A stretch of DNA of 64,000 bases, from positions 1-64,000 of IMG/VR virus record IMGVR_UViG_3300027752_000013; one strand, written 5' to 3'. The notes below the pieces were generated by a model. The model saw only the letters and a program-made list of their open reading frames with translations. It did not search any database and had not been told where the DNA came from. Numbering within the stretch: the first letter of the stretch is position 1; every line of letters starts with the position of its first letter. This DNA is from a virus. Positions 1 through 64,000 of this stretch are shown here, piece after piece. Position numbers and translations under genes: made by a program.

Positions 1-1804
1 CCTTTACAATTTTAACACCTTGTTTAGATATAAAATACCTATTGATTTTCTGGAGCTTCTCTTCTTTAAAGGCACCATTTTCTACACTACGGGCTATCTG
101 TTGCCATTGGCCTTTTGATTTACCACCTATACAATAGTCAAGAATATTTTTATTCTCTTCTAAATAATCTTCTGGTAATACATCATTAACAAAGTACTGA
201 TATATGGCCTTTGGGATCACTAGCTTAGATTTATTCTTATGCAACTGCAGATCTTGAAAATCAAAACGTCCCTTAAGTTTAACAGGAGCAAAACTAAATT
301 TATCATTCTTTACTTTAAATAAGTAATGAGGCTGACTCTGTTTAACTTCTCTCCACTTAGTAATGTCAACATTTATATAGTTATTTACACCAATATAATT
401 ATTTACATCTGAAAGTACCAATTTTTGGTATTGATCATGTTCTAAGTTTAAACTTGTAGTACGCTCCCACTCTTCACATATTTCCATATATAAATCATAG
501 TGCTCTTTAGGTATAATAGTTTCCACACCATCTGTGTTTTGCAATAAAGCAACTGCACCTGGTATACGCTCCATTATTTGTTCATACAACATCATCAGTG
601 TTAACTGACCATTAATTGTAATTCTCATACATAATTCAGGATCATAGAAAAAACTATTTACATCATTGCTAAGACCAAAAGTAGAATTAAGTATAATCTT
701 ATATACATAATTCATTGGATTGCTCTTAGGGATCTTCTTACGCTCTTCAAAGAACCATTCATACTGATCACAAAATGCTTCTTTTGGAAAATGACCCGGA
801 GACCATTGATTTTTAATAGCAAGATTAGGATAAAAACTGGTAACATCTGATGACATAATAATCATATCATCTGAGCTTTCATAAACACCTTTAGCTGCTG
901 CACCGTGTGCACCACCTAATCCAAAATGAGTCTTGACATTTTTATAATCAATGTGATATTTAAAACTACCCTTCAACTTAGATGCATCTATCTCAAGTGA
1001 TTTAAACCTTTCATGTAGAAGTTTAAACTCAGGAGATGTAAATGAAACATATGGTAATATTATATCTTTAACCTTTATAGTATCCCTATGAGTTCTCATT
1101 TGTTTAAGATTTCTCATTGGTATATTTAAGCTTCTAGATAAGTAATAACCAAATATTTCTTTACTGATTCTTGGTTCTGATGCACTAAACATGTTAATGT
1201 CATAAGTTGCAGTTAGTTCTTTTCTTAGGCCAACTTGAGACTTGGATCTATTATAGATTTCTTTTGTAGATCTAACATCATTAATACAATATTCAAGAAT
1301 AATATCTATTTCTTCTTGAGTTTTTATTTCTGTCTCATGATGAATAGGCATATCTAGAATGTTTTCCCAATCCATGCTGTATTGTATCCACTTAAGGCTT
1401 GAACGTTTAGCTGGATTATCCCAATGGTGTAATTTAAATACGTCTATCTGACCTATTTGCATCTTCCATTGTGGATAATCACTGAATTCTTTTGCGTTAG
1501 ATTTCAAAATACAACGTTGGGCATACTTATAAATAATTTTAGCAACTTCACAACCACTAAGGTTAGTCCAGTCTTTGTAATTATCTATTATATAATGAGT
1601 GACCTGGCCATCAAAAGCTAATCCATTGTAGGATATATGCCACTCTTTGTTATTAATATTTTCTTCAAGGAAACTTATGAAACTATCTAAATCATTACGC
1701 AGGTCATGAACAACAAAGATTTTCCTTTCAGTAGTCTTATAATGTTCAAATACCCCGGTAAAACAGTTAGATAAAGTCTCATAGTCCATTACCCAATGTT
1801 TCAT
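1..1804 (-). CDS. DNA polymerase, family B-like (3' end beyond window)
   Basis: Replicative DNA polymerase with a proofreading exonuclease. The frame is open from an ATG at 1804 to the left edge, giving 601 residues without the C-terminus. Exonuclease motifs are visible as DYET (residues 7-10), YNGLAFD (59-65) and YCINDV (172-177). Polymerase motif A is DVTSFYPN (Asp320), motif B is around LNSTFGL (about 375), and motif C reads QNTDG with Asp425. The first motif C acid, normally Asp in DTD, is Asn423 here. It is the last gene of the minus-strand replication block and follows a terminator-like hairpin at 1831-1856, so it probably has its own promoter. Family B is the best reading of the motif order. 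The protein-primed and the DNA_pol_B_2-type subfamilies cannot be separated without the missing end. Confidence 0.85.
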   Translation of the reverse strand, partial: MKHWVMDYETLSNCFTGVFEHYKTTERKIFVVHDLRNDLDSFISFLEENINNKEWHISYNGLAFDGQVTHYIIDNYKDWTNLSGCEVAKIIYKYAQRCILKSNAKEFSDYPQWKMQIGQIDVFKLHHWDNPAKRSSLKWIQYSMDWENILDMPIHHETEIKTQEEIDIILEYCINDVRSTKEIYNRSKSQVGLRKELTATYDINMFSASEPRISKEIFGYYLSRSLNIPMRNLKQMRTHRDTIKVKDIILPYVSFTSPEFKLLHERFKSLEIDASKLKGSFKYHIDYKNVKTHFGLGGAHGAAAKGVYESSDDMIIMSSDVTSFYPNLAIKNQWSPGHFPKEAFCDQYEWFFEERKKIPKSNPMNYVYKIILNSTFGLSNDVNSFFYDPELCMRITINGQLTLMMLYEQIMERIPGAVALLQNTDGVETIIPKEHYDLYMEICEEWERTTSLNLEHDQYQKLVLSDVNNYIGVNNYINVDITKWREVKQSQPHYLFKVKNDKFSFAPVKLKGRFDFQDLQLHKNKSKLVIPKAIYQYFVNDVLPEDYLEENKNILDYCIGGKSKGQWQQIARSVENGAFKEEKLQKINRYFISKQGVKIVK

Positions 1805-1830
1805 GTTTGTACTTTTTAAATATTAGTGCC

Positions 1831-1856
1831 AAAAAAACCCCAAATCAATGAGGTTT
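1831..1856 (-). terminator. Rho-independent terminator after the 138-aa gene
   Basis: Read on the minus strand, AAACCTC and GGGGTTT pair (7 bp with one G-T) around an 8-nt loop and are followed by a T run. It lies between the stop of the 1897-2313 gene and the polymerase start. Confidence 0.7.
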
Positions 1857-1896
1857 CTTTGTACCAGTTTAATAGGTGGATAGTATGGGAAGCCTA

Positions 1897-2313
1897 CTAA
1901 GCTGGAATAATAATTTTAGATGGTTCAGTCTTCTCTAGATCAACAAAGAACTCTTCAACACTAAAAGTGTCAGCATTTATAGCAAACATGTGTATAAAGG
2001 TTTCTATGTCAGCTTTATCAGTAAGATAAAACTCAGAAAATGTATCTACTAATCTTCTTTCTTCTTTGTGTGTCTTACCTGTCTGTGGATTTGGATTTTT
2101 CAACCTTTGTGGTTGACCATCATCATCCAATTTAGGGACCATATGATAAGATTGTTTCATCACTTTACTGATGACTGCTAATATGCCTGACGCAGGGTCA
2201 AACATGGCTTCTGTGTAAGGTGAGTCTAAGCTCACTGGAATTAATGTAAATGATTTAGTATTTCTAAAAGTAGAATTTACTAACATCATATTTTTTCCTA
2301 TTTGGTTTGCCAT
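1897..2313 (-). CDS. Hypothetical protein of the replication block (138 aa)
   Basis: I do not recognise this protein. It has 138 residues, no signal peptide, no membrane segment and no obvious catalytic motif. A Lys/Gln/Asn-rich middle (about 62-85) links two more regular halves, and the C-terminal half is acidic. A TATCTTTG box ends 20 nt before its ATG, and a hairpin terminator follows the stop, so it may be expressed as its own short transcript although it sits inside the replication gene array. That separate control suggests it is needed in larger amounts than the polymerase, for example as a DNA-binding or processivity accessory. This last point is inference. Confidence 0.75.
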   Translation of the reverse strand: MANQIGKNMMLVNSTFRNTKSFTLIPVSLDSPYTEAMFDPASGILAVISKVMKQSYHMVPKLDDDGQPQRLKNPNPQTGKTHKEERRLVDTFSEFYLTDKADIETFIHMFAINADTFSVEEFFVDLEKTEPSKIIIPA

Positions 2314-2320
2314 AATTAAT

Positions 2321-2899
2321 TTATTTATTTGTCAAAGATATGGAACTATTTTTTAATAATTGATCAATAACATGATTATTATCAACCAATGTTTCTTTTT
2401 CAAGGTCAGGTGGTGTACATACTTCATATACATCTTCTATAGATTCTATACTTACACCTAGGGACTTTGCATATTCTTCATGTACACCATCAGGTGTCAA
2501 AAATCCTTGCACATAGTCTCCTATTTTTTCTTGACTTCCAAAGAAATCTACTATACTAATTTTACTATCTAAACTATATTGAGAGTATTTGCCTTCAACA
2601 AATCTCTTTATATCAGATTTAAATTTAGAAAAATCATATACATACAACTGTGTATTTTCATTTAACTCAATTGTCTTTTCAAATAATGGATTATTATGTA
2701 AGTTCTGTGATGCAAACTGCATAAAGACCGGAGTCTTTTTAGTTTTATATTTACAGAAAAATTTATAATCATCTATGGAATAGACATTGTCCCACGCAAT
2801 ATACGTTTGTATAGGTACGTGGGTTATGCCTTTCCTTATTTGTAGTAAAGGATAAAGAAATACTTTGCTCTTTTGAAAATATTCTAAATATACACCCAT
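2321..2899 (-). CDS. Hypothetical protein (192 aa)
   Basis: I do not recognise this protein. The 192 residues begin with hydrophobic and aromatic segments (MGVYLEYF) and end in a Ser/Asn-rich tail. No catalytic motif or membrane helix is evident. The start is an ATG one base away from the stop of the upstream nuclease gene, so translation is probably coupled to it. A TAnnTTTG-type promoter for the next gene lies inside its 3' end. Its position between a PD-(D/E)XK nuclease and the polymerase suggests a role in DNA metabolism, but only by association. Confidence 0.75.
   Translation of the reverse strand: MGVYLEYFQKSKVFLYPLLQIRKGITHVPIQTYIAWDNVYSIDDYKFFCKYKTKKTPVFMQFASQNLHNNPLFEKTIELNENTQLYVYDFSKFKSDIKRFVEGKYSQYSLDSKISIVDFFGSQEKIGDYVQGFLTPDGVHEEYAKSLGVSIESIEDVYEVCTPPDLEKETLVDNNHVIDQLLKNSSISLTNK
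2333..2340 (-). promoter_or_regulatory. TAnnTTTG promoter box
   Basis: The minus strand reads TATCTTTG, matching the Bacteroidota -7 consensus TAnnTTTG. A TTG lies about 24 nt upstream of the box, and the ATG of the 1897-2313 gene is 20 nt downstream. Confidence 0.55.
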
Positions 2900-2900
2900 A

Positions 2901-3890
2901 CTATAATTTAACTTTTTCTATTAACAAATCATAAGGTAATGAATAGTTTCTTTCACTGTAATGATAATCTGCAATCTTTAGAACGCCACCTAAGCCTTCA
3001 GCCCAATTGACCATTGACTTTTCTGATACATCATAAACATATACTTGATTATACTTATCAATGACTATAAACTTAAACGTTATTGTGTAATCATCTCTAT
3101 CATCCCCAAGTGAGTCATATACCATTTTAGAGTATATAGCTGCTTGCAACCAATAGTTATAAAAGTCAACGCTTTCAGAAAAATTATCTACAGTTTTACC
3201 TGATGTTTTGAGGTCACATATTGTAACTGTCTTTGTCTCAGTGTCAATTGTATAATAATCAACATAACCATGTAGACCAAAAGCAAACGTATCCAAATCA
3301 GATTTAAGATACTGTTCTGCATGCGTAGATATTGGATCTAGATCAAAATCAGTTGATTGATTTTTAAATAGAGACATAACTTCTTCATTTGATTTAATTA
3401 CCTCAGCCTTAGCTGTACAATCTAATAAAGTATCTTGGTTAATAACATCTACAGAACTGTTAGATAAAAATTCCCAGTATGGTTCATTATCTAATGTTCT
3501 AACTTTAGCTATTCTAGCCTCATCTGCTTTTAGAGATTGATATAAATTAAACTCTATTAAAGAATCAAGTATTACTTTGTCATCTACATCAGCAAGCTTC
3601 ACAGCATCTGTATATAGTGACATGTTTTTTAGTATCTTTCTAACACTGTCTGATGGTGCTTTACCGGGTACTACGTTAAACTTTTCATTTAAGTTTTCAG
3701 GTTCAAATACTAAACAATGCACAAGTTTACCTTCTACTAAATGCTTGTCAGTTCTGATCTCACGATCTTGTAAAATATAGTCCTTATAAAATAAGGATGG
3801 TGAAAATAATAATTTGTTAAGAGAAGAATAGCTAAATGCAAAATTTTTATTTGCATAAAACTGCTCTTCCCTTTCCATGTTTCTAGTCAT
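2901..3890 (-). CDS. PD-(D/E)XK exonuclease, RecE/Cas4-like
   Basis: Likely DNA exonuclease of the PD-(D/E)XK superfamily, in the style of phage exonuclease VIII/RecE C-terminal domains. The N-terminal YSSLNKLLFSPSLFYKDYI is the usual first helix of this fold. EGKLVHCLVFEP gives the GxxxH motif I. HGYVDYYTID followed by ICDLKTSG gives the D and D-x-K catalytic pair (about residues 205-228). WLQAAIYSKMV matches the QxxxY helix. At 329 residues it has a normal length for a stand-alone nuclease domain. The ATG overlaps the end of the upstream gene by 8 nt. With the Sak4-like ATPase and SSB-like protein it could form the phage recombination system. A second, different PD-(D/E)XK protein lies at 27993-28808. 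Confidence 0.8.
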   Translation of the reverse strand: MTRNMEREEQFYANKNFAFSYSSLNKLLFSPSLFYKDYILQDREIRTDKHLVEGKLVHCLVFEPENLNEKFNVVPGKAPSDSVRKILKNMSLYTDAVKLADVDDKVILDSLIEFNLYQSLKADEARIAKVRTLDNEPYWEFLSNSSVDVINQDTLLDCTAKAEVIKSNEEVMSLFKNQSTDFDLDPISTHAEQYLKSDLDTFAFGLHGYVDYYTIDTETKTVTICDLKTSGKTVDNFSESVDFYNYWLQAAIYSKMVYDSLGDDRDDYTITFKFIVIDKYNQVYVYDVSEKSMVNWAEGLGGVLKIADYHYSERNYSLPYDLLIEKVKL

Positions 3891-5028
3891 CTGAAATAAT
3901 TTTATTAGTTAATTCTTCATTAATATATAAAGATGCTAAGTCTACCTTAAATACATCTGCATTTGGGCCAACAGTATTACCTAAAAATGTTGTATGAAGC
4001 TTTTCTCTGGTACTATCCACAGCAAATTTAGTTAATTTTCTGTCTTTAGCCAAAGCATTTAGATAATTATTGAAAGAGAAAATGTTTTGAACATTGTGAC
4101 CTCCTTCATATGACTTCATTCTTTTTCTAAAAGCTTTTACATTGACTGTGTTCCAGTTTGTAGTAGCTTTTAGCCAATCATAATGCCAATAGTAAATACC
4201 TGATACAACATCAAAAGACTTTTCAATATTACAATTAGCAAGCATTTCTAAAGCAAGAGACCTGTTGTCTATATCACTACTTTGAACCATCTTTTCTGTA
4301 TCATTGTATTTATCATTACTAATTACAGCAAGATCTTCATCTATTATAGAACATATATCCGTATCTGCAATAAGATCAACGTTAGAGTTTACTATACTAT
4401 CATATGCAGCATAGTTCTCTTTTGGTAATATCCAATCATGGCCATTGTCTTCTTTTTTATTAGCTTGGGCTATTTGTTCTATAAACTCATACATTTTTTG
4501 TGTAGCAGCATCATTGTTACCCCAGTCTTTATGATATTGAAAATTAACTCTATATGTAGTATCTGTTTGAGACATGAAATCTCTTAACTCAGCTAATGCA
4601 AAATCAGATAATAAGTCTGAATTTTTAAGTTCTGCCAAAATACCATACATCTCTACATATGAAATAGATTTTCCCCATTCCCTATTAACTAGCTTATCAA
4701 AAAACTTCATAGAGACAATACCTATGTCAGCTTTATTTACATCTCTAATAACTTTACAGTTAAATTTTTCTTTCAAAAGATCTACCTTTTGTCTAGGTAA
4801 ATCCAATCTTGGATACCTATAGATTTTTTTATCTTGTAAGTTAACAGAATTTACAAGGCCTGGTACGCCAAGCTTATGCATATCTTCTGCCCTAACTTCC
4901 CATGAATTACTACTATAGATATGCATGCCATCCATGAAGTTCCATTTAAATGCATCTCCTGTTAGTCTTCCATTACTGTCTATATTAGCAGTTTTACAAT
5001 TGATTTCTAATTTTACTCTTTTTTTCAT
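3883..5028 (-). CDS. Unknown protein, paralogue of the next gene upstream (381 aa)
   Basis: I know of no function for it. Residues about 65-105 (KKIYRYPRLDL, then KVDLLKEKF and a V-x-DV-x-KADI segment) align with the same region of the 346-aa neighbour (KKAFILPKCNV, then LKAALKEHG and ELADLIIG). A helical region near residue 260 (DNRSLALEML) matches DDKALALKIV in the neighbour. The two are therefore probably tandem duplicates. The DxxxADI-type segment after a strand and helix resembles a small Rossmann-like or BRCT-like unit, but this is only a guess. There is no signal peptide or membrane helix. It overlaps its upstream neighbour by 4 nt and the nuclease by 8 nt, so it belongs to the replication operon. 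Confidence 0.8.
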   Translation of the reverse strand: MKKRVKLEINCKTANIDSNGRLTGDAFKWNFMDGMHIYSSNSWEVRAEDMHKLGVPGLVNSVNLQDKKIYRYPRLDLPRQKVDLLKEKFNCKVIRDVNKADIGIVSMKFFDKLVNREWGKSISYVEMYGILAELKNSDLLSDFALAELRDFMSQTDTTYRVNFQYHKDWGNNDAATQKMYEFIEQIAQANKKEDNGHDWILPKENYAAYDSIVNSNVDLIADTDICSIIDEDLAVISNDKYNDTEKMVQSSDIDNRSLALEMLANCNIEKSFDVVSGIYYWHYDWLKATTNWNTVNVKAFRKRMKSYEGGHNVQNIFSFNNYLNALAKDRKLTKFAVDSTREKLHTTFLGNTVGPNADVFKVDLASLYINEELTNKIISDD

Positions 5029-6065
5029 TTCTTTAAATATTTTTGATATTCTTTTTTAACAGCTACTTTAAATGTATAAAGATCTCTGTTGTGAATGCTT
5101 ATCTCTCTTCTTACTATAGGCTCAAGATATCTAAATGATACTGTATCAAGTTTATCTTCACTCTCTAACCATAGTATCATATCCTGTGCACTCTTTCTTT
5201 CAAATTTTAAAAAACCAGACGTGTCAAGCCAATACTTAAGATCTTTATCTCTATTATCTGCATATGTAATATTACTACAGTCTTGAGCAAATTGCCATAA
5301 TAGATGATAATTCTTTGTATAGTCTATTGTAGGTACAATTTTAAGAGCTAAAGCTTTGTCATCAGCGTATGTAGCAAGCTGTACTTTAAGATCACTAAGA
5401 AGTTGTTCATCAAGAATCATCTTGGATGCAGAAGCATGAAGTACTGTCTCAGGATCAATAACACTTACATCTGTGGTATCAATTATATGAGCTAAATTAA
5501 CAGCCATACCAGTTAACATCCACTCATCATAAAGACTATTTTCAATATCTAAATCATAATACCTTACACTTTCTGTAAGCTTAGGAGTTAATATAACTTC
5601 TAGGCCAGAGTTGTATATTGCTATTTCTCCAGAATATGTTGCAGAAGATCTACCCTTTGTAGTTTCATAATTCCATATCTTGTTCATCATTACAGTAGAA
5701 GGAATATTCTCAGCGTTTTCTAAACGGTGAGTTGATATATCTTCATGTCCTATAATTAAATCTGCAAGTTCATAGTCATTTGTTACAGTTATACCATGCT
5801 CTTTAAGAGCAGCTTTTAATCTATCTTGAGACACATTACACTTAGGTAATATAAAAGCTTTCTTTTTGGTTCTAAAAGTTTGGTCATCCTCTGTGGGTAC
5901 CGTTAGTATAGTATTTATTTTCTCATAAGTTGTTTGATCTTGAGTACATAATACTTTATTAACCTCCCCTGAACCAGAAAGGACACCATAAATAGTGTCC
6001 TGTTCTAGCCCAAAGTAAGTTAAAGCATCAGTATCAAAATCTTGATATACTGATTTATTTGCCAT
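5025..6065 (-). CDS. Unknown protein, tandem paralogue (346 aa)
   Basis: This is the second member of a tandem pair with the 381-aa protein downstream. Shared features are a strand-helix-strand block near residues 87-125 ending in ELADLIIGHEDIS, and a C-terminal helical half starting near DDKALALKIV. The N-terminus is acidic and Thr-rich and specific to this copy, and the C-terminus ends in a basic Lys/Tyr-rich helix. No catalytic motif is visible. It starts one base after the stop of the MoxR-type ATPase gene and overlaps the 381-aa gene by 4 nt. The order ATPase, paralogue 1, paralogue 2 suggests they could be substrates or adaptors of the AAA+/VWA machine. That is inference from position only. 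Confidence 0.8.
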   Translation of the reverse strand: MANKSVYQDFDTDALTYFGLEQDTIYGVLSGSGEVNKVLCTQDQTTYEKINTILTVPTEDDQTFRTKKKAFILPKCNVSQDRLKAALKEHGITVTNDYELADLIIGHEDISTHRLENAENIPSTVMMNKIWNYETTKGRSSATYSGEIAIYNSGLEVILTPKLTESVRYYDLDIENSLYDEWMLTGMAVNLAHIIDTTDVSVIDPETVLHASASKMILDEQLLSDLKVQLATYADDKALALKIVPTIDYTKNYHLLWQFAQDCSNITYADNRDKDLKYWLDTSGFLKFERKSAQDMILWLESEDKLDTVSFRYLEPIVRREISIHNRDLYTFKVAVKKEYQKYLKK

Positions 6066-6066
6066 T

Positions 6067-7335
6067 TTATTTCATTGTCATTTGGACAATCTCAGGGATC
6101 ATCATCAATTTGTTAAACTTCTTTTTGTTACCATTAAATATTGTACGTACAACCAAGTACTTAAGATCATTAGTAAAATAATCTAGAGTACATAAAGCCT
6201 TAAGTCTATCTGTAACTTTCTGACTAACTGCATTATCTTTAGAAAATACAACAGCATAGTTACCAAGTCTTGTTGCTAATGTTGCAGCAATATCAGCACG
6301 GTAAGTATCATCTTTACCAATACAACTTCTAAGCTCACCTAAGATGTATGATTCATTATCATGAGTCAGCAAATCTTTTGGTGTTACTAGCTTATCTAGT
6401 TTGTTATTAATAAATGTAGTAAACATAGACGCAAAATCATCTCCAACAGAACCTTCACCAATCATTTGGATTAGTGATAAGTTATCTTCAAACTTCTCAA
6501 AACTAGAGATAGAGTTAAAGAATGTTGTAATTGATCTTGCATTAGTTTCTTGTGTTACTAATTCTGGGTGAAGTAAGAGGAAGTTAATACATCTACTATC
6601 AATTCCTGCACCCTCTGCCCACTGGGCCCATACGTTAACATCAAACTTAAGATTAGCAGTTACATATCTAGTCTTCTGTGCACTATCAACACTGTTAACC
6701 ATATAGTCACCGTTATCTGGATTTGCTGTTAAAATTATATGCCAATCCTTTGGTAAGGTCCATGAAATATATGTTTGTCTATCAATCAATTCCATCACAG
6801 CTTGAATAAATCTTGTGTCAGCTCTATTCCAGTCATCTAATAATAAGATACCACCTTCTTTAGCATCAGCAATCCATTCAGGTGCACAATAAGACATTCT
6901 GTTCTTACCGGTCATCTTAAATCCTTGCTTAAGATATTCTTGTACTGCAAGTTCATCAACCCATTGACCAACTTTCTTTGTTACTGGTGCCATTTTAGCT
7001 AAATCAGAAGATGCAGCCGCTCTTTGAGCAGCAGTATAACTGATATCATCTAATTTCTTTGCCGGTATAATTTTTTCCTTATACATCTGAAATTGACGTA
7101 CTGGGAAACCAACTAAGTCACCTAACTCTTCTATCTGAGCTAAGTTAAGCTTGACAAACTTTAGGTTATTGTCTTGTGCAAGCTCTACTATGGTAGAAGT
7201 CTTACCAATACCTGATTCACCTACAACTTCTACTGATACAGGACTTTTACCACCCTCTTGTAGAAATCTATTGTTTGTTATTATGTGATTTACAAATCCT
7301 TTTAACTCTGTTACATTTAAATTTACTTGTGCCAT
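6067..7335 (-). CDS. MoxR/dynein-type AAA+ ATPase
   Basis: AAA+ ATPase of the MoxR/AAA_5 type, a ring-forming remodelling motor. Walker A is GESGIGKTS (about residues 39-47). Walker B is ILLLDDWNRAD (about 162-172), with the Asn-Arg-Ala-Asp continuation seen in MoxR proteins. Sensor 1 is ILTANPDNGDY, and an Arg-containing segment follows (SAQKTRY). At 422 residues it is longer than a minimal MoxR domain, leaving a helical C-terminal region. It is followed in the same operon, 6 nt before it on the map, by a metallopeptidase/VWA protein, the usual genetic partner of MoxR ATPases. By analogy the pair would assemble or dismantle protein complexes or insert metal ions. Its phage role is unknown. 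Confidence 0.85.
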   Translation of the reverse strand: MAQVNLNVTELKGFVNHIITNNRFLQEGGKSPVSVEVVGESGIGKTSTIVELAQDNNLKFVKLNLAQIEELGDLVGFPVRQFQMYKEKIIPAKKLDDISYTAAQRAAASSDLAKMAPVTKKVGQWVDELAVQEYLKQGFKMTGKNRMSYCAPEWIADAKEGGILLLDDWNRADTRFIQAVMELIDRQTYISWTLPKDWHIILTANPDNGDYMVNSVDSAQKTRYVTANLKFDVNVWAQWAEGAGIDSRCINFLLLHPELVTQETNARSITTFFNSISSFEKFEDNLSLIQMIGEGSVGDDFASMFTTFINNKLDKLVTPKDLLTHDNESYILGELRSCIGKDDTYRADIAATLATRLGNYAVVFSKDNAVSQKVTDRLKALCTLDYFTNDLKYLVVRTIFNGNKKKFNKLMMIPEIVQMTMK

Positions 7336-7341
7336 TTTCTA

Positions 7342-8505
7342 TTAATTTAATTTTATTACTTGTCCTGGTAACTCATTATTCATATCAGAAATACTGCTTA
7401 ATACCCATAAGGTATTCTTAGGACAGTTTTCTGGAGAATATGCTTCACCATCTGTTAGATATACTAGAGCTGTATAAACTCCTTTCTTTTCATTAAAATG
7501 GTCAATTACTGGTTGAAAACTAGTTCCACCACGACCGTGTATTTCCCAATCTTTTCTAGGTTTAAATTCTTGTACGCTTACAAGTTGTGTATCACATTGC
7601 GCTACTGTAATTTTATGACCTGTCTTATGCATATGTGTAAGCTCACTAAAAAATTCTTTTAGCTCTTCATTATTTACAGATCCACTTGTGTCAACACCAA
7701 CTAGTATGTGATTCTTGAATTTAATCTTAAGTCCTGGATTAGCTGCATAACGCTTATTGTATTTACGTCTCAGCTTTTTAGTATACACTATACTAGAGTT
7801 ACCTACAAATCTTCTTAAATAACCTTTCCAATCAAATTTAGCTGGTTCAATATGCATTAATCTATGAATCAAATCAGAAAGCTCACCAGGTATGGTACCT
7901 TGTTTCTTTTCTGTTTGTTCAGCTGATTCTTTTAATTGATGCTCAATTTGCTTTTGCAATAGTTTTTTATCAGCTTCAGGTAACTCATCAAACTCTTCCC
8001 ATGTACTATGACAATGTGGGCTATTACCATCCATATTGTCCATCAAACTATCTAATGATGGGCAAGACCCATCTTCTTGTGCTTGTTCTAAAAGCTCATA
8101 GTACTTTTTAGTACCTGCTCTACTTGGAAGATTTAGTTCAGGAAAACTTGATAATAATAAACCACCTGTAGGTAGTTTACTTTCCAGTATGTACTGGTTG
8201 ATCTCTAAATCAGCTGCTATATTAAATAGCTTGTGATCAGAATATAGATCTCTTAATAATAAATGGCCAAATGCAATATGCAATAGCTCATGTTTTATTA
8301 ATCCAAATCTGTGATCTTCACTTAGTTCATTAAAGAACTGTGGGTTTATTGTCAATTGCATACCAATACCTTTTTTACTTACTCCTGCAGTAGGAATACG
8401 TTCACTGTATTCTTTATTGATACCAATTAAAAAGAGCCCGTAAAAGGGCTCTGTAAATATTAAACTTTTGGTTGATCTAGCAACCTGGTCTTGTATATTT
8501 ATCAT
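7342..8505 (-). CDS. Metallopeptidase-like / VWA domain protein, MoxR partner
   Basis: Two-domain protein resembling DUF2201: an N-terminal putative metallopeptidase domain and a C-terminal von Willebrand A-like domain. The first has LIKHELLHIAFGHLLL (about residues 67-82), an HExxH zinc motif followed by a further His, and EINQYI downstream. The second has VGVDTSGSV, a complete MIDAS DxSxS metal site (about residue 270), and YLTDGEAYS near the end for the distal MIDAS Asp. Such proteins work with MoxR AAA+ ATPases, and its partner is the next gene. The start overlaps the upstream small gene by 4 nt (ATGA), so the genes are translationally coupled. It is not secreted. Protease activity is predicted only from the motif; many family members are thought to be inactive. 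Confidence 0.85.
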   Translation of the reverse strand: MINIQDQVARSTKSLIFTEPFYGLFLIGINKEYSERIPTAGVSKKGIGMQLTINPQFFNELSEDHRFGLIKHELLHIAFGHLLLRDLYSDHKLFNIAADLEINQYILESKLPTGGLLLSSFPELNLPSRAGTKKYYELLEQAQEDGSCPSLDSLMDNMDGNSPHCHSTWEEFDELPEADKKLLQKQIEHQLKESAEQTEKKQGTIPGELSDLIHRLMHIEPAKFDWKGYLRRFVGNSSIVYTKKLRRKYNKRYAANPGLKIKFKNHILVGVDTSGSVNNEELKEFFSELTHMHKTGHKITVAQCDTQLVSVQEFKPRKDWEIHGRGGTSFQPVIDHFNEKKGVYTALVYLTDGEAYSPENCPKNTLWVLSSISDMNNELPGQVIKLN

Positions 8506-8804
8506 GTTTTCATAATTTGATCTAATATTTGTTTATAAATAGAATCCATTTTAAAGATGTCTATATAGTAGTATAAAGCTTGTTTACCAACAATTGGTTT
8601 ATCAATAAATTGAACCGCATCAGCAAACTTCTTTCTATGCTTAAATACTAATGCTTTATGCATCAATAAATCTGCAGTGTCATCTTTATAGTTATTTTTA
8701 TAAATTTCCCATGCTAGTTCCTGGTCATCAGGAAGGCCTTGAAACATTTCTTTTAACTTAAAGAATTCTTCTAATGTAATTACTTTGTGACTAACCTGAT
8801 CCAT
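8502..8804 (-). CDS. Hypothetical small helical protein (100 aa)
   Basis: I do not recognise it. The 100 residues are predicted by eye to be almost entirely helical (ITLEEFFKLKEMFQGL at the start and KMDSIYKQILDQIMK at the end), with no cysteine motif, signal or membrane segment. It overlaps the RusA-like gene by 25 nt at its start and the VWA gene by 4 nt at its end, so it is co-expressed with both. It could be a small adaptor for the MoxR/VWA pair that follows. Confidence 0.7.
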   Translation of the reverse strand: MDQVSHKVITLEEFFKLKEMFQGLPDDQELAWEIYKNNYKDDTADLLMHKALVFKHRKKFADAVQFIDKPIVGKQALYYYIDIFKMDSIYKQILDQIMKT

Positions 8805-9166
8805 ACACCTGGGTTTTCTTTATCATATGTGTACTGCTCAAATGCAGGAATTATAAATTCAGCATTGTCATCTTCAATCCAACCATATTTAACCATATCA
8901 TCCTGAACTGTTTGTGCAGGATTTAAGTAGTCAAATTTATGGCGGCTGCCTCTAACAAATTCAAAGGATATTTTTACTGGGAGTTCATGGTTTTCTAATT
9001 CTTTTTTAAACTCTTTAGTATATTCAGCATAAATATCTTTTGTTGCTTTTCTGTAAGTCATTACAGCTTTGCTTGCTATAAAGTATTTACCTGTCCAACG
9101 TCTACCATTCTTACTAGAAGGAACATTTCCGGGTATCCACCATTGTTTAATTAAGTTTTCATTCAT
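8780..9166 (-). CDS. RusA-like Holliday junction resolvase
   Basis: Endonuclease of the RusA family, which cuts Holliday junctions and other branched DNA. It opens with WWIPGNVPSSKNGRRW, the typical RusA N-terminal strand and Asn/Lys motif. It has a basic stretch (SRHKFDYLNPAQTVQDDMVKYG, positions about 83-105) carrying Asp residues in the family arrangement D-x-x-N-x-x-x-x-x-x-D. It ends with the DD pair in WIEDDNAEF. At 128 residues it matches RusA length. It would process branched replication or recombination intermediates before packaging. It overlaps both neighbours (25 nt and 8 nt), which places it in the replication operon. Confidence 0.75.
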   Translation of the reverse strand: MNENLIKQWWIPGNVPSSKNGRRWTGKYFIASKAVMTYRKATKDIYAEYTKEFKKELENHELPVKISFEFVRGSRHKFDYLNPAQTVQDDMVKYGWIEDDNAEFIIPAFEQYTYDKENPGVWIRLVTK

Positions 9167-10145
9167 TTTCTTTATTTAAGGTTTCTTTTAATAAAGGTTT
9201 TAGCATTTGATGTACTTTATCAAAACCATGTGATTTCATGGCATCTGATACGTCTTTGCATATAGTTGGTACAAATCCATAAATATTATATGTTTTTGCA
9301 TACATATCTACAGCATGTTTACCTGCTTCATCATTATCAAAAAGAGTTATTATTTTTTTGTACTTCTTCTTTAGGTGCTCTATTATATGAGGTTTAATCA
9401 TAGTGTTCTCTGAGTCAGGACTAATAACTTCTATGTTATAACCCATGCTCTTCAAGCACATAGCATCCTTAAGTGAGGAACAAATAACTAAATAAGGCTG
9501 ATCAAATTTAAGTTGATCTTTACCTTGCAAATATGACTTGGCTTTATAAAATTTGTACTTCTTACTAAAAGGTTGGTACATCTTATAAACTTCATCATTT
9601 TTATCAAAGTATCCATAACACCACTTACTACCAATAGTAAGTTTGTTTAATTCTTCTGACCCTTCTTTAATTAAATTATAATAATCAATAGGCTTAACGT
9701 TATACTCATCCAGCATTGTTTTACCAATTCTAAATGATAACCAAAACTTTCTATCTTCTGTGGTCCAACCTCTTTCTTTTATGAAATCAATTTTCCACTT
9801 AGACTGTGCTTTAAACTTTGGTTGTACATATTCTGATGACCTAACATATTTATTATAGTCACTTACCATCCTTGTCATGGCTCCGTGGTATTCAAGATTA
9901 AATACAAGTTTAATTAGATCTACTTTATTACCACTTTTTCCTGTTGAAAAGTCTTTGAACTTATACTGCATAATAGATTTATCTACATATATGCAAAAGC
10001 TAGGTGTTCTTTCATTAGGATTAAATATAGATTTAATCTTAATATCTTGACCAGTAAGCTGTTCAGGAAGATCTAAGTAATATTGAAATACCCAAGTGCT
10101 TGGTACATCTTGTCCTTCTCCTACAATGTTTTTAGTGTTAAACAT
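9159..10145 (-). CDS. DNA primase, toprim domain
   Basis: DnaG-like primase for lagging-strand priming. The N-terminal part contains PNERTPSFCIYV and KFKDFSTGKSGNKVDLI, the strands and loop of the primase N-terminal/CHC2-like domain, but no zinc-binding cysteine set. The toprim domain has LVICSSLKDAMCL (about residue 214) and TLFDNDEAGKHA (about 266), the second being the DxDxAG metal motif. The usual Glu of toprim motif 1 is Ser here. I place the start at the ATG at 10145 (328 aa). The frame extends to an ATG at 10181, but that codon lies inside a terminator-like hairpin and would add an unrelated hydrophobic 12-residue leader. A TATCTTTG box ends only 6 nt before the chosen ATG. Confidence 0.85.
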   Translation of the reverse strand: MFNTKNIVGEGQDVPSTWVFQYYLDLPEQLTGQDIKIKSIFNPNERTPSFCIYVDKSIMQYKFKDFSTGKSGNKVDLIKLVFNLEYHGAMTRMVSDYNKYVRSSEYVQPKFKAQSKWKIDFIKERGWTTEDRKFWLSFRIGKTMLDEYNVKPIDYYNLIKEGSEELNKLTIGSKWCYGYFDKNDEVYKMYQPFSKKYKFYKAKSYLQGKDQLKFDQPYLVICSSLKDAMCLKSMGYNIEVISPDSENTMIKPHIIEHLKKKYKKIITLFDNDEAGKHAVDMYAKTYNIYGFVPTICKDVSDAMKSHGFDKVHQMLKPLLKETLNKENE

Positions 10146-10150
10146 AAAAT

Positions 10151-10158
10151 CAAAGATA
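10151..10158 (-). promoter_or_regulatory. TAnnTTTG box directly before the primase ATG
   Basis: The minus strand reads TATCTTTG just downstream of the hairpin at 10171-10193. The ATG is 6 nt after the box, about where transcription would start, so a transcript from here would have almost no leader. Confidence 0.45.
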
Positions 10159-10170
10159 TTAAAAAGAAAT

Positions 10171-10193
10171 GGGCCCAGCAATATACTGAGCCC
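10171..10193 (-). terminator. GC-rich terminator after the SSB-like gene
   Basis: On the minus strand GGGCTCAG and CTGGGCCC form an 8-bp stem (one G-T pair) with a 7-nt loop, followed by a T-rich stretch. It separates the SSB-like gene from the primase and probably limits read-through from an abundant transcript. Confidence 0.7.
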
Positions 10194-10213
10194 ACTCTTT
10201 CTAATTGGAGATA

Positions 10214-10888
10214 TTAAAGTTCAAAGTCAGATCCTGCAGTAGGAGCTGGCTCAAAGTTATTAGCAGGTGCAGATTCTTTCTTTACCATAGCACGGAAATG
10301 ATTAGTATCATTCTTGTCAAATGTGATAAGATTAGAATTTTCAGCATCTACTTCTTCTAGAGGTACACCCATTCTATTTCTTTTAGGTAAGAACAAATCA
10401 TTATTTACATAACCTTCTTTGTTTTCCCATTCACGTGCACCCAAGCATGCATTTACATAACCTGTTTGAGAACAAATCTTTGCAGCTTTAATCATAAAGT
10501 CTTCAATAGTATTTGCTTCAATAGCATCAAGTTCATCTCTTTTACCTACAACTTCAGATAAGAAAACCATAGCTTTTAATACTTCAGTATCACGGCTAAT
10601 TTCATTACCATTTGCTAATGTAGCATCTTTAAATGGATACGGTGAGAATCTAACTCTACCTACCTGACCCGCATAACGTGGTCCATTTGGCTCATTAACA
10701 TCCTTTAAGAATCCATTAAATTCACCTACAATAGGCTCACTTTCTACATGCAATGTAATATTGTATGCATCCATATCATATGGTGTTTGATCAAATGTAA
10801 TTGAGTTGATCAATACTTTTTGATTTCCTGTTCCAATAACTGGTTTTGTTCCACCTGATCCGGCAGACATGTCTTTAGTACTTAACAT
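10214..10888 (-). CDS. Putative single-stranded DNA-binding protein
   Basis: Candidate phage SSB. The reading rests on context and form rather than a clear OB-fold motif. It has 224 residues, a Gly/Ser-rich start, and beta-rich stretches (NQKVLINSITFDQTPY, AYNITLHVES). The flexible Pro/Ala-rich C-terminal linker ends in the acidic-hydrophobic tip SDFEL, the style of tail by which SSBs recruit partners. The next gene in the operon encodes a Sak4-like ATPase, a family known to work with SSBs. A GC-rich terminator follows, consistent with high expression. A different DNA-binding role remains possible. Confidence 0.6.
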   Translation of the reverse strand: MLSTKDMSAGSGGTKPVIGTGNQKVLINSITFDQTPYDMDAYNITLHVESEPIVGEFNGFLKDVNEPNGPRYAGQVGRVRFSPYPFKDATLANGNEISRDTEVLKAMVFLSEVVGKRDELDAIEANTIEDFMIKAAKICSQTGYVNACLGAREWENKEGYVNNDLFLPKRNRMGVPLEEVDAENSNLITFDKNDTNHFRAMVKKESAPANNFEPAPTAGSDFEL

Positions 10889-10911
10889 AATTTTTGATTT
10901 TAATTATTAAT

Positions 10912-11595
10912 TTATTTGTTGTATTCTTCAATACAACTGGTTACAAATTGTAGGTCATTGGCAATAAACTTATCATCAAACATACCCATTGGTGATTTAC
11001 ATGTGTTCTCTCCGTTGTTTTGGGTCTCAAAACCATAGATAAGTTCACCATCATCATTTTTATTTACTTTTCCAAATAAAACAATAGAGAATAGGCCTTC
11101 CAAAGTTAAAGTGTTGTCAATCATTTTACCAACAGTTTTAGCTTTAATTTTTCTATTTCCATTTATATCAGTTGAATCTTCTGAGTGAGTTAAGAAAATA
11201 ATAGTCAAGTCTTCTCTTAGATCTTTAGGCAACTTAGCAACCTGTGCTAGGTTAGCTGCAATCTGAGTAAACTTTTCATATCCTTTTTCATTAGCTCTAT
11301 CAAAGTATTCAAAAGAACTCATATATTGCCAGTCATCAACTACAATAGTTTTGATGTGGCCCATTTTGTCATTTACATGACGCATTGCCTTAATAATACC
11401 TGGTGCTGTAGCAGCTGAGGTAAGATTACCTTTAGGATTGTCTTTGGTTATCTGAGTATACTTACTCTTCCAACCCTTAAAAGGTAGAGGTTTATTTGCT
11501 ATATTTATAATGAAAGTCTCTTTGGGGTCTAATGTTCTGATTGAGGTAGACTTTCCTGTTCCTGAATCAGCAATTACTAATACGCTGTTTGCCAT
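10912..11595 (-). CDS. Sak4-like RecA-family ATPase
   Basis: Phage recombination ATPase of the Sak4/AAA_24 type, a short RecA-fold protein that helps single-strand annealing with SSB. Walker A is ADSGTGKST (residues about 9-17), Walker B is IKTIVVDDWQY (about 82-92), and the sensor-like strand IIFLTHSED is near 135. The length of 227 residues matches Sak4 proteins, which lack the N- and C-terminal domains of RecA. It lies next to the SSB-like gene, 23 nt apart, and downstream of the DnaB-type helicase. It would drive recombination-dependent repair or replication restart. Confidence 0.8.
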   Translation of the reverse strand: MANSVLVIADSGTGKSTSIRTLDPKETFIINIANKPLPFKGWKSKYTQITKDNPKGNLTSAATAPGIIKAMRHVNDKMGHIKTIVVDDWQYMSSFEYFDRANEKGYEKFTQIAANLAQVAKLPKDLREDLTIIFLTHSEDSTDINGNRKIKAKTVGKMIDNTLTLEGLFSIVLFGKVNKNDDGELIYGFETQNNGENTCKSPMGMFDDKFIANDLQFVTSCIEEYNK

Positions 11596-11597
11596 GT

Positions 11598-12161
11598 TTA
11601 CTTGATTAATTTATTGATTACTTTAGTTAATGTTATTAATGTTTGATTGATATCTTCAAGTTTATCAACTAGATCTGTACTTGTACCTGCATCAGGATTA
11701 GGTAGATCAAATAATGTTTTACCTATATCTGCTACAAATTTAGGCTCTTCTATTACAGAACCATTTCTAGAAGTTATATCATTGATAACTTTTAATTCAC
11801 TTACAGGTATGAGATGTCTTTGAAATCCTGAGCTAGATGTAACTAATTCATATTCTGATTTCCAGTGTGGATTTGATCTGTGCAAATATAATGTTCTTTT
11901 TGGATCTTCAGAATCATAATCAATACTTACAAACTCAGTATAGATATCTTTATCTTTCTCTAGTTCACTAGGAAAGAATGATACATGCAATTCATCTTTA
12001 CCTTTAGGCCTATAGGCCATCTTTGGTATATACAGTGCATTCAGATTACCACTTGTTTGGAAATAATCTTCATGCTCTTCTTTTAATTTATTTACTTTTT
12101 GTTTACGTTCTTCAGGAGTTAGTCCCATAATTTCTGTATTTAGTTTTTTAGTGCTTATCAT
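11598..12161 (-). CDS. Hypothetical protein of the replication operon (187 aa)
   Basis: I do not recognise it. The N-terminal 35 residues are charged and helical (EERKQKVNKLKEEHEDYF). The middle is beta-rich (ELHVSFFPSE, DPKRTLYLHR), and the C-terminal 35 residues form a regular leucine/isoleucine-rich helix (LVDKLEDINQTLITLTKVINKLIK, split here from a longer run) that could be a coiled coil for self-association. It lies between the helicase (4-nt overlap) and the Sak4-like ATPase (2-nt gap), so a replication or recombination accessory is plausible. Confidence 0.75.
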   Translation of the reverse strand: MISTKKLNTEIMGLTPEERKQKVNKLKEEHEDYFQTSGNLNALYIPKMAYRPKGKDELHVSFFPSELEKDKDIYTEFVSIDYDSEDPKRTLYLHRSNPHWKSEYELVTSSSGFQRHLIPVSELKVINDITSRNGSVIEEPKFVADIGKTLFDLPNPDAGTSTDLVDKLEDINQTLITLTKVINKLIK

Positions 12162-13114
12162 CTGCGTTCTTGTTGTCCAGGAGTGGCCATTTCTGCAATC
12201 TGCATCTTTTCAAATTCTGCTTTGAAAAAACTCATTCTTGCATCACCATTTCTAGCTTTTAAGAAATGTAATACCAACGTCCTATCATTTTCTATAATGT
12301 ATCTATCAGGTCCATAGAACCTAATTTTCTGTTTAGCTGGCCGGTTAATACCAATCAACATATCAGCGTGCTGTAACATTGCATCTGAACCAAATATATC
12401 TGACTCAAGTATATAGTTACCGTACTTACCATCTATAGCTCTCTCTGGATTATCAATATTTCTATTGAGTTGAGATAGTGCAATAAACAAACAAGGATAA
12501 TCACGTTTACATTGTGTAAAAAATTCACCTAACTCAAATAACATATCTAATGTATTATTTTGATAAGGTGCTCTTTTAACAAGCATAGTGTGATCCAATG
12601 TTATTATAGTTTTTTTACCTTGATGTTTTGTCATGTACTGATCTACTTGTTCACGCATCTGATTAACAGTCAAAGGTGTTGATATAATATCTACTGGATA
12701 CTTTACTCTTTCTTTTGCATATTGATGACAGCTGTTTAATGTTTCTGTACTTAAAACAGAACCTGCACTACATAATTCTTTATAAGTCTTACCTGTTATA
12801 GAACTAAACTCTCTAATGGCTGATGTTCTACCAACCATCTCAAATTGAAATTCTAATACTCTGAAATCATCATTAGGATTAAGCATAAAAGACTCACGTA
12901 TAATCTGATCTTTAATCAGAGTTTTACCTGAGCCAGGTCTTCCACCAATAACAGTCAGGGTATTCCATTCTAGTCCATCAGTAGCTGCATCATTAAACTT
13001 AGGCCAGGGAGTGTAAATTGATTTCTCATCTCCTGTTGACCTAGCGTACATATATTTTAGTGCATCATTGAAGGCTGTGTATTGGCCCACCCATGCTGGT
13101 GTTGGTTTACTCAT
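12158..13114 (-). CDS. Replicative DnaB-like helicase
   Basis: RecA-fold replicative helicase of the DnaB family, the hexameric motor of the replication fork. Walker A is GGRPGSGKTLIKDQ (about residues 56-69). Walker B is KKTIITLDHTML (about 168-179), where His follows Asp as in DnaB proteins. LFIALSQLNRNIDNPE (about 210) is the DnaB H3 motif with the Gln sensor. LHFLKARNGDAR near the C-terminus provides the KxRxG arginine-finger-type motif. At 318 residues it lacks the N-terminal DnaG-interaction domain of bacterial DnaB, as in many phages. It overlaps the genes on both sides by 4 nt. Confidence 0.88.
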   Translation of the reverse strand: MSKPTPAWVGQYTAFNDALKYMYARSTGDEKSIYTPWPKFNDAATDGLEWNTLTVIGGRPGSGKTLIKDQIIRESFMLNPNDDFRVLEFQFEMVGRTSAIREFSSITGKTYKELCSAGSVLSTETLNSCHQYAKERVKYPVDIISTPLTVNQMREQVDQYMTKHQGKKTIITLDHTMLVKRAPYQNNTLDMLFELGEFFTQCKRDYPCLFIALSQLNRNIDNPERAIDGKYGNYILESDIFGSDAMLQHADMLIGINRPAKQKIRFYGPDRYIIENDRTLVLHFLKARNGDARMSFFKAEFEKMQIAEMATPGQQERR

Positions 13115-13701
13115 ACTACGGTTTCTTTAAAGTGTTCATCTTCTGTACTTACTCCTTCTACTATCATATCACAGTAATCTGCTAATGTAGAATGCTTTAC
13201 TCTGTGTTTATCTTGCTTGCATATAAAGTACTGACTGGTTTGCATATACATATAATCTGCATCCCTGTACTCATTAACATACATTCTAGTTGCTTTATGC
13301 ACTTCTTCCCATGTATGATCATATGTTTCAAAGAACCATCTAAATGCTTCTCCTAAAGCTTTGACATTATTTCTTGCAGGTTTACCGCTTGGTAATTTTC
13401 TAGCAGGAAATACTTCTCTATAATCATTTATCTTTTCTACAAAGTCTTTACCCATTAATTGGATATCAGTTTTCTTCTTAGCTTTGATAAAATAACTGTC
13501 TAGAGTTCCACATATAGCTAAAGCTTGTGGTGTCATAGTATACTGGCCTTCATTTAAATCTAGAAAGCCTTTTCTTACCAATGCATCTCTATCCTTTGAT
13601 ACTACCTCTGGTAAGGAGATTTTTTGCTTCATACCAAATAGGATCAAGCTCTGGTTTGGTGTCAGGTTTGCTTTCAGTATCTTTTGGAATAGTTCCCACA
13701 T
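13111..13701 (-). CDS. Winged-helix protein, possible helicase loader (196 aa)
   Basis: Probable DNA-binding protein. Residues about 12-70 (ANLTPNQSLILFGM, then KDRDALVRKGFLDL and YTMTPQALAI) have the helix-helix-wing layout of a winged-helix domain. The rest is helical with an aromatic-rich patch (FRWFFETYDHTWEEVHKATRMYVNEY, here joined from two segments). It lies between a DnaA-domain protein and the DnaB-type helicase, the position of helicase loaders or replisome organisers in many phages. That role is inference. The start at 13701 makes a 113-nt overlap with the upstream gene. I keep it because the winged-helix fold begins before the internal Met at 13632. Confidence 0.7.
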   Translation of the reverse strand: MWELFQKILKANLTPNQSLILFGMKQKISLPEVVSKDRDALVRKGFLDLNEGQYTMTPQALAICGTLDSYFIKAKKKTDIQLMGKDFVEKINDYREVFPARKLPSGKPARNNVKALGEAFRWFFETYDHTWEEVHKATRMYVNEYRDADYMYMQTSQYFICKQDKHRVKHSTLADYCDMIVEGVSTEDEHFKETVV

Positions 13702-14116
13702 AATCTTCTAATTGTTTTAAAGTGTTATCATAAGCATGCATAACTGTTTTATCATTGCTGAAAAACCCATTCTCAACCATTTTACATGAATTGATAATAG
13801 TTGCATGATTGCGTTTAAGAAATTTTCCTATACTTGTTTTACTATGACCTTCTTTATGGGCCAAGTAAGACATTACTTGTACATATACAAGATAATCTCT
13901 GAATCTAGTTCTATTTTGTAAAGTTTTAATTTTACTAAATCTAGGTTGGTCTTCATGTAATGCAGTTAAAGCAGCATCATGAAATATATCTAACGGTACT
14001 TTTTTATTTTTTTCTTGGGGAGTGTAAATATACAATTTTACTCCGTAAGTTTCATAAAAAGTCTTCTTAAAATCAGATATCTCTATCTTCTGGTTAAGTT
14101 CCTGGTTAGTAGTCAT
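13589..14116 (-). CDS. DnaA C-terminal-domain protein, putative origin binder
   Basis: Likely sequence-specific initiator or origin-binding protein. Residues about 70-115 (FRDYLVYVQVMSYLAHKEGH, then SIGKFLKRNHATIINSCKMVE) match domain IV of bacterial DnaA, whose helix-turn-helix carries the I-G-x-x-F-x-R-x-H-x-T-V signature for reading DnaA boxes. There is no AAA+ domain, so this is the DNA-binding part alone. The C-terminal tail is Pro/Asp/Lys-rich and probably disordered. A TACCTTTG promoter box lies 23 nt before its ATG, making it the likely first gene of the main replication transcript. Confidence 0.75.
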   Translation of the reverse strand: MTTNQELNQKIEISDFKKTFYETYGVKLYIYTPQEKNKKVPLDIFHDAALTALHEDQPRFSKIKTLQNRTRFRDYLVYVQVMSYLAHKEGHSKTSIGKFLKRNHATIINSCKMVENGFFSNDKTVMHAYDNTLKQLEDYVGTIPKDTESKPDTKPELDPIWYEAKNLLTRGSIKG

Positions 14117-14138
14117 TTAAGTTATATTTTAAGGTTAT

Positions 14139-14146
14139 CAAAGGTA
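14139..14146 (-). promoter_or_regulatory. TAnnTTTG promoter for the replication operon
   Basis: The minus strand reads TACCTTTG, with a TTG 20 nt upstream of the box, and the ATG of the DnaA-domain gene is 23 nt downstream. It lies between the UDG stop and that gene. Confidence 0.6.
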
Positions 14147-14153
14147 ATAAAAT

Positions 14154-14840
14154 CTACCATTCTATGCAAGTTTCACCTTGCTTTTCTAGTTCTAGATTGG
14201 CTTTCTTAAATACGTCATTACAGTCCCATTCACCACCTCTATATGCGGCAGATGCAGGATGTGCACATTTAAGTATTTTACAGTTAGGAAGTAAAGTTTG
14301 CCAAGCTTCAGCTTTTTTACCCATTAATATAAAAACAGTGTTTTTGTTATGTCTATTAATGTTTTCAAAAATGTATTCTGTAAAGTTTTTCCATATAGCA
14401 TAATGAGATCCTATTTTATTTATCTCACAAGTAAATGCTGTATTAATTAATAGTACACCCTGGTTAGACCAACGTCTTAAATCATTATTATAATCTTCAT
14501 ATTCTCCATAAAGAGCTTTAAAGATATATTGTAATGACTTTTCTGTTTTGCCTTTCCTACTACAACTAAATGCAATTCCGTCAGCTACACCTAGCTGAGG
14601 ATACGGGTCTTGTCCTACTATAACAACTTTCATTTTATCATAAGGGCATTCATGAAATCCATTAAATACATCTTTAAACTTAGGTGTAAAACGTTTACCG
14701 TTTTCTACATGTTCTATTAGTGTATTCATTATATGATCAAAGCTTAAACCATTTACATATGGTGAAAGCATACGGTCCCAGCCGCTTTCTTCTAATTTAT
14801 TATTTAAATTATCTCTTAAGATATTTATGTCTATTTCCAT
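14154..14840 (-). CDS. ung: Uracil-DNA glycosylase, family 1
   Basis: Removes uracil from DNA, starting base-excision repair. The active-site motif VVIVGQDPYPQ (about residues 72-82) contains the water-activating Asp. GIAFS and LLINTAFTCEINKIGSHYAIW follow the family-1 order. The Leu-loop His motif appears as CAHPASAAYRGG (about 203-214), in place of the usual HPSPLS. At 228 residues it is full length. UDG is a common gene of crAss-like phages. It is the first gene of the minus-strand replication block and sits head-to-head with the plus-strand gene at 14886. Confidence 0.93.
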   Translation of the reverse strand: MEIDINILRDNLNNKLEESGWDRMLSPYVNGLSFDHIMNTLIEHVENGKRFTPKFKDVFNGFHECPYDKMKVVIVGQDPYPQLGVADGIAFSCSRKGKTEKSLQYIFKALYGEYEDYNNDLRRWSNQGVLLINTAFTCEINKIGSHYAIWKNFTEYIFENINRHNKNTVFILMGKKAEAWQTLLPNCKILKCAHPASAAYRGGEWDCNDVFKKANLELEKQGETCIEW

Positions 14841-14859
14841 TTTTATTGTTAATTTATAG

Positions 14860-14867
14860 TATATTTG
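14860..14867 (+). promoter_or_regulatory. TATATTTG promoter box
   Basis: A perfect TAnnTTTG match on the plus strand, 19 nt before the ATG at 14886, in the 45-nt space between UDG and the divergent gene. Confidence 0.55.
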
Positions 14868-14885
14868 TTTATTAAATCTATTATT

Positions 14886-15311
14886 ATGGCAGGAGAAAAA
14901 CTTTTAACTTATGATCAGTGGGATTATAAAGATGTAGTCAAAAACCTTGAATTATCCACAGTATATATTGTTTCATTACAAAACATTATTACTGATATGA
15001 TACACAGTGCTGATAGAGTTAGCACTATAGGTAAAACTTTTAAAAAGTTTGACAAAATTACTGAGCAACACGAAAAAGGAACTAATCCAATGGAAGGTGT
15101 AGATCTAGATAATTGGGAAAAACAAATTTATACTCTTTTTTCAATGCTACAAACAATAAAGGTAGCAGCATATGATCAAAAGCTAAACAAACCTACCAAA
15201 ACAACTGCAACTAATGAGGATCTTAAAGAAGCCACTAGGCTAATGATGGAAGGCAGTGAAGAAGCGCAAGTAAAGCTAGAAGAAATTCAAAAAAGAATAA
15301 CTCTAGCGTAA
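14886..15311 (+). CDS. Hypothetical protein, only plus-strand gene of the left arm (141 aa)
   Basis: I do not recognise it. The 141 residues are helical, with a C-terminal charged helix (EATRLMMEGSEEAQVKLEEI) that could be a coiled coil. There is no signal peptide or catalytic motif. I use the ATG at 14886. The frame reaches back to a TTG at 14865, but that TTG is the end of the promoter box TATATTTG. It is the only well-supported plus-strand gene among some 45 minus-strand genes, and it converges with the gene at 15303, overlapping it by 9 nt. Separate expression suggests different timing from replication genes. Confidence 0.75.
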   Translation: MAGEKLLTYDQWDYKDVVKNLELSTVYIVSLQNIITDMIHSADRVSTIGKTFKKFDKITEQHEKGTNPMEGVDLDNWEKQIYTLFSMLQTIKVAAYDQKLNKPTKTTATNEDLKEATRLMMEGSEEAQVKLEEIQKRITLA

Positions 15312-15686
15312 TTGCATACCATTAAAATCTCCTATTTCTATACAAGATTGTATAGCTAAATTTAATTCATCTTTATCACAGTCTGCAAATGACTTACAGT
15401 ATTTTTGCTTGTCTATTACGAAACTTAATCCTGAAGCTCTTTTCACTTCAATTTTGGCTTCTTCAAAGGTGTAACCAATTTCTTGTGCTATTTCTCTAAT
15501 CATTGCATGAAGACGTGCTAGTTGTGGGTTACTACCCTTAGCACCACTTACACCAATAAAGATCTCCAGATTAGATCCTTCTTCAAGTTGTTCAAAGAAT
15601 TTTCTATACTTGGTTCCCATAGCTTTAATAGGAAAATGTAATTGACCATCCTTAACTGATGCTTTTATATATAAGTTATCTTTCAT
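15303..15686 (-). CDS. Possible NinB-like recombination accessory (127 aa)
   Basis: Weak similarity in layout to NinB-type phage recombination proteins: a basic beta-rich N-terminus (MKDNLYIKASV) and then the helix NPQLARLHAMIREIAQEIG (about 68-86), a style of R-x-x-L-H-A-M helix seen in NinB. The C-terminal part is KSFADCDKDELNLAIQSC, leading to a short terminal strand. NinB proteins bind single-stranded DNA in recombination. This is a tentative reading, and the protein could be something else. Its ATG overlaps the stop of the small membrane gene (ATGA). Confidence 0.5.
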   Translation of the reverse strand: MKDNLYIKASVKDGQLHFPIKAMGTKYRKFFEQLEEGSNLEIFIGVSGAKGSNPQLARLHAMIREIAQEIGYTFEEAKIEVKRASGLSFVIDKQKYCKSFADCDKDELNLAIQSCIEIGDFNGMQLR

Positions 15687-15829
15687 ATTATATTATATAT
15701 ACTTACAACTCCTAAACTTAATATTCCTATTATTATTATCCAAAAACAACCTTTGTAAACCTTTTCCATTTTTTCAGGTGATCTTCCTTGGTTGCTTCTA
15801 TACTGTCTTTCTTTATTAATCTGTTTCAT
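15683..15829 (-). CDS. Small single-pass membrane protein (48 aa)
   Basis: A 48-residue peptide with a basic, polar N-terminus (MKQINKERQYRSNQGRSPEK) and one hydrophobic segment (FWIIIIGILSLGVVSIY, about residues 29-45). Short stretch, but its ends mesh exactly with its neighbours: 14-nt overlap with the gene upstream and ATGA overlap with the gene downstream. This supports it as a translated member of the operon. It probably sits in the inner membrane; function unknown. Confidence 0.55.
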   Translation of the reverse strand: MKQINKERQYRSNQGRSPEKMEKVYKGCFWIIIIGILSLGVVSIYNII

Positions 15830-15974
15830 CTTGATTGTTTTTTAGTGGAACAAATGATAAATAATCAGGATCATGAGGGTCTACTTCTACTCCGTAGACA
15901 CTTACCCATCTGCCTTCATCAAATATATATCTTCTTCCGTTAACTGTTTTTGTTTGTTGTTCATTATTGTTCAT
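15816..15974 (-). CDS. Small hypothetical protein (52 aa)
   Basis: A 52-residue acidic protein (TVNGRRYIFDEGRWVSVYGVEVDP in its first half, quoted in part) that looks like a single small beta-sheet domain followed by a charged tail. It begins at ATG 15974, overlaps the upstream gene by 11 nt and the membrane-peptide gene by 14 nt. The chain of short overlaps argues that it is real. I do not recognise it. Confidence 0.5.
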   Translation of the reverse strand: MNNNEQQTKTVNGRRYIFDEGRWVSVYGVEVDPHDPDYLSFVPLKNNQDETD

Positions 15975-16212
15975 GATGTTCTAATATTTTTTCTTCTATA
16001 TCTTCTTCTAGTAAATCTTGTATGTCTACTCTAACCTCTAGACCATTTTTGTCTAGTGCTATATACCATACATGCATTATTTGAGCTGTTGGTCCATAAC
16101 CAGGAGTTCCTGGATCACCATTAGAATCATACCATTGATCAGGTTCCCCTTCATAATAGTTATATTCTACTTCAACTGTTTCACCTGTGTTTGTAATATA
16201 TTCTCTTTCCAT
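15964..16212 (-). CDS. Small acidic hypothetical protein (82 aa)
   Basis: The 82 residues are strongly acidic with many Tyr and Gly (YNYYEGEPDQWYDSNGDPG) and end in a Glu-rich helix (LLEEDIEEKILEHHEQ). There is no recognised motif. The start overlaps the stop of the upstream zinc-ribbon gene (shared base at 16212). Unknown function; acidic small phage proteins of this kind are often inhibitors or DNA mimics, but nothing here proves it. Confidence 0.6.
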   Translation of the reverse strand: MEREYITNTGETVEVEYNYYEGEPDQWYDSNGDPGTPGYGPTAQIMHVWYIALDKNGLEVRVDIQDLLEEDIEEKILEHHEQ

Positions 16213-16466
16213 TACAAAAATCTTAGTGCTCCTCCATCAACGTAAACAAACTCTTGAGCACACTCAGTGCATTTGGCGTTTGATTCATTACGTAATAATG
16301 ATGGCATGTTACAGTTTGGACAAGGTGTTTCACCTTCTTCTATATATTCTTCAATTGCTTTTCTAGCATAGCTGTGTATCATAGAGTCATGAACACCTTT
16401 ATAAAAAGTGTTGTCTGCCTCCATTTCATTTTGTTGCTCTATAAAGAGCTCTTTCATTCTTCCCAT
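16212..16466 (-). CDS. Small zinc-ribbon protein (84 aa)
   Basis: It has an acidic helical N-terminus (residues 1-47) and a C-terminal CPNC ... CTEC pair (about residues 49-52 and 69-72), the four-cysteine arrangement of a zinc ribbon. This suggests binding to nucleic acid or to RNA polymerase, as for other small phage zinc-ribbon proteins. It lies 4 nt after the SF2 helicase stop, in the same operon. Confidence 0.6.
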   Translation of the reverse strand: MGRMKELFIEQQNEMEADNTFYKGVHDSMIHSYARKAIEEYIEEGETPCPNCNMPSLLRNESNAKCTECAQEFVYVDGGALRFL

Positions 16467-16470
16467 AATG

Positions 16471-17595
16471 TTATTTTTTTAGTGGATTATAATAAGTAAT
16501 TTTTGTTTGATCAAATCCTTTAACTGCATCACCTACCCATTTCTCATCTTGTGTACCTTTGTACATAAGTATGTGACATGTAGCTGTCTCAGTTGGATTT
16601 AACCTGAGTAATCTTCCAATTCTTTGTGCTGTTTTTCTTTCATTACCATATGCATGCATAATAATACCAGCTTTTAAGTTTGGTATACTAACACCTTCTG
16701 ATAATTGTAATACACAAGATAATTTATCTATCCTGTTATCAGAGAATAACTCAAGGTTCTCCTCTGACTTAGGATTTTTAGAATGATAACTATGCTTGCA
16801 TATTCTGTCTGCTTGTTTTTGGGTATTAGCAAATACAATACATTTAGTACTGACATTACTGAGTATACCTTTAACATAACTCTCTTTACTTGCATAATCC
16901 ATTAGAGCTCTCATCCGCATAATTCTTCCAAACTGTATTTGTTTTTCAGTGTTAGCTTCTGCTAGTCTATTGGTAACATAGTCATAATCCTTCTTTTCTG
17001 ATGTATACCAGAAACCACCTGCCTTGTTTTTCTTCTTTAAAGAAGGTAACTTAGACAACTCCAACTCATGTATAACAATCTTGTAATCATTTAAGATGTT
17101 AGAGTTAGTTGCATCATCCGTTGTAAATGTAAATTTAATTGGACAATACTTATTTACCATCATACCTTTCTCAGTATTAAGGCCTTTTGGTGGTGTACCT
17201 GTCAATCCTAATATTCTTCCATAAAATCTATGCAAAAATAATTCATGAGAATACTTAAGTGAGTGACACTCATCTAAATATAATATGCTATAGTCTTGAG
17301 GTTCTTGTTTTTTAAGTGATAAATAGGTTGTAAAATCTATATGATCTATCAAATTTGTTAGATTCATTTTATCTAGTTCATCAAGCCATGCTTGTTTAAC
17401 TGATAACTTTGGTACTACTACTAGTACTTTGATTAACGGGTCATAGTATTTCTGAAGGTGTTGTATTGCTATTCTAGTTTTACCTACACCCATGGATATA
17501 CCCAAACCACATCTTTTATGTTGTTCTGTTATTGTTAATGCATCTGACTGAACTATCTCTCTATTGGAAATAGTCTCAGGAGTATTGTTTGCCAT
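16471..17595 (-). CDS. SF2 DNA helicase (SNF2/DEAD-like)
   Basis: ATP-dependent helicase or translocase with two RecA domains. Motif I is SMGVGKTRIA (about residues 34-43), motif II is LYLDECHSLKY (DECH, about 112-122), motif III is LGLTGTPPKG, motif V region is QLSEGVSIPNLKAG, and motif VI is TAQRIGRLLRLNP with its two Arg fingers. At 374 residues it is compact. SF2 helicases of this type are part of the crAss-like replication set. I use the ATG at 17595. The frame also opens at a TTG at 17628, but that adds 11 Asn-rich residues and has no support. Confidence 0.85.
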   Translation of the reverse strand: MANNTPETISNREIVQSDALTITEQHKRCGLGISMGVGKTRIAIQHLQKYYDPLIKVLVVVPKLSVKQAWLDELDKMNLTNLIDHIDFTTYLSLKKQEPQDYSILYLDECHSLKYSHELFLHRFYGRILGLTGTPPKGLNTEKGMMVNKYCPIKFTFTTDDATNSNILNDYKIVIHELELSKLPSLKKKNKAGGFWYTSEKKDYDYVTNRLAEANTEKQIQFGRIMRMRALMDYASKESYVKGILSNVSTKCIVFANTQKQADRICKHSYHSKNPKSEENLELFSDNRIDKLSCVLQLSEGVSIPNLKAGIIMHAYGNERKTAQRIGRLLRLNPTETATCHILMYKGTQDEKWVGDAVKGFDQTKITYYNPLKK

Positions 17596-17669
17596 AATAT
17601 TATTGTTATTGATAAAATAATTGTCCAAGCTACTATCTTAAGTAACCTGTCTTTGTGATTTTGTTTCAT
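17553..17669 (-). CDS. Small membrane peptide (38 aa)
   Basis: A 38-residue frame with a basic start (MKQNHKDRLLK) and one membrane segment (IVAWTIILSITIILW). It overlaps the helicase start by 43 nt in another frame and begins 18 nt after the tRNA genes. It resembles the 48-aa membrane peptide nearby in size and plan. A chance frame is possible, so confidence is modest. Confidence 0.35.
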   Translation of the reverse strand: MKQNHKDRLLKIVAWTIILSITIILWQTILLRLFPIER

Positions 17670-17686
17670 AAAATTGTTTTTAAAGG

Positions 17687-17760
17687 TGGACCCTATAGGA
17701 CTTGAACCTATGACCTAATCATTATGAGTGATTTGCTCTAACCAACTGAGCTAAGAGTCC
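17687..17760 (-). tRNA. tRNA with anticodon CAT (Met or Ile2)
   Basis: The minus strand folds into a full cloverleaf: acceptor GGACTCT/AGGGTCC, D arm GCTC..GAGC, anticodon stem AATCA/TGATT with loop CTCATAA, and T arm ATAGG-TTCAAGT-CCTAT. The anticodon is CAT. It may be elongator tRNA-Met, or tRNA-Ile2 if C34 becomes lysidine. There is no encoded CCA. ATA codons are very common in these genes, which would favour Ile2. Confidence 0.9.
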
Positions 17761-17765
17761 TGGAG

Positions 17766-17839
17766 TGATCCCACTAGGATTTGAACCTAGAACCTACACC
17801 TTAGAAGGGTGTTGCTCTATCCAGTTGAGCTATAGGACC
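17766..17839 (-). tRNA. tRNA-Arg(TCT)
   Basis: Full cloverleaf on the minus strand: acceptor GGTCCTA/TGGGATC, D arm GCTC..GAGC, anticodon stem ACACC/GGTGT with loop CTTCTAA (anticodon TCT), and T arm CTAGG-TTCAAAT-CCTAG. It reads AGA/AGG; AGA is the main Arg codon in this phage. It lies 5 nt from the CAT tRNA, so both probably come from one transcript. Confidence 0.92.
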
Positions 17840-17845
17840 ATATTA

Positions 17846-18115
17846 CTATGTTCTAGAGCCTGAAAATCCTAATTCATAAGATTCTTCTGGGTGTTCTTCT
17901 ATCCACATGTGACAGTTTCTACAAACTGGTAACCATGTTGATGTATCTAAGTGATATATACCACGACCATGTTTATGATGTACATCAGTAGCCTGCACAG
18001 AACACTTATGGATCTTTGCATGACATACAGGTTTGTCTGTTAAATACTGCTTACGCAATTTGCTATAAGCAGTATTTATTTTAGACATTTTACTTGAGAC
18101 TTTTTTAATTCTCAT
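17846..18115 (-). CDS. HNH endonuclease (89 aa)
   Basis: Small HNH nuclease. Residues about 33-80 hold CHAKIHKC, then TDVHHKHGRG, then WLPVCRNCHMWIEEHP: two Cys pairs for structural zinc around a beta-beta-alpha metal catalytic core with the His-His pair. The N-terminus is highly basic (MRIKKVSSKMSKI). Proteins like this can be homing nucleases or help genome packaging. It is next to the tRNA genes, a common site for mobile HNH genes, though the overlap of 11 nt with the gene upstream suggests it is settled in the operon. Confidence 0.82.
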   Translation of the reverse strand: MRIKKVSSKMSKINTAYSKLRKQYLTDKPVCHAKIHKCSVQATDVHHKHGRGIYHLDTSTWLPVCRNCHMWIEEHPEESYELGFSGSRT

Positions 18116-18632
18116 TTGGTTTAATTGTAAAATAATTATTAGGTAACAACCCTACAGACATAAATTTAAGTATAATATCTTCATAAGATATACCCAAGTC
18201 TTTAAATGTCATAGTGTTCTGGTAATCATCTAAGGTTTCATTAGCCGGAATATCAGCTATAAATAAAGCTAATGGGCTATTTGGAAACGTCCTTCTAAGA
18301 TAAGTATTTATTCTTTTGTTACAAAGAGTTTGTTTCCATGCATTGATTTCTCTTTGCCCACGCTTCCAAACTTTTGAAATGCGTCTCTTCTTATCCCAGT
18401 GTAGTTTAGTAACTTCTTCAGGTTTATAAACATTAAGGCCATGCAACACACGTTTAAATAAAAAATGTTGATATGGATTAAGTTTAATATACTCAAAAGA
18501 GTTAATGATTGATGGTGGATGTAATTGATATTCATCCAGCAATCCTAAGTATTGATAGCGCTCAATACGCTTACTTAGTAGATCTTGTTTTTCATTGAGT
18601 TTTAGTTTTGAAATTTGTTCATTAGATAGCAT
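18105..18632 (-). CDS. Hypothetical basic protein (175 aa)
   Basis: I do not recognise it. The 175 residues are helical and basic in the middle (WDKKRRISKVWKRGQREINAWK, quoted in part), which suggests nucleic-acid binding, and more hydrophobic towards the end. There is no Cys cluster, signal or membrane helix. It overlaps the HNH gene by 11 nt. Upstream of it lies a strong hairpin terminator, so it may begin a new transcript. Confidence 0.7.
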   Translation of the reverse strand: MLSNEQISKLKLNEKQDLLSKRIERYQYLGLLDEYQLHPPSIINSFEYIKLNPYQHFLFKRVLHGLNVYKPEEVTKLHWDKKRRISKVWKRGQREINAWKQTLCNKRINTYLRRTFPNSPLALFIADIPANETLDDYQNTMTFKDLGISYEDIILKFMSVGLLPNNYFTIKPNEN

Positions 18633-18678
18633 ACTTGTTTGATTTTAGTTATGAAATTTAGTAAGAGAAATGTTATTT

Positions 18679-18704
18679 AGGCTGAGGTTTTTACACCCCA
18701 GCCT
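18679..18704 (-). terminator. Strong hairpin after the acidic-tail protein gene
   Basis: On the minus strand AGGCTGGGG pairs with CCTCAGCCT (9 bp with one G-T) around an 8-nt A-rich loop, 14 nt after the stop of the 18718-19299 gene. The following run is AT-rich but not a pure T tract. Confidence 0.65.
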
Positions 18705-18717
18705 TATAACAATTTAA

Positions 18718-19299
18718 TTATAGGTCAAAAGTTTCAGCTTCTTCTTCAAGAACTTCATCTTCTGTTTCTACTTCATCAACTACTTCTTCATCTACTATCT
18801 CATCTTCTACTTGTTTGAGACCAAACGCTTCTGCAGTTGTTGCATTTTTAACTTTAGATTTTTTTACTAAGTTAAAAGCTGTTTCATTTGCTGCACGGAT
18901 TGCATCACCATTATTGTGATCTAATAGAACATCCTCTCTTGTTTGATCAAGGGTATACTCTGTTTTCCTATAAATAGGTTGTCCGTCTTGACAGCATATG
19001 ATACCGGTATTACCAGCATATTTTAAATCTCTATCAGGGTCAGATGAATTAAATGGTTCAAATGATTCAACTACAACAATTTTACCTGGTATTGTTTTAC
19101 CTAATTGTTTAGCGTACTCTGTTAATACATCAGTGTTACCTAATATAAGAGTTGATAGATTTCTTGGCTTTAACCAGCCACCTTTTCCAATTGTGGTACT
19201 TTTGTACCCTAATGTAATGTATCCATACTCTGGATTGTTTTTGCTTAAGCGTACAACATTACCCATGTCATCAGCTAGTACTTCTACTTGATTTTGCAT
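18718..19299 (-). CDS. Acidic-tail DNA-binding-like protein, copy 1 (193 aa)
   Basis: Function not recognised. The core, residues about 10-145, is beta-rich and shares the pattern GKIVVxESxEPFN, DxKYAGxTG and PIYRxT with the protein at 23526-24008, so the two are paralogues. The C-terminal 45 residues are almost all Glu, Asp and Val and end in AETFDL, the kind of acidic tip found on phage SSBs and other DNA-metabolism hubs. It is followed by a strong terminator, suggesting high expression. An SSB or other abundant replication factor is my best guess, but there is no catalytic or OB-fold signature I can name. Confidence 0.75.
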   Translation of the reverse strand: MQNQVEVLADDMGNVVRLSKNNPEYGYITLGYKSTTIGKGGWLKPRNLSTLILGNTDVLTEYAKQLGKTIPGKIVVVESFEPFNSSDPDRDLKYAGNTGIICCQDGQPIYRKTEYTLDQTREDVLLDHNNGDAIRAANETAFNLVKKSKVKNATTAEAFGLKQVEDEIVDEEVVDEVETEDEVLEEEAETFDL

Positions 19300-19343
19300 T
19301 TTTAATAAAATTTAATGATTAATAAAATAATTGTTTTTGATGA

Positions 19344-19616
19344 TTAACTATCATCTGAGTGAAAATACGGGTCTTCTAGTTTTTCATAAGCTTCAATTTC
19401 ATCTAGTGCTGGTTCATACTCCTCAACATCTTCTGTTGAGTCATCTGATTCAGCTTTTCCAGAGTGTTTTGCAAACTTATTATACCATGGATCACCCACT
19501 TCCTTTGTATATGCAGAGCTAAGGCCATTAAGATCATTGTACTCTTCATCAGAGAGAGAAAGGTACTGTTCTAGAGAACATTCTATTATGCGGCCATTAG
19601 GAAGTTGTATTATCAT
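19344..19616 (-). CDS. Small acidic protein (90 aa)
   Basis: It starts with a short beta-hairpin and helix (MIIQLPNGRIIECSLEQYL) of a type seen in many tailed phages, then becomes very acidic (DDSTEDVEEYEPALDEIEAYEKLED, quoted in part) with no fold apparent. The function is unknown. A TATCTTTG box ends 20 nt before the ATG. The next gene downstream is the acidic-tail protein; they may share a transcript. Confidence 0.7.
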   Translation of the reverse strand: MIIQLPNGRIIECSLEQYLSLSDEEYNDLNGLSSAYTKEVGDPWYNKFAKHSGKAESDDSTEDVEEYEPALDEIEAYEKLEDPYFHSDDS

Positions 19617-19635
19617 TATCTTATTAAATGTTTAT

Positions 19636-19643
19636 CAAAGATA
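19636..19643 (-). promoter_or_regulatory. TAnnTTTG promoter box
   Basis: The minus strand reads TATCTTTG, 20 nt before the ATG at 19616, within a 110-nt gene-free spacer. The spacing equals that of the box at 2333-2340. Confidence 0.55.
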
Positions 19644-19726
19644 ATAATATAACTTAACCTGTGTCAGAAATATAAAATGTATTTGGACTTAACTCAAAAA
19701 TAAAAAGCATAAATATAGCTAACGCA

Positions 19727-19975
19727 CTATAATATTGTTAGTTTATGACCTACTCTTTTTATGTATTTATGTAATTTCAGCTCTTTTATCCATCTTTTGA
19801 CAGATGTTTGACTTGAGCCACAGTCATCTGCTAGCGTACTTATGGACGGCCAGCAAATTCTATTCTTATTAGCATAACAGCATAATATACTGTATAGACC
19901 CTTAGCTTGTATTGACAATTCAGGATCAGTACAGACAATATGCTTAACTATACCAAATCTATCTAATTTCTTCAA
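19727..19975 (-). CDS. Winged-helix DNA-binding protein with TTG start (82 aa)
   Basis: Small DNA-binding protein of the replication-initiator/HTH_36 type. AKGLYSILCCYANKNRICWPS is the first helix and turn, and SISTLADDCGSSQTSVKRWIKEL is the helix-turn-helix (about residues 43-66), followed by a wing (KYIKRVGHKLTIL). There is no ATG in the frame. The only usable start is a TTG at 19975, which overlaps the last 17 nt of the upstream gene, so it is either translated by coupling or reached by a frameshift. It could regulate neighbouring genes. Confidence 0.7.
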   Translation of the reverse strand: MKKLDRFGIVKHIVCTDPELSIQAKGLYSILCCYANKNRICWPSISTLADDCGSSQTSVKRWIKELKLHKYIKRVGHKLTIL

Positions 19976-20171
19976 CGTGATTTTTAAGTATGATCAGCAT
20001 GGCCCTATTGGTATCAGGCTCATTCTCTAGATCTTTCTCTCTAAAAGCATATTTGTCTTGCATATACTTACCAAAAGGAATATTCTTCCCTCCAGCTTTT
20101 TTAAGAGATTCATCCATCTCACCCCACGATTTTTGTTCTGTGTGTAATAACTCCATTGATATCTTAGCCAT
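19959..20171 (-). CDS. Small hypothetical protein (70 aa)
   Basis: The 70 residues are charged and helical, with a basic middle (KKAGGKNIPFGKYMQDKYAF) and a C-terminal helix (RAMLIILKNHVEEIR). It overlaps the 176-aa gene by 8 nt and the winged-helix gene by 17 nt. I see no motif. The three genes form one translationally coupled set. Confidence 0.6.
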   Translation of the reverse strand: MAKISMELLHTEQKSWGEMDESLKKAGGKNIPFGKYMQDKYAFREKDLENEPDTNRAMLIILKNHVEEIR

Positions 20172-20694
20172 TTTCTTCTAATTTTAATTCAGTTTGATAT
20201 TCTTCTTTAAGGAAAGGTATAAATCTTCTGTTTATATATGTAGCATGCAAAGGACTTACTTGAGCTTCAACATGTTTACACGCTTTGTGCTCATCATGAT
20301 ACATCAAGTTAACTTTTATGTGACTATGAAACGGATTATATGGATCACTGCCCCAAGATGTGTCATCTATAACACGTGCATATACATAATATTCACTATA
20401 CTTATCTCCTTTACCTAAAAGACCCATGTCTTCTAGAATATCTATTTCAAATTCACTACCCTCATGATACTTTGGTGGTATCATTTTTACATAATCACCA
20501 ATCTTAGTGGGTATAAAGGTTTTATCAGTTAACATAAGATGAACTACAGATTCTAAAGCAGCCTCTGAAAGCTCTCTATGTAATATATCTTTTATTGAAG
20601 ATAAGTTCTTTTGCTGTCTTACAGCACGCTTATCAAATAGGTTTTCTAAGATACCCTCAAGTATCTCTCCTTGTACGTTATATTGTTTTGCCAT
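20164..20694 (-). CDS. Hypothetical protein (176 aa)
   Basis: I do not recognise it. The N-terminal 60 residues are helical (GILENLFDKRAVRQQ, IKDILHRELSEAALE). The middle holds a short beta-rich stretch (FIPTKIGDYVKMIPPKY), and the rest has several His residues without a metal-site pattern. There is no signal or membrane segment. It is the first gene of the coupled set with the 70-aa and winged-helix genes, downstream of a 150-nt gene-free region that has a long inverted repeat. Confidence 0.7.
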   Translation of the reverse strand: MAKQYNVQGEILEGILENLFDKRAVRQQKNLSSIKDILHRELSEAALESVVHLMLTDKTFIPTKIGDYVKMIPPKYHEGSEFEIDILEDMGLLGKGDKYSEYYVYARVIDDTSWGSDPYNPFHSHIKVNLMYHDEHKACKHVEAQVSPLHATYINRRFIPFLKEEYQTELKLEENG

Positions 20695-20709
20695 TGATTT
20701 TATATTATA

Positions 20710-20762
20710 ATCATAGACTACACTGCAAACAAGTATGAAATGTAACAGTAATAGTCTATGAT
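20710..20762. repeat. 11-bp inverted repeat in a gene-free spacer
   Basis: ATCATAGACTA (20710-20720) is repeated in inverted form as TAGTCTATGAT (20752-20762), separated by 31 nt. A short palindrome ACACTAGTGT (20786-20795) follows. Both lie upstream of the minus-strand gene starting at 20694 and could be operators or a structured leader. Confidence 0.6.
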
Positions 20763-20845
20763 CTGATTAGGGACACAGCCTAACTACACTAGTGTTATTA
20801 TAATATATAATTACTGGTGTTGTTAGTGGTCCGTATATGGTACTT

Positions 20846-21160
20846 TTATTTTCTTCTTTGGAATATTATTGTCAATAATGGTAAATCTAACTCCCAATGG
20901 AAGTTGATCTTTCTCATGTATATACCGAAGCCAGTATTCCACTGACATTTCATTTTAGGTAAAAGATGAGTTGTTTTCATGTTTATAAGCCAGAAAACTG
21001 CATTAAAGAATGATATAATCCAAAAAGCAAACATAACGCCTACGCTTTCTGTTGATATTGTTCCATCACTAGCTAAAACTTCTATGAATACATAGGTTAC
21101 AGATAGTGGAATGATAATTACGTAAAGTAATTTGATAAGATACTTTGAAATTTGTTTCAT
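20846..21160 (-). CDS. Membrane protein with two transmembrane helices (104 aa)
   Basis: It has two hydrophobic segments, YLIKLLYVIIIPLSVTYVF (about residues 7-25) and VMFAFWIISFFNAVFWLIN (about 42-60), linked by a short acidic loop and followed by a basic 40-residue tail (LPKMKCQWNTGFGIYMRK). The layout is compatible with a small inner-membrane protein such as a holin-like or exclusion factor, but nothing specific supports either. It is placed 19 nt after the lipoprotein gene. Confidence 0.65.
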   Translation of the reverse strand: MKQISKYLIKLLYVIIIPLSVTYVFIEVLASDGTISTESVGVMFAFWIISFFNAVFWLINMKTTHLLPKMKCQWNTGFGIYMRKINFHWELDLPLLTIIFQRRK

Positions 21161-21179
21161 GATTTAGTTATTTTTTTAA

Positions 21180-21635
21180 TTAATATAAAGTTATTGTGTC
21201 TTGATTATTGTAGCTGTCATTCATATCATGAGGATAGAGATAAAATCTACCATCACCAAGAGGTGAATTAGCATCATTGAAGTGTACTGTTGCATTATCT
21301 ATGTAAAGTAACGTGCTTATTACAACTGCGTCAGGATTACTTACTAAACTTGTATCCATACAGTAAATAGTAAACTCATCCTCATTGTCACATTCTATAC
21401 AAACAAGTTGCCAAGCATTATAACTAGCAATAAGTTTATCAGTTGCATTTACACCGTTACTGTCAGTAGACTCATACATAAAGTATGTCCATTGCAGTAA
21501 TCCATTTGTATTTATGCCTTTAACAGCATATATTTCATATGATGTATTACCAGGTGGTTTAAGTTGTTCAAGTTCTTCTTTTTGACAAGAAGTAAATGAT
21601 AGCCCAATGAATAAGGATAAGATTAAATTTTTCAT
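21180..21635 (-). CDS. Phage-encoded lipoprotein (151 aa)
   Basis: It begins with a type II signal peptide, MKNLILSLFIGLSFTSC, with the lipobox FTSC and Cys17 as the lipidation site. The next residues, QKEELEQ, are acidic, as in Bacteroidota surface-export signals. The mature part is beta-rich and acidic with Cys residues near the middle. Lipoproteins encoded by phages often block superinfection by covering or altering the receptor, and this could do so. That is inference. It overlaps the small lipoprotein gene upstream (ATGA). Confidence 0.8.
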   Translation of the reverse strand: MKNLILSLFIGLSFTSCQKEELEQLKPPGNTSYEIYAVKGINTNGLLQWTYFMYESTDSNGVNATDKLIASYNAWQLVCIECDNEDEFTIYCMDTSLVSNPDAVVISTLLYIDNATVHFNDANSPLGDGRFYLYPHDMNDSYNNQDTITLY

Positions 21636-21811
21636 GATAGATTATAGTTTAATTGATTAATGATTAATGCATCTTGATGTGCATATGAAGTTTTGCTTCT
21701 CTTCTTACGGTACTTTCTCATATTTTTACATCCACGAGATGACCCACAAGATTGAAGCATTGGTCCTCCTATAAAGAGGAATAGCATAAGGTAACAGAAT
21801 TTCTTTTTCAT
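21632..21811 (-). CDS. Small lipoprotein (59 aa)
   Basis: A short gene of 59 residues. The N-terminus MKKKFCYLMLFLFIGGPML is a signal sequence, and LQSC gives the lipobox with Cys22. The mature peptide is basic (NMRKYRKKRSKT) and only 38 residues long. ATG at 21811; the stop overlaps the start of the larger lipoprotein gene, so the two are co-translated. Tandem lipoproteins suggest a shared role at the host envelope. Confidence 0.65.
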   Translation of the reverse strand: MKKKFCYLMLFLFIGGPMLQSCGSSRGCKNMRKYRKKRSKTSYAHQDALIINQLNYNLS

Positions 21812-21821
21812 AATTGTTTTG

Positions 21822-22046
21822 TTATATAATATCTCCTAAGTGAGGATCATTATAGTTATTTAATCCATTTGATGAATGTCCCTCAAGGGCATCCTGATAT
21901 TTATCTAAGCTCATTGCCCATTGAGCATCAACTTTGTTTATGAAGTAACCTGACTCACGACTATAAGGCATACCATTCTCTGTACGACCTATGTAATAAC
22001 CAGCTGCTGACTTGAGTATTTGTAACTCTGAAATTTTGCTTGACAT
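21822..22046 (-). CDS. Small hypothetical protein (74 aa)
   Basis: The 74 residues contain GYYIGRTENGMPYSRESGYF, a compact beta-rich motif, then a helix (KVDAQWAMSLDKYQDAL), and end in an Asn/Gly-rich tail. There is no catalytic residue pattern. It lies just upstream of the lipoprotein pair (10-nt gap) and downstream of a gene-free leader with hairpins, from which it may be transcribed. Confidence 0.6.
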   Translation of the reverse strand: MSSKISELQILKSAAGYYIGRTENGMPYSRESGYFINKVDAQWAMSLDKYQDALEGHSSNGLNNYNDPHLGDII

Positions 22047-22278
22047 AATATTTAGTATTTAAGGTGAATAAAAATAAAGAGCCTGGTTACCTCTTAACGA
22101 CCGTTTACCCGGTTGACGGTTGACTGTTACATGTTCCACAGACAAGTCAAATATACAATTTCCGGTTGTCAAACCTTACAGCATTATTGCCTAACGTATA
22201 CAAGGATAAGCTGACTAGCCACTCCTCTAGATGTACATAGTGACATCCCACACTCCCGCTAGCCTCACGGGTTTTATC
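22047..22278 (-). other. 232-bp gene-free leader with hairpins, possible sRNA
   Basis: No ORF of note. On the minus strand a perfect TATATTTG box (22148-22155) is followed by about 70 nt with three short stem-loops: CTGT..ACAG, CCGT..ACGG, and AAGAG..CTCTT followed by TATTTTTATT. The tandem copies of GGTTGAC (22111-22124, plus strand) lie in the second. This is either a structured 5' leader of the 74-aa gene or a short noncoding RNA ending near 22070. Nearer the other end, CCCG..CGGG (22254-22270 approx.) makes a further hairpin. Confidence 0.4.
22148..22155 (-). promoter_or_regulatory. TATATTTG promoter box
   Basis: Perfect TAnnTTTG match on the minus strand (context TTGTATATTTGACTT), about 100 nt before the ATG at 22046 and directly before the hairpin-rich stretch. 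Confidence 0.5.
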
Positions 22279-22479
22279 TTAAATACGAGTATAGTAATCT
22301 CTTCCTACTATAGTTGCAGGTAACCATCCAAATATAACTGACATACCTAAAGTGGCACCATGCTTAAAGCATTCTTTAAATGTCCAAGTATCTTCTAGAT
22401 ACCATGTAATTGTGTTGAATAAGAGTACTGTGGTAATAAACACACATATACTCAGTAGCATTGTTTTAGTATTTCTCAT
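22279..22479 (-). CDS. Small membrane protein (66 aa)
   Basis: It has an N-terminal hydrophobic segment (MLLSICVFITTVLLFNTITWY, about residues 7-27) and a second, weaker one (LGMSVIFGWLPATIV, about 44-58) with a Cys between them. The ends are basic. The plan is that of a two-pass inner-membrane peptide. The function is unknown. Confidence 0.6.
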   Translation of the reverse strand: MRNTKTMLLSICVFITTVLLFNTITWYLEDTWTFKECFKHGATLGMSVIFGWLPATIVGRDYYTRI

Positions 22480-22497
22480 AACGATTTAGTAATTAAA

Positions 22498-22710
22498 TTA
22501 AAGTCTATATAATGGTTCTCCCATATCCATATCATTTATCATCTCTTCTTGGAAGCTACGATCAATGTTGGTCATCAGTATTTGTTGTTTTTGGCTGTAA
22601 TATTTATATACCTCCATAAACTCTTCTACAGTCATATCTCCTGCCTGTTGGCAGATAGCATCAAGTTGTAGTTTTACTCTGTGATGCATGTTAAATAGGT
22701 GATTTTGCAT
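22498..22710 (-). CDS. Small hypothetical helical protein (70 aa)
   Basis: It is mostly helical (MHHRVKLQLDAICQQAG, VEEFMEVYKYYSQKQQILM) with a high Gln and Met content and an acidic end (INDMDMGEPLY). No motif recognised. It stands 18 nt upstream of the small membrane protein gene. Confidence 0.55.
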   Translation of the reverse strand: MQNHLFNMHHRVKLQLDAICQQAGDMTVEEFMEVYKYYSQKQQILMTNIDRSFQEEMINDMDMGEPLYRL

Positions 22711-22753
22711 AATGATTTAGTATTAAGGGTTTAGTAATTAATTTTAGTTATAA

Positions 22754-22790
22754 ACTAACTAAGCTGTAACTAATGCTACAGCTTGTTAGT
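22754..22790. terminator. Long hairpin between small genes
   Basis: ACTAAC-T-AAGCTGTA pairs with TACAGCTT-GTTAGT (14 bp with one bulged T) around an 8-nt loop. It lies in the 197-nt spacer between the genes at 22498 and 22908. There is no strong T run on either side, so it may be a terminator, a processing site or an operator. Confidence 0.5.
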
Positions 22791-22907
22791 AATTGTCATT
22801 GATGAAATGTTCTGATGCATTCAGTCATACCACTAATTGTATCTGATACAAGAAGTGTCCAAAGAGAGAGTTTAATGTCTACATACTCCAAGACTGGCGT
22901 CAGTTTA

Positions 22908-23135
22908 TTACCAAGGAACTAAATGATCAGAGTTATTCTCTCTTTGCATTCTTCCTTGATATTGTAATTTTTCTAACTTATATGCATCATTAGCTTCATC
23001 AAAGTTTTTGTATTCAATCAATGAACAGTACTTATTCATCATATTAGATTCATCTGATGTTGTTTGTTGTGAGACAAGGTTAACACCATTGTCTATATAT
23101 AAGAAGCCTTTACGGCTAAAAGCAAATATTTTCAT
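22908..23135 (-). CDS. Small hypothetical protein (75 aa)
   Basis: It starts with MKIFAFSRKGFLYIDNG, a short beta pair, followed by polar helical sequence (YKNFDEANDAYKLEKLQYQG). There is no motif that I recognise. It is separated from its neighbours by gene-free stretches, so it is probably transcribed alone or with a long leader. Confidence 0.55.
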   Translation of the reverse strand: MKIFAFSRKGFLYIDNGVNLVSQQTTSDESNMMNKYCSLIEYKNFDEANDAYKLEKLQYQGRMQRENNSDHLVPW

Positions 23136-23158
23136 GATAGTTTAGTATTAGTGATTAA

Positions 23159-23329
23159 TTGCAATATTGCGGGTACTATGTCTATTATCCTATAGAGGAA
23201 GAGACAAAGACTACCCTTGTAGTATTGTTGTGCGTAATTGTTACTCTTGTAGTAACGTTAGCTATATTTATATTATTAGTACTAGTGATAGTTACAGGTG
23301 TGTTCAAAGGTGCTTTTATGTGGTTATAA
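23159..23329 (+). CDS. Possible plus-strand membrane peptide (56 aa)
   Basis: A frame from TTG 23159 gives 56 residues: an acidic-aromatic start (QYCGYYVYYPIEEETK) and a long hydrophobic run (VVLLCVIVTLVVTLAIFILL) ending with GVFKGAFMWL. There is no ATG before the hydrophobic part. It is alone on the plus strand inside a minus-strand region, but a plus-oriented terminator with T6 lies about 85 nt downstream (23413-23451), which supports a real transcript. Small hydrophobic peptides of this kind can be holin-like or toxins. Confidence 0.35.
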   Translation: MQYCGYYVYYPIEEETKTTLVVLLCVIVTLVVTLAIFILLVLVIVTGVFKGAFMWL

Positions 23330-23412
23330 GAGGTCATCTTTAGTGTGACACGCACAAATAAAATAATTTACCCACAATAAATAAGTTATTTAAACTGTTT
23401 TATAACTATAGT

Positions 23413-23451
23413 CTAACATTAATAAGAATTGCTAAGCAATGTTAGTTTTTT
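23413..23451 (+). terminator. Plus-strand terminator with T6 tail
   Basis: CTAACATT pairs perfectly with AATGTTAG (8 bp; inner ATTGC..GCAAT can also pair) and is followed by TTTTTT on the plus strand. It points the opposite way from the annotated genes around it. Confidence 0.6.
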
Positions 23452-23470
23452 CTGAGTAACTTACTGTAGT

Positions 23471-23499
23471 TAGGGAGCAGACGTGCATGGAAATGCACG
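23471..23499. repeat. GGGAGCAGA element with GGAA-loop hairpin, copy 1
   Basis: TAGGGAGCAGA (23471-23481) is followed at once by CGTGCAT-GGAA-ATGCACG, a perfect 7-bp stem with a GGAA tetraloop. It lies just past the stop of the 23526-24008 gene. Confidence 0.7.
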
Positions 23500-23525
23500 C
23501 CTACAGCCTAATGTTACAGTTACGT

Positions 23526-24008
23526 CTAGAATGGAGACGCTTCAGCTTCTACAGGTTCAGCTTTAAGAGCTTGTAAACTCTCTACAGCTTGACCCTTAGA
23601 GTTAGCTTCACGTATCTGAGCACCATTATCATGCTTAAGTAATTCACTTACAGCATTGACATCAGCCGTAAAGAATGTAGTTCTATAGATTGGCAAGCCC
23701 TTTATAGAGCAAGCTACACCTGTATCACCAGCATACTTAATATCCACAGCAGGGTTATTAGTATTAAACGGTTCAAGTGATTCTTTTACCACAATCTTAC
23801 CAGTCATTGGGAAAGATGCTTCCATTGCTTTAATGGTAGGCATTTCTCCTTGAATGATAGTACTTAATGTTAGGTCTTTAGCCCAGCCATTTACTACAGA
23901 AATTCCTTTTTGTTCTGCTACAATGTAGCCGTATAAAGGGTTCTTAGAAGTTCTTACTGTTTCTCCTGTCTTAGACAGTCTAATTGTTACTTGATTTAAT
24001 TTTACCAT
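23526..24008 (-). CDS. Acidic-tail DNA-binding-like protein, copy 2 (160 aa)
   Basis: Paralogue of the 193-aa protein at 18718-19299. Shared landmarks are GYIVAEQKG/GYITLGYKS, GKIVVKESLEPFN, DIKYAGDTG and LPIYRTT. The C-terminal tail is shorter but again acidic (EAEASPF). I take the ATG at 24008. The longer frame to 24050 adds 14 residues with no similarity to the paralogue. It is the first minus-strand gene beyond the divergent control region, hence probably early. The GGGAGCAGA-hairpin elements lie on both sides of it. Function unknown; an SSB-like or other abundant replication protein is likely. Confidence 0.75.
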   Translation of the reverse strand: MVKLNQVTIRLSKTGETVRTSKNPLYGYIVAEQKGISVVNGWAKDLTLSTIIQGEMPTIKAMEASFPMTGKIVVKESLEPFNTNNPAVDIKYAGDTGVACSIKGLPIYRTTFFTADVNAVSELLKHDNGAQIREANSKGQAVESLQALKAEPVEAEASPF

Positions 24009-24095
24009 GATATTGATATAATAGTTTTGATTAAGAATGCCGTAATACATTCTCTGAAAGATTTATAGTTGCATAATTACGTATGCATTATTTAA

Positions 24096-24126
24096 TTGGG
24101 GAGCAGAAGGCATTGGAAAATGCCTT
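24096..24126. repeat. GGGGAGCAGA element with GGAA-loop hairpin, copy 2
   Basis: TTGGGGAGCAGA followed by AAGGCATT-GGAA-AATGCCTT, a perfect 8-bp stem with a GGAA tetraloop. The stem sequence differs from copy 1 while the loop and the flanking motif are kept, so the structure appears to be conserved. Confidence 0.7.
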
Positions 24127-24137
24127 ATATAGTTAGT

Positions 24138-24263
24138 GTGTGCTGAGATACATATCTACTGATGTATACATTCAAATCAATGATGTACAGATATTCAGTA
24201 GATATTTACTGTGACACAGTAGCACTACACTACTCCGTGTGCAGAGATACAGATGTGTACATT
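24138..24263. repeat. Direct and inverted repeats in the control region
   Basis: GTGTGCTGAGATACA (24138-24152) recurs as GTGTGCAGAGATACA (24237-24251), each followed by a GATGTRTACATT stretch. Between them ATATCTACTGA and TCAGTAGATAT form an 11-bp inverted repeat. These could be binding sites for the DnaA-domain or winged-helix proteins. Confidence 0.6.
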
Positions 24264-24354
24264 TTTAATTTTTAAGTACACGTATTTGTATTTCTACAGT
24301 ATTGTATTAGTAGTACACCATATTGATAGGGGGTACCACCGCTACGTAATTTAG

Positions 24355-24366
24355 TTGGGGAGCAGA
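24355..24366. repeat. GGGGAGCAGA element, copy 3, without hairpin
   Basis: TTGGGGAGCAGA again, preceded by ACGTAATTTAG, which resembles the ACGTATGCATTATTTAA before copy 2. No GGAA-loop stem follows here. Confidence 0.6.
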
Positions 24367-24483
24367 TCAGTAATACCTCTTGAGCATGCAAAACACACAA
24401 CTTTTGGGAGGGGCATGAGGACAATTTAACAGTAGGCGGGGACATGTTCTTACTTAAAAATTTTTATAGGATTTAGAAATTTA

Positions 24484-24490
24484 GTATATT
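24484..24490 (+). promoter_or_regulatory. GTATATT promoter-like box of the late arm
   Basis: TTTAGTATATTGTTCTTATAG, 36 nt before the first plus-strand gene. The GTATATT followed by TATAG pattern recurs before several late genes (40215, 41614, 52229). Confidence 0.5.
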
Positions 24491-24526
24491 GTTCTTATAG
24501 AAGGATTACATACTAAATAAAATACT

Positions 24527-24850
24527 ATGGCAAACTGGAATGATAACAATGAGGATAATGGAGGTGGTTTAAATGAAGTACAACAAATGCAAATGGATGC
24601 AATTATACTTGAGACTGCATACAACAATGCCTGGATGTTGCTTACTGGTGAAATCACATTTGATGAATTAATGGCAAGTCAATTTAGTGAGGGAAGAGAA
24701 TTAGTAATGGCTTATGATCCAGACACGGGACCAAAGTTAGAAGAGTTAGAAAATATGATAGCACATTTCGTAGAAGAGGAAGACTATGAGAAGTGTGCAC
24801 AGCTGAGGGATGTAATGAATAAATCATACCCTGAAACATTTGAAGCATAA
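24527..24850 (+). CDS. UVR-motif-like protein, first gene of the late arm (107 aa)
   Basis: It has a Gly/Asn-rich start (MANWNDNNEDNGGG) and helices. The C-terminal LEELENMIAHFVEEEDYEKCAQLRDVM (about residues 70-96, quoted in part) follows the UVR motif, a short helical hairpin used by UvrB/UvrC and other proteins for protein contacts. Such small UVR-tail proteins are found in many large phages. Its exact role is unknown. It is the first gene after the divergent control region. Confidence 0.7.
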   Translation: MANWNDNNEDNGGGLNEVQQMQMDAIILETAYNNAWMLLTGEITFDELMASQFSEGRELVMAYDPDTGPKLEELENMIAHFVEEEDYEKCAQLRDVMNKSYPETFEA

Positions 24851-24855
24851 GAATT

Positions 24856-24981
24856 ATGGCAACCAAAAAGAAAATGTCCTGCTGGAAAGGATACAAAGCA
24901 GTAGGTAAGAAGAAATCTCCAAGCGGTAAGAAAACAGCTAGTGGTAGAACTAAGATGGTAAACAACTGTAAAAAAAGGTAA
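24856..24981 (+). CDS. Small basic Cys/Trp protein (41 aa)
   Basis: A 41-residue gene with the sequence style KKKMSCWKGYKAVGKKKSP then SGRTKMVNNCKKR, matching DUF5872-type small phage and virus proteins with CWKGY and an NNC end. It begins at ATG 24856, six bases after the previous stop, and its TAA overlaps the next ATG (TAATG). Very basic, so it may bind DNA or act in the virion. Confidence 0.65.
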   Translation: MATKKKMSCWKGYKAVGKKKSPSGKKTASGRTKMVNNCKKR

Positions 24982-25265
24982 TGGCAAAAGATAGCAGATT
25001 AGCAAGAGCAGGTGTGGCAGGGTTTAATAAACCTAAGCGTACTCCAAGTCACCCTAAGAAGTCACATGTAGTTGTAGCTAAGGTAGGAGAGAAGGTTAAG
25101 ACTATTCGTTTTGGAGAACAAGGCGCTAGTACAGCAGGTAAACCAAAAGCAGGTGAGTCAGCTAAAATGAAAGCAAAGCGTAAGTCTTTTAAAGCTAGAC
25201 ACGGAAAGAATATAAAAAAAGGAAAGATGTCTGCAGCATACTGGGCAGATAAAGTTAAATGGTAG
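24981..25265 (+). CDS. Small basic protein, DUF6321-like (94 aa)
   Basis: Lys/Arg-rich protein. The middle KVGEKVKTIRFGEQG and the end RRKSF-type stretch KRKSFKARHGKN followed by KGKMSAAYWADKVKW match a small family seen in large marine and gut phages (DUF6321). It is likely a nucleic-acid-binding protein, possibly packaged. It overlaps the preceding small basic gene by one base and is followed by the 86-aa gene after 3 nt. Confidence 0.7.
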   Translation: MAKDSRLARAGVAGFNKPKRTPSHPKKSHVVVAKVGEKVKTIRFGEQGASTAGKPKAGESAKMKAKRKSFKARHGKNIKKGKMSAAYWADKVKW

Positions 25266-25268
25266 ATT

Positions 25269-25529
25269 ATGACAGCAGCACAATTAAGAGAATTAGGATT
25301 TACTAAAATGGGTCATCATGAAGATGATGATTGGCCAGAGGGATATTATTACTTTAGTATTGAGTTTGGAGATATGCTATTTCATACGGGAGGTGATGAT
25401 GAAGCTGAAGAAGATGGGGGATGGTATATTCAAGATCCGTCAAACACAATTAAAATATGGCAATACTCGGAAGCCAAAATGTTATTTGACGTATTAAGAC
25501 GTAATACGGTTTCTAAAATAAGTATCTAA
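25269..25529 (+). CDS. Small acidic hypothetical protein (86 aa)
   Basis: Starts with a helix (MTAAQLRELGFTKMG) and then a very acidic beta-rich part (EDDDWPEGYYYF, GGDDEAEEDGGWYI). The sequence ends with a basic tail. Its pI is opposite to that of its two basic neighbours, so it could bind them. No motif recognised. Confidence 0.65.
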   Translation: MTAAQLRELGFTKMGHHEDDDWPEGYYYFSIEFGDMLFHTGGDDEAEEDGGWYIQDPSNTIKIWQYSEAKMLFDVLRRNTVSKISI

Positions 25530-25555
25530 ACTTTTTTTATTTAAACTATTTTTGT

Positions 25556-25563
25556 TACCTTTG
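25556..25563 (+). promoter_or_regulatory. TACCTTTG promoter box
   Basis: TAnnTTTG match on the plus strand, 27 nt before ATG 25590, in the 60-nt spacer after the 86-aa gene. Confidence 0.5.
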
Positions 25564-25589
25564 TTTTTATTAACTTTAAAAAACATAAG

Positions 25590-25901
25590 ATGACAGATTT
25601 TAAAACCAATGAAAATCTTCAAGACAAAGATCCAAAAATGTCTAAAAAAGAAATGGCAGAACGTAGAGAAGAAATTACTGCATTCTACAAAGACAACATT
25701 CCACATTTAGAAGTACAAGCAGATTATGAAACTCTTTTAGCTGCAATTGAAAAAGCTAGAGCAGAGCGTATGCAAGCACAAATGTATATGGCACAGCAAT
25801 ATGCTGCACAGAAAGGTGAGGGAGCTCCTGATCCTGAATCTCCAGAAGGAAAGGCATTTCAAGATGCAATGGCTAAAGCAATGACAAATGAAACAGCTTA
25901 A
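25590..25901 (+). CDS. Helical hypothetical protein (103 aa)
   Basis: Charged helical protein (KMSKKEMAERREEITAFYK, LLAAIEKARAERMQAQMYMAQQ quoted in part) with a Gly/Pro/Glu-rich hinge and an Ala-rich end, typical of a small coiled-coil virion or scaffold-like protein. It overlaps the endolysin gene by 14 nt and has its own TACCTTTG box. Confidence 0.65.
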   Translation: MTDFKTNENLQDKDPKMSKKEMAERREEITAFYKDNIPHLEVQADYETLLAAIEKARAERMQAQMYMAQQYAAQKGEGAPDPESPEGKAFQDAMAKAMTNETA

Positions 25902-26811
25902 GAAAGGAGATAGAGGTTCTGACGTAAAAACTCTACAAACAAAATTAGGACTGTCAGTTGATGGTGTGTTTGGTCCTATAACAGAAAAAGCTGTTGAGAG
26001 ATTTCAATTAGACAAAGACATAATGGTTACTGGTGTAGTTGATTCAAACATGTGGGTTTTAGTACTTAACATGGAATATAGTATTGATGATTCAATAACT
26101 GAAGATACTGATGCGTCATCACAATACTTTACTACAAGATTTAATCAAATAATTCACAAACATTATTTACCTAAAGATGAATATGTAAAGGGACCAATAC
26201 AAAACAGTTATATATTTTTGCATCATACAGCAGGAAATCCAAACCCATATAGGTGTATTGATCATTGGGGAAGAGATAGTAGAGGGCGTATAGCAACTGA
26301 ATTTGTTTTAGGTGGCATTAATCATAGAAATGGAGATGATGAATTTGATGGTGTAATGGTACAAGCATTTCCAGAAGGTTGTCAAGCATATCATTTAGGA
26401 AAAACAGGATCAGGTTATATGAACCGTCATTCTGTAGGACTAGAGATTTGCAACATGGGATATTTAAATAGCAAAGACATGACTACATATGTTGGCTCAA
26501 AATGTATCAAGGAGCAAGTTTGTGAATTACCTGAACACTTTAAAGGTAAGTTACATTGGCATAACTATTCTGAAGCTCAAATTAAAGAAACTGAAAAGTG
26601 GATAAAATATGTTGCTGAGAGAGATGAAATAGATGTTAGGTTAGGATTAAAACAATACATCAAAAAATTTGGAGCAACAAAAGGCTTTGACTTTCAAGAG
26701 GATGCTTATTATGGAAAAGTCAAAGGATTATTAACACATACCAATGTAAGAAAAGGAAAAATGGATTGTTATCCTCATCCTGATTTTGTTGATATGATAA
26801 TGAGTTTATAA
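25888..26811 (+). CDS. Endolysin: PG-binding domain + N-acetylmuramoyl-L-alanine amidase
   Basis: Cell-wall hydrolase for release of progeny. The N-terminal residues 1-60 form a peptidoglycan-binding domain (LKKGDRGSDVKTLQTKLGL, VDGVFGPITEKAVERFQ). From about residue 100 comes an amidase_2 domain: FLHHTAG (His112/113), the YHLG and SVGLEICNMG strands, and LTHTNVRKGKMDCYPHP near the end, which supplies the zinc ligands His284 and Cys294. There is no signal peptide, so export would need a holin. At 307 residues it is complete. It cuts the bond between muramic acid and L-alanine. Confidence 0.9.
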   Translation: MKQLKKGDRGSDVKTLQTKLGLSVDGVFGPITEKAVERFQLDKDIMVTGVVDSNMWVLVLNMEYSIDDSITEDTDASSQYFTTRFNQIIHKHYLPKDEYVKGPIQNSYIFLHHTAGNPNPYRCIDHWGRDSRGRIATEFVLGGINHRNGDDEFDGVMVQAFPEGCQAYHLGKTGSGYMNRHSVGLEICNMGYLNSKDMTTYVGSKCIKEQVCELPEHFKGKLHWHNYSEAQIKETEKWIKYVAERDEIDVRLGLKQYIKKFGATKGFDFQEDAYYGKVKGLLTHTNVRKGKMDCYPHPDFVDMIMSL

Positions 26812-26812
26812 A

Positions 26813-27184
26813 ATGGCAATTGTAAATAAAGTAGATCTTAAACATCAAGTAGATATTAATGTTTCAATAAAGTATCAAATAGTTACATACTGTTTCTTTA
26901 ATGATACATTAATAAGTAATTCTGATTTAAAGTTTTTAACTGAACTAGCAAAAGAAAAAAGTATTGAATTAACTAAGTTTTGTAACAAGACTGTTAATGA
27001 AGATATATTTAAAAGTGCACAATCAGCTAGAAATGCAATAACTAAAGCAGAAAAAAAAGGCCTACTTATTAAGACAGGACATAATAAAAAAACTATTAAG
27101 TTAAATCCTGATATTAATGTACAATCTAATGGTTTAGTATTATTAGATTATAAAATATTAGGACGTGAATCCGAAAAGTCATAA
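26813..27184 (+). CDS. Winged-helix-like protein (123 aa)
   Basis: It is a helical protein with a stretch at residues about 55-105 (NKTVNEDIFKSAQSARNAIT, KAEKKGLLIKTGHNKKTIKL) that fits a helix-turn-helix with a beta wing. The end LVLLDYKILG is beta-like. It stands directly before the HU-like gene and overlaps it, a neighbour pair seen in crAss-like phages. A transcription or packaging regulator is plausible; not proven. Confidence 0.6.
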   Translation: MAIVNKVDLKHQVDINVSIKYQIVTYCFFNDTLISNSDLKFLTELAKEKSIELTKFCNKTVNEDIFKSAQSARNAITKAEKKGLLIKTGHNKKTIKLNPDINVQSNGLVLLDYKILGRESEKS

Positions 27185-27521
27185 AGATCTAAGGAAGGGT
27201 ATTGCTGATGAAGTTGGTGTTCATCCTACTGTTGTAGATGATTTTATATCATTTTATTATGCAAAAGTTAGAAAGAAACTTTCAACTTTAGCTTATCCTA
27301 GAATAAATATAGACGGGTTAGGTACATTTTATCTAAGAAAAAATAAACTTGATAAAGCAATTTTAAAAAATAAAAGTTTATTGGGAAATATTGCTAAAAG
27401 AACTTACAACGGTTTTGCACAAAGTGAAGATATACATAAGAATATAGTTGAGATGGAGTCAGCAATGAAGCAGTTAGAAAAAGATATTAAAATTAAAAAA
27501 AAATTTAGAAATGAAAGGTAA
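27165..27521 (+). CDS. HU/IHF-like DNA-bending protein, GTG start
   Basis: Histone-like protein of the HU/IHF family, which bends DNA. Residues about 5-40 give the helical N-terminus (LRKGIADEVGVHPTVVDDFIS, quoted in part), and residues about 45-60 hold the beta-arm entry with the family motif INIDGLGTFYLRK. A basic C-terminal tail follows. crAss-like phages are known to carry IHF-type genes here. There is no ATG in reach; a GTG at 27165, overlapping the upstream gene by 20 nt, is the start. It could assist replication, packaging or gene regulation. Confidence 0.85.
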   Translation: MNPKSHKDLRKGIADEVGVHPTVVDDFISFYYAKVRKKLSTLAYPRINIDGLGTFYLRKNKLDKAILKNKSLLGNIAKRTYNGFAQSEDIHKNIVEMESAMKQLEKDIKIKKKFRNER

Positions 27522-27843
27522 GTGGGCTAAATATCTTGATGTATTTAAAAACGCTGATGCTATTGTAGATGGTATTGCAAATACTATATTTAAAAAAGAA
27601 CATGTTGAAGCTGCTGCAGCTGAAAGATTTATAGTTTGTATAGGTTGTTCTTTATTTGATGCTAAAGGTGATAACTGTTTAGTACCAGGTACCCAACCTT
27701 GTTGTAGTGACTGCGGATGTTCTTTGGCATTTAAAGTTAGATCATTATCATCAGAGTGTCCAAAAGGATATTGGGATGCATATACAACGGAGGAACAAGA
27801 AGAAATAATAACTAAACAAATTGAAAATGGAAAAACTGACTAA
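27511..27843 (+). CDS. Cys-rich zinc-binding protein (110 aa)
   Basis: The N-terminal part is helical (VFKNADAIVDGIANTIF). The middle holds eight Cys residues in the form CIGC..C..CCSDCGC..C (about residues 43-85), consistent with a zinc-binding fold, with the end ECPKGYWDAY. Proteins with this CCxxCGC pattern recur in Bacteroidota phages; the function is unknown. It overlaps the HU-like gene by 11 nt. Confidence 0.7.
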   Translation: MKGKWAKYLDVFKNADAIVDGIANTIFKKEHVEAAAAERFIVCIGCSLFDAKGDNCLVPGTQPCCSDCGCSLAFKVRSLSSECPKGYWDAYTTEEQEEIITKQIENGKTD

Positions 27844-27982
27844 AGAACAAATAGTAGGAGAACTATTAGCTGAAGATCAAATAACCGCAGAAGAAGCAGT
27901 TACTTTATTAACTGAAAAAGCTAGTACAATAATAAATACTTTTTCAATTCCTGCGTTTGATTATACAACAACAACAACATAA
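27827..27982 (+). CDS. Small acidic protein (51 aa)
   Basis: A 51-residue gene (MEKLTKEQIVGELLAEDQIT, then AEEAVTLLTEKAS) that is helical and ends in a Thr-rich tail. Its ATG overlaps the end of the Cys-rich gene by 17 nt, and it ends 10 nt before the nuclease-like gene. The coupling supports its being real. Confidence 0.6.
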   Translation: MEKLTKEQIVGELLAEDQITAEEAVTLLTEKASTIINTFSIPAFDYTTTTT

Positions 27983-27992
27983 AAATTAAATT

Positions 27993-28808
27993 ATGGGACT
28001 AAAATTTGTAGAAGAAGGTCATGTGTATGAAAGTACAAATGATGAAAAAATAAACTGGCTAAGCGTTACTTCATTTATTGCTAAGTTTAAACCTAAGTTT
28101 GATAGAGACGGTCAAGCTAAGAAATCAGCTAAAAATAAAAGGTCTAAGTGGTATGGTATGACACCAAAGGAAATTCTAGCTGCATGGGATGGAGAGACAG
28201 CAAGAGCTATTAAGTTAGGTAACTTTTATCATGATCAAAGAGAAGCAGATATGATGGAGTTAAATACTATTGGCCGTCATGGTGTAGAAGTGCCTATTAT
28301 TAAACCAATTATTGATGATAAAGGTATAAAGTTTGCACCTGTTCAAAAACTTGAAGATGGTGTATATCCTGAACACTTAGTATATTTAAAATCAATTGGT
28401 ATATGTGGACAGGCGGATGTTGTTGAAGTAGTGAATGGATATATTAATATCAATGATTACAAAACAAATAAAGAAATAAAAGATAAGGGATTTACAAACT
28501 GGGAAGGTATTACCAATAAAATGTATAAGCCTGTTAATCATTTGGATGATTGTAATTTAAATCATTATAACTTACAGCTTAGTCTTTATGCGTATATTAT
28601 TAAGAAGCATAACCCTAAACTTAAAATAGGTAAGTTGACTATACAACATGTAAAGTTTAAACAGGTTGGTGAAGATACAAATGGTTATCCCATAAATGAA
28701 CATGTAAATGGGGAACCCGTTTTAGAAAAAATTAAAATTTATGAATTACCATATTTAAAAGATGAAGTTAATTCAATCATTATGTGGTTAAAAGACAATC
28801 AATTATGA
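27993..28808 (+). CDS. Second PD-(D/E)XK nuclease-like protein (271 aa)
   Basis: Probable nuclease of the Cas4/RecB-like PD-(D/E)XK family. VTSFIAKFKPKF is the opening helix. GNFYHDQREADMMEL carries the G-x-x-x-H motif I near residue 80. GICGQADVVEVVNGYININDYKTNKEI gives Asp and then the D-Y-K catalytic pair near residues 140-160, quoted here in part. HYNLQLSLYAYIIKKHNPKL is the Q-x-x-x-Y motif. The sequence is unlike the nuclease at 2901-3890, so this is not a simple duplicate. Its place in the virion arm next to TerL suggests a role in packaging or host-DNA degradation. Confidence 0.75.
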   Translation: MGLKFVEEGHVYESTNDEKINWLSVTSFIAKFKPKFDRDGQAKKSAKNKRSKWYGMTPKEILAAWDGETARAIKLGNFYHDQREADMMELNTIGRHGVEVPIIKPIIDDKGIKFAPVQKLEDGVYPEHLVYLKSIGICGQADVVEVVNGYININDYKTNKEIKDKGFTNWEGITNKMYKPVNHLDDCNLNHYNLQLSLYAYIIKKHNPKLKIGKLTIQHVKFKQVGEDTNGYPINEHVNGEPVLEKIKIYELPYLKDEVNSIIMWLKDNQL

Positions 28809-29062
28809 AAGAATATATAGCAGCAGTAGCAGTACAATCATTAAAATCTAAGGTTCCAACAGATTTTAGATTTGAGGAAACAAAAATAATGATTAACTTA
28901 GATAGGGTATCATGGTTTAAACAATATTGGAATGTAGCTACAGAAAAGTTTAAACATACTTATACTGAAGTACTTATTCATGGTCAAGAAATACCTATAT
29001 TAATAGTAATACCATATGAAGAATTTAAACAAGATATTTCTAACTTTTTAAAACATATATAA
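28805..29062 (+). CDS. Hypothetical protein (85 aa)
   Basis: It begins MKEYIAAVAVQSLKS with ATG at 28805, overlapping the nuclease stop by 4 nt (ATGA); a GTG at 28784 also opens the frame but adds only seven residues. The protein has mixed helix and strand, with Trp and Tyr residues (VSWFKQYWNVATEKF), and no motif. Unknown function. Confidence 0.65.
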   Translation: MKEYIAAVAVQSLKSKVPTDFRFEETKIMINLDRVSWFKQYWNVATEKFKHTYTEVLIHGQEIPILIVIPYEEFKQDISNFLKHI

Positions 29063-29580
29063 TGGTAATAAGATTATTTGACATACAGAACAGTAAAGTT
29101 GTTTTAACAGAACACTGTTATGCATTGCCATTTCTAAAGAGTATAATGGAGAAGTATCCAGACACACACATGCAAGTATATCAATACTTATTTTACATGA
29201 CATGTCCTAACCCAGATTTAAATCCATTCTTTAATCTTCCAGAACATGAGAAAGAAGATATTATTATTGAAGAGATTGGCTTAGAAGAATCTCCAGAAGA
29301 TGGTAAGATAAGATATGCAATAGATATGTGTAAGCAAATGTATGAAACACCTACCTATAGAGCCTATGTGGGTATTAAAGCTATGTTAGATAGATTAGCA
29401 AGGTATATGGAGGTAACCCCTATTGAACACGGTAGAGATGGTAATATGAATTCTATGATTAACGCAGCTGCTAAGTTTGAACAAATTAGACAATCATATA
29501 AAGGTGCGTTTACTGATATGCAACAAGAACAAGAAAGTTCAGTACGTGGTGGTGCTGGATTAGCTTATGATCAAATCTAA
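29062..29580 (+). CDS. Hypothetical packaging-region protein (172 aa)
   Basis: Mostly helical, with an aromatic- and acidic-rich middle (LFYMTCPNPDLNPFFNLP, DIIIEEIGLEESPEDG). The C-terminal half has long helices (DMCKQMYETPTYRAYVGIKAML, quoted in part) and a Gln-rich tail. It precedes the GroES-like gene and TerL, where small terminase-like proteins are found in other phages. There is no direct evidence for TerS. It overlaps the previous gene by one base. Confidence 0.65.
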   Translation: MVIRLFDIQNSKVVLTEHCYALPFLKSIMEKYPDTHMQVYQYLFYMTCPNPDLNPFFNLPEHEKEDIIIEEIGLEESPEDGKIRYAIDMCKQMYETPTYRAYVGIKAMLDRLARYMEVTPIEHGRDGNMNSMINAAAKFEQIRQSYKGAFTDMQQEQESSVRGGAGLAYDQI

Positions 29581-29727
29581 ATGGATAAAAAAAAATCAGA
29601 ATGGCTTTTTTGTTATTGGGATGAACCAGAATTTAATAATAAATCAACAAATAAAAAGAATGAAAAATCAAGTAGTAGTACCAGTAGGAATGAAGTTACT
29701 AATAAAGGAGATAAAAGCAGAGACTAA
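29581..29727 (+). CDS. Small charged protein overlapping the GroES-like gene (48 aa)
   Basis: A 48-residue frame starting at the ATG directly after the preceding stop: MDKKKSEWLFCYWDEPEF followed by a Lys/Asn/Ser-rich tail. The Trp/Phe/Tyr segment looks like real protein. It crosses a run of nine A's and overlaps the GroES-like gene by 68 nt in another frame. The function is unknown. Confidence 0.5.
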   Translation: MDKKKSEWLFCYWDEPEFNNKSTNKKNEKSSSSTSRNEVTNKGDKSRD

Positions 29728-29938
29728 AACTGCCTCTGGAATTATATTACCTGAGATGGCACGTAAAAAAACTTTTCAAGGTGAAGTAGTAGGACGGGGA
29801 GATGAGGTAAAAGAAATTCAAATAGGAGATGTGGTTCAATATGCTGATCATGCAATGCCAACACCAATGCAACATCATAATGAAGAACATTTATTATTGC
29901 AAGTGGGAGACGTATATGCTATCATAAGATATGAGTAG
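29660..29938 (+). CDS. GroES-like co-chaperonin (Cpn10)
   Basis: Co-chaperonin that caps the host GroEL ring. The Cpn10 signature is seen in PVGMKLLIKEIKAETKT (strand 1), SGIILPEMARKKTFQGEVV (mobile loop and strand), and IGDVVQY with the end DVYAIIRY. I put the start at ATG 29660 (92 residues, the normal Cpn10 size). The frame reaches an ATG at 29567, but the extra 31 residues do not match Cpn10 and overlap the 48-aa gene. It overlaps TerL by 8 nt. Phages such as T4 use their own GroES to fold their capsid protein; the same need is likely here. Confidence 0.82.
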   Translation: MKNQVVVPVGMKLLIKEIKAETKTASGIILPEMARKKTFQGEVVGRGDEVKEIQIGDVVQYADHAMPTPMQHHNEEHLLLQVGDVYAIIRYE

Positions 29939-32120
29939 AGTTATACCTACATATGAGAAAGGTTTATGGACAACAACTGAATTTGATTCGGATATAGAAT
30001 TTAGAGAATATCTTGAATCTATATTTAAGGAACCGGGTAAGTATGACTTTACAAAAATTGCTTTAGAATTTAATCAAGAAGCAAGAACATTTAATAAGGA
30101 TGGTTTTTATATCAATGCTCCTTTTAGATCTAAAGACTTTACAGCTTATTGGGAAGATCAAAAGAATAAATGTAGAGTTGGAGTAATATACAAAGATGAA
30201 GGGAAAGCCTGGTACCTAACTAGGGATTACTATATGTGGTTAAACTTTCTACCTATCTTTGATAAAGAAGAGAAACATTATGGTTTTGCTAAAGTAAGAG
30301 ATGCACAATATCATATGGCATTGTATGAAGTAATATCAGAATTAAATAATCAGCATGTTGCTATACTAAAAAAACGTCAGATAGCATCTTCTTATTTTCA
30401 TATGGGTAAAATCATAAATCAATATTGGTTTGAAGAAGGATCTATATGTAAAATTGGTGCTTCATTAAAAGATTATATTAATGATAAAGGATCTTGGAAG
30501 TTTTTAGAAGAATACAAAACATTTCTTAATGAACATACTGCATGGTATAGACCTAGTAATCCAGAAAAAGTATTATTATGGCAACAGCAAATAGAAGTCA
30601 AAGTAAACAACAGAAAAACATCAAGAGGTCTTAAATCAAAGATACAGGGTGCTTCATTTGAAAAGAATGCTACCACAGGGGTAGGGGGGCCTTGTACATA
30701 TTTCTTTCATGAGGAAGCAGGAATTGCAAAAAACATGATGCAGACTTATGAGTACCTGCGTCCTGCAATGTCTTCAGGTATGATGACAACAGGTCAATTT
30801 ATAGCTGCTGGTTCAGTTGGTGATTTAGAACAATGTGGTCCATTAAAAGATATGATTCTAAATCCAGGTGCAAATGATATATATGCAGTAGAGACCAACC
30901 TAATGGACGCTGATGGTACTATTGGTATGGCAGGGTTGTTTATTCCTGAACAGTGGTCTATGCCACCTTATATTGATGATTATGGTAACTCTCAAGTTGA
31001 AGAAGCTATTGTAGCTATAAATATAGAAAGAGATAGATGGAGAAATGAATTAAGTGGAGAACAATTTCAATTAAGAATATCTCAGAAACCTTTAAATATT
31101 GCTGAAGCATTTGCATATAGAAAAGAATCAGTATTCCCTCAAGGTGTATTATCTAGACAATTAAAAAGAATTGAGGAAAAAGAATATCCTTATGAGTTAA
31201 TTGAACTAGATAGAGATAGCACAGGTATTGTTGCTAAACGTACAAGTAAATTACCTATATCTTCATTTCCAGTAAATAAAAAAGAAGTTGATAAAACAGG
31301 TTCAATTGTTGTATGGGAAAGACCAGTAAAGAGCCCATCTTTTGGAGCATACTACGGTTCTATTGATCCTGTCTCAGAAGGTAAAACAACAACCTCTGAT
31401 TCATTGTGTAGTATATTTATATATAAGAATGCAATTGAAGTAACAAGAACAACTGTCTCAGGTGAAATAGAACAGTTTATAGAAAAAGATAAAATTGTAG
31501 CAGCATGGTGTGGACGTTTTGATGATATAAACAAAACTCATGAAAGGTTAGAAATGATTATTGAATGGTACAATGCCTGGACAATAGTTGAAAATAATAT
31601 ATCATTATTTATTCAACATATGATTGCCAGAAAAAAACAAAGATACCTTGTACCTAAACAACAAATACTTTTTCTAAAAGATTTAGGATCAAATAGAACT
31701 GTATATCAAGAGTATGGTTGGAAAAATACAGGTACATTATTTAAAAGTCATTTGATATCTTATGCAATAGAATTTTTAAGAGAGGTTATTGATGAAGATC
31801 TTGATGAAAATGGTAATGTAATGAAACAAACATTAGGTGCAGAAAGAATTCCTGATCCTATGTTGCTGAAAGAAATGTTAGCTTATTATCCTGGATTAAA
31901 CGTAGATAGACTTGTCACATTTGGTGCGTTAATAGCATTTGTAAAAATACAACAATCAAATAGAGGTTACACAAAGAGACGTGAATCAGAAGGTAATTCT
32001 TTGGATAGTTCAGAAAAAATGAGTAAATTAAAGTATAGTGGTCCTTTTAGAAATATAGGGCGTAACAAGGCATTTGGAAGTTCTAAAAATAGAAGGTCCG
32101 GATTCAAGAATATAAAATAG
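29931..32120 (+). CDS. Terminase large subunit (TerL)
   Basis: DNA-packaging motor: an N-terminal ATPase and a C-terminal nuclease (729 aa). VAILKKRQIASSYFHMGKI (near residue 145) is in the Walker A place but lacks a GKS/T core, as in some TerL families. The Walker B strand CTYFFHEEAG is near residue 260. The nuclease domain opens with YYGSIDPVSEG (Asp about residue 478), and further acids follow at GRFDD and IVENN. The C-terminus is basic (RNKAFGSSKNRRSGFKNIK, quoted in part), as expected for DNA contact. Its order, just before the portal and capsid genes, agrees with the crAss-like layout. Confidence 0.88.
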   Translation: MSRVIPTYEKGLWTTTEFDSDIEFREYLESIFKEPGKYDFTKIALEFNQEARTFNKDGFYINAPFRSKDFTAYWEDQKNKCRVGVIYKDEGKAWYLTRDYYMWLNFLPIFDKEEKHYGFAKVRDAQYHMALYEVISELNNQHVAILKKRQIASSYFHMGKIINQYWFEEGSICKIGASLKDYINDKGSWKFLEEYKTFLNEHTAWYRPSNPEKVLLWQQQIEVKVNNRKTSRGLKSKIQGASFEKNATTGVGGPCTYFFHEEAGIAKNMMQTYEYLRPAMSSGMMTTGQFIAAGSVGDLEQCGPLKDMILNPGANDIYAVETNLMDADGTIGMAGLFIPEQWSMPPYIDDYGNSQVEEAIVAINIERDRWRNELSGEQFQLRISQKPLNIAEAFAYRKESVFPQGVLSRQLKRIEEKEYPYELIELDRDSTGIVAKRTSKLPISSFPVNKKEVDKTGSIVVWERPVKSPSFGAYYGSIDPVSEGKTTTSDSLCSIFIYKNAIEVTRTTVSGEIEQFIEKDKIVAAWCGRFDDINKTHERLEMIIEWYNAWTIVENNISLFIQHMIARKKQRYLVPKQQILFLKDLGSNRTVYQEYGWKNTGTLFKSHLISYAIEFLREVIDEDLDENGNVMKQTLGAERIPDPMLLKEMLAYYPGLNVDRLVTFGALIAFVKIQQSNRGYTKRRESEGNSLDSSEKMSKLKYSGPFRNIGRNKAFGSSKNRRSGFKNIK

Positions 32121-32130
32121 AACAAAGGAT

Positions 32131-34881
32131 ATGAGAGTATTAAACGCAATGCAAATGAAGAATGGGGCTAAAGCTGAAGGCGGGCCTACATTTTCTAGCT
32201 TAACACAGCCTATCCAGTTTTTACCTTACAAAGAAAAAACTGATGATTGGGCTGCATGGAATTTAGATTGGCTAGAACTTCAAGGTATTGAGTTCTTACG
32301 TGTTAACTCTAGAAGACTACTTAAAAATTATAAACTTGCTAAAGGGATTATTGACAAGACTGATTACATTGTTGAACCAGACAATGAATATAAAGATCTT
32401 ATGGATACCCTTACAGCAGAAAATGAGTCTGCACTAGAGTTAAAGTTTTATCCAATTGTACCAAATGTAATTAATGTATTAACTGGTGAATTTGCAAAGA
32501 GATATTCTAAAGTTCAATTTAGAGCTGTAGATGATGCATCATATAATGAAATGCTTGATGCTAAAAAAGTTCAGATAGAAGAAGCATTGTTATCTGAAGC
32601 AGAAGCTAATCTAGTAAGTAAGATGGTTGAGATGGGTATGGACCCTAGCTCAGAAGAAGCACAAAAACAATTGTCACCAGAAGGTTTAAAATCATTACCA
32701 GAAATAGAAGATTTTTTTAGTAAGTCTTATAGAAGTATGGTGGAAGAATGGGCATCCCATCAACTTGCAGTAGATGAAGAAAGATTCAAAATGCAAGAAC
32801 TTGAGGAAAGAGGATTTCAAGATATGCTTATTGCAGATAGAGAATTTTGGCATTTTAGAATGTTAGAAGATGACTATGACGTAGAGTTATGGAATCCAGT
32901 ATTAACTTTCTATCAAAAATCACCAGACCAAAGATATATAGCAGATTCTAACTATGCAGGTAAAGTAGATTTAATGACTGTATCAGATGTAGTAGATAGA
33001 TACGGATATCTGATGGATGAAAAACAATTAAAATCTTTACAAAGAGTATATCCTGCTAGATCTGCACAGTATCAAGTAAGTGGATATCAAAATGATGGTG
33101 CATACTATGACGCAACAAGATCACATGAATGGAATACTAATGCACCAGGATTAGCATACAGACAGTTTACATCTAATTATTGGAATGACCCGGCAGCAGG
33201 TGGAGATATACTTAGTGAGATATTAAATGAAAATGAAGATGTTTCAATGTGGGGTGAAGGTAACTTGATGAGGGTTGCTACAATATATTGGAAAACACAA
33301 AGAAGAATAGGTCATCTTACAAAAATAGAAGATGATGGGGAAGTAACACAAGAGATTATAGATGAGACTTTTAAGCAAACAAAAAAGGCCATATATGACA
33401 CTTCTATATTTAAACAAAAAACAAAAGAAACATTACTAGAGGGTGAACATATAGACTGGATATGGATTAATGAAGTTTGGGGTGGTGTAAAAATTGGACC
33501 AAACTTACCTGCTATGTGGCAGTCTAGTATGGGTGATAATGTAAATCCAATATACTTAGGTATTAATAGAACTAAACCAGGTAGACTACCTTTTCAATTT
33601 AAAGGAGATAATTCATTATATGGCTGTAAACTGCCTGTTGAGGGTAGAGTATTTTCAGATAGAAATACTAGATCAACATCTTTAGTAGATTTAATGAAGG
33701 CATATCAAGTTGGATATAATATGGTTAATAACCAAATTGCTGACATTCTAATAGATGAATTAGGAACAGTAATAATGTTTGATCAGAATGCTTTACCACG
33801 TCACTCAATGGGAGAAGACTGGGGTAAGAATAATTATGCTAAAGCATATGTAGCAATGAAAGATTTTCAAATGCTACCTCTTGATACATCTATTACTAAT
33901 ACTGAGAATGCAACTAATTTTAATCACTATCAAACTCTTAACATGGAGCAGACTAGTAGATTAATGTCTAGAATTCAACTTGCAAATTATTTTAAACAAC
34001 AATGTTTTGATGCTATAGGTATTAACCCACAACGTCTTGGAGGAGCTGTATCAGCTCAAACGGCTACAGGGGTAGTACAAGCTATGCAACAATCATATGC
34101 ACAAACAGAGATGTATTTTGTACAGCACTCTGATCATTTGATGCCACGTATTCACCAGATGAGAACTGACTTAGCACAATATTACTATAGTACTAATCCA
34201 AGTATTAGATTACAGTATATATCTACAGAGGCTGAGAAAGTTAATTTTACAATTAATGGTACAGATTTATTACTTAGAGATTTTAATGTATTTGCAACTA
34301 CTAAGACTAACCATAGAGCTATCTTAGAAAACTTAAAGCAAATGGCATTGACTAACAATACTACTGGAGCAAGTATATATGAGCTTGGTAATATTGTTAA
34401 AGCTGATAATATAGCTGAAGTATCAGATATACTAAAAGACTCTGAAGCAAGAGTTCAAGCACAAAGGGAGCAGGACATGGCACAACAACGTGAAATGCAA
34501 GAGCAACAAATCAAAGCTAAACAACAAGAAGAGCAGCAGAAGTTGCAAGTTGAAATGGCAGAGAATGAAAAAGACAGAAGGAATGATGTATTGTTAGCTG
34601 AGATTAGATCAGCTGGATATGGTTCTATGGTTGATTTGAATGAAAACAAACAATCTGATTATCAAGATGCTATGAAAGATATCAAAGAAACTACCCAGTA
34701 CAGAGAACAGATGAATTTTAAACGTCAAGAAAGCGCTACAAAATCTGTTCAAGAAAATGCTAGGTTGGGTGTTGAAAGAGAAAAGATTGCTGCTCAAAAA
34801 CAAATAGCTGATACTAAACTACAAATTGCAAGAGAGAATAAAAACAAGTATGATGTAAAAAATAATAAGGATAAAAAGTAG
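32131..34881 (+). CDS. Portal protein (916 aa)
   Basis: Forms the ring through which DNA enters and leaves the capsid. It is very long for a portal, with a mixed alpha/beta body, a repeated Trp/Tyr-rich middle (YQKSPDQRYIADSNYAG, DRYGYLMDEKQLKSL) and a C-terminal Gln/Glu/Lys-rich coiled coil of about 150 residues (QREMQEQQIKAKQQEEQQ). Extended portals of this kind are known in crAss-like phages. It lies 10 nt after TerL. The evidence is mainly position and length; the sequence has no short diagnostic motif. Confidence 0.82.
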   Translation: MRVLNAMQMKNGAKAEGGPTFSSLTQPIQFLPYKEKTDDWAAWNLDWLELQGIEFLRVNSRRLLKNYKLAKGIIDKTDYIVEPDNEYKDLMDTLTAENESALELKFYPIVPNVINVLTGEFAKRYSKVQFRAVDDASYNEMLDAKKVQIEEALLSEAEANLVSKMVEMGMDPSSEEAQKQLSPEGLKSLPEIEDFFSKSYRSMVEEWASHQLAVDEERFKMQELEERGFQDMLIADREFWHFRMLEDDYDVELWNPVLTFYQKSPDQRYIADSNYAGKVDLMTVSDVVDRYGYLMDEKQLKSLQRVYPARSAQYQVSGYQNDGAYYDATRSHEWNTNAPGLAYRQFTSNYWNDPAAGGDILSEILNENEDVSMWGEGNLMRVATIYWKTQRRIGHLTKIEDDGEVTQEIIDETFKQTKKAIYDTSIFKQKTKETLLEGEHIDWIWINEVWGGVKIGPNLPAMWQSSMGDNVNPIYLGINRTKPGRLPFQFKGDNSLYGCKLPVEGRVFSDRNTRSTSLVDLMKAYQVGYNMVNNQIADILIDELGTVIMFDQNALPRHSMGEDWGKNNYAKAYVAMKDFQMLPLDTSITNTENATNFNHYQTLNMEQTSRLMSRIQLANYFKQQCFDAIGINPQRLGGAVSAQTATGVVQAMQQSYAQTEMYFVQHSDHLMPRIHQMRTDLAQYYYSTNPSIRLQYISTEAEKVNFTINGTDLLLRDFNVFATTKTNHRAILENLKQMALTNNTTGASIYELGNIVKADNIAEVSDILKDSEARVQAQREQDMAQQREMQEQQIKAKQQEEQQKLQVEMAENEKDRRNDVLLAEIRSAGYGSMVDLNENKQSDYQDAMKDIKETTQYREQMNFKRQESATKSVQENARLGVEREKIAAQKQIADTKLQIARENKNKYDVKNNKDKK

Positions 34882-35010
34882 TGTTAGCTATATACTGCTA
34901 AAAACTTTCACTATTCTTAAAATATTTTAAGTTTAACTTGGTAGTTATAACAGAAACATTTCTTATATTATATATGTAACAAGATATTAATTATTAAAAC
35001 CAACATAATT
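34882..35010 (+). promoter_or_regulatory. 129-bp spacer with promoter-like ATATTATATATG box
   Basis: AT-rich spacer between portal and scaffold-like genes. TTCTTATATTATATATGTAAC near 34961-34980 resembles the late-arm box. No gene is visible. Confidence 0.35.
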
Positions 35011-36330
35011 ATGAGTACAACAACACAAACACAACCTGTGAAAAGTAACGTAGCACAAAATGTAGAAGTAAATTTAGATGAAATATTTAATGCTGCCCCA
35101 AGCGGTGCTGATATGATTCAAGATAACAAACAACCTAAGAATATTTTTTCAGGGTTACAAGAGAAAGCAGATATGACTTTTGCTGATCCTGATGATGATG
35201 GTGCAACAGATGTATTAGCAAAATCAGAAAAAAAGGATGAAGCTACAGAAGAAATAACAGATGAATCTGCTCAAGAGGGTGCAGAAGAAAAAACAAAAAC
35301 TTCAACAGATAGCGTTGAAGAAATCTTTGGTGAACTTGGACAAGAGGAAACTGAAGAAGAAATTGAAGCAAAAGAAAAAAGAGGAAGAAAATCTATTAAC
35401 GGTATATCAGATGTATTTGGTAAGTTGATTAAAGATGACAAGATTGTTCCTTTTGATGATGAAAAAGATTTAGAAGATTATTCTGCTAAAGATTGGGAAG
35501 AGTTAATTGAAGCTAATCTAGAAGAAAAAGCTAGACAGGTTAGAAGTGAAACTCCTAAGCAATTTTTTAACAGCTTACCACAAGAATTACAAATTGCTGC
35601 AAGATATGTAGCTGATGGTGGTAAAGATTTAAAAGGATTGTTTACTACTTTGGGTCAAGTTGAAGAAACTAAAAGTATTGATATTAAATCAGTTACTGGA
35701 CAAGAAAGAGTAATCACAGAATATTTAAGTGCAACCGGTTACGGAACTGCAGAAGATATTCAAGAAGAAATAGAAATTTGGAAAGACTTAGGTAAGCTTG
35801 AAACTCAAGCAAATAAGTTCAAACCAAAACTTGATAAGATGCAAGAAAAGGTTGTTGCTCAAAAGCTTGAAGAACAAGATCTTAAAAAGAAACAACAAGA
35901 GAACGCATCTCAAGCATACATGAAAAATGTATATGAAACATTAAAAGAAGGACAATTAGGTGATATCAAAGTAGATAGAAAAACTCAAGCCATGTTATAC
36001 AATGGTTTAGTACAACCTAATTATCCATCAGTAAGTGGACGTAATACTAATCTATTAGGACACTTGCTAGAAAAATATCAATTTGTGGAACCTAATTATG
36101 GATTAATCTCAGAAGCTCTGTGGCTCTTACAAGACCCAACAGGATATAAAGCTAAGATTATGGATAAAGGTGCACAAAAAAGTGTTGAGAAGACGGTTAG
36201 AAAATTGAAAAGTGAACAATCAAATATTGGTGGTGCATCATTAGGTGTTAATCAAGCAGAAAAAGAATCTGTAAAGAAAAGTTCAAAAAGAAAAATTCAA
36301 AGACCAAACAACATATTTAAAAGAATTTAA
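35011..36330 (+). CDS. Scaffold-like/capsid assembly protein (439 aa)
   Basis: Placed between portal and major capsid protein, as scaffolding proteins usually are. The N-terminal 130 residues are strongly acidic and low-complexity (ADPDDDGATD, EEIEAKEK). The rest is helical and charged, with heptad-like runs (KFKPKLDKMQEKVVAQKLEEQ, quoted in part), and it ends with a basic tail (KSSKRKIQRPNNIFKRI). The acid-then-base profile is typical of scaffolds or cargo proteins. No protease motif seen. Confidence 0.7.
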   Translation: MSTTTQTQPVKSNVAQNVEVNLDEIFNAAPSGADMIQDNKQPKNIFSGLQEKADMTFADPDDDGATDVLAKSEKKDEATEEITDESAQEGAEEKTKTSTDSVEEIFGELGQEETEEEIEAKEKRGRKSINGISDVFGKLIKDDKIVPFDDEKDLEDYSAKDWEELIEANLEEKARQVRSETPKQFFNSLPQELQIAARYVADGGKDLKGLFTTLGQVEETKSIDIKSVTGQERVITEYLSATGYGTAEDIQEEIEIWKDLGKLETQANKFKPKLDKMQEKVVAQKLEEQDLKKKQQENASQAYMKNVYETLKEGQLGDIKVDRKTQAMLYNGLVQPNYPSVSGRNTNLLGHLLEKYQFVEPNYGLISEALWLLQDPTGYKAKIMDKGAQKSVEKTVRKLKSEQSNIGGASLGVNQAEKESVKKSSKRKIQRPNNIFKRI

Positions 36331-36391
36331 TTAAGTAAATTAAATATAAACAGAGTAAAACAATTATTAACAATTAAAAACAATCAAATTT

Positions 36392-38011
36392 ATGGCAACT
36401 CCAGTATTAAATAATGGGATTTTCCTACGTGATACAAGCTACAAAGCAAGTTCACATGTTGATTCTTATCACCTAACCCAAATGCTTGGTAACCCTGAGC
36501 CTATGGATATGGGACCAATTGATCTATGGGCTATGACCCAAAAGGTAGAAATGCCTTTGTATCAAATGGCTTCATTCGGTGGAAAGAATACAATCATGGT
36601 GGATAACGCTAGAGGTGAGTACAAGTGGCAAACTCCTATTGCACAAGATCTTCCCTACGTAGTAGCGGATATTGAACCAGGCTCTACTACTAAAGGTGTA
36701 GATGGAACAACATTTAAGATCAAAATTAACAAAAGAACTTTTGGACACGGTGACATTATTACTTATGATAAGTATAATGGACTTGAACTTTACATCACAG
36801 CTGATGATATTATCCCAGCAGGTGACGGTTATGTTTATACTGTTCAATTAGTTAACAACAACAATGCGGCTATCTTGGATAACAAGTATTTAGCTAAAGG
36901 TACAAAGTTCTTCAGAAAAGGTTCTGCAAGAGGTGAGTACGGAGAAAGATTCTCTGACATTGAAACAGGTTCTGGTTTCCGTGAATTCTACAATTTTGTA
37001 GGAGGAGCAGAAGCACACGTACACTATTCAATTTCTTCAAGAGCAGACTTAATGATCAAAGGCGGATTAAACGCTGATGGTACTGTGCCTGTTACTGAAA
37101 TCTGGAGAAACTTTGACAATGATCCAAACAATCCATCAGTACCAAGTATTGAAGGACTTGTAGCAACTATGGGTAAAGCTGGTGCTAGAGATGCATTTGA
37201 AAATGGAACTCTAACACGTACTTTCATTACAAATATGGAAGCAGCACATTTATCTAAAATTGCAACGGATATTGAGACTTACCTAATGTGGGGTAAAGGT
37301 GGTAGAATTAAACAAGATGGACCGGATGATATTAGATTATCTGTAGGTTTATGGTCACAGTTAGATAACTCTTTCAAGAGAGTATATAACAAGTCATCAT
37401 TTACTCTTGACATGTTTAAGTCTGAACTTTACAACTTCTACCAAGGTAAAGTTGAATTTAAAGGGCCAGACCCACAAAGATCACTTGTTGTACAAACAGG
37501 TATTGGAGGTATGCAACTAATCAACAAAGCAATTGCTGATGAGGTGTATGGTTCAGGTCTAGTTCAAAATGCATCAGATATTGGAGCTGTTAAAGGTTCA
37601 GGTATGGATTTAGATTATGGTTTTGCTTACACAAGCTTTACTATTCCTTTCTTAGCTAACGTTAAGTTTGTATTGAATCCAGCATTTGATAACTTAAACA
37701 CAAATGATATTGAGAATCCATTAATTGATGGAAGACCTCTAAGTTCATTTAGCTTTATTATCTTTGATGTGACGGACGAAGGAAATGACAACATTCACTT
37801 GTTGAAACTTTCTTGGGATAATCAACTCAAGTGGTTCTACCAAAATGGTACTATGGACTACATGGGAAGAACTCAAGGGTTTGCTTCTACTGGTCAATTC
37901 AATGGATACAGAGTTTATATGACTCAGACTATGCCAGCTATTTGGGTGAAGGATCCAACTAAAGTTCTTAAAATTGTAATGAGAAACCCTGTAACAGGAG
38001 GATCATTCTAG
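36392..38011 (+). CDS. Major capsid protein
   Basis: Builds the icosahedral shell. The 539 residues begin MATPVLNNGIFLRDTSYKAS and then MLGNPEPMDMGPIDLWAMT, the N-terminal arm style of crAss-like capsid proteins. They continue with HK97-type mixed strands (YKWQTPIAQDLPYVVADIEPG; GFREFYNFVGGAEAHVH). The gene lies after portal and scaffold, and a strong terminator follows directly, which fits a very highly expressed protein. The bulk of the protein has no Cys. Identification rests on position, length and similarity by eye. Confidence 0.85.
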   Translation: MATPVLNNGIFLRDTSYKASSHVDSYHLTQMLGNPEPMDMGPIDLWAMTQKVEMPLYQMASFGGKNTIMVDNARGEYKWQTPIAQDLPYVVADIEPGSTTKGVDGTTFKIKINKRTFGHGDIITYDKYNGLELYITADDIIPAGDGYVYTVQLVNNNNAAILDNKYLAKGTKFFRKGSARGEYGERFSDIETGSGFREFYNFVGGAEAHVHYSISSRADLMIKGGLNADGTVPVTEIWRNFDNDPNNPSVPSIEGLVATMGKAGARDAFENGTLTRTFITNMEAAHLSKIATDIETYLMWGKGGRIKQDGPDDIRLSVGLWSQLDNSFKRVYNKSSFTLDMFKSELYNFYQGKVEFKGPDPQRSLVVQTGIGGMQLINKAIADEVYGSGLVQNASDIGAVKGSGMDLDYGFAYTSFTIPFLANVKFVLNPAFDNLNTNDIENPLIDGRPLSSFSFIIFDVTDEGNDNIHLLKLSWDNQLKWFYQNGTMDYMGRTQGFASTGQFNGYRVYMTQTMPAIWVKDPTKVLKIVMRNPVTGGSF

Positions 38012-38022
38012 GAACAATAATT

Positions 38023-38060
38023 AAAGGGGAGGGGTTAATATCTCCTCCCTTTTTATTTTT
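38023..38060 (+). terminator. Terminator after the capsid gene
   Basis: AAAGGG(G)AGGGG pairs with CTCCTCCCTTT (11 bp with a bulged G) around TTAATAT, followed by a T-rich run. It is placed 12 nt after the capsid stop. Confidence 0.8.
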
Positions 38061-38080
38061 AACTATTAAATATAACAATC

Positions 38081-38332
38081 ATGTCAGCACCAAAACAAAT
38101 AACTAAGTTGAAGCAACAATTTGAAAGCCCAGCTTATGAAGGTGTATCAAGAGCAGAAACAGGAAACGCTAGATTACTACATGTAAATGAAGTAATTTCT
38201 TGGATACGTGAAGTATCTGTTTCTTCTTCTTATGCAGACAATGCAGCAGCAATTGCAGCAGGTCTTGTACTAGGAGATATATATCATACAGACGGAGCAC
38301 TAAAAATTGTTATAGACGCACCAGAACCATAA
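38081..38332 (+). CDS. Head fibre/decoration-like protein (83 aa)
   Basis: A short protein with a helical start and a C-terminal AGLVLGDIYHTDGALKIV, a trimerising tail motif common on phage head-fibre and decoration proteins. It comes directly after the capsid gene, past the terminator, and is followed by another terminator. It is likely a surface decoration or short fibre of the capsid. Confidence 0.7.
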   Translation: MSAPKQITKLKQQFESPAYEGVSRAETGNARLLHVNEVISWIREVSVSSSYADNAAAIAAGLVLGDIYHTDGALKIVIDAPEP

Positions 38333-38345
38333 AGTCAAAGACTTT

Positions 38346-38370
38346 AAGCAAGACTAAACATCTTGCTTTT
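38346..38370 (+). terminator. Terminator after the head-fibre-like gene
   Basis: AAGCAAGA pairs perfectly with TCTTGCTT around CTAAACA, followed by TT. It is 14 nt after the stop of the 83-aa gene. Confidence 0.7.
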
Positions 38371-38394
38371 AGAAATATTAGTAATAATAGAAGC

Positions 38395-38410
38395 GTATAC
38401 TACGGTATAC
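38395..38410. other. GTATAC-TACG-GTATAC mini hairpin
   Basis: A perfect 6-bp stem with a TACG loop, which would be a UNCG-type tetraloop in RNA. It lies in the spacer before the 339-aa gene. Possibly a processing site or an operator. Confidence 0.45.
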
Positions 38411-38453
38411 AATTTGACTAGAGTAATAATTATTAATTTTTAAAAACCAAAAA

Positions 38454-39473
38454 ATGGAAGATTACACAATTGTTGAAAAGTATCAACAGACAAAAAAGAC
38501 TAGCACTATTGCTATAAGACCTTATTTTAATCCTAACAAGGAAAATATGGGTTTAGAAACTTACGGACTTTCTCTGCATGACGGAGTATTTCATGAGGAA
38601 TCACTTGCATGTTTAGAAATGAATGGAGTGAAGAGGTATATAACTGGATTAAATGAATTTGATCCAAAAGTTAAAATGTTACCTGCTAAAGAAAAAAAGG
38701 TAAAGATTGCAGAAATCAGAAAAGTGGTTTCTGAACTTGAGGCTGAATTAGCTGCTAATGTAGTTGACCCAGGAGATAAAGATTTTTGGAACAAATTAAC
38801 TGTGATGAAACCAGATAACTCTAAGTTTTGGGATAAGATTAGTTTGAGATGTGGTAATGATCCGGTATTTTTAGATGGTGAGGTAGATCCTTATGATAGA
38901 ATTAAACTTCATGCAATTAGAGCAGGTGGATTTTCTATTGTTGCTGCTTCATTAAAAGATGCAAAGCAATCACAGAATAACCCAAAGTTTTATTTAGATA
39001 CTGTTGAAGAAACTCTTACAACAAGAACTGAATTAACTAAATTAAAAAATAAAGCATTATCAGCATTGCAAAATTTATATGATAGCAATCCTACAAAATT
39101 AATGTATGTTTCTAAAGTAGCTGATGTAGATAGTGTACAATATACTAAGAATACACCTAATGATATTATGTATGAAAACATGGATACATATATTAATGGG
39201 CATGGTGCAGAATCAAATAAGAAAAGAGCTGCCAGCCAATTTTTAGATGTTTCTAAATTAGGAATGGAAGAATTGAAATTAAGAGCATTAATTAAAGATG
39301 GTCTTTATTATAGATTTATAACAACAAAAGCAGGTGGTTGGATTGAGCCAATTGACAGTGGTATCAGAATGGGTAAAAGACCTTCAGAAGTATTAGAGTT
39401 TTTGTTAAAACCTGATAATGAAGAACAACTTCTTTCTTTGTTGGATAAGGTTGAACCATATTGGAATTCATAA
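38454..39473 (+). CDS. Hypothetical virion-region protein (339 aa)
   Basis: A mixed alpha/beta protein with long charged helices (EKKVKIAEIRKVVSELEAEL, ELTKLKNKALSALQNLY) and an N-terminal TSTIAIRPYFNPNKENM segment. There is no motif I recognise. It stands in the late arm between the capsid and ring-like genes, so it is likely a head or head-tail component. Confidence 0.7.
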   Translation: MEDYTIVEKYQQTKKTSTIAIRPYFNPNKENMGLETYGLSLHDGVFHEESLACLEMNGVKRYITGLNEFDPKVKMLPAKEKKVKIAEIRKVVSELEAELAANVVDPGDKDFWNKLTVMKPDNSKFWDKISLRCGNDPVFLDGEVDPYDRIKLHAIRAGGFSIVAASLKDAKQSQNNPKFYLDTVEETLTTRTELTKLKNKALSALQNLYDSNPTKLMYVSKVADVDSVQYTKNTPNDIMYENMDTYINGHGAESNKKRAASQFLDVSKLGMEELKLRALIKDGLYYRFITTKAGGWIEPIDSGIRMGKRPSEVLEFLLKPDNEEQLLSLLDKVEPYWNS

Positions 39474-39485
39474 ATATAATTAATA

Positions 39486-40190
39486 ATGGAAAATAGTACA
39501 CTCTTACTTAAACTTAAACAAAGGCTTAACAAGCTTGATAGTCAGGATTATGATAATATTGAATGTTGGCAATTTGTAGAGGCTTTTAATAAAGCACAAA
39601 TAGAGTGGTGTAGAAGAAATTTACACGGGGGTAATATGTATAAGGAAGGTGATGAACTATCTAAAAAAAGAATAGATGATTTACAACCATTACTTAGAGA
39701 ATTAACTCTTACTGGTACTGAGACAGATGATTATTTTGAAACAGATAATTTTCCAGTTAATACATATTTAGAATTTAAACGTGTCACTACAGAAGCAAAA
39801 GATGATTGTTGTACACCAAGGTCAATGACTGTATATTTAGCTGAAGAAGCAAATGTATCTTTGTTATTGAGAGATCCATTAAAGAATCCGGATTTTGACT
39901 GGGGTGAAACATTTTGTACAATGCTAGGAAATACAATAAGAATATATAGGAATAGCAATTTTAATATTGTTAATCCTATATTAACTTATTATCAAAAACC
40001 TACACTAATTCAAGTTCAAGGTTGTGTTGATCCTTATACAGGTGACTTAAGTTTAGTAAATGTAAATTGTGAATTTAAAGATGATTTAGTAGAAGTTATG
40101 TTAGACGATACTGCTGCATTAATTGCAGGTGATATTGAAAACATATATCAATCTCAAAGAGGTACACAAGCTGCAGAAAGAAACAATTAA
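39486..40190 (+). CDS. Putative head-tail connector/ring protein (234 aa)
   Basis: The first 45 residues are helical (LLLKLKQRLNKLDSQDYDNI), then a Trp/Cys/Glu-rich stretch (CWQFVEAFNKAQIEWCRRNL) leads to beta-rich parts (NFNIVNPILTYYQKPTLIQVQG, quoted in part). The end (FKDDLVEVMLDDTAALIAGDIENI) is helical. This helical-beta-helical plan is shared by connector proteins of crAss-like phages. Not proven without comparison. Confidence 0.6.
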   Translation: MENSTLLLKLKQRLNKLDSQDYDNIECWQFVEAFNKAQIEWCRRNLHGGNMYKEGDELSKKRIDDLQPLLRELTLTGTETDDYFETDNFPVNTYLEFKRVTTEAKDDCCTPRSMTVYLAEEANVSLLLRDPLKNPDFDWGETFCTMLGNTIRIYRNSNFNIVNPILTYYQKPTLIQVQGCVDPYTGDLSLVNVNCEFKDDLVEVMLDDTAALIAGDIENIYQSQRGTQAAERNN

Positions 40191-40201
40191 TATATGATTT
40201 T

Positions 40202-40221
40202 ACACAAAAATTGTGTATATT
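40202..40221 (+). promoter_or_regulatory. ACACAA/TTGTGT dyad overlapping a GTATATT box
   Basis: ACACAA-AAA-TTGTGT forms a 6-bp dyad that overlaps the promoter-like GTATATT (40215-40221), followed by TATTATAG. The next gene begins at 40317 after a long leader of about 90 nt. It may be an operator-regulated promoter. Confidence 0.45.
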
Positions 40222-40316
40222 ATTATAGTAACACAGAAGTTACGAGCAGAGTAAACTGTTAAAATCATTTATATATAACTAGTGAGGGTAATGGTCTTCA
40301 CACAAAATTAATAATT

Positions 40317-41537
40317 ATGGCTTATTTTAATCATGCGTTTAACAAGACGTTTATTGCAGATAGCACGCTGGCAACAGGTGATACTGCAACAAGCGCACTT
40401 ACCGCTGGTCAAGTAGCTTTAGTGAGTGATGCAACTTGGGCATCTGTAGCAATACCGGGAGCACCTGCAAAGGGAGCACTTGGCTACATTGTACAAGGTT
40501 CATTCTATACTAAAGATACTATTGGAAACAATCCAGGACACGGTGGGTATCAAGAATCTGTAAAATCTAAAGGGATTAACCCAAGATATATTACAAGATT
40601 ATGGAGTGCAACATGTCAGACTGCTGTACAAGCTACAGCTAGCTTATCTTTAGCATCTGATTGTGCACCATGTGGTAAAACACAATTTATGAGAATTGAC
40701 GTGAAGGGATCTCCTGCACTAAGATTCTTAAACCACAATGCATATGCTATTGGTGATTCTGCCAATGTATGTTGTATTGAAGGACAAGAATATATTGATC
40801 CAGCAGTAGTTGCTGCAACAATGGCTAAGATGGTTCTTGGAGATCCACTAATCAAGCCTTTTGTAGCTGAGAAAAGTGGTGGTGGTGTAGATGTAACCGT
40901 TACTACAGCTGGTGTAGGTACAACAAGTACTTATACAATTGCTGAAGTATTAGACGGAACATATACTCCTTCTACTGATCCTAATGGAGTAAATAAAGTA
41001 TCTGTAAAAGTAAACTTCGTTGGAGCTTATGTAGATACTGTATTTGGAAATTGTTCTTTTGACACAAGAGATCACTTTAATGCTGAGCCAGTAGAAATCA
41101 TTACTTCATTGTTAGATGAAACTGGTAACCCATGTAATGACTGTGGTGTATCTGCAAGAACTGCAGGGCAAATGCAACAGACTCAAGGTGAAGAAGTAAT
41201 TAGAGATTTAATTATGTCTGAAAGATACCGTCAGTCTCCTTATAACCAAGGAAATGCTGATAGTGCAAGATTCAGAGAAATTGAAATGTCTGATGAATTG
41301 CTTTCTGCTGTTGATAGAAGTGCAACTTACAAAGCATATTACGTACAACATTCTGTACCAAGATTTAACAATCCATCTGGAGTGTTTGATAATGATCAGT
41401 ATGTATACAAGATTTTTGTAAAATGTTCTGATACTGCTGCTCAATTAGAAGCAGAAGTTTTAATGGAAGCTTTAGCAACCTGGGCTGATGGAACAGGAAA
41501 CTATGTACCATTTGAAAAAAATATAGACGCAATTTAA
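40317..41537 (+). CDS. Abundant structural-like protein (406 aa)
   Basis: Not recognised by motif. The N-terminal half is rich in small residues (SALTAGQVALVSDATW, GALGYIVQGSFYTKDTIGNN) and cysteines (CQTAVQATASLSLASDCAPCG), while the C-terminal part is helical (EEVIRDLIMSERYRQSPYN, then a region with VDRSATYKAYYVQH). A promoter-like box with a long leader lies upstream and a very strong terminator lies downstream, so it is likely made in quantity as its own transcript. It is probably a major virion component of head or tail. Confidence 0.65.
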   Translation: MAYFNHAFNKTFIADSTLATGDTATSALTAGQVALVSDATWASVAIPGAPAKGALGYIVQGSFYTKDTIGNNPGHGGYQESVKSKGINPRYITRLWSATCQTAVQATASLSLASDCAPCGKTQFMRIDVKGSPALRFLNHNAYAIGDSANVCCIEGQEYIDPAVVAATMAKMVLGDPLIKPFVAEKSGGGVDVTVTTAGVGTTSTYTIAEVLDGTYTPSTDPNGVNKVSVKVNFVGAYVDTVFGNCSFDTRDHFNAEPVEIITSLLDETGNPCNDCGVSARTAGQMQQTQGEEVIRDLIMSERYRQSPYNQGNADSARFREIEMSDELLSAVDRSATYKAYYVQHSVPRFNNPSGVFDNDQYVYKIFVKCSDTAAQLEAEVLMEALATWADGTGNYVPFEKNIDAI

Positions 41538-41559
41538 AAAGTAACTATATTTAAATAAT

Positions 41560-41589
41560 AGAGCAGGGGAGAAATCTCCTGCTCTTTTT
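41560..41589 (+). terminator. Terminator after the 406-aa gene
   Basis: AGAGCAGG(G)GA pairs with TCTCCTGCTCT around GAAA, followed by TTTTT. One of the strongest hairpins in the window. Confidence 0.85.
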
Positions 41590-41613
41590 ATTTTATATTG
41601 TCTGTTATTTTTT

Positions 41614-41620
41614 GTATATT
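41614..41620 (+). promoter_or_regulatory. GTATATT promoter-like box
   Basis: TTTTGTATATTATCTATATAG, 30 nt before the ATG at 41650 and directly after a terminator. A TTG lies about 14 nt before it. Confidence 0.5.
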
Positions 41621-41649
41621 ATCTATATAGTCTAATAAAGTACTAAAAC

Positions 41650-42225
41650 ATGGCAAGCAAACATATATTAAGTTTAGAAATACCTACAGTATCAAACTGT
41701 GATTTATTGTGTATTAAAGATACAAGTCAATACAGTTCAGAGCTTGCTGTGGATTGTGAAGAACTATTAATTACACTACCTGGATTTAGTGTACCGGTAC
41801 TTATAAAAGTAGATAAAGGATTTGACATGTGTTTGACTGCATGTATACTGGCATTACAAACATTAAATTGTGGTACATCTCAGGACAAAATTCCTGACGG
41901 AATATACATTGTTAAATATAGTGTGTCTCCTAACTCTAAAGTTTATGTGGAATATAACCATTTAAGAGTAACTAGATTGCTTACAACATACTATGAAGTG
42001 TTGTGTGATTTAGAAGTACAAGCGTGTCAACCAGATTCTGATAAACAGGAATTGTTATCAGAGATGAGTTTTATAAAAACTTTAATAGATGCAGCAGTAG
42101 CTAATGTAGAATATTGTCAATCTGCCGCACAAGGAATGCAACTATATAATTATGCTAAAAGCAGATTAAACAAAATTGCTTGTCCTTCAGGAAACTGTGG
42201 ATCAAGCTCAACATATTTAACATAA
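41650..42225 (+). CDS. Cys-rich hypothetical virion protein (191 aa)
   Basis: Contains many cysteines (CDLLCIKD, DCEELLI, MCLTACI, CDLEVQACQ, CPSGNCG), spread over the length rather than in a zinc-type cluster. The N-terminal half is beta-rich (LSLEIPTVSNCD, LPGFSVPVLIKV). Probably a virion surface or tail-adhesion protein. First gene after the GTATATT promoter, and 10 nt before the small zinc-ribbon gene. Confidence 0.65.
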   Translation: MASKHILSLEIPTVSNCDLLCIKDTSQYSSELAVDCEELLITLPGFSVPVLIKVDKGFDMCLTACILALQTLNCGTSQDKIPDGIYIVKYSVSPNSKVYVEYNHLRVTRLLTTYYEVLCDLEVQACQPDSDKQELLSEMSFIKTLIDAAVANVEYCQSAAQGMQLYNYAKSRLNKIACPSGNCGSSSTYLT

Positions 42226-42235
42226 ACCAAACAAT

Positions 42236-42394
42236 ATGTCAAACTGTGCACACTGTAATAAAAGATTCACCTGCGGGTGTCAAAAGACTTCAATAGGAAA
42301 TGGGGTTATTGTATGTAAACAATGTAAAGATAAAGCTAATAACGTTAATAAAGAATTAGCTAGATTACAGATACAAGATTTAAGAAATAAATAA
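42236..42394 (+). CDS. Small Cys-rich protein (52 aa)
   Basis: A 52-residue gene starting at ATG 42236: CAHCNKRFTCGCQ and CKQCKDKANN, four to five Cys in a CxxC..CxC..CxxC arrangement (residues 4-30), consistent with a small zinc-ribbon, followed by a basic helical tail. It stands between the 191- and 180-aa genes with spacers of 10 and 1 nt. Confidence 0.6.
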   Translation: MSNCAHCNKRFTCGCQKTSIGNGVIVCKQCKDKANNVNKELARLQIQDLRNK

Positions 42395-42395
42395 T

Positions 42396-42938
42396 ATGGC
42401 TAAAGCAATAAGATCATATTCTAATGCTGAACAAGTAAAAGAATTATCTCTACTAAAAAGAATTAAAGTAGAGCAAACTTTTGCTCAACAAGTATATGCA
42501 AATTTCCAGTCTATTAGATTTGGAATTGAAGCATGCTGTTATACAGATGTGGAACAAGCTATACTAAGAAAAGATATATGTGATTGGCAAAATGCAGCAA
42601 GTACAAAGATTGTAGTTGCTACAGAAGTACCAGGAGTATTTGTTGAACCTTTAGCAAAAATAAATTCAGAATCAAGTATATCATGTCCTTCAATTCCAAC
42701 TAATGTATGTACTGTTTTAGATCTAGAATCTATTATTGGTGCAACAGGAACATTTACAGAATGTTTTACAGATGATTCTAAACTATGGACTATAACACAT
42801 AATTTAGGAAAATTTCCATCTGTTACTATAGTAGATGATAATAAAGAAGTAGTAATAGGAGCAATAGATTATAAATCTACAAACCAAGTTACTGTTTCTT
42901 TTAATAGTCCTTTAGATGGATGTGCATTTTTAAATTAA
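42396..42938 (+). CDS. Tail protein with C-terminal adhesion-like domain (180 aa)
   Basis: Helical N-terminus (ELSLLKRIKVEQTFAQQVY), then a linker, then a compact beta domain at the end (WTITHNLGKFPSVTIVDDN, VVIGAIDYKSTNQVTVSF, GCAFLN) of a type found at the C-terminus of many tail fibre or tail-tip proteins. Three Cys lie in the middle. It precedes the two large fibre genes, so it is likely part of the adsorption apparatus. Confidence 0.65.
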   Translation: MAKAIRSYSNAEQVKELSLLKRIKVEQTFAQQVYANFQSIRFGIEACCYTDVEQAILRKDICDWQNAASTKIVVATEVPGVFVEPLAKINSESSISCPSIPTNVCTVLDLESIIGATGTFTECFTDDSKLWTITHNLGKFPSVTIVDDNKEVVIGAIDYKSTNQVTVSFNSPLDGCAFLN

Positions 42939-42968
42939 ATAAATAACAACAACTAAAATAAAAAAACA

Positions 42969-45374
42969 ATGGCAATTAAGTATTTAGTGGGTTTAGACGT
43001 TGATGGCAACATTGAGTTAAACTCAAATCAAATTAAGGAGGTCCGTATAGACAACCTTGCAGCTGACCCAACGGGATCCGCTGGTAGAATCTATTACAAC
43101 ACTAGTTCTACAAAATTAAGGTATTATAACGGAACTGCTTGGAATGATTTATCTTCTGCAACAGATACGAATACTACCTATGATCTATCAGGTGTTGGTG
43201 CATTAAATGGAACAGCGGGTGTAAGACTTGCAGGTTCAGATGGAACTAATGATGATGTAATTATTACAGGTGCAGGTACAGTAGGAGTAACTAGAAGTGG
43301 TAATACACTTACAGTTACAGGAACTGATTCAGCAGCTGGAACAGTTACAAACGTGCTTGGAGGTACAGGAGTTACTGTCACAGGTACATCAACTGTAACA
43401 CCAACTGTAAACATTACATATAGTGGTGTAGCGAATGCTATCTTAGAAGCAACCCAACAAGCTATTACAGAGGAAGACTATTTATGGTATTCAGCTGCAG
43501 CAGATAATGTTATCTATAAAGAAGTACTATCTAAATTTCCTGGTTTTGGAAAAGATGGTACAGTTACTTCTGTAGGATCTGGAGCAGGTTTAACAGGTGG
43601 AACAATTACTGGTTCTGGTACATTAGAAGTAGACTATGTAGGAGCAGATAACATTATATTAGCAGCAGCTGATGGTGTTACAACACCAATTACTGTTGCT
43701 TCAACGGATAAAATAATTGTAAGTGATGATACTGATAGCAATGTTAAATTTGTAAATATATCTCAAATTACTGCAGCAATTGGTGGTGGTACTGTAACAA
43801 GTATTGATGTAAGTGGTGGAACAACTGGATTAACTACTTCAGGTGGGGCAGTTACTACATCAGGAACAATAACATTAGCTGGTACATTAATTGCTGGAAA
43901 CGGTGGTACTGGACAAAGTGTTTATACTGTAGGAGATATTCTATATGCTAGTGCAACAGGTACTCTAAGTAAATTAGGTATTGGATCAACTGGACAAGTA
44001 TTAAAAGTAGCATCAGGTATTCCATCATGGGCAACAGATGCTAATGCAGGAGGAACCGTAACAAGCATAGGTATTACAACTCCAGGTACTGCTCTTACAA
44101 TTACAAATACACCTATTACTACATCAGGAGATATTGATATTGCAGGTGCTGGTAATAACACACAAGTAATTTTAGGTGATTTAACTCTAGGGTCTTATAC
44201 ACAAGGTACAGTAACAAGTGTTGCTACAGGTGCAGGTCTTAAGGGTGGAACAATAACAGCTACAGGTACAGTTGAAGTTGATTATGGAACAAGCGGTCTT
44301 ATACAAGATGCTCCATTAATGGGACAAACACCAGTGTCTGATGACTTAATATTAATACAAGATGTTGCAAGTGGTACAGGTGTAACAGCTAAACAACCAT
44401 TTGGTAAGGTTTCATTATCTGTATTTGATTCACCTTCTGCTGATTTAAGTTTTGGAGCCTTCAAACTTATAACTTTAGCAAATGGTACAGCATCAAAGGA
44501 TGCAGTTAACTTAGGACAAGTACAAGCACTTGTAGCCGGAGTTGGTGTATTCCAAGGTGGATATGACGCATCTGCAAACTCACCAGCAATAGCAGGAGCA
44601 AGTAATATTGCTCTTACAACGGGTGATTTCTTTGTTGTTACTAAAGATGGTACTATAGCATTTAATGGAAGCACGGTAGACGTAGAGGTTGGTGATACAA
44701 TTTATGCTAATCAAGCAATTGGAGCAGGTTCTAATCCTCCAGCTTCAGATTATGCTATAGTAATACAAGATCAAAACATTGCGGGTGTAGGTGCTACAGA
44801 TGGAGCAACTGAAAAAGGTGTTGCTGGATTTAGTAGTGCAACTTTTGCTGGTACAGCAACTGGATTCATTACTGTTAAAGCAGGTGGAATTAGTGATGCT
44901 CAACTAGCAAGTACATTCAATAAGATTATTGGTACTGACTTAGATCTTGATACTAGTGCTGTAGATGTAGTTGATCAGATTAATGTTACTGATGGTGTTA
45001 TCACATCAATGAGTAAAAGAACATTACCTAATGCTGCAACAGGATCAGTTGGTGTTACAGAGATAGCAACACAAGCTGAAGTAGATGCAGGAACAGATAC
45101 ATTTAGATATGTAACTCCAGCAACATTAGCAAGTGCTCAATCTAAACAATCATATACAGGGTTATGGCCAAGTGCAAATGCAACATCTTGGAAGGTGTTG
45201 AATTCTGATCATAGCTTAGGCAATGGACCTTTTATTATTCAAACTTATACAAGTAGTGGTGATCAAATATTTATGGATGTCAACATGAATATTACCAATG
45301 GAGATATAACATTTACAGCTGCTAAAACTGTAACTGCTAATAGTGTAAGAGTTGTGATGCAGGTTATTGATTAA
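42969..45374 (+). CDS. Tail fibre, Gly/Thr/Ser-rich beta-repeat protein (801 aa)
   Basis: Repetitive fibre. Units such as GTVTSVGSGAGLTGGTITGSG and GTVTSVATGAGLKGGTITATG recur, with a NGGTGQS link and Thr/Ser-rich beta turns, typical of trimeric tail fibres. The N-terminal 35 residues (KYLVGLDVDGNIELNSNQIKEV, quoted in part) probably fix it to the tail. The C-terminal part (about residues 700-801, SWKVLNSDHSLGNGPFIIQ) is a distinct beta domain, likely the receptor-facing tip. There is no S74 chaperone domain here, unlike the next gene. Confidence 0.82.
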   Translation: MAIKYLVGLDVDGNIELNSNQIKEVRIDNLAADPTGSAGRIYYNTSSTKLRYYNGTAWNDLSSATDTNTTYDLSGVGALNGTAGVRLAGSDGTNDDVIITGAGTVGVTRSGNTLTVTGTDSAAGTVTNVLGGTGVTVTGTSTVTPTVNITYSGVANAILEATQQAITEEDYLWYSAAADNVIYKEVLSKFPGFGKDGTVTSVGSGAGLTGGTITGSGTLEVDYVGADNIILAAADGVTTPITVASTDKIIVSDDTDSNVKFVNISQITAAIGGGTVTSIDVSGGTTGLTTSGGAVTTSGTITLAGTLIAGNGGTGQSVYTVGDILYASATGTLSKLGIGSTGQVLKVASGIPSWATDANAGGTVTSIGITTPGTALTITNTPITTSGDIDIAGAGNNTQVILGDLTLGSYTQGTVTSVATGAGLKGGTITATGTVEVDYGTSGLIQDAPLMGQTPVSDDLILIQDVASGTGVTAKQPFGKVSLSVFDSPSADLSFGAFKLITLANGTASKDAVNLGQVQALVAGVGVFQGGYDASANSPAIAGASNIALTTGDFFVVTKDGTIAFNGSTVDVEVGDTIYANQAIGAGSNPPASDYAIVIQDQNIAGVGATDGATEKGVAGFSSATFAGTATGFITVKAGGISDAQLASTFNKIIGTDLDLDTSAVDVVDQINVTDGVITSMSKRTLPNAATGSVGVTEIATQAEVDAGTDTFRYVTPATLASAQSKQSYTGLWPSANATSWKVLNSDHSLGNGPFIIQTYTSSGDQIFMDVNMNITNGDITFTAAKTVTANSVRVVMQVID

Positions 45375-45387
45375 TTAAATTAAATTT

Positions 45388-45431
45388 AGAGGGATTCTTG
45401 AATTTAAACATTTAAGAATTCCTCTTTTTTT
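45388..45431 (+). terminator. Terminator between the two fibre genes
   Basis: AGAGG(G)ATTCTT pairs with AAGAATTCCTCT around a 14-nt loop, followed by T7. The next promoter-like box is at 45440. Confidence 0.8.
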
Positions 45432-45439
45432 AAAAAGTA

Positions 45440-45446
45440 GTATATT
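45440..45446 (+). promoter_or_regulatory. GTATATT promoter-like box
   Basis: AGTAGTATATTTACATTTT, 19 nt before the ATG of the large fibre gene and directly after a terminator. It matches TATATTT(A) of the TAnnTTTG class. Confidence 0.5.
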
Positions 45447-45464
45447 TACATTTTATAAAAAGAC

Positions 45465-48400
45465 ATGGCAAAAATAATTAGTAATCTACAAGTTGAAGGG
45501 AATGTACAAATGGATACAATGGCTAATGCTACTGTAGACACAAATCACTTTGTAGTAAGTGATGGGGGTATATTAAAATACCGTACTGGGGCTCAACTAA
45601 GATCTGATATTGGAGCTGGAACAGGAAGTGGTTCTGTTACATCTATTACAGTAACTGGATCAAATGGTTTATCTGGAACAGGTACAATTACTTCTTCTGG
45701 AACAATTACTTTATCAAATTCTGATAGAGGTTCTTCTCAAGCAATTTATAAAAATGTAGTAGCTGATTCCGGTGGAACAGCAACTGCTAATAGTAATAAT
45801 GATACCCTTACTATAACAGGTGGTAAAAATGTCAGCACGGTTAGAAGTGGTGATACTATTACAATTATTGCTACAGATACAGATACAAATAATTATGTTA
45901 GTTCCGTAAGTTTTAATACTTCTAATGGAATATTAACATTAAACAGATCAGGGCTTAGTGCCCTTACTGTAGATTTAGATGGAAAATATGTTGATCTAAC
46001 ATCTAACCAAACTGTAGCAGGTGACAAGATATTTACAGGCACCACTACACTTAAAAATGCATATCAAGCTTATCATCAAGTAGCTACAGGTGATTATTAT
46101 TATGATTCATATGATGGTTCTAAAAACTTAAGATGGTTAGTACAAGGAGCTAAGTCTGATATAATTAGATATCAATCCTATAGCAATACAGAGTATTGGA
46201 ATGGTTCATCTTGGGTTTCATGGACTCAAACTACCATGTTTAATAATATATTAGATGGCCAAAAATCTACAAGTTCTGGGGGTTCCATTACAAATACAAC
46301 TAAAAAATTTAGATTTGAAGTTCAATCAAACACTGGATGGCCAACTACTGCTATATTATGGGTTGAAACTTCTTGGACTGGAGCAGCATGGCCCGGTCTT
46401 AATGTTGAAATAGAAGAGTGGGATACTGCTACTAGTTCTTGGTCTACAAACCCTGGAGCCAATGCAGCATTTACGTCTGCTAACGGTGTTACCAATTGGG
46501 GTTTAATGGGGCATGTTGTTACTTCATTACACACAGGTGATAGTCTTACTAGGATCACATTAGATTTTGGGGCAATGCCTACAAGTGGTGGTTATCAAAC
46601 AGTACCATTGTTAAATGTAATGATTACATCTAACTTTTCAGGACTTGATAATACTGTATTTCCTTTTACCGTAGACTATAATAAAAACCTTACAACAACA
46701 GGTAATTTTTATGGAGCTGGAGGTAACTCAACAGAGTGGAATTCTGCATATGACAACACAATTAATAAACTTGCCGTAACAGGAACAACAACTAAAACAT
46801 TAACTGCCACACAAAATGATGGTGGTACACTAACTACATCTTGGGCAGATGTTAATACAGATACTAATAACTATGTTAGTGCTGTAGCATTTAATACAAC
46901 TAATGGTATTTTAACTTTATCACGTAGCGGCCTTACAGCCCTTACAGTTGATTTGGACGGTAGATATTTAACATCTGCATCTAATTACTATTTGGATGGT
47001 ATAAGTAAATCAGGTAATACACTTACATTTAGTGTTAGCGGTACCACAAATCAAACATATACATTTGGAGGCAATGCCTTTAATAGTACTACAATTTATG
47101 CTGAGCCAGGTATATATAGTGGTGGTGGTACACCAACTTTAGCTTCAGGTGTAACTGGAGCAGAAGTAAGATCTTTAATTGGTGCTGGTACTTCCAGTTT
47201 AGTGATTGGTACAACTGCATCTACAGCAATGGCAGGTAATACAACAACTATTACTTCTCAACAGGCAACAGATATTGCAAATAACAATAAGAAAGTAACT
47301 GATTCTGGAGTACCAGCAGTAACATCTAATGGTAGCACACCAGCATTAAACACTGGAATAAGTGCTGCAGAAATGAGAAGTCTTATTGGAGCAGGAACAG
47401 GATCATCTAATTTAGTATTAGGAACTACATCAACAACAGCAAAGAGAGGTGATACTACAACTATAACTTCTACTCAAGCATCAAACATTCTTACTAATAA
47501 TGGTAAAGTAAGTGACACAGGTACACCTGCAGTCTTATCAAATGGGACTACTCCTTCACTAAATTCTGGAATATCAGCTAGTGAAATGAGAGTTCTTATA
47601 GGAGCTGGTACATCTAGTCTTACAATAGGCACAACCTCATCAACTGCAAAAGCAGGTAACACAACAACAATAACAGGTGCTCAAGCAACTGCTATTACAA
47701 ACAACTCTGCTAAAGTATCTGATACAGGCACACCAGCAATTCTATCTAATGGAGCAACACCTACGTTAAACTCAGGTATATCTGCTGCTGAAGTAAGAAG
47801 CCTTATTGGAGCAGGTACTTCAAGTAGTGCAGGAGTTACAAGTGTAAGCGGTACTGCAAATAGAATTTCTGTTACGGCAGGTGCTACACCAACGGTAAAT
47901 GCAATTACAGGTACAGTAACTTCTTCTTCTGCTAATTTAGCAACAGGTGCTCAGATACAAACAGCTATTAATTCAGCTGTAACAGGAGTATTAAAATATA
48001 AAGGAACTTGGGACGCTGCTGGAAATATTCCAACACTAATAAGTGCAAAGGGAACTGTTGGTGAATACTATATTGTTTCTAAAGCTGGATCAACAAATTT
48101 AGATGGAATTACAGATTGGGCAGTTGGTGACTGGGCTGTATTCTCTGATCAAGCTACAGACGCTTGGCAGAAAATAGATAACACTCAAGTAGGTAACGTA
48201 ACAGGTAGTGGTTCATCAGGAAGAGTTGCATATTGGAATGGATCAACTAATGTAACAAGTGATGCAGGATTAACATTTAATGGCAGTACAAATGCTTTAA
48301 CTGTTAGTGGTGCAGTAACCTGGAGTGGTGGTGGATCAACAGAATCTAATGCTGCATATGATAATAGTATTACAGGATTTTCTGATAGTGGATCTTCAAC

Positions 48401-50876
48401 AAAGACTTTAACATTAACACAACAAGATGGTGGTACTTTAACTACATCATTTAGTATACCACAAGGAACTACAACGCCAAGTAGCACAGAGACTTTTACA
48501 AATAAAAGTGGTGCTATATCTCAATGGACTAATGATAGTGGTTACAAGACAACAGATAATAATACAACTTATTCTGCAGGTTCGGGTATAACATTAACAG
48601 GTACTGTATTCAGTAACGCATCTCCTAATGTTGTTCAAACAACAATAACAGGTAATGCAGGATCTGCAACTAAGCTATTAAATGCTAGAACAATTTCAGG
48701 AGTATCTTTTAATGGTACTGCTAATATTACGTTGAACAATAGCAACATAACTAACGGTGCCGGTTATACAACTAACACCGGTGATATAACTTCAGTAGGT
48801 GCAGGGACATTTTTAACAGGTGGAGGAACATCAGGGGCTGTAACGCTTAATGTTAGCGCAACATCTGGAGCTACAGCAAGCACATTAGTTTCTAGAGATA
48901 GTGCTGCTGATATTAGTGCAAGATTATTTAGAGCTAATTATGCTAATCAATCTACAATAAGCGGAGCAATAGCTTTTAGAGTTAGTAATGGATCAGATAA
49001 TTACCTACGTTACTGTAGTAGTCCTTCAGCTATTAGAGCTTTTATAGGAGCAGGAACTGGAACTAGTAATTTAGTAATAGGTACTACCTCTACTACAGCT
49101 AAGGCTGGTAATATAACAACTATATCTAGTACACAAGCAGCAAATATTGTTACTAACAATGGTAAAGTATCAAACATTGTGCAAACAACTGTTAGTGGCA
49201 ATGCAGGTAGTGCAACTAAGTTATTAAATGCTAGACTCATTGCAGGTGTTTCTTTTAATGGAACCGCTAACATTGCATTGAATAATGCTAACATTACTAA
49301 CGGTGCGGGCTATGTTACCAAAGATACTAACACAACTTATACTGCAGGAACAGGTTTAGCATTAACAGGAACAGTATTTAGCAATACAATTACCAACAAT
49401 AATCAGTTAACTAATGGAAACGGATACCTAACTTCTACAAACGATAGAGTATATATTACAGATAGTAGGGGTTCACAAAGACCACCATCTTACTACAATG
49501 ACAGATATGCTCAATGGGATTTCCAAAGCAGTGCTGATACAGGTGGAGGTGGAGATGGATGGCACGCAATTGAAACTATATCTAAGTGGTCATCTTGGAA
49601 TGCAAGTCATAGACAAGAGCAGTTATTATTTACAGGAGATAATTTAAAAAGACGTACAGCTACCAGTGATACAACATGGGGCACTATAAAAACTGTTTAT
49701 GATAGTGGGAACCTTACTCTAGGAACATTAGGATTCACAGGAGCAACTAACGCAAACTATATTACTGATAACAAGCAATTAACTAATGGTGCGGGTTATA
49801 TAACTTCATACGTTAACACAACATATACGGCAGGTACAGGATTATCATTAGTTGGTACTCAGTTTAGAAATACCTCTCCTAATATTGTTCAGACTACAAT
49901 TTCTGGTAATGCAGGTACAGCTACAACTTTTAGCACTAGTAGAACAAATTATAAAGGAGCTACAGATAACGCAGTCATTGGTCAAATGATGTGGAAAAAC
50001 TACGGTAATAACCACACCATATTTGATGCATCAAATAGCACAACACCAACAGGTGTGTCTAAAAACAACACAAATCCAGACGTTGTTTGGAGTGCTAGCT
50101 ATCCAACTTTGATGGGGTATAATGGATCTAACACATATGGTGTCAGAGTTGATAGTTCTAGATACGCAGATCAATTAAAAACAAGTAGAACAATAGCAGG
50201 TGTAAGTTTTAATGGAGCTTCTAATATATCTTTAGACAATAAAAATATTACCAATGGTGCAGGGTATACTACTAATACAGGTGATATTACTGGAGTAACT
50301 GCTGGAACAGGAATGTCTGGTGGAGGTACTTCAGGTACTGTTACATTAAACTGTACTATTGATACTCCGGCAGAAGTTGGCTTAGGTAATCTATCATCTA
50401 ATGGTAATGTTGTTGCTGGTAATTTCACAGTAGGTGGAAGTTTATACGTACCAAGTGCAATTTATCATACGGGTGATACAAATACATACATGCAGTTTCA
50501 TGCAGCTGATCAGTGGAGAGTAGTTACAGGTGGCGTTGAAAGATTAGAAGCAAATAATACACAAGTAAGTGTTACAGGTAATTTTGTAGCAAGTGGTAAT
50601 GTAACTGCATACTCAGATGAAAGGCTTAAAACAAACATAGAGACTATTCCTAATGCACTAGAGAAGGTTAATGCATTAAGAGGTGTTACCTTTGATAAAG
50701 ACGGTGAACGTGGCTTAGGTGTCATTGCACAGGAAGTAGAGAAAGTTTTACCAGAAGTTGTATTAGAAGGAGAAGAATATAAATCTGTTGCCTACGGTAA
50801 CATTGTGGGTGTACTAATTGAAGCGGTTAAAGAACTTACTAAGGAAGTAGAAGATCTTAAAAAACAATTAAAGTAA
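45465..50876 (+). CDS. Giant tail fibre with C-terminal S74 chaperone domain (1803 aa)
   Basis: Long adsorption fibre. The N-terminus matches the first fibre in style (AKIISNLQVEGNVQMDTMA). The shaft is a long series of Thr/Gly/Ser-rich beta repeats; between 47160 and about 47830 four units of about 69 residues each start with (A/S)E(V/M)RxLIGAGT and carry TTxTA..GNTTTIT, and a fifth related unit is near 49030. The last 90 residues form a peptidase S74 intramolecular chaperone (TAYSDERLKTNIETIPNAL, then GLGVIAQEVEKVLPEVV), which helps trimers fold and then cuts itself off at the Ser of SDERL. It ends with a coiled coil (LTKEVEDLKKQLK). Confidence 0.9.
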   Translation: MAKIISNLQVEGNVQMDTMANATVDTNHFVVSDGGILKYRTGAQLRSDIGAGTGSGSVTSITVTGSNGLSGTGTITSSGTITLSNSDRGSSQAIYKNVVADSGGTATANSNNDTLTITGGKNVSTVRSGDTITIIATDTDTNNYVSSVSFNTSNGILTLNRSGLSALTVDLDGKYVDLTSNQTVAGDKIFTGTTTLKNAYQAYHQVATGDYYYDSYDGSKNLRWLVQGAKSDIIRYQSYSNTEYWNGSSWVSWTQTTMFNNILDGQKSTSSGGSITNTTKKFRFEVQSNTGWPTTAILWVETSWTGAAWPGLNVEIEEWDTATSSWSTNPGANAAFTSANGVTNWGLMGHVVTSLHTGDSLTRITLDFGAMPTSGGYQTVPLLNVMITSNFSGLDNTVFPFTVDYNKNLTTTGNFYGAGGNSTEWNSAYDNTINKLAVTGTTTKTLTATQNDGGTLTTSWADVNTDTNNYVSAVAFNTTNGILTLSRSGLTALTVDLDGRYLTSASNYYLDGISKSGNTLTFSVSGTTNQTYTFGGNAFNSTTIYAEPGIYSGGGTPTLASGVTGAEVRSLIGAGTSSLVIGTTASTAMAGNTTTITSQQATDIANNNKKVTDSGVPAVTSNGSTPALNTGISAAEMRSLIGAGTGSSNLVLGTTSTTAKRGDTTTITSTQASNILTNNGKVSDTGTPAVLSNGTTPSLNSGISASEMRVLIGAGTSSLTIGTTSSTAKAGNTTTITGAQATAITNNSAKVSDTGTPAILSNGATPTLNSGISAAEVRSLIGAGTSSSAGVTSVSGTANRISVTAGATPTVNAITGTVTSSSANLATGAQIQTAINSAVTGVLKYKGTWDAAGNIPTLISAKGTVGEYYIVSKAGSTNLDGITDWAVGDWAVFSDQATDAWQKIDNTQVGNVTGSGSSGRVAYWNGSTNVTSDAGLTFNGSTNALTVSGAVTWSGGGSTESNAAYDNSITGFSDSGSSTKTLTLTQQDGGTLTTSFSIPQGTTTPSSTETFTNKSGAISQWTNDSGYKTTDNNTTYSAGSGITLTGTVFSNASPNVVQTTITGNAGSATKLLNARTISGVSFNGTANITLNNSNITNGAGYTTNTGDITSVGAGTFLTGGGTSGAVTLNVSATSGATASTLVSRDSAADISARLFRANYANQSTISGAIAFRVSNGSDNYLRYCSSPSAIRAFIGAGTGTSNLVIGTTSTTAKAGNITTISSTQAANIVTNNGKVSNIVQTTVSGNAGSATKLLNARLIAGVSFNGTANIALNNANITNGAGYVTKDTNTTYTAGTGLALTGTVFSNTITNNNQLTNGNGYLTSTNDRVYITDSRGSQRPPSYYNDRYAQWDFQSSADTGGGGDGWHAIETISKWSSWNASHRQEQLLFTGDNLKRRTATSDTTWGTIKTVYDSGNLTLGTLGFTGATNANYITDNKQLTNGAGYITSYVNTTYTAGTGLSLVGTQFRNTSPNIVQTTISGNAGTATTFSTSRTNYKGATDNAVIGQMMWKNYGNNHTIFDASNSTTPTGVSKNNTNPDVVWSASYPTLMGYNGSNTYGVRVDSSRYADQLKTSRTIAGVSFNGASNISLDNKNITNGAGYTTNTGDITGVTAGTGMSGGGTSGTVTLNCTIDTPAEVGLGNLSSNGNVVAGNFTVGGSLYVPSAIYHTGDTNTYMQFHAADQWRVVTGGVERLEANNTQVSVTGNFVASGNVTAYSDERLKTNIETIPNALEKVNALRGVTFDKDGERGLGVIAQEVEKVLPEVVLEGEEYKSVAYGNIVGVLIEAVKELTKEVEDLKKQLK
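47160..47830 (+). repeat. Tandem 69-residue repeats in the fibre gene
   Basis: Four units start at 47160, 47367, 47580 and 47787, spaced 207, 213 and 207 nt. Each encodes SLIGAGT..., a TTxTAxxGxTTTIT motif and a GxPAxxSNGxTPxLNxGISAxE link. Such repeats can change in number by recombination. Confidence 0.75.
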
Positions 50877-50877
50877 A

Positions 50878-51366
50878 ATGGCAGTTCCAGCATCAGGCAC
50901 ATTAACAATGCTAGGTTTAGCAAGAGAAAGAAAAGTAGGTAACTATAATAGTACAGTAACTCTTTTTTATCCTATTTTGATGACTGATTTAATTAATGGT
51001 GGTGGACTAAATAGTTTTCCAGCATTAAATGTTAATAGCCCATCTAAACCTAATACATCAACACCTCATTCAATGAGTGAGTGGTATAGTTATGATCAAG
51101 ACTATGCACCACCAGCAGAATGTGAAGTTATAGAGTTGCGCTTTACTCAAAAGTATAGATCTGGACAAGATGCGTGTTTTGCAGGGTCTGTAGAAGTATA
51201 TAGCAACAATCCAGGTCAAAACTGGATAGCAGGACAACTATTTTCTGATGGTGATTGTAAAGTAGGAGTATATGCAACAAGTGGTGCGTATTCAGATGGT
51301 CAAAGTTGGGGAGTATGGGATAGTGTTAAAGGGAACTTTTCCTCAGTAGGTTTTTGTCAATTTTAA
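50878..51366 (+). CDS. Tail-associated protein (162 aa)
   Basis: Starts AVPASGTLTMLGLARERKVG, with the MSEWYSYDQDYAPP segment in the middle, a pattern of small tail proteins next to fibres in Bacteroidota phages. The C-terminal part is beta-rich with four Cys (CEVIELRF, CFAGSVEVY, DGDCKVGVY, GFCQF). One base after the fibre stop, so co-expressed. Possibly a fibre cap, a fibre-assembly or a tail-tip adhesin. Confidence 0.65.
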   Translation: MAVPASGTLTMLGLARERKVGNYNSTVTLFYPILMTDLINGGGLNSFPALNVNSPSKPNTSTPHSMSEWYSYDQDYAPPAECEVIELRFTQKYRSGQDACFAGSVEVYSNNPGQNWIAGQLFSDGDCKVGVYATSGAYSDGQSWGVWDSVKGNFSSVGFCQF

Positions 51367-51375
51367 AAATACATT

Positions 51376-51840
51376 ATGAAAAAGAAAAAAGTAAAGAAAG
51401 CTAATACAATAACAATAGGAAAACCAATAGTAAGGAAACCTATTGCTAAAAAAGTTGTAGTTAAAAAAGCAATAGTTAAACCTAAACCGGTTGTCAAAGA
51501 ATATTTATCAGCTAGATATTCATTTGATATTATATCAATACAAACAGATGCTGTAAAAAGAATTCTTGAAATTGGTTATACATATACTGGAACCTTACTT
51601 ATTCCCAAATCACTTAAGAGTTCTAATGAACCAAATAGTATTTCAGTTAGTGGTACATATTTAATAAAAGCCTCTGACAATAATGATATACTAGATAAAG
51701 ACATTAAATCTTTAAATAAGAAAGAAGTAGTTGTATTTTTAAAAGATTCTCTAAGAGATGATTATATATCAGGCATGAGAGACATTATTGCTAAAGAGTT
51801 GTTTCCAGGTTTAAAAAAGAATGAGGTTCTACCTTGGTAG
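51376..51840 (+). CDS. Basic N-terminal-tail protein (154 aa)
   Basis: The first 40 residues are nearly all Lys, Val, Ile and Pro (MKKKKVKKANTITIG, KPIVRKPIAKKVVVKK), a disordered basic tail. The rest is a compact alpha/beta domain (YLSARYSFDIISIQTDAVKR). Such tails bind DNA or capsid surfaces. It is 9 nt after the previous gene. Unknown function. Confidence 0.6.
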   Translation: MKKKKVKKANTITIGKPIVRKPIAKKVVVKKAIVKPKPVVKEYLSARYSFDIISIQTDAVKRILEIGYTYTGTLLIPKSLKSSNEPNSISVSGTYLIKASDNNDILDKDIKSLNKKEVVVFLKDSLRDDYISGMRDIIAKELFPGLKKNEVLPW

Positions 51841-51855
51841 TTTAAAAATTATTAT

Positions 51856-51863
51856 TATCTTTG
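51856..51863 (+). promoter_or_regulatory. TATCTTTG promoter box
   Basis: Perfect TAnnTTTG match on the plus strand, 32 nt before the ATG at 51895, in a short AT-rich spacer. Confidence 0.55.
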
Positions 51864-51894
51864 AAAAGTATACAAACATTTAAAACCAATTATA

Positions 51895-52158
51895 ATGGCA
51901 AAGAAAAGTAAAAAGATTTCTTCAAAGGAATTGACTGAAGTAAAAGAGCTTCAAAATCAAATCAATACATTACTAATGAACATTGGTAATGCAGAACTAG
52001 TTAAGAATCAATTAGTATCTAAACATTCAGAATTGCAAGCTGAATGGAAAACTTTAAGTGAATCATTAGAGACAAAATATGGTTCAGTTAATATTAGCCT
52101 TGAAGATGGTGCTATATCTGATATTGAAAAAGAAGATGCTTCTCTAGAAAAAGCTTAG
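51895..52158 (+). CDS. Coiled-coil small protein (87 aa)
   Basis: Nearly all helix with heptad spacing (VKELQNQINTLLMNIGNAEL, VKNQLVSKHSELQAEWKTL) and a basic start (MAKKSKKISSKE). The end is acidic (DIEKEDASLEKA). Small coiled-coil proteins like this exist in many T4-like and crAss-like phages near the tail genes. It may be an assembly chaperone. Confidence 0.65.
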   Translation: MAKKSKKISSKELTEVKELQNQINTLLMNIGNAELVKNQLVSKHSELQAEWKTLSESLETKYGSVNISLEDGAISDIEKEDASLEKA

Positions 52159-52228
52159 ATTTTATTCCCATAAGTGTTTACAAAATTTTTTAAAACTAGC
52201 ATTAACTTGTTTGGTTTTAAAAAATTTT

Positions 52229-52235
52229 GTATATT
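52229..52235 (+). promoter_or_regulatory. GTATATT promoter-like box
   Basis: AAATTTTGTATATTATAAATGTATAG, with a TTTG 16 nt upstream, 53 nt before ATG 52288. Confidence 0.5.
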
Positions 52236-52287
52236 ATAAATGTATAGTTTACAATACGGCAGTACATTATAGTAAAATAAAACATTT

Positions 52288-54516
52288 ATGATTCCAACAA
52301 ACTCAAGCGGCACCACAAATGGATGTGACAGTATATCTTCTAATTGTGTAATATGGCAAGGACCGGACATCTCATGCATAGACTTATGTAATGGAGATTC
52401 TATTTCTGAAGTAGTATTCAAATTAGCTACTAAACTGTGTGATCTTATAGAAAGTGGGGTTGAGGCAAACCCTAATTTAACAGGGTTAGATTTATCATGT
52501 TTAGACTTACCAGGTACTGACCCTACTGAAATTGTACCTGTATTACAGGCTATGGTAGTGCAGATATGTGCTAATGCTGACACAACACCAGTTGTTACAC
52601 GCCTTACTACTGCTAGCATGCCAATAATGACATTGCAGCAATGTTTAGAATATAACGATGCAAATGGAAATCCTGTAACTGAATTACCTTTAGATGAGTA
52701 TGCTACTCTTATAGCACAACAGGTATGTAGAAATGTTCAGGAAATAATTGACATTAAAGCTCAGATTGCCAATATAACTTCAAGATTAACTTTAATAGAA
52801 AATTGTGTGTTTGTTGGTGGTGTATGCCAAATTGGTACATCAGACGAAGTACAAATTATTCCAACCTGTGTTAGTACAGTTGGGCAATTAACAGATGTAT
52901 CCGTTGTAGTACTGGCACTTGAAAGTGCTTTTTGTGCTTTGCGAGATGCTGTAGGTACACCAGCATTAATTAGTAATGCTGTAGCTCAAACAATAATAAC
53001 TGGCTCAACATCAATGTTGAGTGTAGAAGGTGCAACATATAATTCAATAGGAGGTTACAATACATCACCTTCAACATTAGCACAGTCTGTGCAAAATGCA
53101 TGGGTGGTTATTGATGATATGTATAATGCAATTCAAAGTATACAAACTAATTGCTGCCCAGGCGGATGTGACTCAGTCATATTTGGATATACAACAGCAG
53201 TAAGATTAGATACAGTAGGAGTGATAGAAGCAATTAATTTTGATTTTACTAGTTCTACAATACCTACTGGTTTTAATGATACATCAGGACGTTCACTAAT
53301 TACACTTACTGATGCAAATGGATCTTCATTAAGTGAAGTAGTAAATGTAGCATCATTACAAAATAATGCATCCGGTATACAAATATCTACAGGATCATTA
53401 AATGTATTTCAAGACATAAGCATTACAGTTGACTTTGTAGTATCAAATGGAACTGACACATGTGAAACAAGAATAGCAAGTTTATCAAATGGAATTATAC
53501 CATGCCCAACCGTGTTAGTAGGAACAGTAACCGGAACAGAAGCTGAATTAAGCTTTGCAAATAATTTAGGAATAACAGCTCAGTATACTTTAGATTTACT
53601 TCAAAGTTCTGTTGTAGTACAATCACATGTATTCAACAATCCAGGAGTAGGCTTATCACATAACTTTACAGGATTAACTCCTAATACAGCATATCAAGCT
53701 AGACTTACAGTAGTTATTGATGGGGCTACTAAGGTATGCCCAATACTAGTAGATGTTGTAACAGTTGCTGGTGCAGCACCATGTACAGAAGGTATGGATG
53801 TAGCATTTGTTATTGATTATACAGGTAGTATGAGTAATATTATAGATGGTGTAAAATCAGGTGTAGCTTCTCTTGTTAGTACAATAGATACAGCATCAGG
53901 ATCTAATGACTATAGATTAGCATTAATTACTGCTGATGAAAGAGTTAATAGTTCACCATTATATGCTTCTTGTGTAGACTATACAAGTTTACCAGCATCT
54001 CAAAGAGTTTCAAATTTAGGCTCTGGAGGAAATTATCAATTTATAACATCATGGGAGCAATTTGCAAATAACAATGGTGCAACGTTTACAACACAATTAG
54101 ATAAATTAAATGGAGGGGTAGATGGTACTTGTGTAAATCTTGGAGATGGTAATGGACTTCCTGAACCAACAGATTATGCATCTCAGTTAGTTGTAGGGGG
54201 TGCTGCATTAAGTGGAACTCTTAGAAGCAATGTAGCTAAGTATGTTATTATTATAACAGATGCTTTACCAGGTGGAACATCTGATGCATTTAATGCAACA
54301 ACATGGTCTGGTATTCAGTCAATGATTGCATTTGCAAATACTAATGGAATTAAATATAATGTATGTGGACCTGGAGTAAATTTATCAGGAGTAATACCTC
54401 CTGTAACAGATCCTATTTTCCCATGGAGAGAATTAGCAACACAAACAGGTGGGGTTTGGAATGCATCTGCTGATGCATCACAAATTAGTGCTGATATAAT
54501 AGCTGGTTGCTCATAA
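52288..54516 (+). CDS. Cys-rich virion protein with FnIII-like and VWA domains (742 aa)
   Basis: Likely a surface or adhesion protein. The N-terminal 250 residues are Cys-rich (CDSISSNCVIWQGPDISCIDLC). A fibronectin-III-like domain lies near residues 405-495 (SHNFTGLTPNTAYQARLTVVI). The C-terminal VWA domain starts near residue 505 with GMDVAFVIDYTGSMSNII, giving a MIDAS-like DxTxS site at about Asp510, and has YVIIITDALPGG near residue 650. VWA domains bind other proteins through a metal ion. It starts after its own promoter-like box and is followed 15 nt later by the 188-aa Cys-rich gene. Confidence 0.75.
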   Translation: MIPTNSSGTTNGCDSISSNCVIWQGPDISCIDLCNGDSISEVVFKLATKLCDLIESGVEANPNLTGLDLSCLDLPGTDPTEIVPVLQAMVVQICANADTTPVVTRLTTASMPIMTLQQCLEYNDANGNPVTELPLDEYATLIAQQVCRNVQEIIDIKAQIANITSRLTLIENCVFVGGVCQIGTSDEVQIIPTCVSTVGQLTDVSVVVLALESAFCALRDAVGTPALISNAVAQTIITGSTSMLSVEGATYNSIGGYNTSPSTLAQSVQNAWVVIDDMYNAIQSIQTNCCPGGCDSVIFGYTTAVRLDTVGVIEAINFDFTSSTIPTGFNDTSGRSLITLTDANGSSLSEVVNVASLQNNASGIQISTGSLNVFQDISITVDFVVSNGTDTCETRIASLSNGIIPCPTVLVGTVTGTEAELSFANNLGITAQYTLDLLQSSVVVQSHVFNNPGVGLSHNFTGLTPNTAYQARLTVVIDGATKVCPILVDVVTVAGAAPCTEGMDVAFVIDYTGSMSNIIDGVKSGVASLVSTIDTASGSNDYRLALITADERVNSSPLYASCVDYTSLPASQRVSNLGSGGNYQFITSWEQFANNNGATFTTQLDKLNGGVDGTCVNLGDGNGLPEPTDYASQLVVGGAALSGTLRSNVAKYVIIITDALPGGTSDAFNATTWSGIQSMIAFANTNGIKYNVCGPGVNLSGVIPPVTDPIFPWRELATQTGGVWNASADASQISADIIAGCS

Positions 54517-54531
54517 AATAAAAAATAAAAA

Positions 54532-55098
54532 ATGGCTTGTAATTGTACAAAATGTAGTAATAAATGTAGTTGTGCTGATACAGCATTAACTAATGCATGT
54601 ACTTATACTGATTGTAGTGTAGGTAGTGAAAGATGTAATGATGTTCAAAGTGCAGCATGTGTAAGCTATACGGGTACATCATTTCAAATAGGTGATACTA
54701 ATAGTAAAATAGTTATAACCTCCGGTGAACGGTTGGATTCTATTATACAAAAGTTTTCTATGATACTATCAAATGGGTTAGGGGCTTGTACGTCTAATGA
54801 TGTTCAGCATGATCCATATAATGTATATGCAGGTGTAATAACTAGTAGTACTATCTCAGTATTGTGGAATGGTATATGGAGTAATAGCACGGGTATTAAT
54901 ATATATACTGCACCTCAAATAGGTGGAGGAAGTAATATCTGGACGCTACAGAATAGTACACCAATTGTTACTAATGTAAATAATTTTACTATAACAAATT
55001 TAGTAGCAAGTACAGCATATAAAGTAAAAGTTGTTGATAACGGCAACAGTGCTGCATGCAAACCAATAGAGCTTTTAATTTCTACTCTAGCAGCATAA
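54532..55098 (+). CDS. Cys-rich protein with FnIII-like C-terminus (188 aa)
   Basis: The N-terminus is very Cys-rich (CNCTKCSNKCSCADT, CTYTDCSVGSERCN), about 10 Cys in 50 residues, and could bind metal or form disulphides outside the cell. The C-terminal half is beta-rich with FTITNLVASTAYKVKVVD, a fibronectin-III-like pattern. Similar in plan to the larger VWA protein before it. Probably a tail or capsid-surface protein. Confidence 0.65.
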   Translation: MACNCTKCSNKCSCADTALTNACTYTDCSVGSERCNDVQSAACVSYTGTSFQIGDTNSKIVITSGERLDSIIQKFSMILSNGLGACTSNDVQHDPYNVYAGVITSSTISVLWNGIWSNSTGINIYTAPQIGGGSNIWTLQNSTPIVTNVNNFTITNLVASTAYKVKVVDNGNSAACKPIELLISTLAA

Positions 55099-55145
55099 AA
55101 AAACAACACGTGGTGGTTTGTTGGTTTTCTACTACAAACGTTGGA

Positions 55146-55179
55146 AGAGGCTGGATATATTCCAGTCTCTTTTTTTTTT
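55146..55179 (+). terminator. Terminator after the Cys-rich gene
   Basis: AGAGGCTGG pairs with CCAGTCTCT (9 bp with one G-T) around ATATATT, followed by T9. Confidence 0.85.
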
Positions 55180-55181
55180 CT

Positions 55182-55189
55182 TATCTTTA
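55182..55189 (+). promoter_or_regulatory. TATCTTTA promoter-like box
   Basis: One base off TAnnTTTG, directly after the terminator at 55179 and 28 nt before the ATG of the phosphoesterase gene. Confidence 0.45.
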
Positions 55190-55216
55190 CAATAAAAAAA
55201 TCAAATTATTTAACTT

Positions 55217-56440
55217 ATGGATAATATAAAGCAAAAAGTTCTTGACAGTTTAAAATGGAAAAAGCACCCATCTTATTGTGCTGAAAAACTGAACATTACA
55301 GAAAAGCAGTATAAGAAAGTAAAAAAAGAATTATTAGCAGAAAGAAAAAACAAAATAAAGAAATCAATATTTTTCAGTAAAGCTGCAGACAATGCACAAA
55401 TTGCAGAAGCAATTGATTTAGAAAATGGAACTGGGAAGTTATCTGGAACTTTTGATCATGAGCCTAAAAGTGCAGAAGAAATAATAATCTTACTAAAGAT
55501 AGATACTGATAAATGGAAATTATCTCAGTATTGGAATAAACAAATGGGTGATCACTGGAGAGTTTCAGCATTAGTATCACAAATAAAAAATCCAGAAGAA
55601 AAACTATTTGAAGACTTACTGAAAAACTGGACTCCCAAAAAATATAAAATATCAAATATACCTTATAAAAATAAATTTACTGATGATCCACATTGTGCAG
55701 TGATATCTCTACAAGATATTCATTTTGGAAAAGAAGGTAATGATACCATAGATAAAGATTTTGAAGATACAGTTAAGAACTTAGTAAGTAGAGCAAATGC
55801 TATACATCACATAGAAACCATGTACTTTGTTGTAGGAGGTGATTTAATCAACATGGATACCTTTCAGGGCACAACTACAAGCGGAACACCTTTAGACAAC
55901 TGTATGAGCGCTACAGAGGCTTATGTGCAAGCATTTGATGCAATGCATTGGGCAGTAACATATATTAAAGCTCACTGTGATAATTTAGTTGTAGTATATG
56001 TTCCTGGAAATCATGATAGACTTTCTTCTTTTCATTTAGCTCATGCTCTCTCAAGATCAATAGAGTGTGATAAAATAATATGGGATGTAAAATATGAAGA
56101 AAGAAAGGTTCATGTATGGCATAATAACTTTAATGCATTTGAACATGGTGATAAGCGTAGCAAGAATAATCCTTTAATATATGCATCAGAGTACCCAAAG
56201 GCTTGGGGTGACACAACAAATAGAACATTATTTAAAGGTCATATACATACAGATAGAAAGGTTGAATATATGACATCAAATGAAACAGCAGGTTTTATAG
56301 AAAAGACTCTACCTAGCCTAGGTAAAACAGATTACTATCATTACAGCAACAAATATGTAGGTAACAGACGTTCAGGTAAACTAGAAATACAACACCCTAC
56401 TATGGGCAATATATGTGAATTAACTTACCAAGCATTGTAA
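55217..56440 (+). CDS. Calcineurin-like metallophosphoesterase (407 aa)
   Basis: Two-metal phosphoesterase. The order of motifs is standard: SLQDIHFG (D-x-H, about residue 168), VVGGDLINMD (GGD, about 208), VYVPGNHDR (GNHD, about 261), and FKGHIHTD (GHxH, about 339). The N-terminal 150 residues are extra: a helical start (KVLDSLKWKKHPSYCAEKLNI, quoted in part) that resembles a DNA-binding helix-turn-helix. The family includes DNA-end nucleases like SbcD/Mre11 and nucleotide phosphatases. The isolated position between tail genes, with its own terminator and promoter-like box, suggests a moron-like or independently controlled gene. Confidence 0.85.
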   Translation: MDNIKQKVLDSLKWKKHPSYCAEKLNITEKQYKKVKKELLAERKNKIKKSIFFSKAADNAQIAEAIDLENGTGKLSGTFDHEPKSAEEIIILLKIDTDKWKLSQYWNKQMGDHWRVSALVSQIKNPEEKLFEDLLKNWTPKKYKISNIPYKNKFTDDPHCAVISLQDIHFGKEGNDTIDKDFEDTVKNLVSRANAIHHIETMYFVVGGDLINMDTFQGTTTSGTPLDNCMSATEAYVQAFDAMHWAVTYIKAHCDNLVVVYVPGNHDRLSSFHLAHALSRSIECDKIIWDVKYEERKVHVWHNNFNAFEHGDKRSKNNPLIYASEYPKAWGDTTNRTLFKGHIHTDRKVEYMTSNETAGFIEKTLPSLGKTDYYHYSNKYVGNRRSGKLEIQHPTMGNICELTYQAL

Positions 56441-56478
56441 AGACCTTACTTTTAATTTCATTAAGTGGTCTTTTTTTT
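56439..56478 (+). terminator. Terminator after the phosphoesterase gene
   Basis: AAAGACC(TT)ACTT pairs with AAGTGGTCTTT around an 11-nt loop, with T8 following. The next promoter-like GTAAATT box begins at 56479. Confidence 0.75.
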
Positions 56479-56499
56479 GTAAATTATAAATATAACTGT

Positions 56500-57066
56500 A
56501 TGATCAACAATTTTAAAAAACCTAATTTAAATGCTCCAAGATATAGAGAGAAAAGACTGGGGTTGTTAAATGAACAAACAATTAAAGAGTTTAAAGAAAA
56601 AAAGCCTTTGTACTCAGATATAGATAACGTTAAATTAAAAAAAATAATTAAATTATATAATGTCAAACTTTGGAATACTGTAGTAGAAAATAGAGATGGG
56701 GTAGAATTACCTGATTCATTAGGTTATTTGTTTATTGGAACATGTCCATCTTCTAAATCTATTAATACAAATTATGCATTATCAAAACAATATGGTAAAG
56801 TTTTACAAAATAAAAACTGGGAGACAGATGGAAATTTAGGTAAAATATTTTATACAAACTACTCTACAAAGTATAGATTTAAAAATAGAGAGTTGTGGAG
56901 GTTTGTAGCATGTAGAGAATTTAAAAGAACTGTTGCAAAGAGTTACCCTAACAACTGGACAAAGTATTTAGTTATGAAAAATAAATATAAGGTGGCTCAT
57001 TTATATGATGAAAACCCTGAAGAAACCAACAAAGCATTAAAGTATTATAATGAATTTGAAAAATAA
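56500..57066 (+). CDS. Hypothetical tail-region protein (188 aa)
   Basis: Basic, helical protein with Tyr/Trp/Asn-rich stretches (YRFKNRELWRFVACREFKR, quoted in part). It has no known motif. It stands just before the two ring-like proteins, in the same transcript (5 nt gap), so it is likely a tail-assembly or connector accessory. Confidence 0.65.
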   Translation: MINNFKKPNLNAPRYREKRLGLLNEQTIKEFKEKKPLYSDIDNVKLKKIIKLYNVKLWNTVVENRDGVELPDSLGYLFIGTCPSSKSINTNYALSKQYGKVLQNKNWETDGNLGKIFYTNYSTKYRFKNRELWRFVACREFKRTVAKSYPNNWTKYLVMKNKYKVAHLYDENPEETNKALKYYNEFEK

Positions 57067-57071
57067 AAAAC

Positions 57072-57746
57072 ATGGCAACAATAGCAGACGTAGTATCTAG
57101 AATTAGAGGTCAAGTAAAAGCTGAAGTTCAAGATGCATTTACTACAGATAGATATATTTACAGTCTAATTGAAAAGTATGCTCAAGTTTTAATGAGAAGG
57201 CAAGACTATGCAAATAAATTAATGAAGTTTAATTCAGTATGGAAAACATTACCATATGTAGAATTGATTGACGTAGATAAAGTAGAAGCACACTGTGCTG
57301 GAATACAAAGTGGTTGTACAATAAAACGTACAAAACATAGATTACCTTCAATGTTTGAAGGTTACTGGGGCCCTCTAATACGTACCATTAGTTCAATAGA
57401 TGGTTCACAAGAGCTACAAGGTACCCAACCTGGTACATATACTTCAATGACTAAAACAACATCTTTTAGATATAACAACACGTTATATTTTTGGTGGTTA
57501 GATGGATATATTTATTGTCCAAATATAGCATGGGATGCAATTAAAGTTGAAGGTGTATTTGATTCAGACATTACAAAATGGAATTGTGACACAGAAGATG
57601 ACTGTACACCTAGATATGAACAAGAAATTTACATACCTGAAGCATTGTTTGCTGAAATAGAAAGTCAAGTAATTCAGACTATGGTAGGTACATTAAAAAT
57701 ACCATCTGATGATTCAGATAATAAACGTAACCTAGCAAGAACATAA
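57072..57746 (+). CDS. Putative tail adaptor/ring protein 1 (224 aa)
   Basis: The N-terminal 60 residues are helical (ATIADVVSRIRGQVKAEVQ, IYSLIEKYAQVLMRRQDYAN quoted in part), followed by a beta-rich middle (YVELIDVDKVEAHCAGIQSG, LYFWWLDGYIYCPNIAWD) and a final helix. This helix-beta-helix plan, and the placing just before the giant tail protein, fits the crAss-like head-to-tail ring proteins. It carries a CxxxxxxxC pair. Confidence 0.65.
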   Translation: MATIADVVSRIRGQVKAEVQDAFTTDRYIYSLIEKYAQVLMRRQDYANKLMKFNSVWKTLPYVELIDVDKVEAHCAGIQSGCTIKRTKHRLPSMFEGYWGPLIRTISSIDGSQELQGTQPGTYTSMTKTTSFRYNNTLYFWWLDGYIYCPNIAWDAIKVEGVFDSDITKWNCDTEDDCTPRYEQEIYIPEALFAEIESQVIQTMVGTLKIPSDDSDNKRNLART

Positions 57747-57756
57747 AACAATAATA

Positions 57757-58692
57757 ATGGGAGTATCACAAAAATATAGAACATTTAGTCAATTAATGGA
57801 AGACGTATCTATTGATTTTTCTAACTATGCGTTAGAAGGAATGATAGAACCTGCTCAATTGATAAAAGTTGCAACTAGAGTAAACTATGATTTGGGTTTA
57901 AAGATTCATAGAACTAAAGAAGTAGTAATAGATATTGAACATGGAAAAGGGCAGTTACCATTTGACTTTCAATATTTAAATTATGCTTTTAAATGCGGAG
58001 AATATACAGTTAATAATACAATGCCTTCTGGTACTCATGTAGAAACTTTTAATGATGTACCCTATGTACCAGCGCCAGGTGAATCAGTACCATGTGAAGA
58101 TGGGGAAGCATGTAAAGATGTATGTGTTGTTAAAACATGTAATGATACAAATAGTTATCAATTAGTACAAAGAGTTGGGGCAGGTCAATTTAGAACATTC
58201 ACAGATTGGACTGAGCTAAGAATTAAAAATGTTAATGATAAAGTTTGCTATTGCCCAAGTCTAGGTGCACAAGCAGTAGATATAGCAGAAATTAAAGATG
58301 GTTTTTTAATTACAACTTTCAACACAGGTAAGGTTTATTTAAGCTTTCAAGGAGCAATGGAAAATTCTGCTGGTGATTTACTAGTATTAGATCAACCATA
58401 CTGTAATGAATATTATGAGTATGCAATGAAACAAAGAATATTAGAAAACATGGTTTGGAATGGTGAGAATGTTTCTCAGCAATTAGGTTTAGTTGAAACA
58501 AGATTAAGAGCCGCTAGAAATAATGCATTAAGTTTTGTTAATACACCAGACTTTGCAGAAATGAGAAAGGTATGGACTATGAATAGAAGAGCGCAGTATC
58601 ATAATTATTACAATATGTTTTTAAGTTATGCCCCTGTCAATCCTAGAGTTGTTACAGGACCTTCTACATTAGGATCATCAACATCATATTAA
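57757..58692 (+). CDS. Putative tail adaptor/ring protein 2 (311 aa)
   Basis: It begins helical (YRTFSQLMEDVSIDFSNYAL) with beta-rich middle and a Cys-rich insert (CEDGEACKDVCVVKTC, about residues 113-128). The end is long helices (YEYAMKQRILENMVWNGEN, ETRLRAARNNALSFVNTPDF). The general layout matches tail-adaptor proteins of crAss-like phages; the Cys-rich insert may add a disulphide or metal site. 10 nt after the first ring protein. Confidence 0.65.
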   Translation: MGVSQKYRTFSQLMEDVSIDFSNYALEGMIEPAQLIKVATRVNYDLGLKIHRTKEVVIDIEHGKGQLPFDFQYLNYAFKCGEYTVNNTMPSGTHVETFNDVPYVPAPGESVPCEDGEACKDVCVVKTCNDTNSYQLVQRVGAGQFRTFTDWTELRIKNVNDKVCYCPSLGAQAVDIAEIKDGFLITTFNTGKVYLSFQGAMENSAGDLLVLDQPYCNEYYEYAMKQRILENMVWNGENVSQQLGLVETRLRAARNNALSFVNTPDFAEMRKVWTMNRRAQYHNYYNMFLSYAPVNPRVVTGPSTLGSSTSY

Positions 58693-58706
58693 AGAAGTAA
58701 TATATT

Positions 58707-61700
58707 ATGGCAAAAAAGAAATCTTCTTCACCAAGGGGTACACAGGGTCAAGGATCATCCTCAGTAAATACAAATTCATTTACAAAAGGAATGAACAAAG
58801 ATGTTACACCTTCCTTTGAAAGTAAAGAGTCATGGTGGCATGCACGTAATGTAGCAAACAATTCTGAAGATGGAGATTTAGGAATAATAGGGAATGAGCC
58901 ATCAAATTTATTGTGTGGTGTTATCCCATATACTGTTATTGGAGCAATACATAGATATGGTGATGAATGGATTATTTATTCTACGGATAATATAAATTCT
59001 GAGATAGGAACTTTTGATGATAGTGAATGTAAGTATACAGCTTTAGTAAATGATCAATGTTTAAATTTTAATAAGAAATTTTTAATAACAGGTGCATCTA
59101 AAGAAAACTTTGACTGTACATGGCAAGTATATTGGGATGATGGAAACAATCCATCTAGAACATTAAATATTGATAAGATCCCATGGAAACAAGAACAAAT
59201 TACAGGTCCAGATATTAATGGATCTGATTGTGTTGAGTTTGCAGATATAATACCAAGAACATTAAATTGTGAAAAAATAAGATTAGCACCGTTAGTAGAT
59301 ACACCTTGTGTTGAAATAACACAATCAGTTGATTCAGGTCAAGTAGCTAATGGAGCGTATCAAGCATTTATAGCTTACACAGAAAATGAACAAAAAGTAG
59401 GAGACTATATTGGTATATCCAATATACAAACTATATTTAGTCATTTAGGTACTAATGGTTCATTAGATATATCTGTATCTAATTTAGATGAAAAGTATGA
59501 CTATTATGAATTAGTTATATTAAGAAGAAATCAAGGTCAAACATCTGCAAAAAAGATAGGTCTATATAGTACTCAACAAAAGAAAATTAATATTGATTAT
59601 ATAGATGAGGCATTGGTTGCTATTGATTTAGTACAAATTCCTTTGATGAGTCCTGCTTATGAAAAGTCTGAATCAATGTTTGTTGTAAATGATTGGCTTA
59701 TTAGACAAGGGCCTGTTGAACAATTTGATTTTAATTATCAACCTATTGCAAATGATATAAAAGTAGAATGGGTTACTAATTCAGTACCATCTAACTATTA
59801 TCATAAAGGAGGAAATAAATATAATTTTTTACGGGATGAACAATATGCATTTTTTATAAGATGGATATATAATACAGGTGAAAGATCTTCTTCATATCAT
59901 ATTCCAGGTAGAGCTCCAGAAGTAGTTAATATAGGAGGTGTACCATATAATGAAGACCAACTTTTTAGTGGTGATAATGTATTAAATACTGTAGATGGTG
60001 AAAAATTATTTAAAGTATATAATACCGCTACTGTTGAAAGTACAGCTGTAAGTCAATTACCTGATGGCTCAACAATAACATCAAGAGGTAAAATGGGTTT
60101 TTGGGAATCAACAGAAAGATATCCAAATGAACCAGATATTTGGGGTGACCTATGTGGTGAATTTATCAGGCATCATAAAATGCCCACAGAGGAAACCGGC
60201 CCTACTTTGGCTTTATCAAATACGGGAGATGATTTAATAAACCTTTTAGGAGTTCAATTTAATAATATTGGTAGACCTAAATATAATGATGGTACATATA
60301 TTCCAAATGTAGTAGGTTATGAGTTATTAAAAGGCTCAAGACTAGGAGCTAAATCTATATTAGGAAAAGGCTTGTTTAGAAACATGCGTAAATATAAAGT
60401 ACCTAATCCTGAAGACTTAATAGGTAATGGTGTACAGGGATTATATCCTAACCATCCATACAATGATTTAAGACCTGATGTATATTTTCAGAATGGAACA
60501 AATGATAAATTAACAAATGGGTGTGATAATTTTGGTGATTCAATAGATAGATTTAAACCTTTAGGTTTTGCAGGAATAGTAGATGGTGAACAATCAGGAT
60601 ATTCACAATCAGTTTTTACATTTTCATCACCTGACTTAAACTTTACAAAACCGTTTTTAAATGCATATGAGACACGTTTATATGGTCAGATATCAGGTAG
60701 GTCATCAGGATACTTTATACCATCAGAAGATCATCCTAAACAAAAAATAATAAGAGGTATTGCTGCATTTGCTTCAGCTATAATTGGGTTTGGATATGCA
60801 ATACATCAATTAAGAGGTACTACTGGTAGAAATGCTACAAGCAATAGTACTAACCTATCTAGTGTTACTGGAGAAGGAATAGAAATAGATGGAAAAAGAC
60901 GTAGGGGTGGTCAATTATCAGTTACTACAGCATCTATTCCGCCAGTAGTAGTACTTGGAACTCAAGAAAGTGGTGGAGAAATTAGTGGTGGTCAATGGCA
61001 ACAACCATGGGATAGTAGATTTGATGATTACATTGATGCTGCTAGAAACGAGGCTATAAGATCTGGAGAAGATTCTGGAACTCTAATGAACGCTAGTGGA
61101 ACAATAGATTTAGGTCCAGAGTCAGGAGCTCAAGGAGGATTTGGTTTAGCTGGTTTAGCTGATTTATATGCTGGTGCTAGTGGTACAGATAATGCTGAAC
61201 AAAGAAACGCTGATAATAATGCTAAAGACGGTGCAATACCAGGTGTTCAAAGTGGTAAAGTAGAAACTACTAAATTAAAAGATACTAATATATCAAACTT
61301 ACCAAGGTTTCTTAGGATAGCTACAAATATATTAAGTATGCAAACCAACATTGCCATTGCAGGTAATGAAATTATTGATGGTTTTTATAACTCAACTGAT
61401 TTCCGTGATTACATGTGGAAGTACAATTCTGATGGGCAGTTTACAGATTTCACTCCTGTTAGTAGTGGTTTATGGAGAATTAAGAATGAAGACTCAAATT
61501 ATATAGGTTCTTCTTTTCAAACTTTTGATAATGGTAAATATAAAATAAATAATTTATTTAGACCAAACACAGTTGCTGTTTCATTAAGTAAAAATATAGA
61601 TGATCCTACTGTTGAAGACAACTCTAGATTTGTGGTAGGAGGTTCAGTTAATGCTGATGGTACTGATAATGTTCATAGTGATAGTTATTTTTTATCACCT

Positions 61701-64000
61701 GGAAAAGACAATCCACGTAGTTCAAATATATCAGGACATTATGGTGCATTAAAGTTTAACTTTGATAATCAGTACGGTCAACTATCCGGTATAAAACAAA
61801 TACCCATGAGAGGTTGTGTTGAATTACTAGATCCTGAAAAACCTCTAGCCTATTTATATTCTTCTCAACCAATATTTGCAGGGGATACATTTGTTGGAAG
61901 ATATACTGAAAAAAATATTATGCCTATATATACTAGGTATTTATTAGGTCAACCCGATGGGTTCACATTTGATTATGCTTTGTATGTAAATATACCATAC
62001 CCAAGATATTGGATGAATTCACAAAGGTTTGATATAACTAACTTAGCTAGAGCAATATCAAGTTTAGGTCTCTCAGGTATATTTGGTGGATGGGATGATA
62101 TAGTTCCAAATGATTTATACTATCTAGACAGGGGAGAAAACTCATGTAGTGATATGTTTGATGCATCTACATGGAATGGTGATGATCCTAATGGTTTCTT
62201 TGAAATGAGATATGCATATGGATATACACATACTAATGGTATATTAGATTTTTATACTGAGTCAGATGTAAATTTAGCTAATAGAGATTGGGAAGATGAA
62301 CCTAAGAAAAGAATATATGAACCATATGATTACAATGATGTAGATGAATTGTTTCATGCAAAAATTGAGAAGGCAGATAACTTTTACAAATATGATGACT
62401 CATTAAGCCCAAGCAAGTTTCCTACACAAATGACAAGCTTTGGTTTATTACAACCTTTGGATTATGATCCAATAACAGCTGAAGAGTGTTTTGTAAATTA
62501 TCCTAAAAGATTAATATATTCACTACAAGCTCAAGAAGAATCTAAGAAAGATTTCTGGAGAGTGTTTTTACAAAATAATTATAAAGACTTTAAGAATGAT
62601 GTTAGTGTAATTAAACCTATAAATAAAAATGGTGCATTAATATTTTTCCCTCACTTATCTCCTCAAATGTTTCAAGGTCTTGATACATTGAAGACTCAAT
62701 TAAATACAAAACTTACAATAGGTGATGGAGGATTATTTAGTCAACCATTTCAAAATGTTGCTAATGCAGATTTATCAAATGAGTATGGCTCATCAGAAAG
62801 TTTAAGAGGTGTAATAAATACTCCATTAGGTTTATTTTTTATATCTCAAGCACAAGGTAAAATATTCCAATATGGTGGTAAAGGTTTAGACCCTATATCT
62901 AATCAAGGTATGAAATGGTGGTTTGCAAAATATTTACCATCTAAATTTATAAAACAATTCCCTAACTCTGAAAAATCTGTTTGGTCAGATAATCCAGTTG
63001 CAGGAGTTGGATGTCATGTTATTTATGATTCAGTAGATGACATAGTATATTTTATGAAAAAAGATTACCAGCTTAAACCACAATATATAGCAGGAGCTGA
63101 ATTCATAAATAGCATAACTAAGCCAGTTACAATTACTTTAGGTGGTTTACGCATTCCTGTAGACATAGGTGATCCAATATATTTTGATGATTGTTCATGG
63201 ACTGTATCATATGATCCAAAAGCAAAAGCTTGGATATCTTTTCATGATTGGCATCCAGGGTTGGCATTGCCTAGTATTAATCATTTCTTTACAACTAATC
63301 AATTTGAAGATTTAGATAATCCACAGTGTCCACCAGGTTATACATTTAATCCAGTAAATGGTTTATGTGAAATAAGTATAAACGAAACAGAATTATCAGA
63401 AGTAACTGTAGATAATATTGCAGCCACTGTTACAGGCGGTGCAACAAATTGTTTATTGGATATTGTTATTGCAATGGATGTATCAGGAAGTACTACACCA
63501 GCTGGTCCTCCACAATATATTCCTATGCAGTTTATTGGAGGAAATCAAGTTCCCGGTACAGGAGTCATGGGAGATACACAAAACGCAACTGCACAACTAC
63601 GTTGGTTAGATGTATTTATGAATAGCCCTGAAGTAACAACCGCATTGGCTGCAGGCACAATGCAAATAGGTACTACAATGTGGGCAAACAATAGCACTCA
63701 ACTACTTCAGGGTACAGTAAGTATGAGTAATACAGCAACAGGTGTATCACTATGTAATCTGTATACTGCAGCTTGGCCTGGTGGTGGGGGTACTAATGCT
63801 GATAATGCTATTTTTGGTTCTGGAGGAGTTAACAATCCTTTAGGAGGTAATGGAGGGTTAGCAATGCTAAACAATAAAGCTGCTTCTAGCTTGAGTGCAA
63901 GTTACCCAGCAAGAACACAAGACCCTAGTTTTAAGCAAATTTTAATTGTTGTAACAGATGGAACAGCAGGAACTCAAGCAACTCAAACTGCAAACGGTAC
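58707..64000 (+). CDS. Giant tail stabilisation-like protein with C-terminal VWA (3' end beyond window)
   Basis: Frame open from ATG 58707 to the right edge, 1764 codons so far. The first 100 residues (SVNTNSFTKGMNKDVTPSFE, GIIGNEPSNLLCGVI, then HRYGDEWIIYSTDN) match the start of the phage stabilisation/tail 'muzzle' proteins of crAss-like phages. The middle is long, beta-rich and has a Gly/Ala/Ser-rich section near residues 690-840. From about residue 1580 a VWA domain begins: LLDIVIAMDVSGSTTP, with a complete MIDAS DxSxS at Asp1591, and ILIVVTDGT near the edge. The VWA part is unusual for this protein and may give it adhesion or metal-dependent binding ability. Confidence 0.8.
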   Translation, partial: MAKKKSSSPRGTQGQGSSSVNTNSFTKGMNKDVTPSFESKESWWHARNVANNSEDGDLGIIGNEPSNLLCGVIPYTVIGAIHRYGDEWIIYSTDNINSEIGTFDDSECKYTALVNDQCLNFNKKFLITGASKENFDCTWQVYWDDGNNPSRTLNIDKIPWKQEQITGPDINGSDCVEFADIIPRTLNCEKIRLAPLVDTPCVEITQSVDSGQVANGAYQAFIAYTENEQKVGDYIGISNIQTIFSHLGTNGSLDISVSNLDEKYDYYELVILRRNQGQTSAKKIGLYSTQQKKINIDYIDEALVAIDLVQIPLMSPAYEKSESMFVVNDWLIRQGPVEQFDFNYQPIANDIKVEWVTNSVPSNYYHKGGNKYNFLRDEQYAFFIRWIYNTGERSSSYHIPGRAPEVVNIGGVPYNEDQLFSGDNVLNTVDGEKLFKVYNTATVESTAVSQLPDGSTITSRGKMGFWESTERYPNEPDIWGDLCGEFIRHHKMPTEETGPTLALSNTGDDLINLLGVQFNNIGRPKYNDGTYIPNVVGYELLKGSRLGAKSILGKGLFRNMRKYKVPNPEDLIGNGVQGLYPNHPYNDLRPDVYFQNGTNDKLTNGCDNFGDSIDRFKPLGFAGIVDGEQSGYSQSVFTFSSPDLNFTKPFLNAYETRLYGQISGRSSGYFIPSEDHPKQKIIRGIAAFASAIIGFGYAIHQLRGTTGRNATSNSTNLSSVTGEGIEIDGKRRRGGQLSVTTASIPPVVVLGTQESGGEISGGQWQQPWDSRFDDYIDAARNEAIRSGEDSGTLMNASGTIDLGPESGAQGGFGLAGLADLYAGASGTDNAEQRNADNNAKDGAIPGVQSGKVETTKLKDTNISNLPRFLRIATNILSMQTNIAIAGNEIIDGFYNSTDFRDYMWKYNSDGQFTDFTPVSSGLWRIKNEDSNYIGSSFQTFDNGKYKINNLFRPNTVAVSLSKNIDDPTVEDNSRFVVGGSVNADGTDNVHSDSYFLSPGKDNPRSSNISGHYGALKFNFDNQYGQLSGIKQIPMRGCVELLDPEKPLAYLYSSQPIFAGDTFVGRYTEKNIMPIYTRYLLGQPDGFTFDYALYVNIPYPRYWMNSQRFDITNLARAISSLGLSGIFGGWDDIVPNDLYYLDRGENSCSDMFDASTWNGDDPNGFFEMRYAYGYTHTNGILDFYTESDVNLANRDWEDEPKKRIYEPYDYNDVDELFHAKIEKADNFYKYDDSLSPSKFPTQMTSFGLLQPLDYDPITAEECFVNYPKRLIYSLQAQEESKKDFWRVFLQNNYKDFKNDVSVIKPINKNGALIFFPHLSPQMFQGLDTLKTQLNTKLTIGDGGLFSQPFQNVANADLSNEYGSSESLRGVINTPLGLFFISQAQGKIFQYGGKGLDPISNQGMKWWFAKYLPSKFIKQFPNSEKSVWSDNPVAGVGCHVIYDSVDDIVYFMKKDYQLKPQYIAGAEFINSITKPVTITLGGLRIPVDIGDPIYFDDCSWTVSYDPKAKAWISFHDWHPGLALPSINHFFTTNQFEDLDNPQCPPGYTFNPVNGLCEISINETELSEVTVDNIAATVTGGATNCLLDIVIAMDVSGSTTPAGPPQYIPMQFIGGNQVPGTGVMGDTQNATAQLRWLDVFMNSPEVTTALAAGTMQIGTTMWANNSTQLLQGTVSMSNTATGVSLCNLYTAAWPGGGGTNADNAIFGSGGVNNPLGGNGGLAMLNNKAASSLSASYPARTQDPSFKQILIVVTDGTAGTQATQTANG

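Follow-up and report, generated by a model that had tools for sequence, protein, structure and literature searches.

AAA+ ATPases of the MoxR type are co-encoded with a VWA partner bearing a MIDAS in NorQ/NorD, RavA/ViaA and CbbQ/CbbO, the clients of which are metalloenzymes or other host enzymes. To our knowledge, the partners NorD, ViaA and CbbO are all devoid of an HExxH domain. In the case of NorQ/NorD, the VWA domain plugs the AAA+ ring by means of a finger, hydrolysis twists the partner, and it is the client, and not the ATPase, that is bound by the MIDAS (PMC9976466, PMC13036017).

Pairs of this kind are also encoded by phages. The N4 counterparts of the pair studied here are gp24 and gp25 (PMC2784036), which have been listed, without a function, among the core genes of the N4-like phages (PMC4193335). 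More recently, Iyer and colleagues (2021) reported a MoxR ATPase together with a metallopeptidase-VWA protein in jumbo phages of group 2.2, for which they proposed that the pair serves virion assembly (PMC7824862). A preliminary description of the present locus regarded the exact phage role of the pair as undescribed, a view that these three papers do not support in that form. The pair itself is a known phage module, while its setting in a cassette and its BRCT-like partner family are new. In the main texts searched, no published account of a knock-out of the pair was found.

The viral genome and its replication block

The stretch of DNA analysed (the window, 64,000 nt) belongs to a virus record of 66.8 kb. 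Its terminase (29931-32120, plus strand) is closest to those of gut Crassvirales, with ~25% identity, whereas its capsid protein (36392-38011, plus strand) is closest to that of Leptolyngbya phage Lbo-JY46 (29%), followed by those of csAssE-Sib and Cellulophaga phi4:1. This discrepancy points to a deep-branching lineage, and the virus is Crassvirales-like, from a large environmental crAss-like lineage. DUF2201_N was not found when Lbo-JY46, csAssE-Sib and phi4:1 were searched. The minus strand encodes the replication genes, up to ~24 kb, and the plus strand encodes the virion genes. Around position 24000, between these two halves, the coding strand switches sharply and both the GC and the AT skew change sign. 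The replication half also encodes a pair of paralogous proteins of unassigned function (18718-19299 and 23526-24050, both on the minus strand), which have in common the motif ...RLSKxNPxYGYI...GWxKxxxLSTxIxG...

The MoxR/VWA pair is located at 6067-7335 and 7342-8505 of the minus strand, exactly where it had first been placed, in a block that comprises the following genes:

9159..10181, minus strand: DnaG-type primase (phrog_12622 1.8e-25; Toprim_2 1.4e-5)
8780..9166, minus strand: RusA-like Holliday junction resolvase (phrog_1682 3.6e-20)
8502..8804, minus strand: small ORF of 100 aa, upstream border of the cassette, found in most related loci
7342..8505, minus strand: VWA co-chaperone with a putative N-terminal metallopeptidase and a C-terminal VWA domain, 387 aa (DUF2201, phrog_1314)
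6067..7335, minus strand: MoxR-like AAA+ ATPase, 422 aa (phrog_1297, AAA_5, motifs)
5025..6065, minus strand: putative BRCT-like family protein 1 (paralogue 1), 346 aa (Pfam BRCT, Foldseek)
3883..5028, minus strand: putative BRCT-like family protein 2 (paralogue 2), 381 aa (AF2, fold hits, paralogy)
2901..3890, minus strand: PD-(D/E)XK exonuclease, downstream border of the cassette (PDDEXK_1 8.6e-6; phrog_412 exonuclease VIII 1e-16)
2321..2899, minus strand: g192, an ORF of 192 aa with no assigned function, kept 3' of the exonuclease, phi14:2 included
1897..2313, minus strand: g138, an ORF of 138 aa with no assigned function, the conserved last gene of the syntenic block

From the VWA gene to the exonuclease gene, neighbours are separated by gaps of 6 and 1 bp or overlap by 4 and 8 bp, and this near-contact leads to the expectation of a single operon. 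The placement of the pair in a replication operon, already noted in the preliminary description, agrees with this tight packing and with the primase, RusA and exonuclease genes on its flanks; the wider neighbourhood includes a RecA/Sak4-like ATPase and DnaB. The small ORF at 8502..8804 has the position and size of small ORFs in phi14:2, crAss001 and cr1_1, of which it may be a homologue.

The metallopeptidase-VWA protein

The protein encoded at 7342-8505 matches Pfam DUF2201_N (1.1e-17, 65.0 bits, cut-off 23.2) and DUF2201 (2.2e-17, 63.8 bits, cut-off 26.4), so both DUF2201 (COG3864) domains are found in a single protein, each above its curated cut-off; in PHROG, it matches phrog_1314 with an E-value of 1.7e-64. 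Its N-terminal part holds the putative metallopeptidase motif HELLHIAFGH, and its MIDAS (DTSGS...T...D) is complete, being formed by D272, S274, S276, T328 and D352. The HExxHxxxxH motif, the DxSxS motif and the Thr and Asp of the MIDAS are present in 128/128 distinct VWA proteins of the crAss-like lineage, which bears out the HExxH and the perfect MIDAS first read from the window copy. This conservation, together with that of the Walker A motif of the ATPase (see below), indicates that these motifs are not due to chance. Furthermore, an alignment with the homologues of N4, PBS1, RaK2, Alteromonas AD45, a Moorella phage and cyanophage S-TIM66 shows as invariant the HExxHxxxxH motif, a further motif (N.A.D..N) and every residue of the MIDAS. 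According to these motifs, the N-terminal domain is a putative zincin metallopeptidase with a predicted third metal ligand.

The DUF2201 metallopeptidase-VWA family carries the label 'HNH endonuclease' in PHROGs (phrog_1314) and in many GenBank/RefSeq phage records, such as those of N4 gp25, RaK2 and PBS1. As no HNH match was found for this family, and Pfam returns DUF2201, the label is likely a propagated mis-annotation.

The MoxR-like ATPase

The protein encoded at 6067-7335 matches phrog_1297 'ATPase' (4.3e-35), which supports its homology to this family of phage ATPases. Its match to Pfam AAA_5 (3.5e-4, 21 bits) falls just under the 22-bit cut-off, and for this reason the protein is named MoxR-like and not a confirmed member of a MoxR subfamily. 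The identities given to the two proteins in the preliminary description, MoxR and VWA-metallopeptidase, are supported. Compared with PDB sequences, the profile of the ATPase family matches the AAA+ protein Midasin (3e-6). Midasin (Rea1/Mdn1) suggests a further analogy, which is the use of a MIDAS to take factors off a large assembly; however, it is a single giant protein that lacks a peptidase and functions in ribosome biogenesis.

The ATPase exhibits a Walker A motif (GESGIGKT), a Walker B motif (LLLDDWN), sensor-1 N205 and a candidate Arg finger, R223. Walker A is present in 100/100 distinct MoxR proteins of the crAss-like lineage, and the alignment with six unrelated phages shows that Walker A, the sensor-1 Asn and the Arg-finger candidate are all kept. 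The second acidic residue of Walker B is Asp in the window, but Glu in N4, PBS1, S-TIM66 and AD45. Asp-Asp instead of Asp-Glu is found in nearly all members of the lineage, and so represents a fixed conservative change, which may slow hydrolysis or weaken the ATPase activity. The claim of a complete Walker A/B therefore holds for Walker A, and for Walker B only if this conservative change is accepted. Some relatives encode an additional small ORF (~130 aa) between the VWA and MoxR genes, where the gap is then ~405-430 bp; this ORF, MGRYYxGDIxGKF..., with CSFTAEL at its C-terminus, is found for instance at L022:5666-6067 and L069:5000-5386.

By homology of their parts with NorQ/NorD, the phage proteins are predicted to assemble into a comparable ring and co-chaperone, to which a metallopeptidase is added. 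Maturation of metal centres, by which a CobST/NorQD-like system would supply a phage enzyme, for example ribonucleotide reductase, with its metal, is one of the functions considered, and a ribonucleotide reductase is found in 11/12 pair-bearing phages searched, two of these weakly. The reductase is located outside the cassette, however, and N4 holds the pair while yielding no ribonucleotide reductase hit. We also know of no VWA partner of the CobST/NorQD kind with a metallopeptidase domain. Although metal maturation is what the best-understood MoxR/VWA pairs do (PMC13036017), it appears very unlikely here. Ribonucleotide reductase was rejected as a general client, since metal insertion into this enzyme cannot be general when N4 lacks it. 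Family-A DNA polymerase was also rejected as a common client, with matches in only 3/12 pair-bearing phages.

Distribution of the pair in other phages

In tblastn searches, 413 to 440 phage records contained a match to the VWA protein, most of them from N4-like and jumbo phages, and profile searches matched N4 gp25 (1e-16) and gp24 (6e-4). The two genes are adjacent in 6/6 unrelated phages inspected, in an order that varies. N4 gp24/gp25 share with the window pair the adjacency of an AAA+ ATPase and a DUF2201 metallopeptidase-VWA protein, the same invariant residues and a position among middle or replication-phase genes, and are core genes of the Schitoviridae. In contrast, the ATPase gene comes first in N4, the identity to the window proteins is ~25% (VWA) and ~19% (ATPase), Walker B reads DE and not DD, and a BRCT-like partner is missing. 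The pair of the group 2.2 jumbo phages has the same two-protein architecture, including the metallopeptidase fusion, but it has been placed with virion-assembly functions (PMC7824862), while the window pair is part of a replication cassette with BRCT-like proteins.

The published proposal for these jumbo phages raises the question of whether the pair acts in virion assembly or maturation, with the MoxR-VWA proteins serving as chaperones for structural proteins that the metallopeptidase processes, in analogy with the Acidianus two-tailed virus. In agreement with this, the pair adjoins virion genes in RaK2 and S-TIM66, in the latter also beside Hsp20, and in roseophage RPP1 mid-genome virion genes are found near the gp24/gp25 homologues (PMC4193335). 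Nevertheless, the transcripts of N4 gp24/gp25 are middle and not late, and the pair is missing from the virion proteins listed for N4-like roseophages (PMC4193335). In addition, the pair of the window is embedded in the replication block, whereas the virion genes are encoded by the other strand, and for this locus we consider a role in virion assembly unlikely.

A PADLOC search of the pair gave no defence-system match beyond weak AAA hits. In the gut Crassvirales phage cr125_1 (L248:5570-7670), a different AAA_5 ATPase (CbbQ/NorQ-like, AAA_5 1.9e-12) is encoded between a Sak4-like gene and the primase. The annotation places next to it another gene labelled CbbQ/NorQ, the reading frame of which looks VWA-like with a degenerate MIDAS. 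These genes are perhaps an analogous pair of gut crAss phages.

A four-gene cassette gained or lost as a unit

Two scans yielded 157 loci and, apart from contig ends and small ORFs that escaped detection, all of them follow one fixed gene order (primase, RusA, small ORF, VWA, MoxR, paralogue 1, paralogue 2, exonuclease, g192 and g138); some of these loci share contigs and are not independent. Wherever a locus has both a VWA and a MoxR gene (202/202), the two are neighbours, no more than 0.93 kb from each other. These counts show that related crAss-like phages keep the pair together and next to the genes at 3883-6065, a point that the preliminary description had singled out for checking. When the scan was seeded with proteins of distant phages, far more divergent relatives were recovered with the order kept, and in these divergent loci the slot after MoxR is often occupied by a single BRCT-like gene. 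The reverse search, which used three single-copy BRCT-like proteins alone, retrieved 32 new loci, and VWA-MoxR is located immediately upstream in 32/32.

The cultured phages phi14:2 and crAss001 lack the cassette, and their RusA, small ORF and exonuclease genes are directly adjacent. Profiles confirmed the phi14:2 homologues of RusA, the exonuclease and g192, and DUF2201_N was not found in the whole genomes of either phage. As both keep the flanks without the four genes, the cassette has been gained or lost as a unit within an otherwise conserved replication block.

Such variable presence within Crassvirales, as seen for accessory functions, together with the wide and patchy distribution of the pair among unrelated phages and the fast divergence of the second BRCT-like protein, would fit a role in host takeover or counter-defence, in which a host complex is taken apart or cleaved by the machine, guided to host DNA-repair or defence complexes by the BRCT-like proteins. 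Accessory takeover genes, however, do not usually show such strict order and conservation within a lineage despite large divergence, nor are they usually core genes, as the pair is in N4-like phages, or placed among core replication genes. This explanation is regarded as improbable.

The downstream paralogues and their probable BRCT-like domain

With the enlarged sequence set, hhalign relates paralogue 1 to paralogue 2 at an E-value of 2.5e-6 over 274 columns. With shallow profiles the signal is marginal (score 25.4, a value reached by 4/300 column shuffles) and insufficient for the case, which was decided by single-gene intermediates found in deeper lineages: the proteins encoded by the lone genes of L203, L175 and L202 match the profiles of both paralogues, at 1e-18 to 1e-27 and at 1e-7 to 1e-12. 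Judged by these profile matches, the two copies of the window are true tandem paralogues, as had been suspected from the window alone. Paralogue 2 diverges fast: in many relatives it is 34-56% identical to its counterpart in the window, compared with 82-88% for the VWA protein. When phage records were searched by tblastn with each paralogue and with the paralogue-2 consensus, no matches were obtained.

The AF2 model of paralogue 2 (pLDDT 85.5) shows, in residues 68-136, the order b-a-b-b-a-b-a, which is that of BRCT domains. That of paralogue 1 (pLDDT 55) is not good enough to be read alone, but the spacing of strands and helices is alike in both, and both match the same three uncharacterised viral proteins of BFVD, from an uncultured phage, CrAss-like virus ctYsL76 and Podoviridae ctz6O13. 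BRCT chains recur among the PDB fold hits of paralogue 2, although weakly (the best has a probability of 0.94 with an E-value of 0.18, and BRCT fold hits overall are at ~0.1-1 or worse). The Foldseek hits of paralogue 1 include BRCT-bearing phage NAD+ DNA ligases and a BRCT protein, and its Pfam BRCT match (0.11, residues 68-115) is sub-threshold. The profile of the family also matches Pfam BRCT_2 (0.035) and BRCT (0.065) below the cut-offs and, among PDB chains, residues 124-194 of SMARCC1 at 8.6e-4, a stretch which we take to be its BRCT region, and the PARP1 BRCT at the same place (0.27). A clamp-loader fold for paralogue 2 was dismissed, as the fold hits have probabilities of ~0.1.

The two paralogues therefore resemble the BRCT domains of PARP1, SMARCC1 and phage NAD+ ligases in predicted strand/helix order and through weak profile matches, but remain below the Pfam cut-offs and hold an extra helical C-terminal domain with no known relative. 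The presence of a putative BRCT-like domain in both is moderately supported. The BRCT-like family was not detected in N4, PBS1, RaK2, AD45, the Moorella phage, S-TIM66 or the gut Crassvirales tested, and this partner family and the cassette are undescribed as far as the libraries and papers searched indicate.

Proposed mechanism

It is tentatively proposed, as the best of the readings considered, that the cassette encodes a remodelling machine of the NorQD/Midasin type, with a BRCT-like protein as its dedicated client or adaptor, acting on phage DNA replication or recombination complexes. Genes 3883-8505 would constitute one functional cassette, in which the AAA+ ATPase forms a ring, the VWA protein docks on it as NorD does on NorQ, and ATP hydrolysis moves the VWA protein. 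The MIDAS would grip an acidic residue of the client, and the metallopeptidase domain might cut or hold the part released. The client or targeting adaptor would be the BRCT-like protein, encoded by one gene in deep lineages and by two tandem paralogues here, which would dock on the replication or recombination complexes, so that the machine remodels or clears complexes on phage DNA. We infer the ring architecture, the identity of the client, the site of action and the proteolysis, while the identities of the genes, their invariant active-site residues, strict adjacency and paralogy, and the presence or absence of the cassette were observed directly.

As the MIDAS is invariant, the client is expected to expose an acidic residue. 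The BRCT-like proteins are the best candidates for client or adaptor because no other proteins of this lineage invariably accompany the pair and are missing where it is missing. The likely BRCT-like fold and the neighbourhood, with its primase, RusA, exonuclease, RecA/Sak4-like ATPase and DnaB, indicate replication or recombination complexes. Adjacency of genes does not amount to binding of their products, and it is the location, the fixed partnership and the fold that favour the role suggested for the BRCT-like proteins. That the pair may act on a replisome or on the two paralogues had been suggested in the preliminary description. Against this model, the pair lies among virion genes in RaK2 and S-TIM66, the BRCT matches are sub-threshold, and the Asp of Walker B may weaken the ATPase. 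Moreover, as the pair exists elsewhere with no detectable BRCT-like protein, the latter is not needed for its general function, and the client may differ between phage lineages.

A more specific version, a Midasin-like machine of the replication fork in which BRCT-like adaptors aim the AAA+/VWA-peptidase ring at phage DNA intermediates, where it would strip or cleave protein complexes, is considered doubtful.

If this version is true, the virus would encode a disassembly machine for replication or recombination complexes, and a BRCT-like module, typical elsewhere of DNA repair, would be one of its parts. Should the partner be a docking protein of the BRCT type, phages would have a dedicated AAA+ remodeller of DNA complexes. 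With the pair tied to one particular partner family, this lineage offers a definite candidate client that can be put to the test; N4 offers none.

Other features of the virion region

A second VWA-like segment (VIDYTGSMS, TDALPGG) is found on the plus strand within a large virion-region protein (52288-54516), in a context unrelated to that of the DUF2201 protein. The same strand encodes a large tail-type protein (45465-50876) that holds an S74-like intramolecular chaperone motif at its end (SDERLKTNIETIPNALEKV...).
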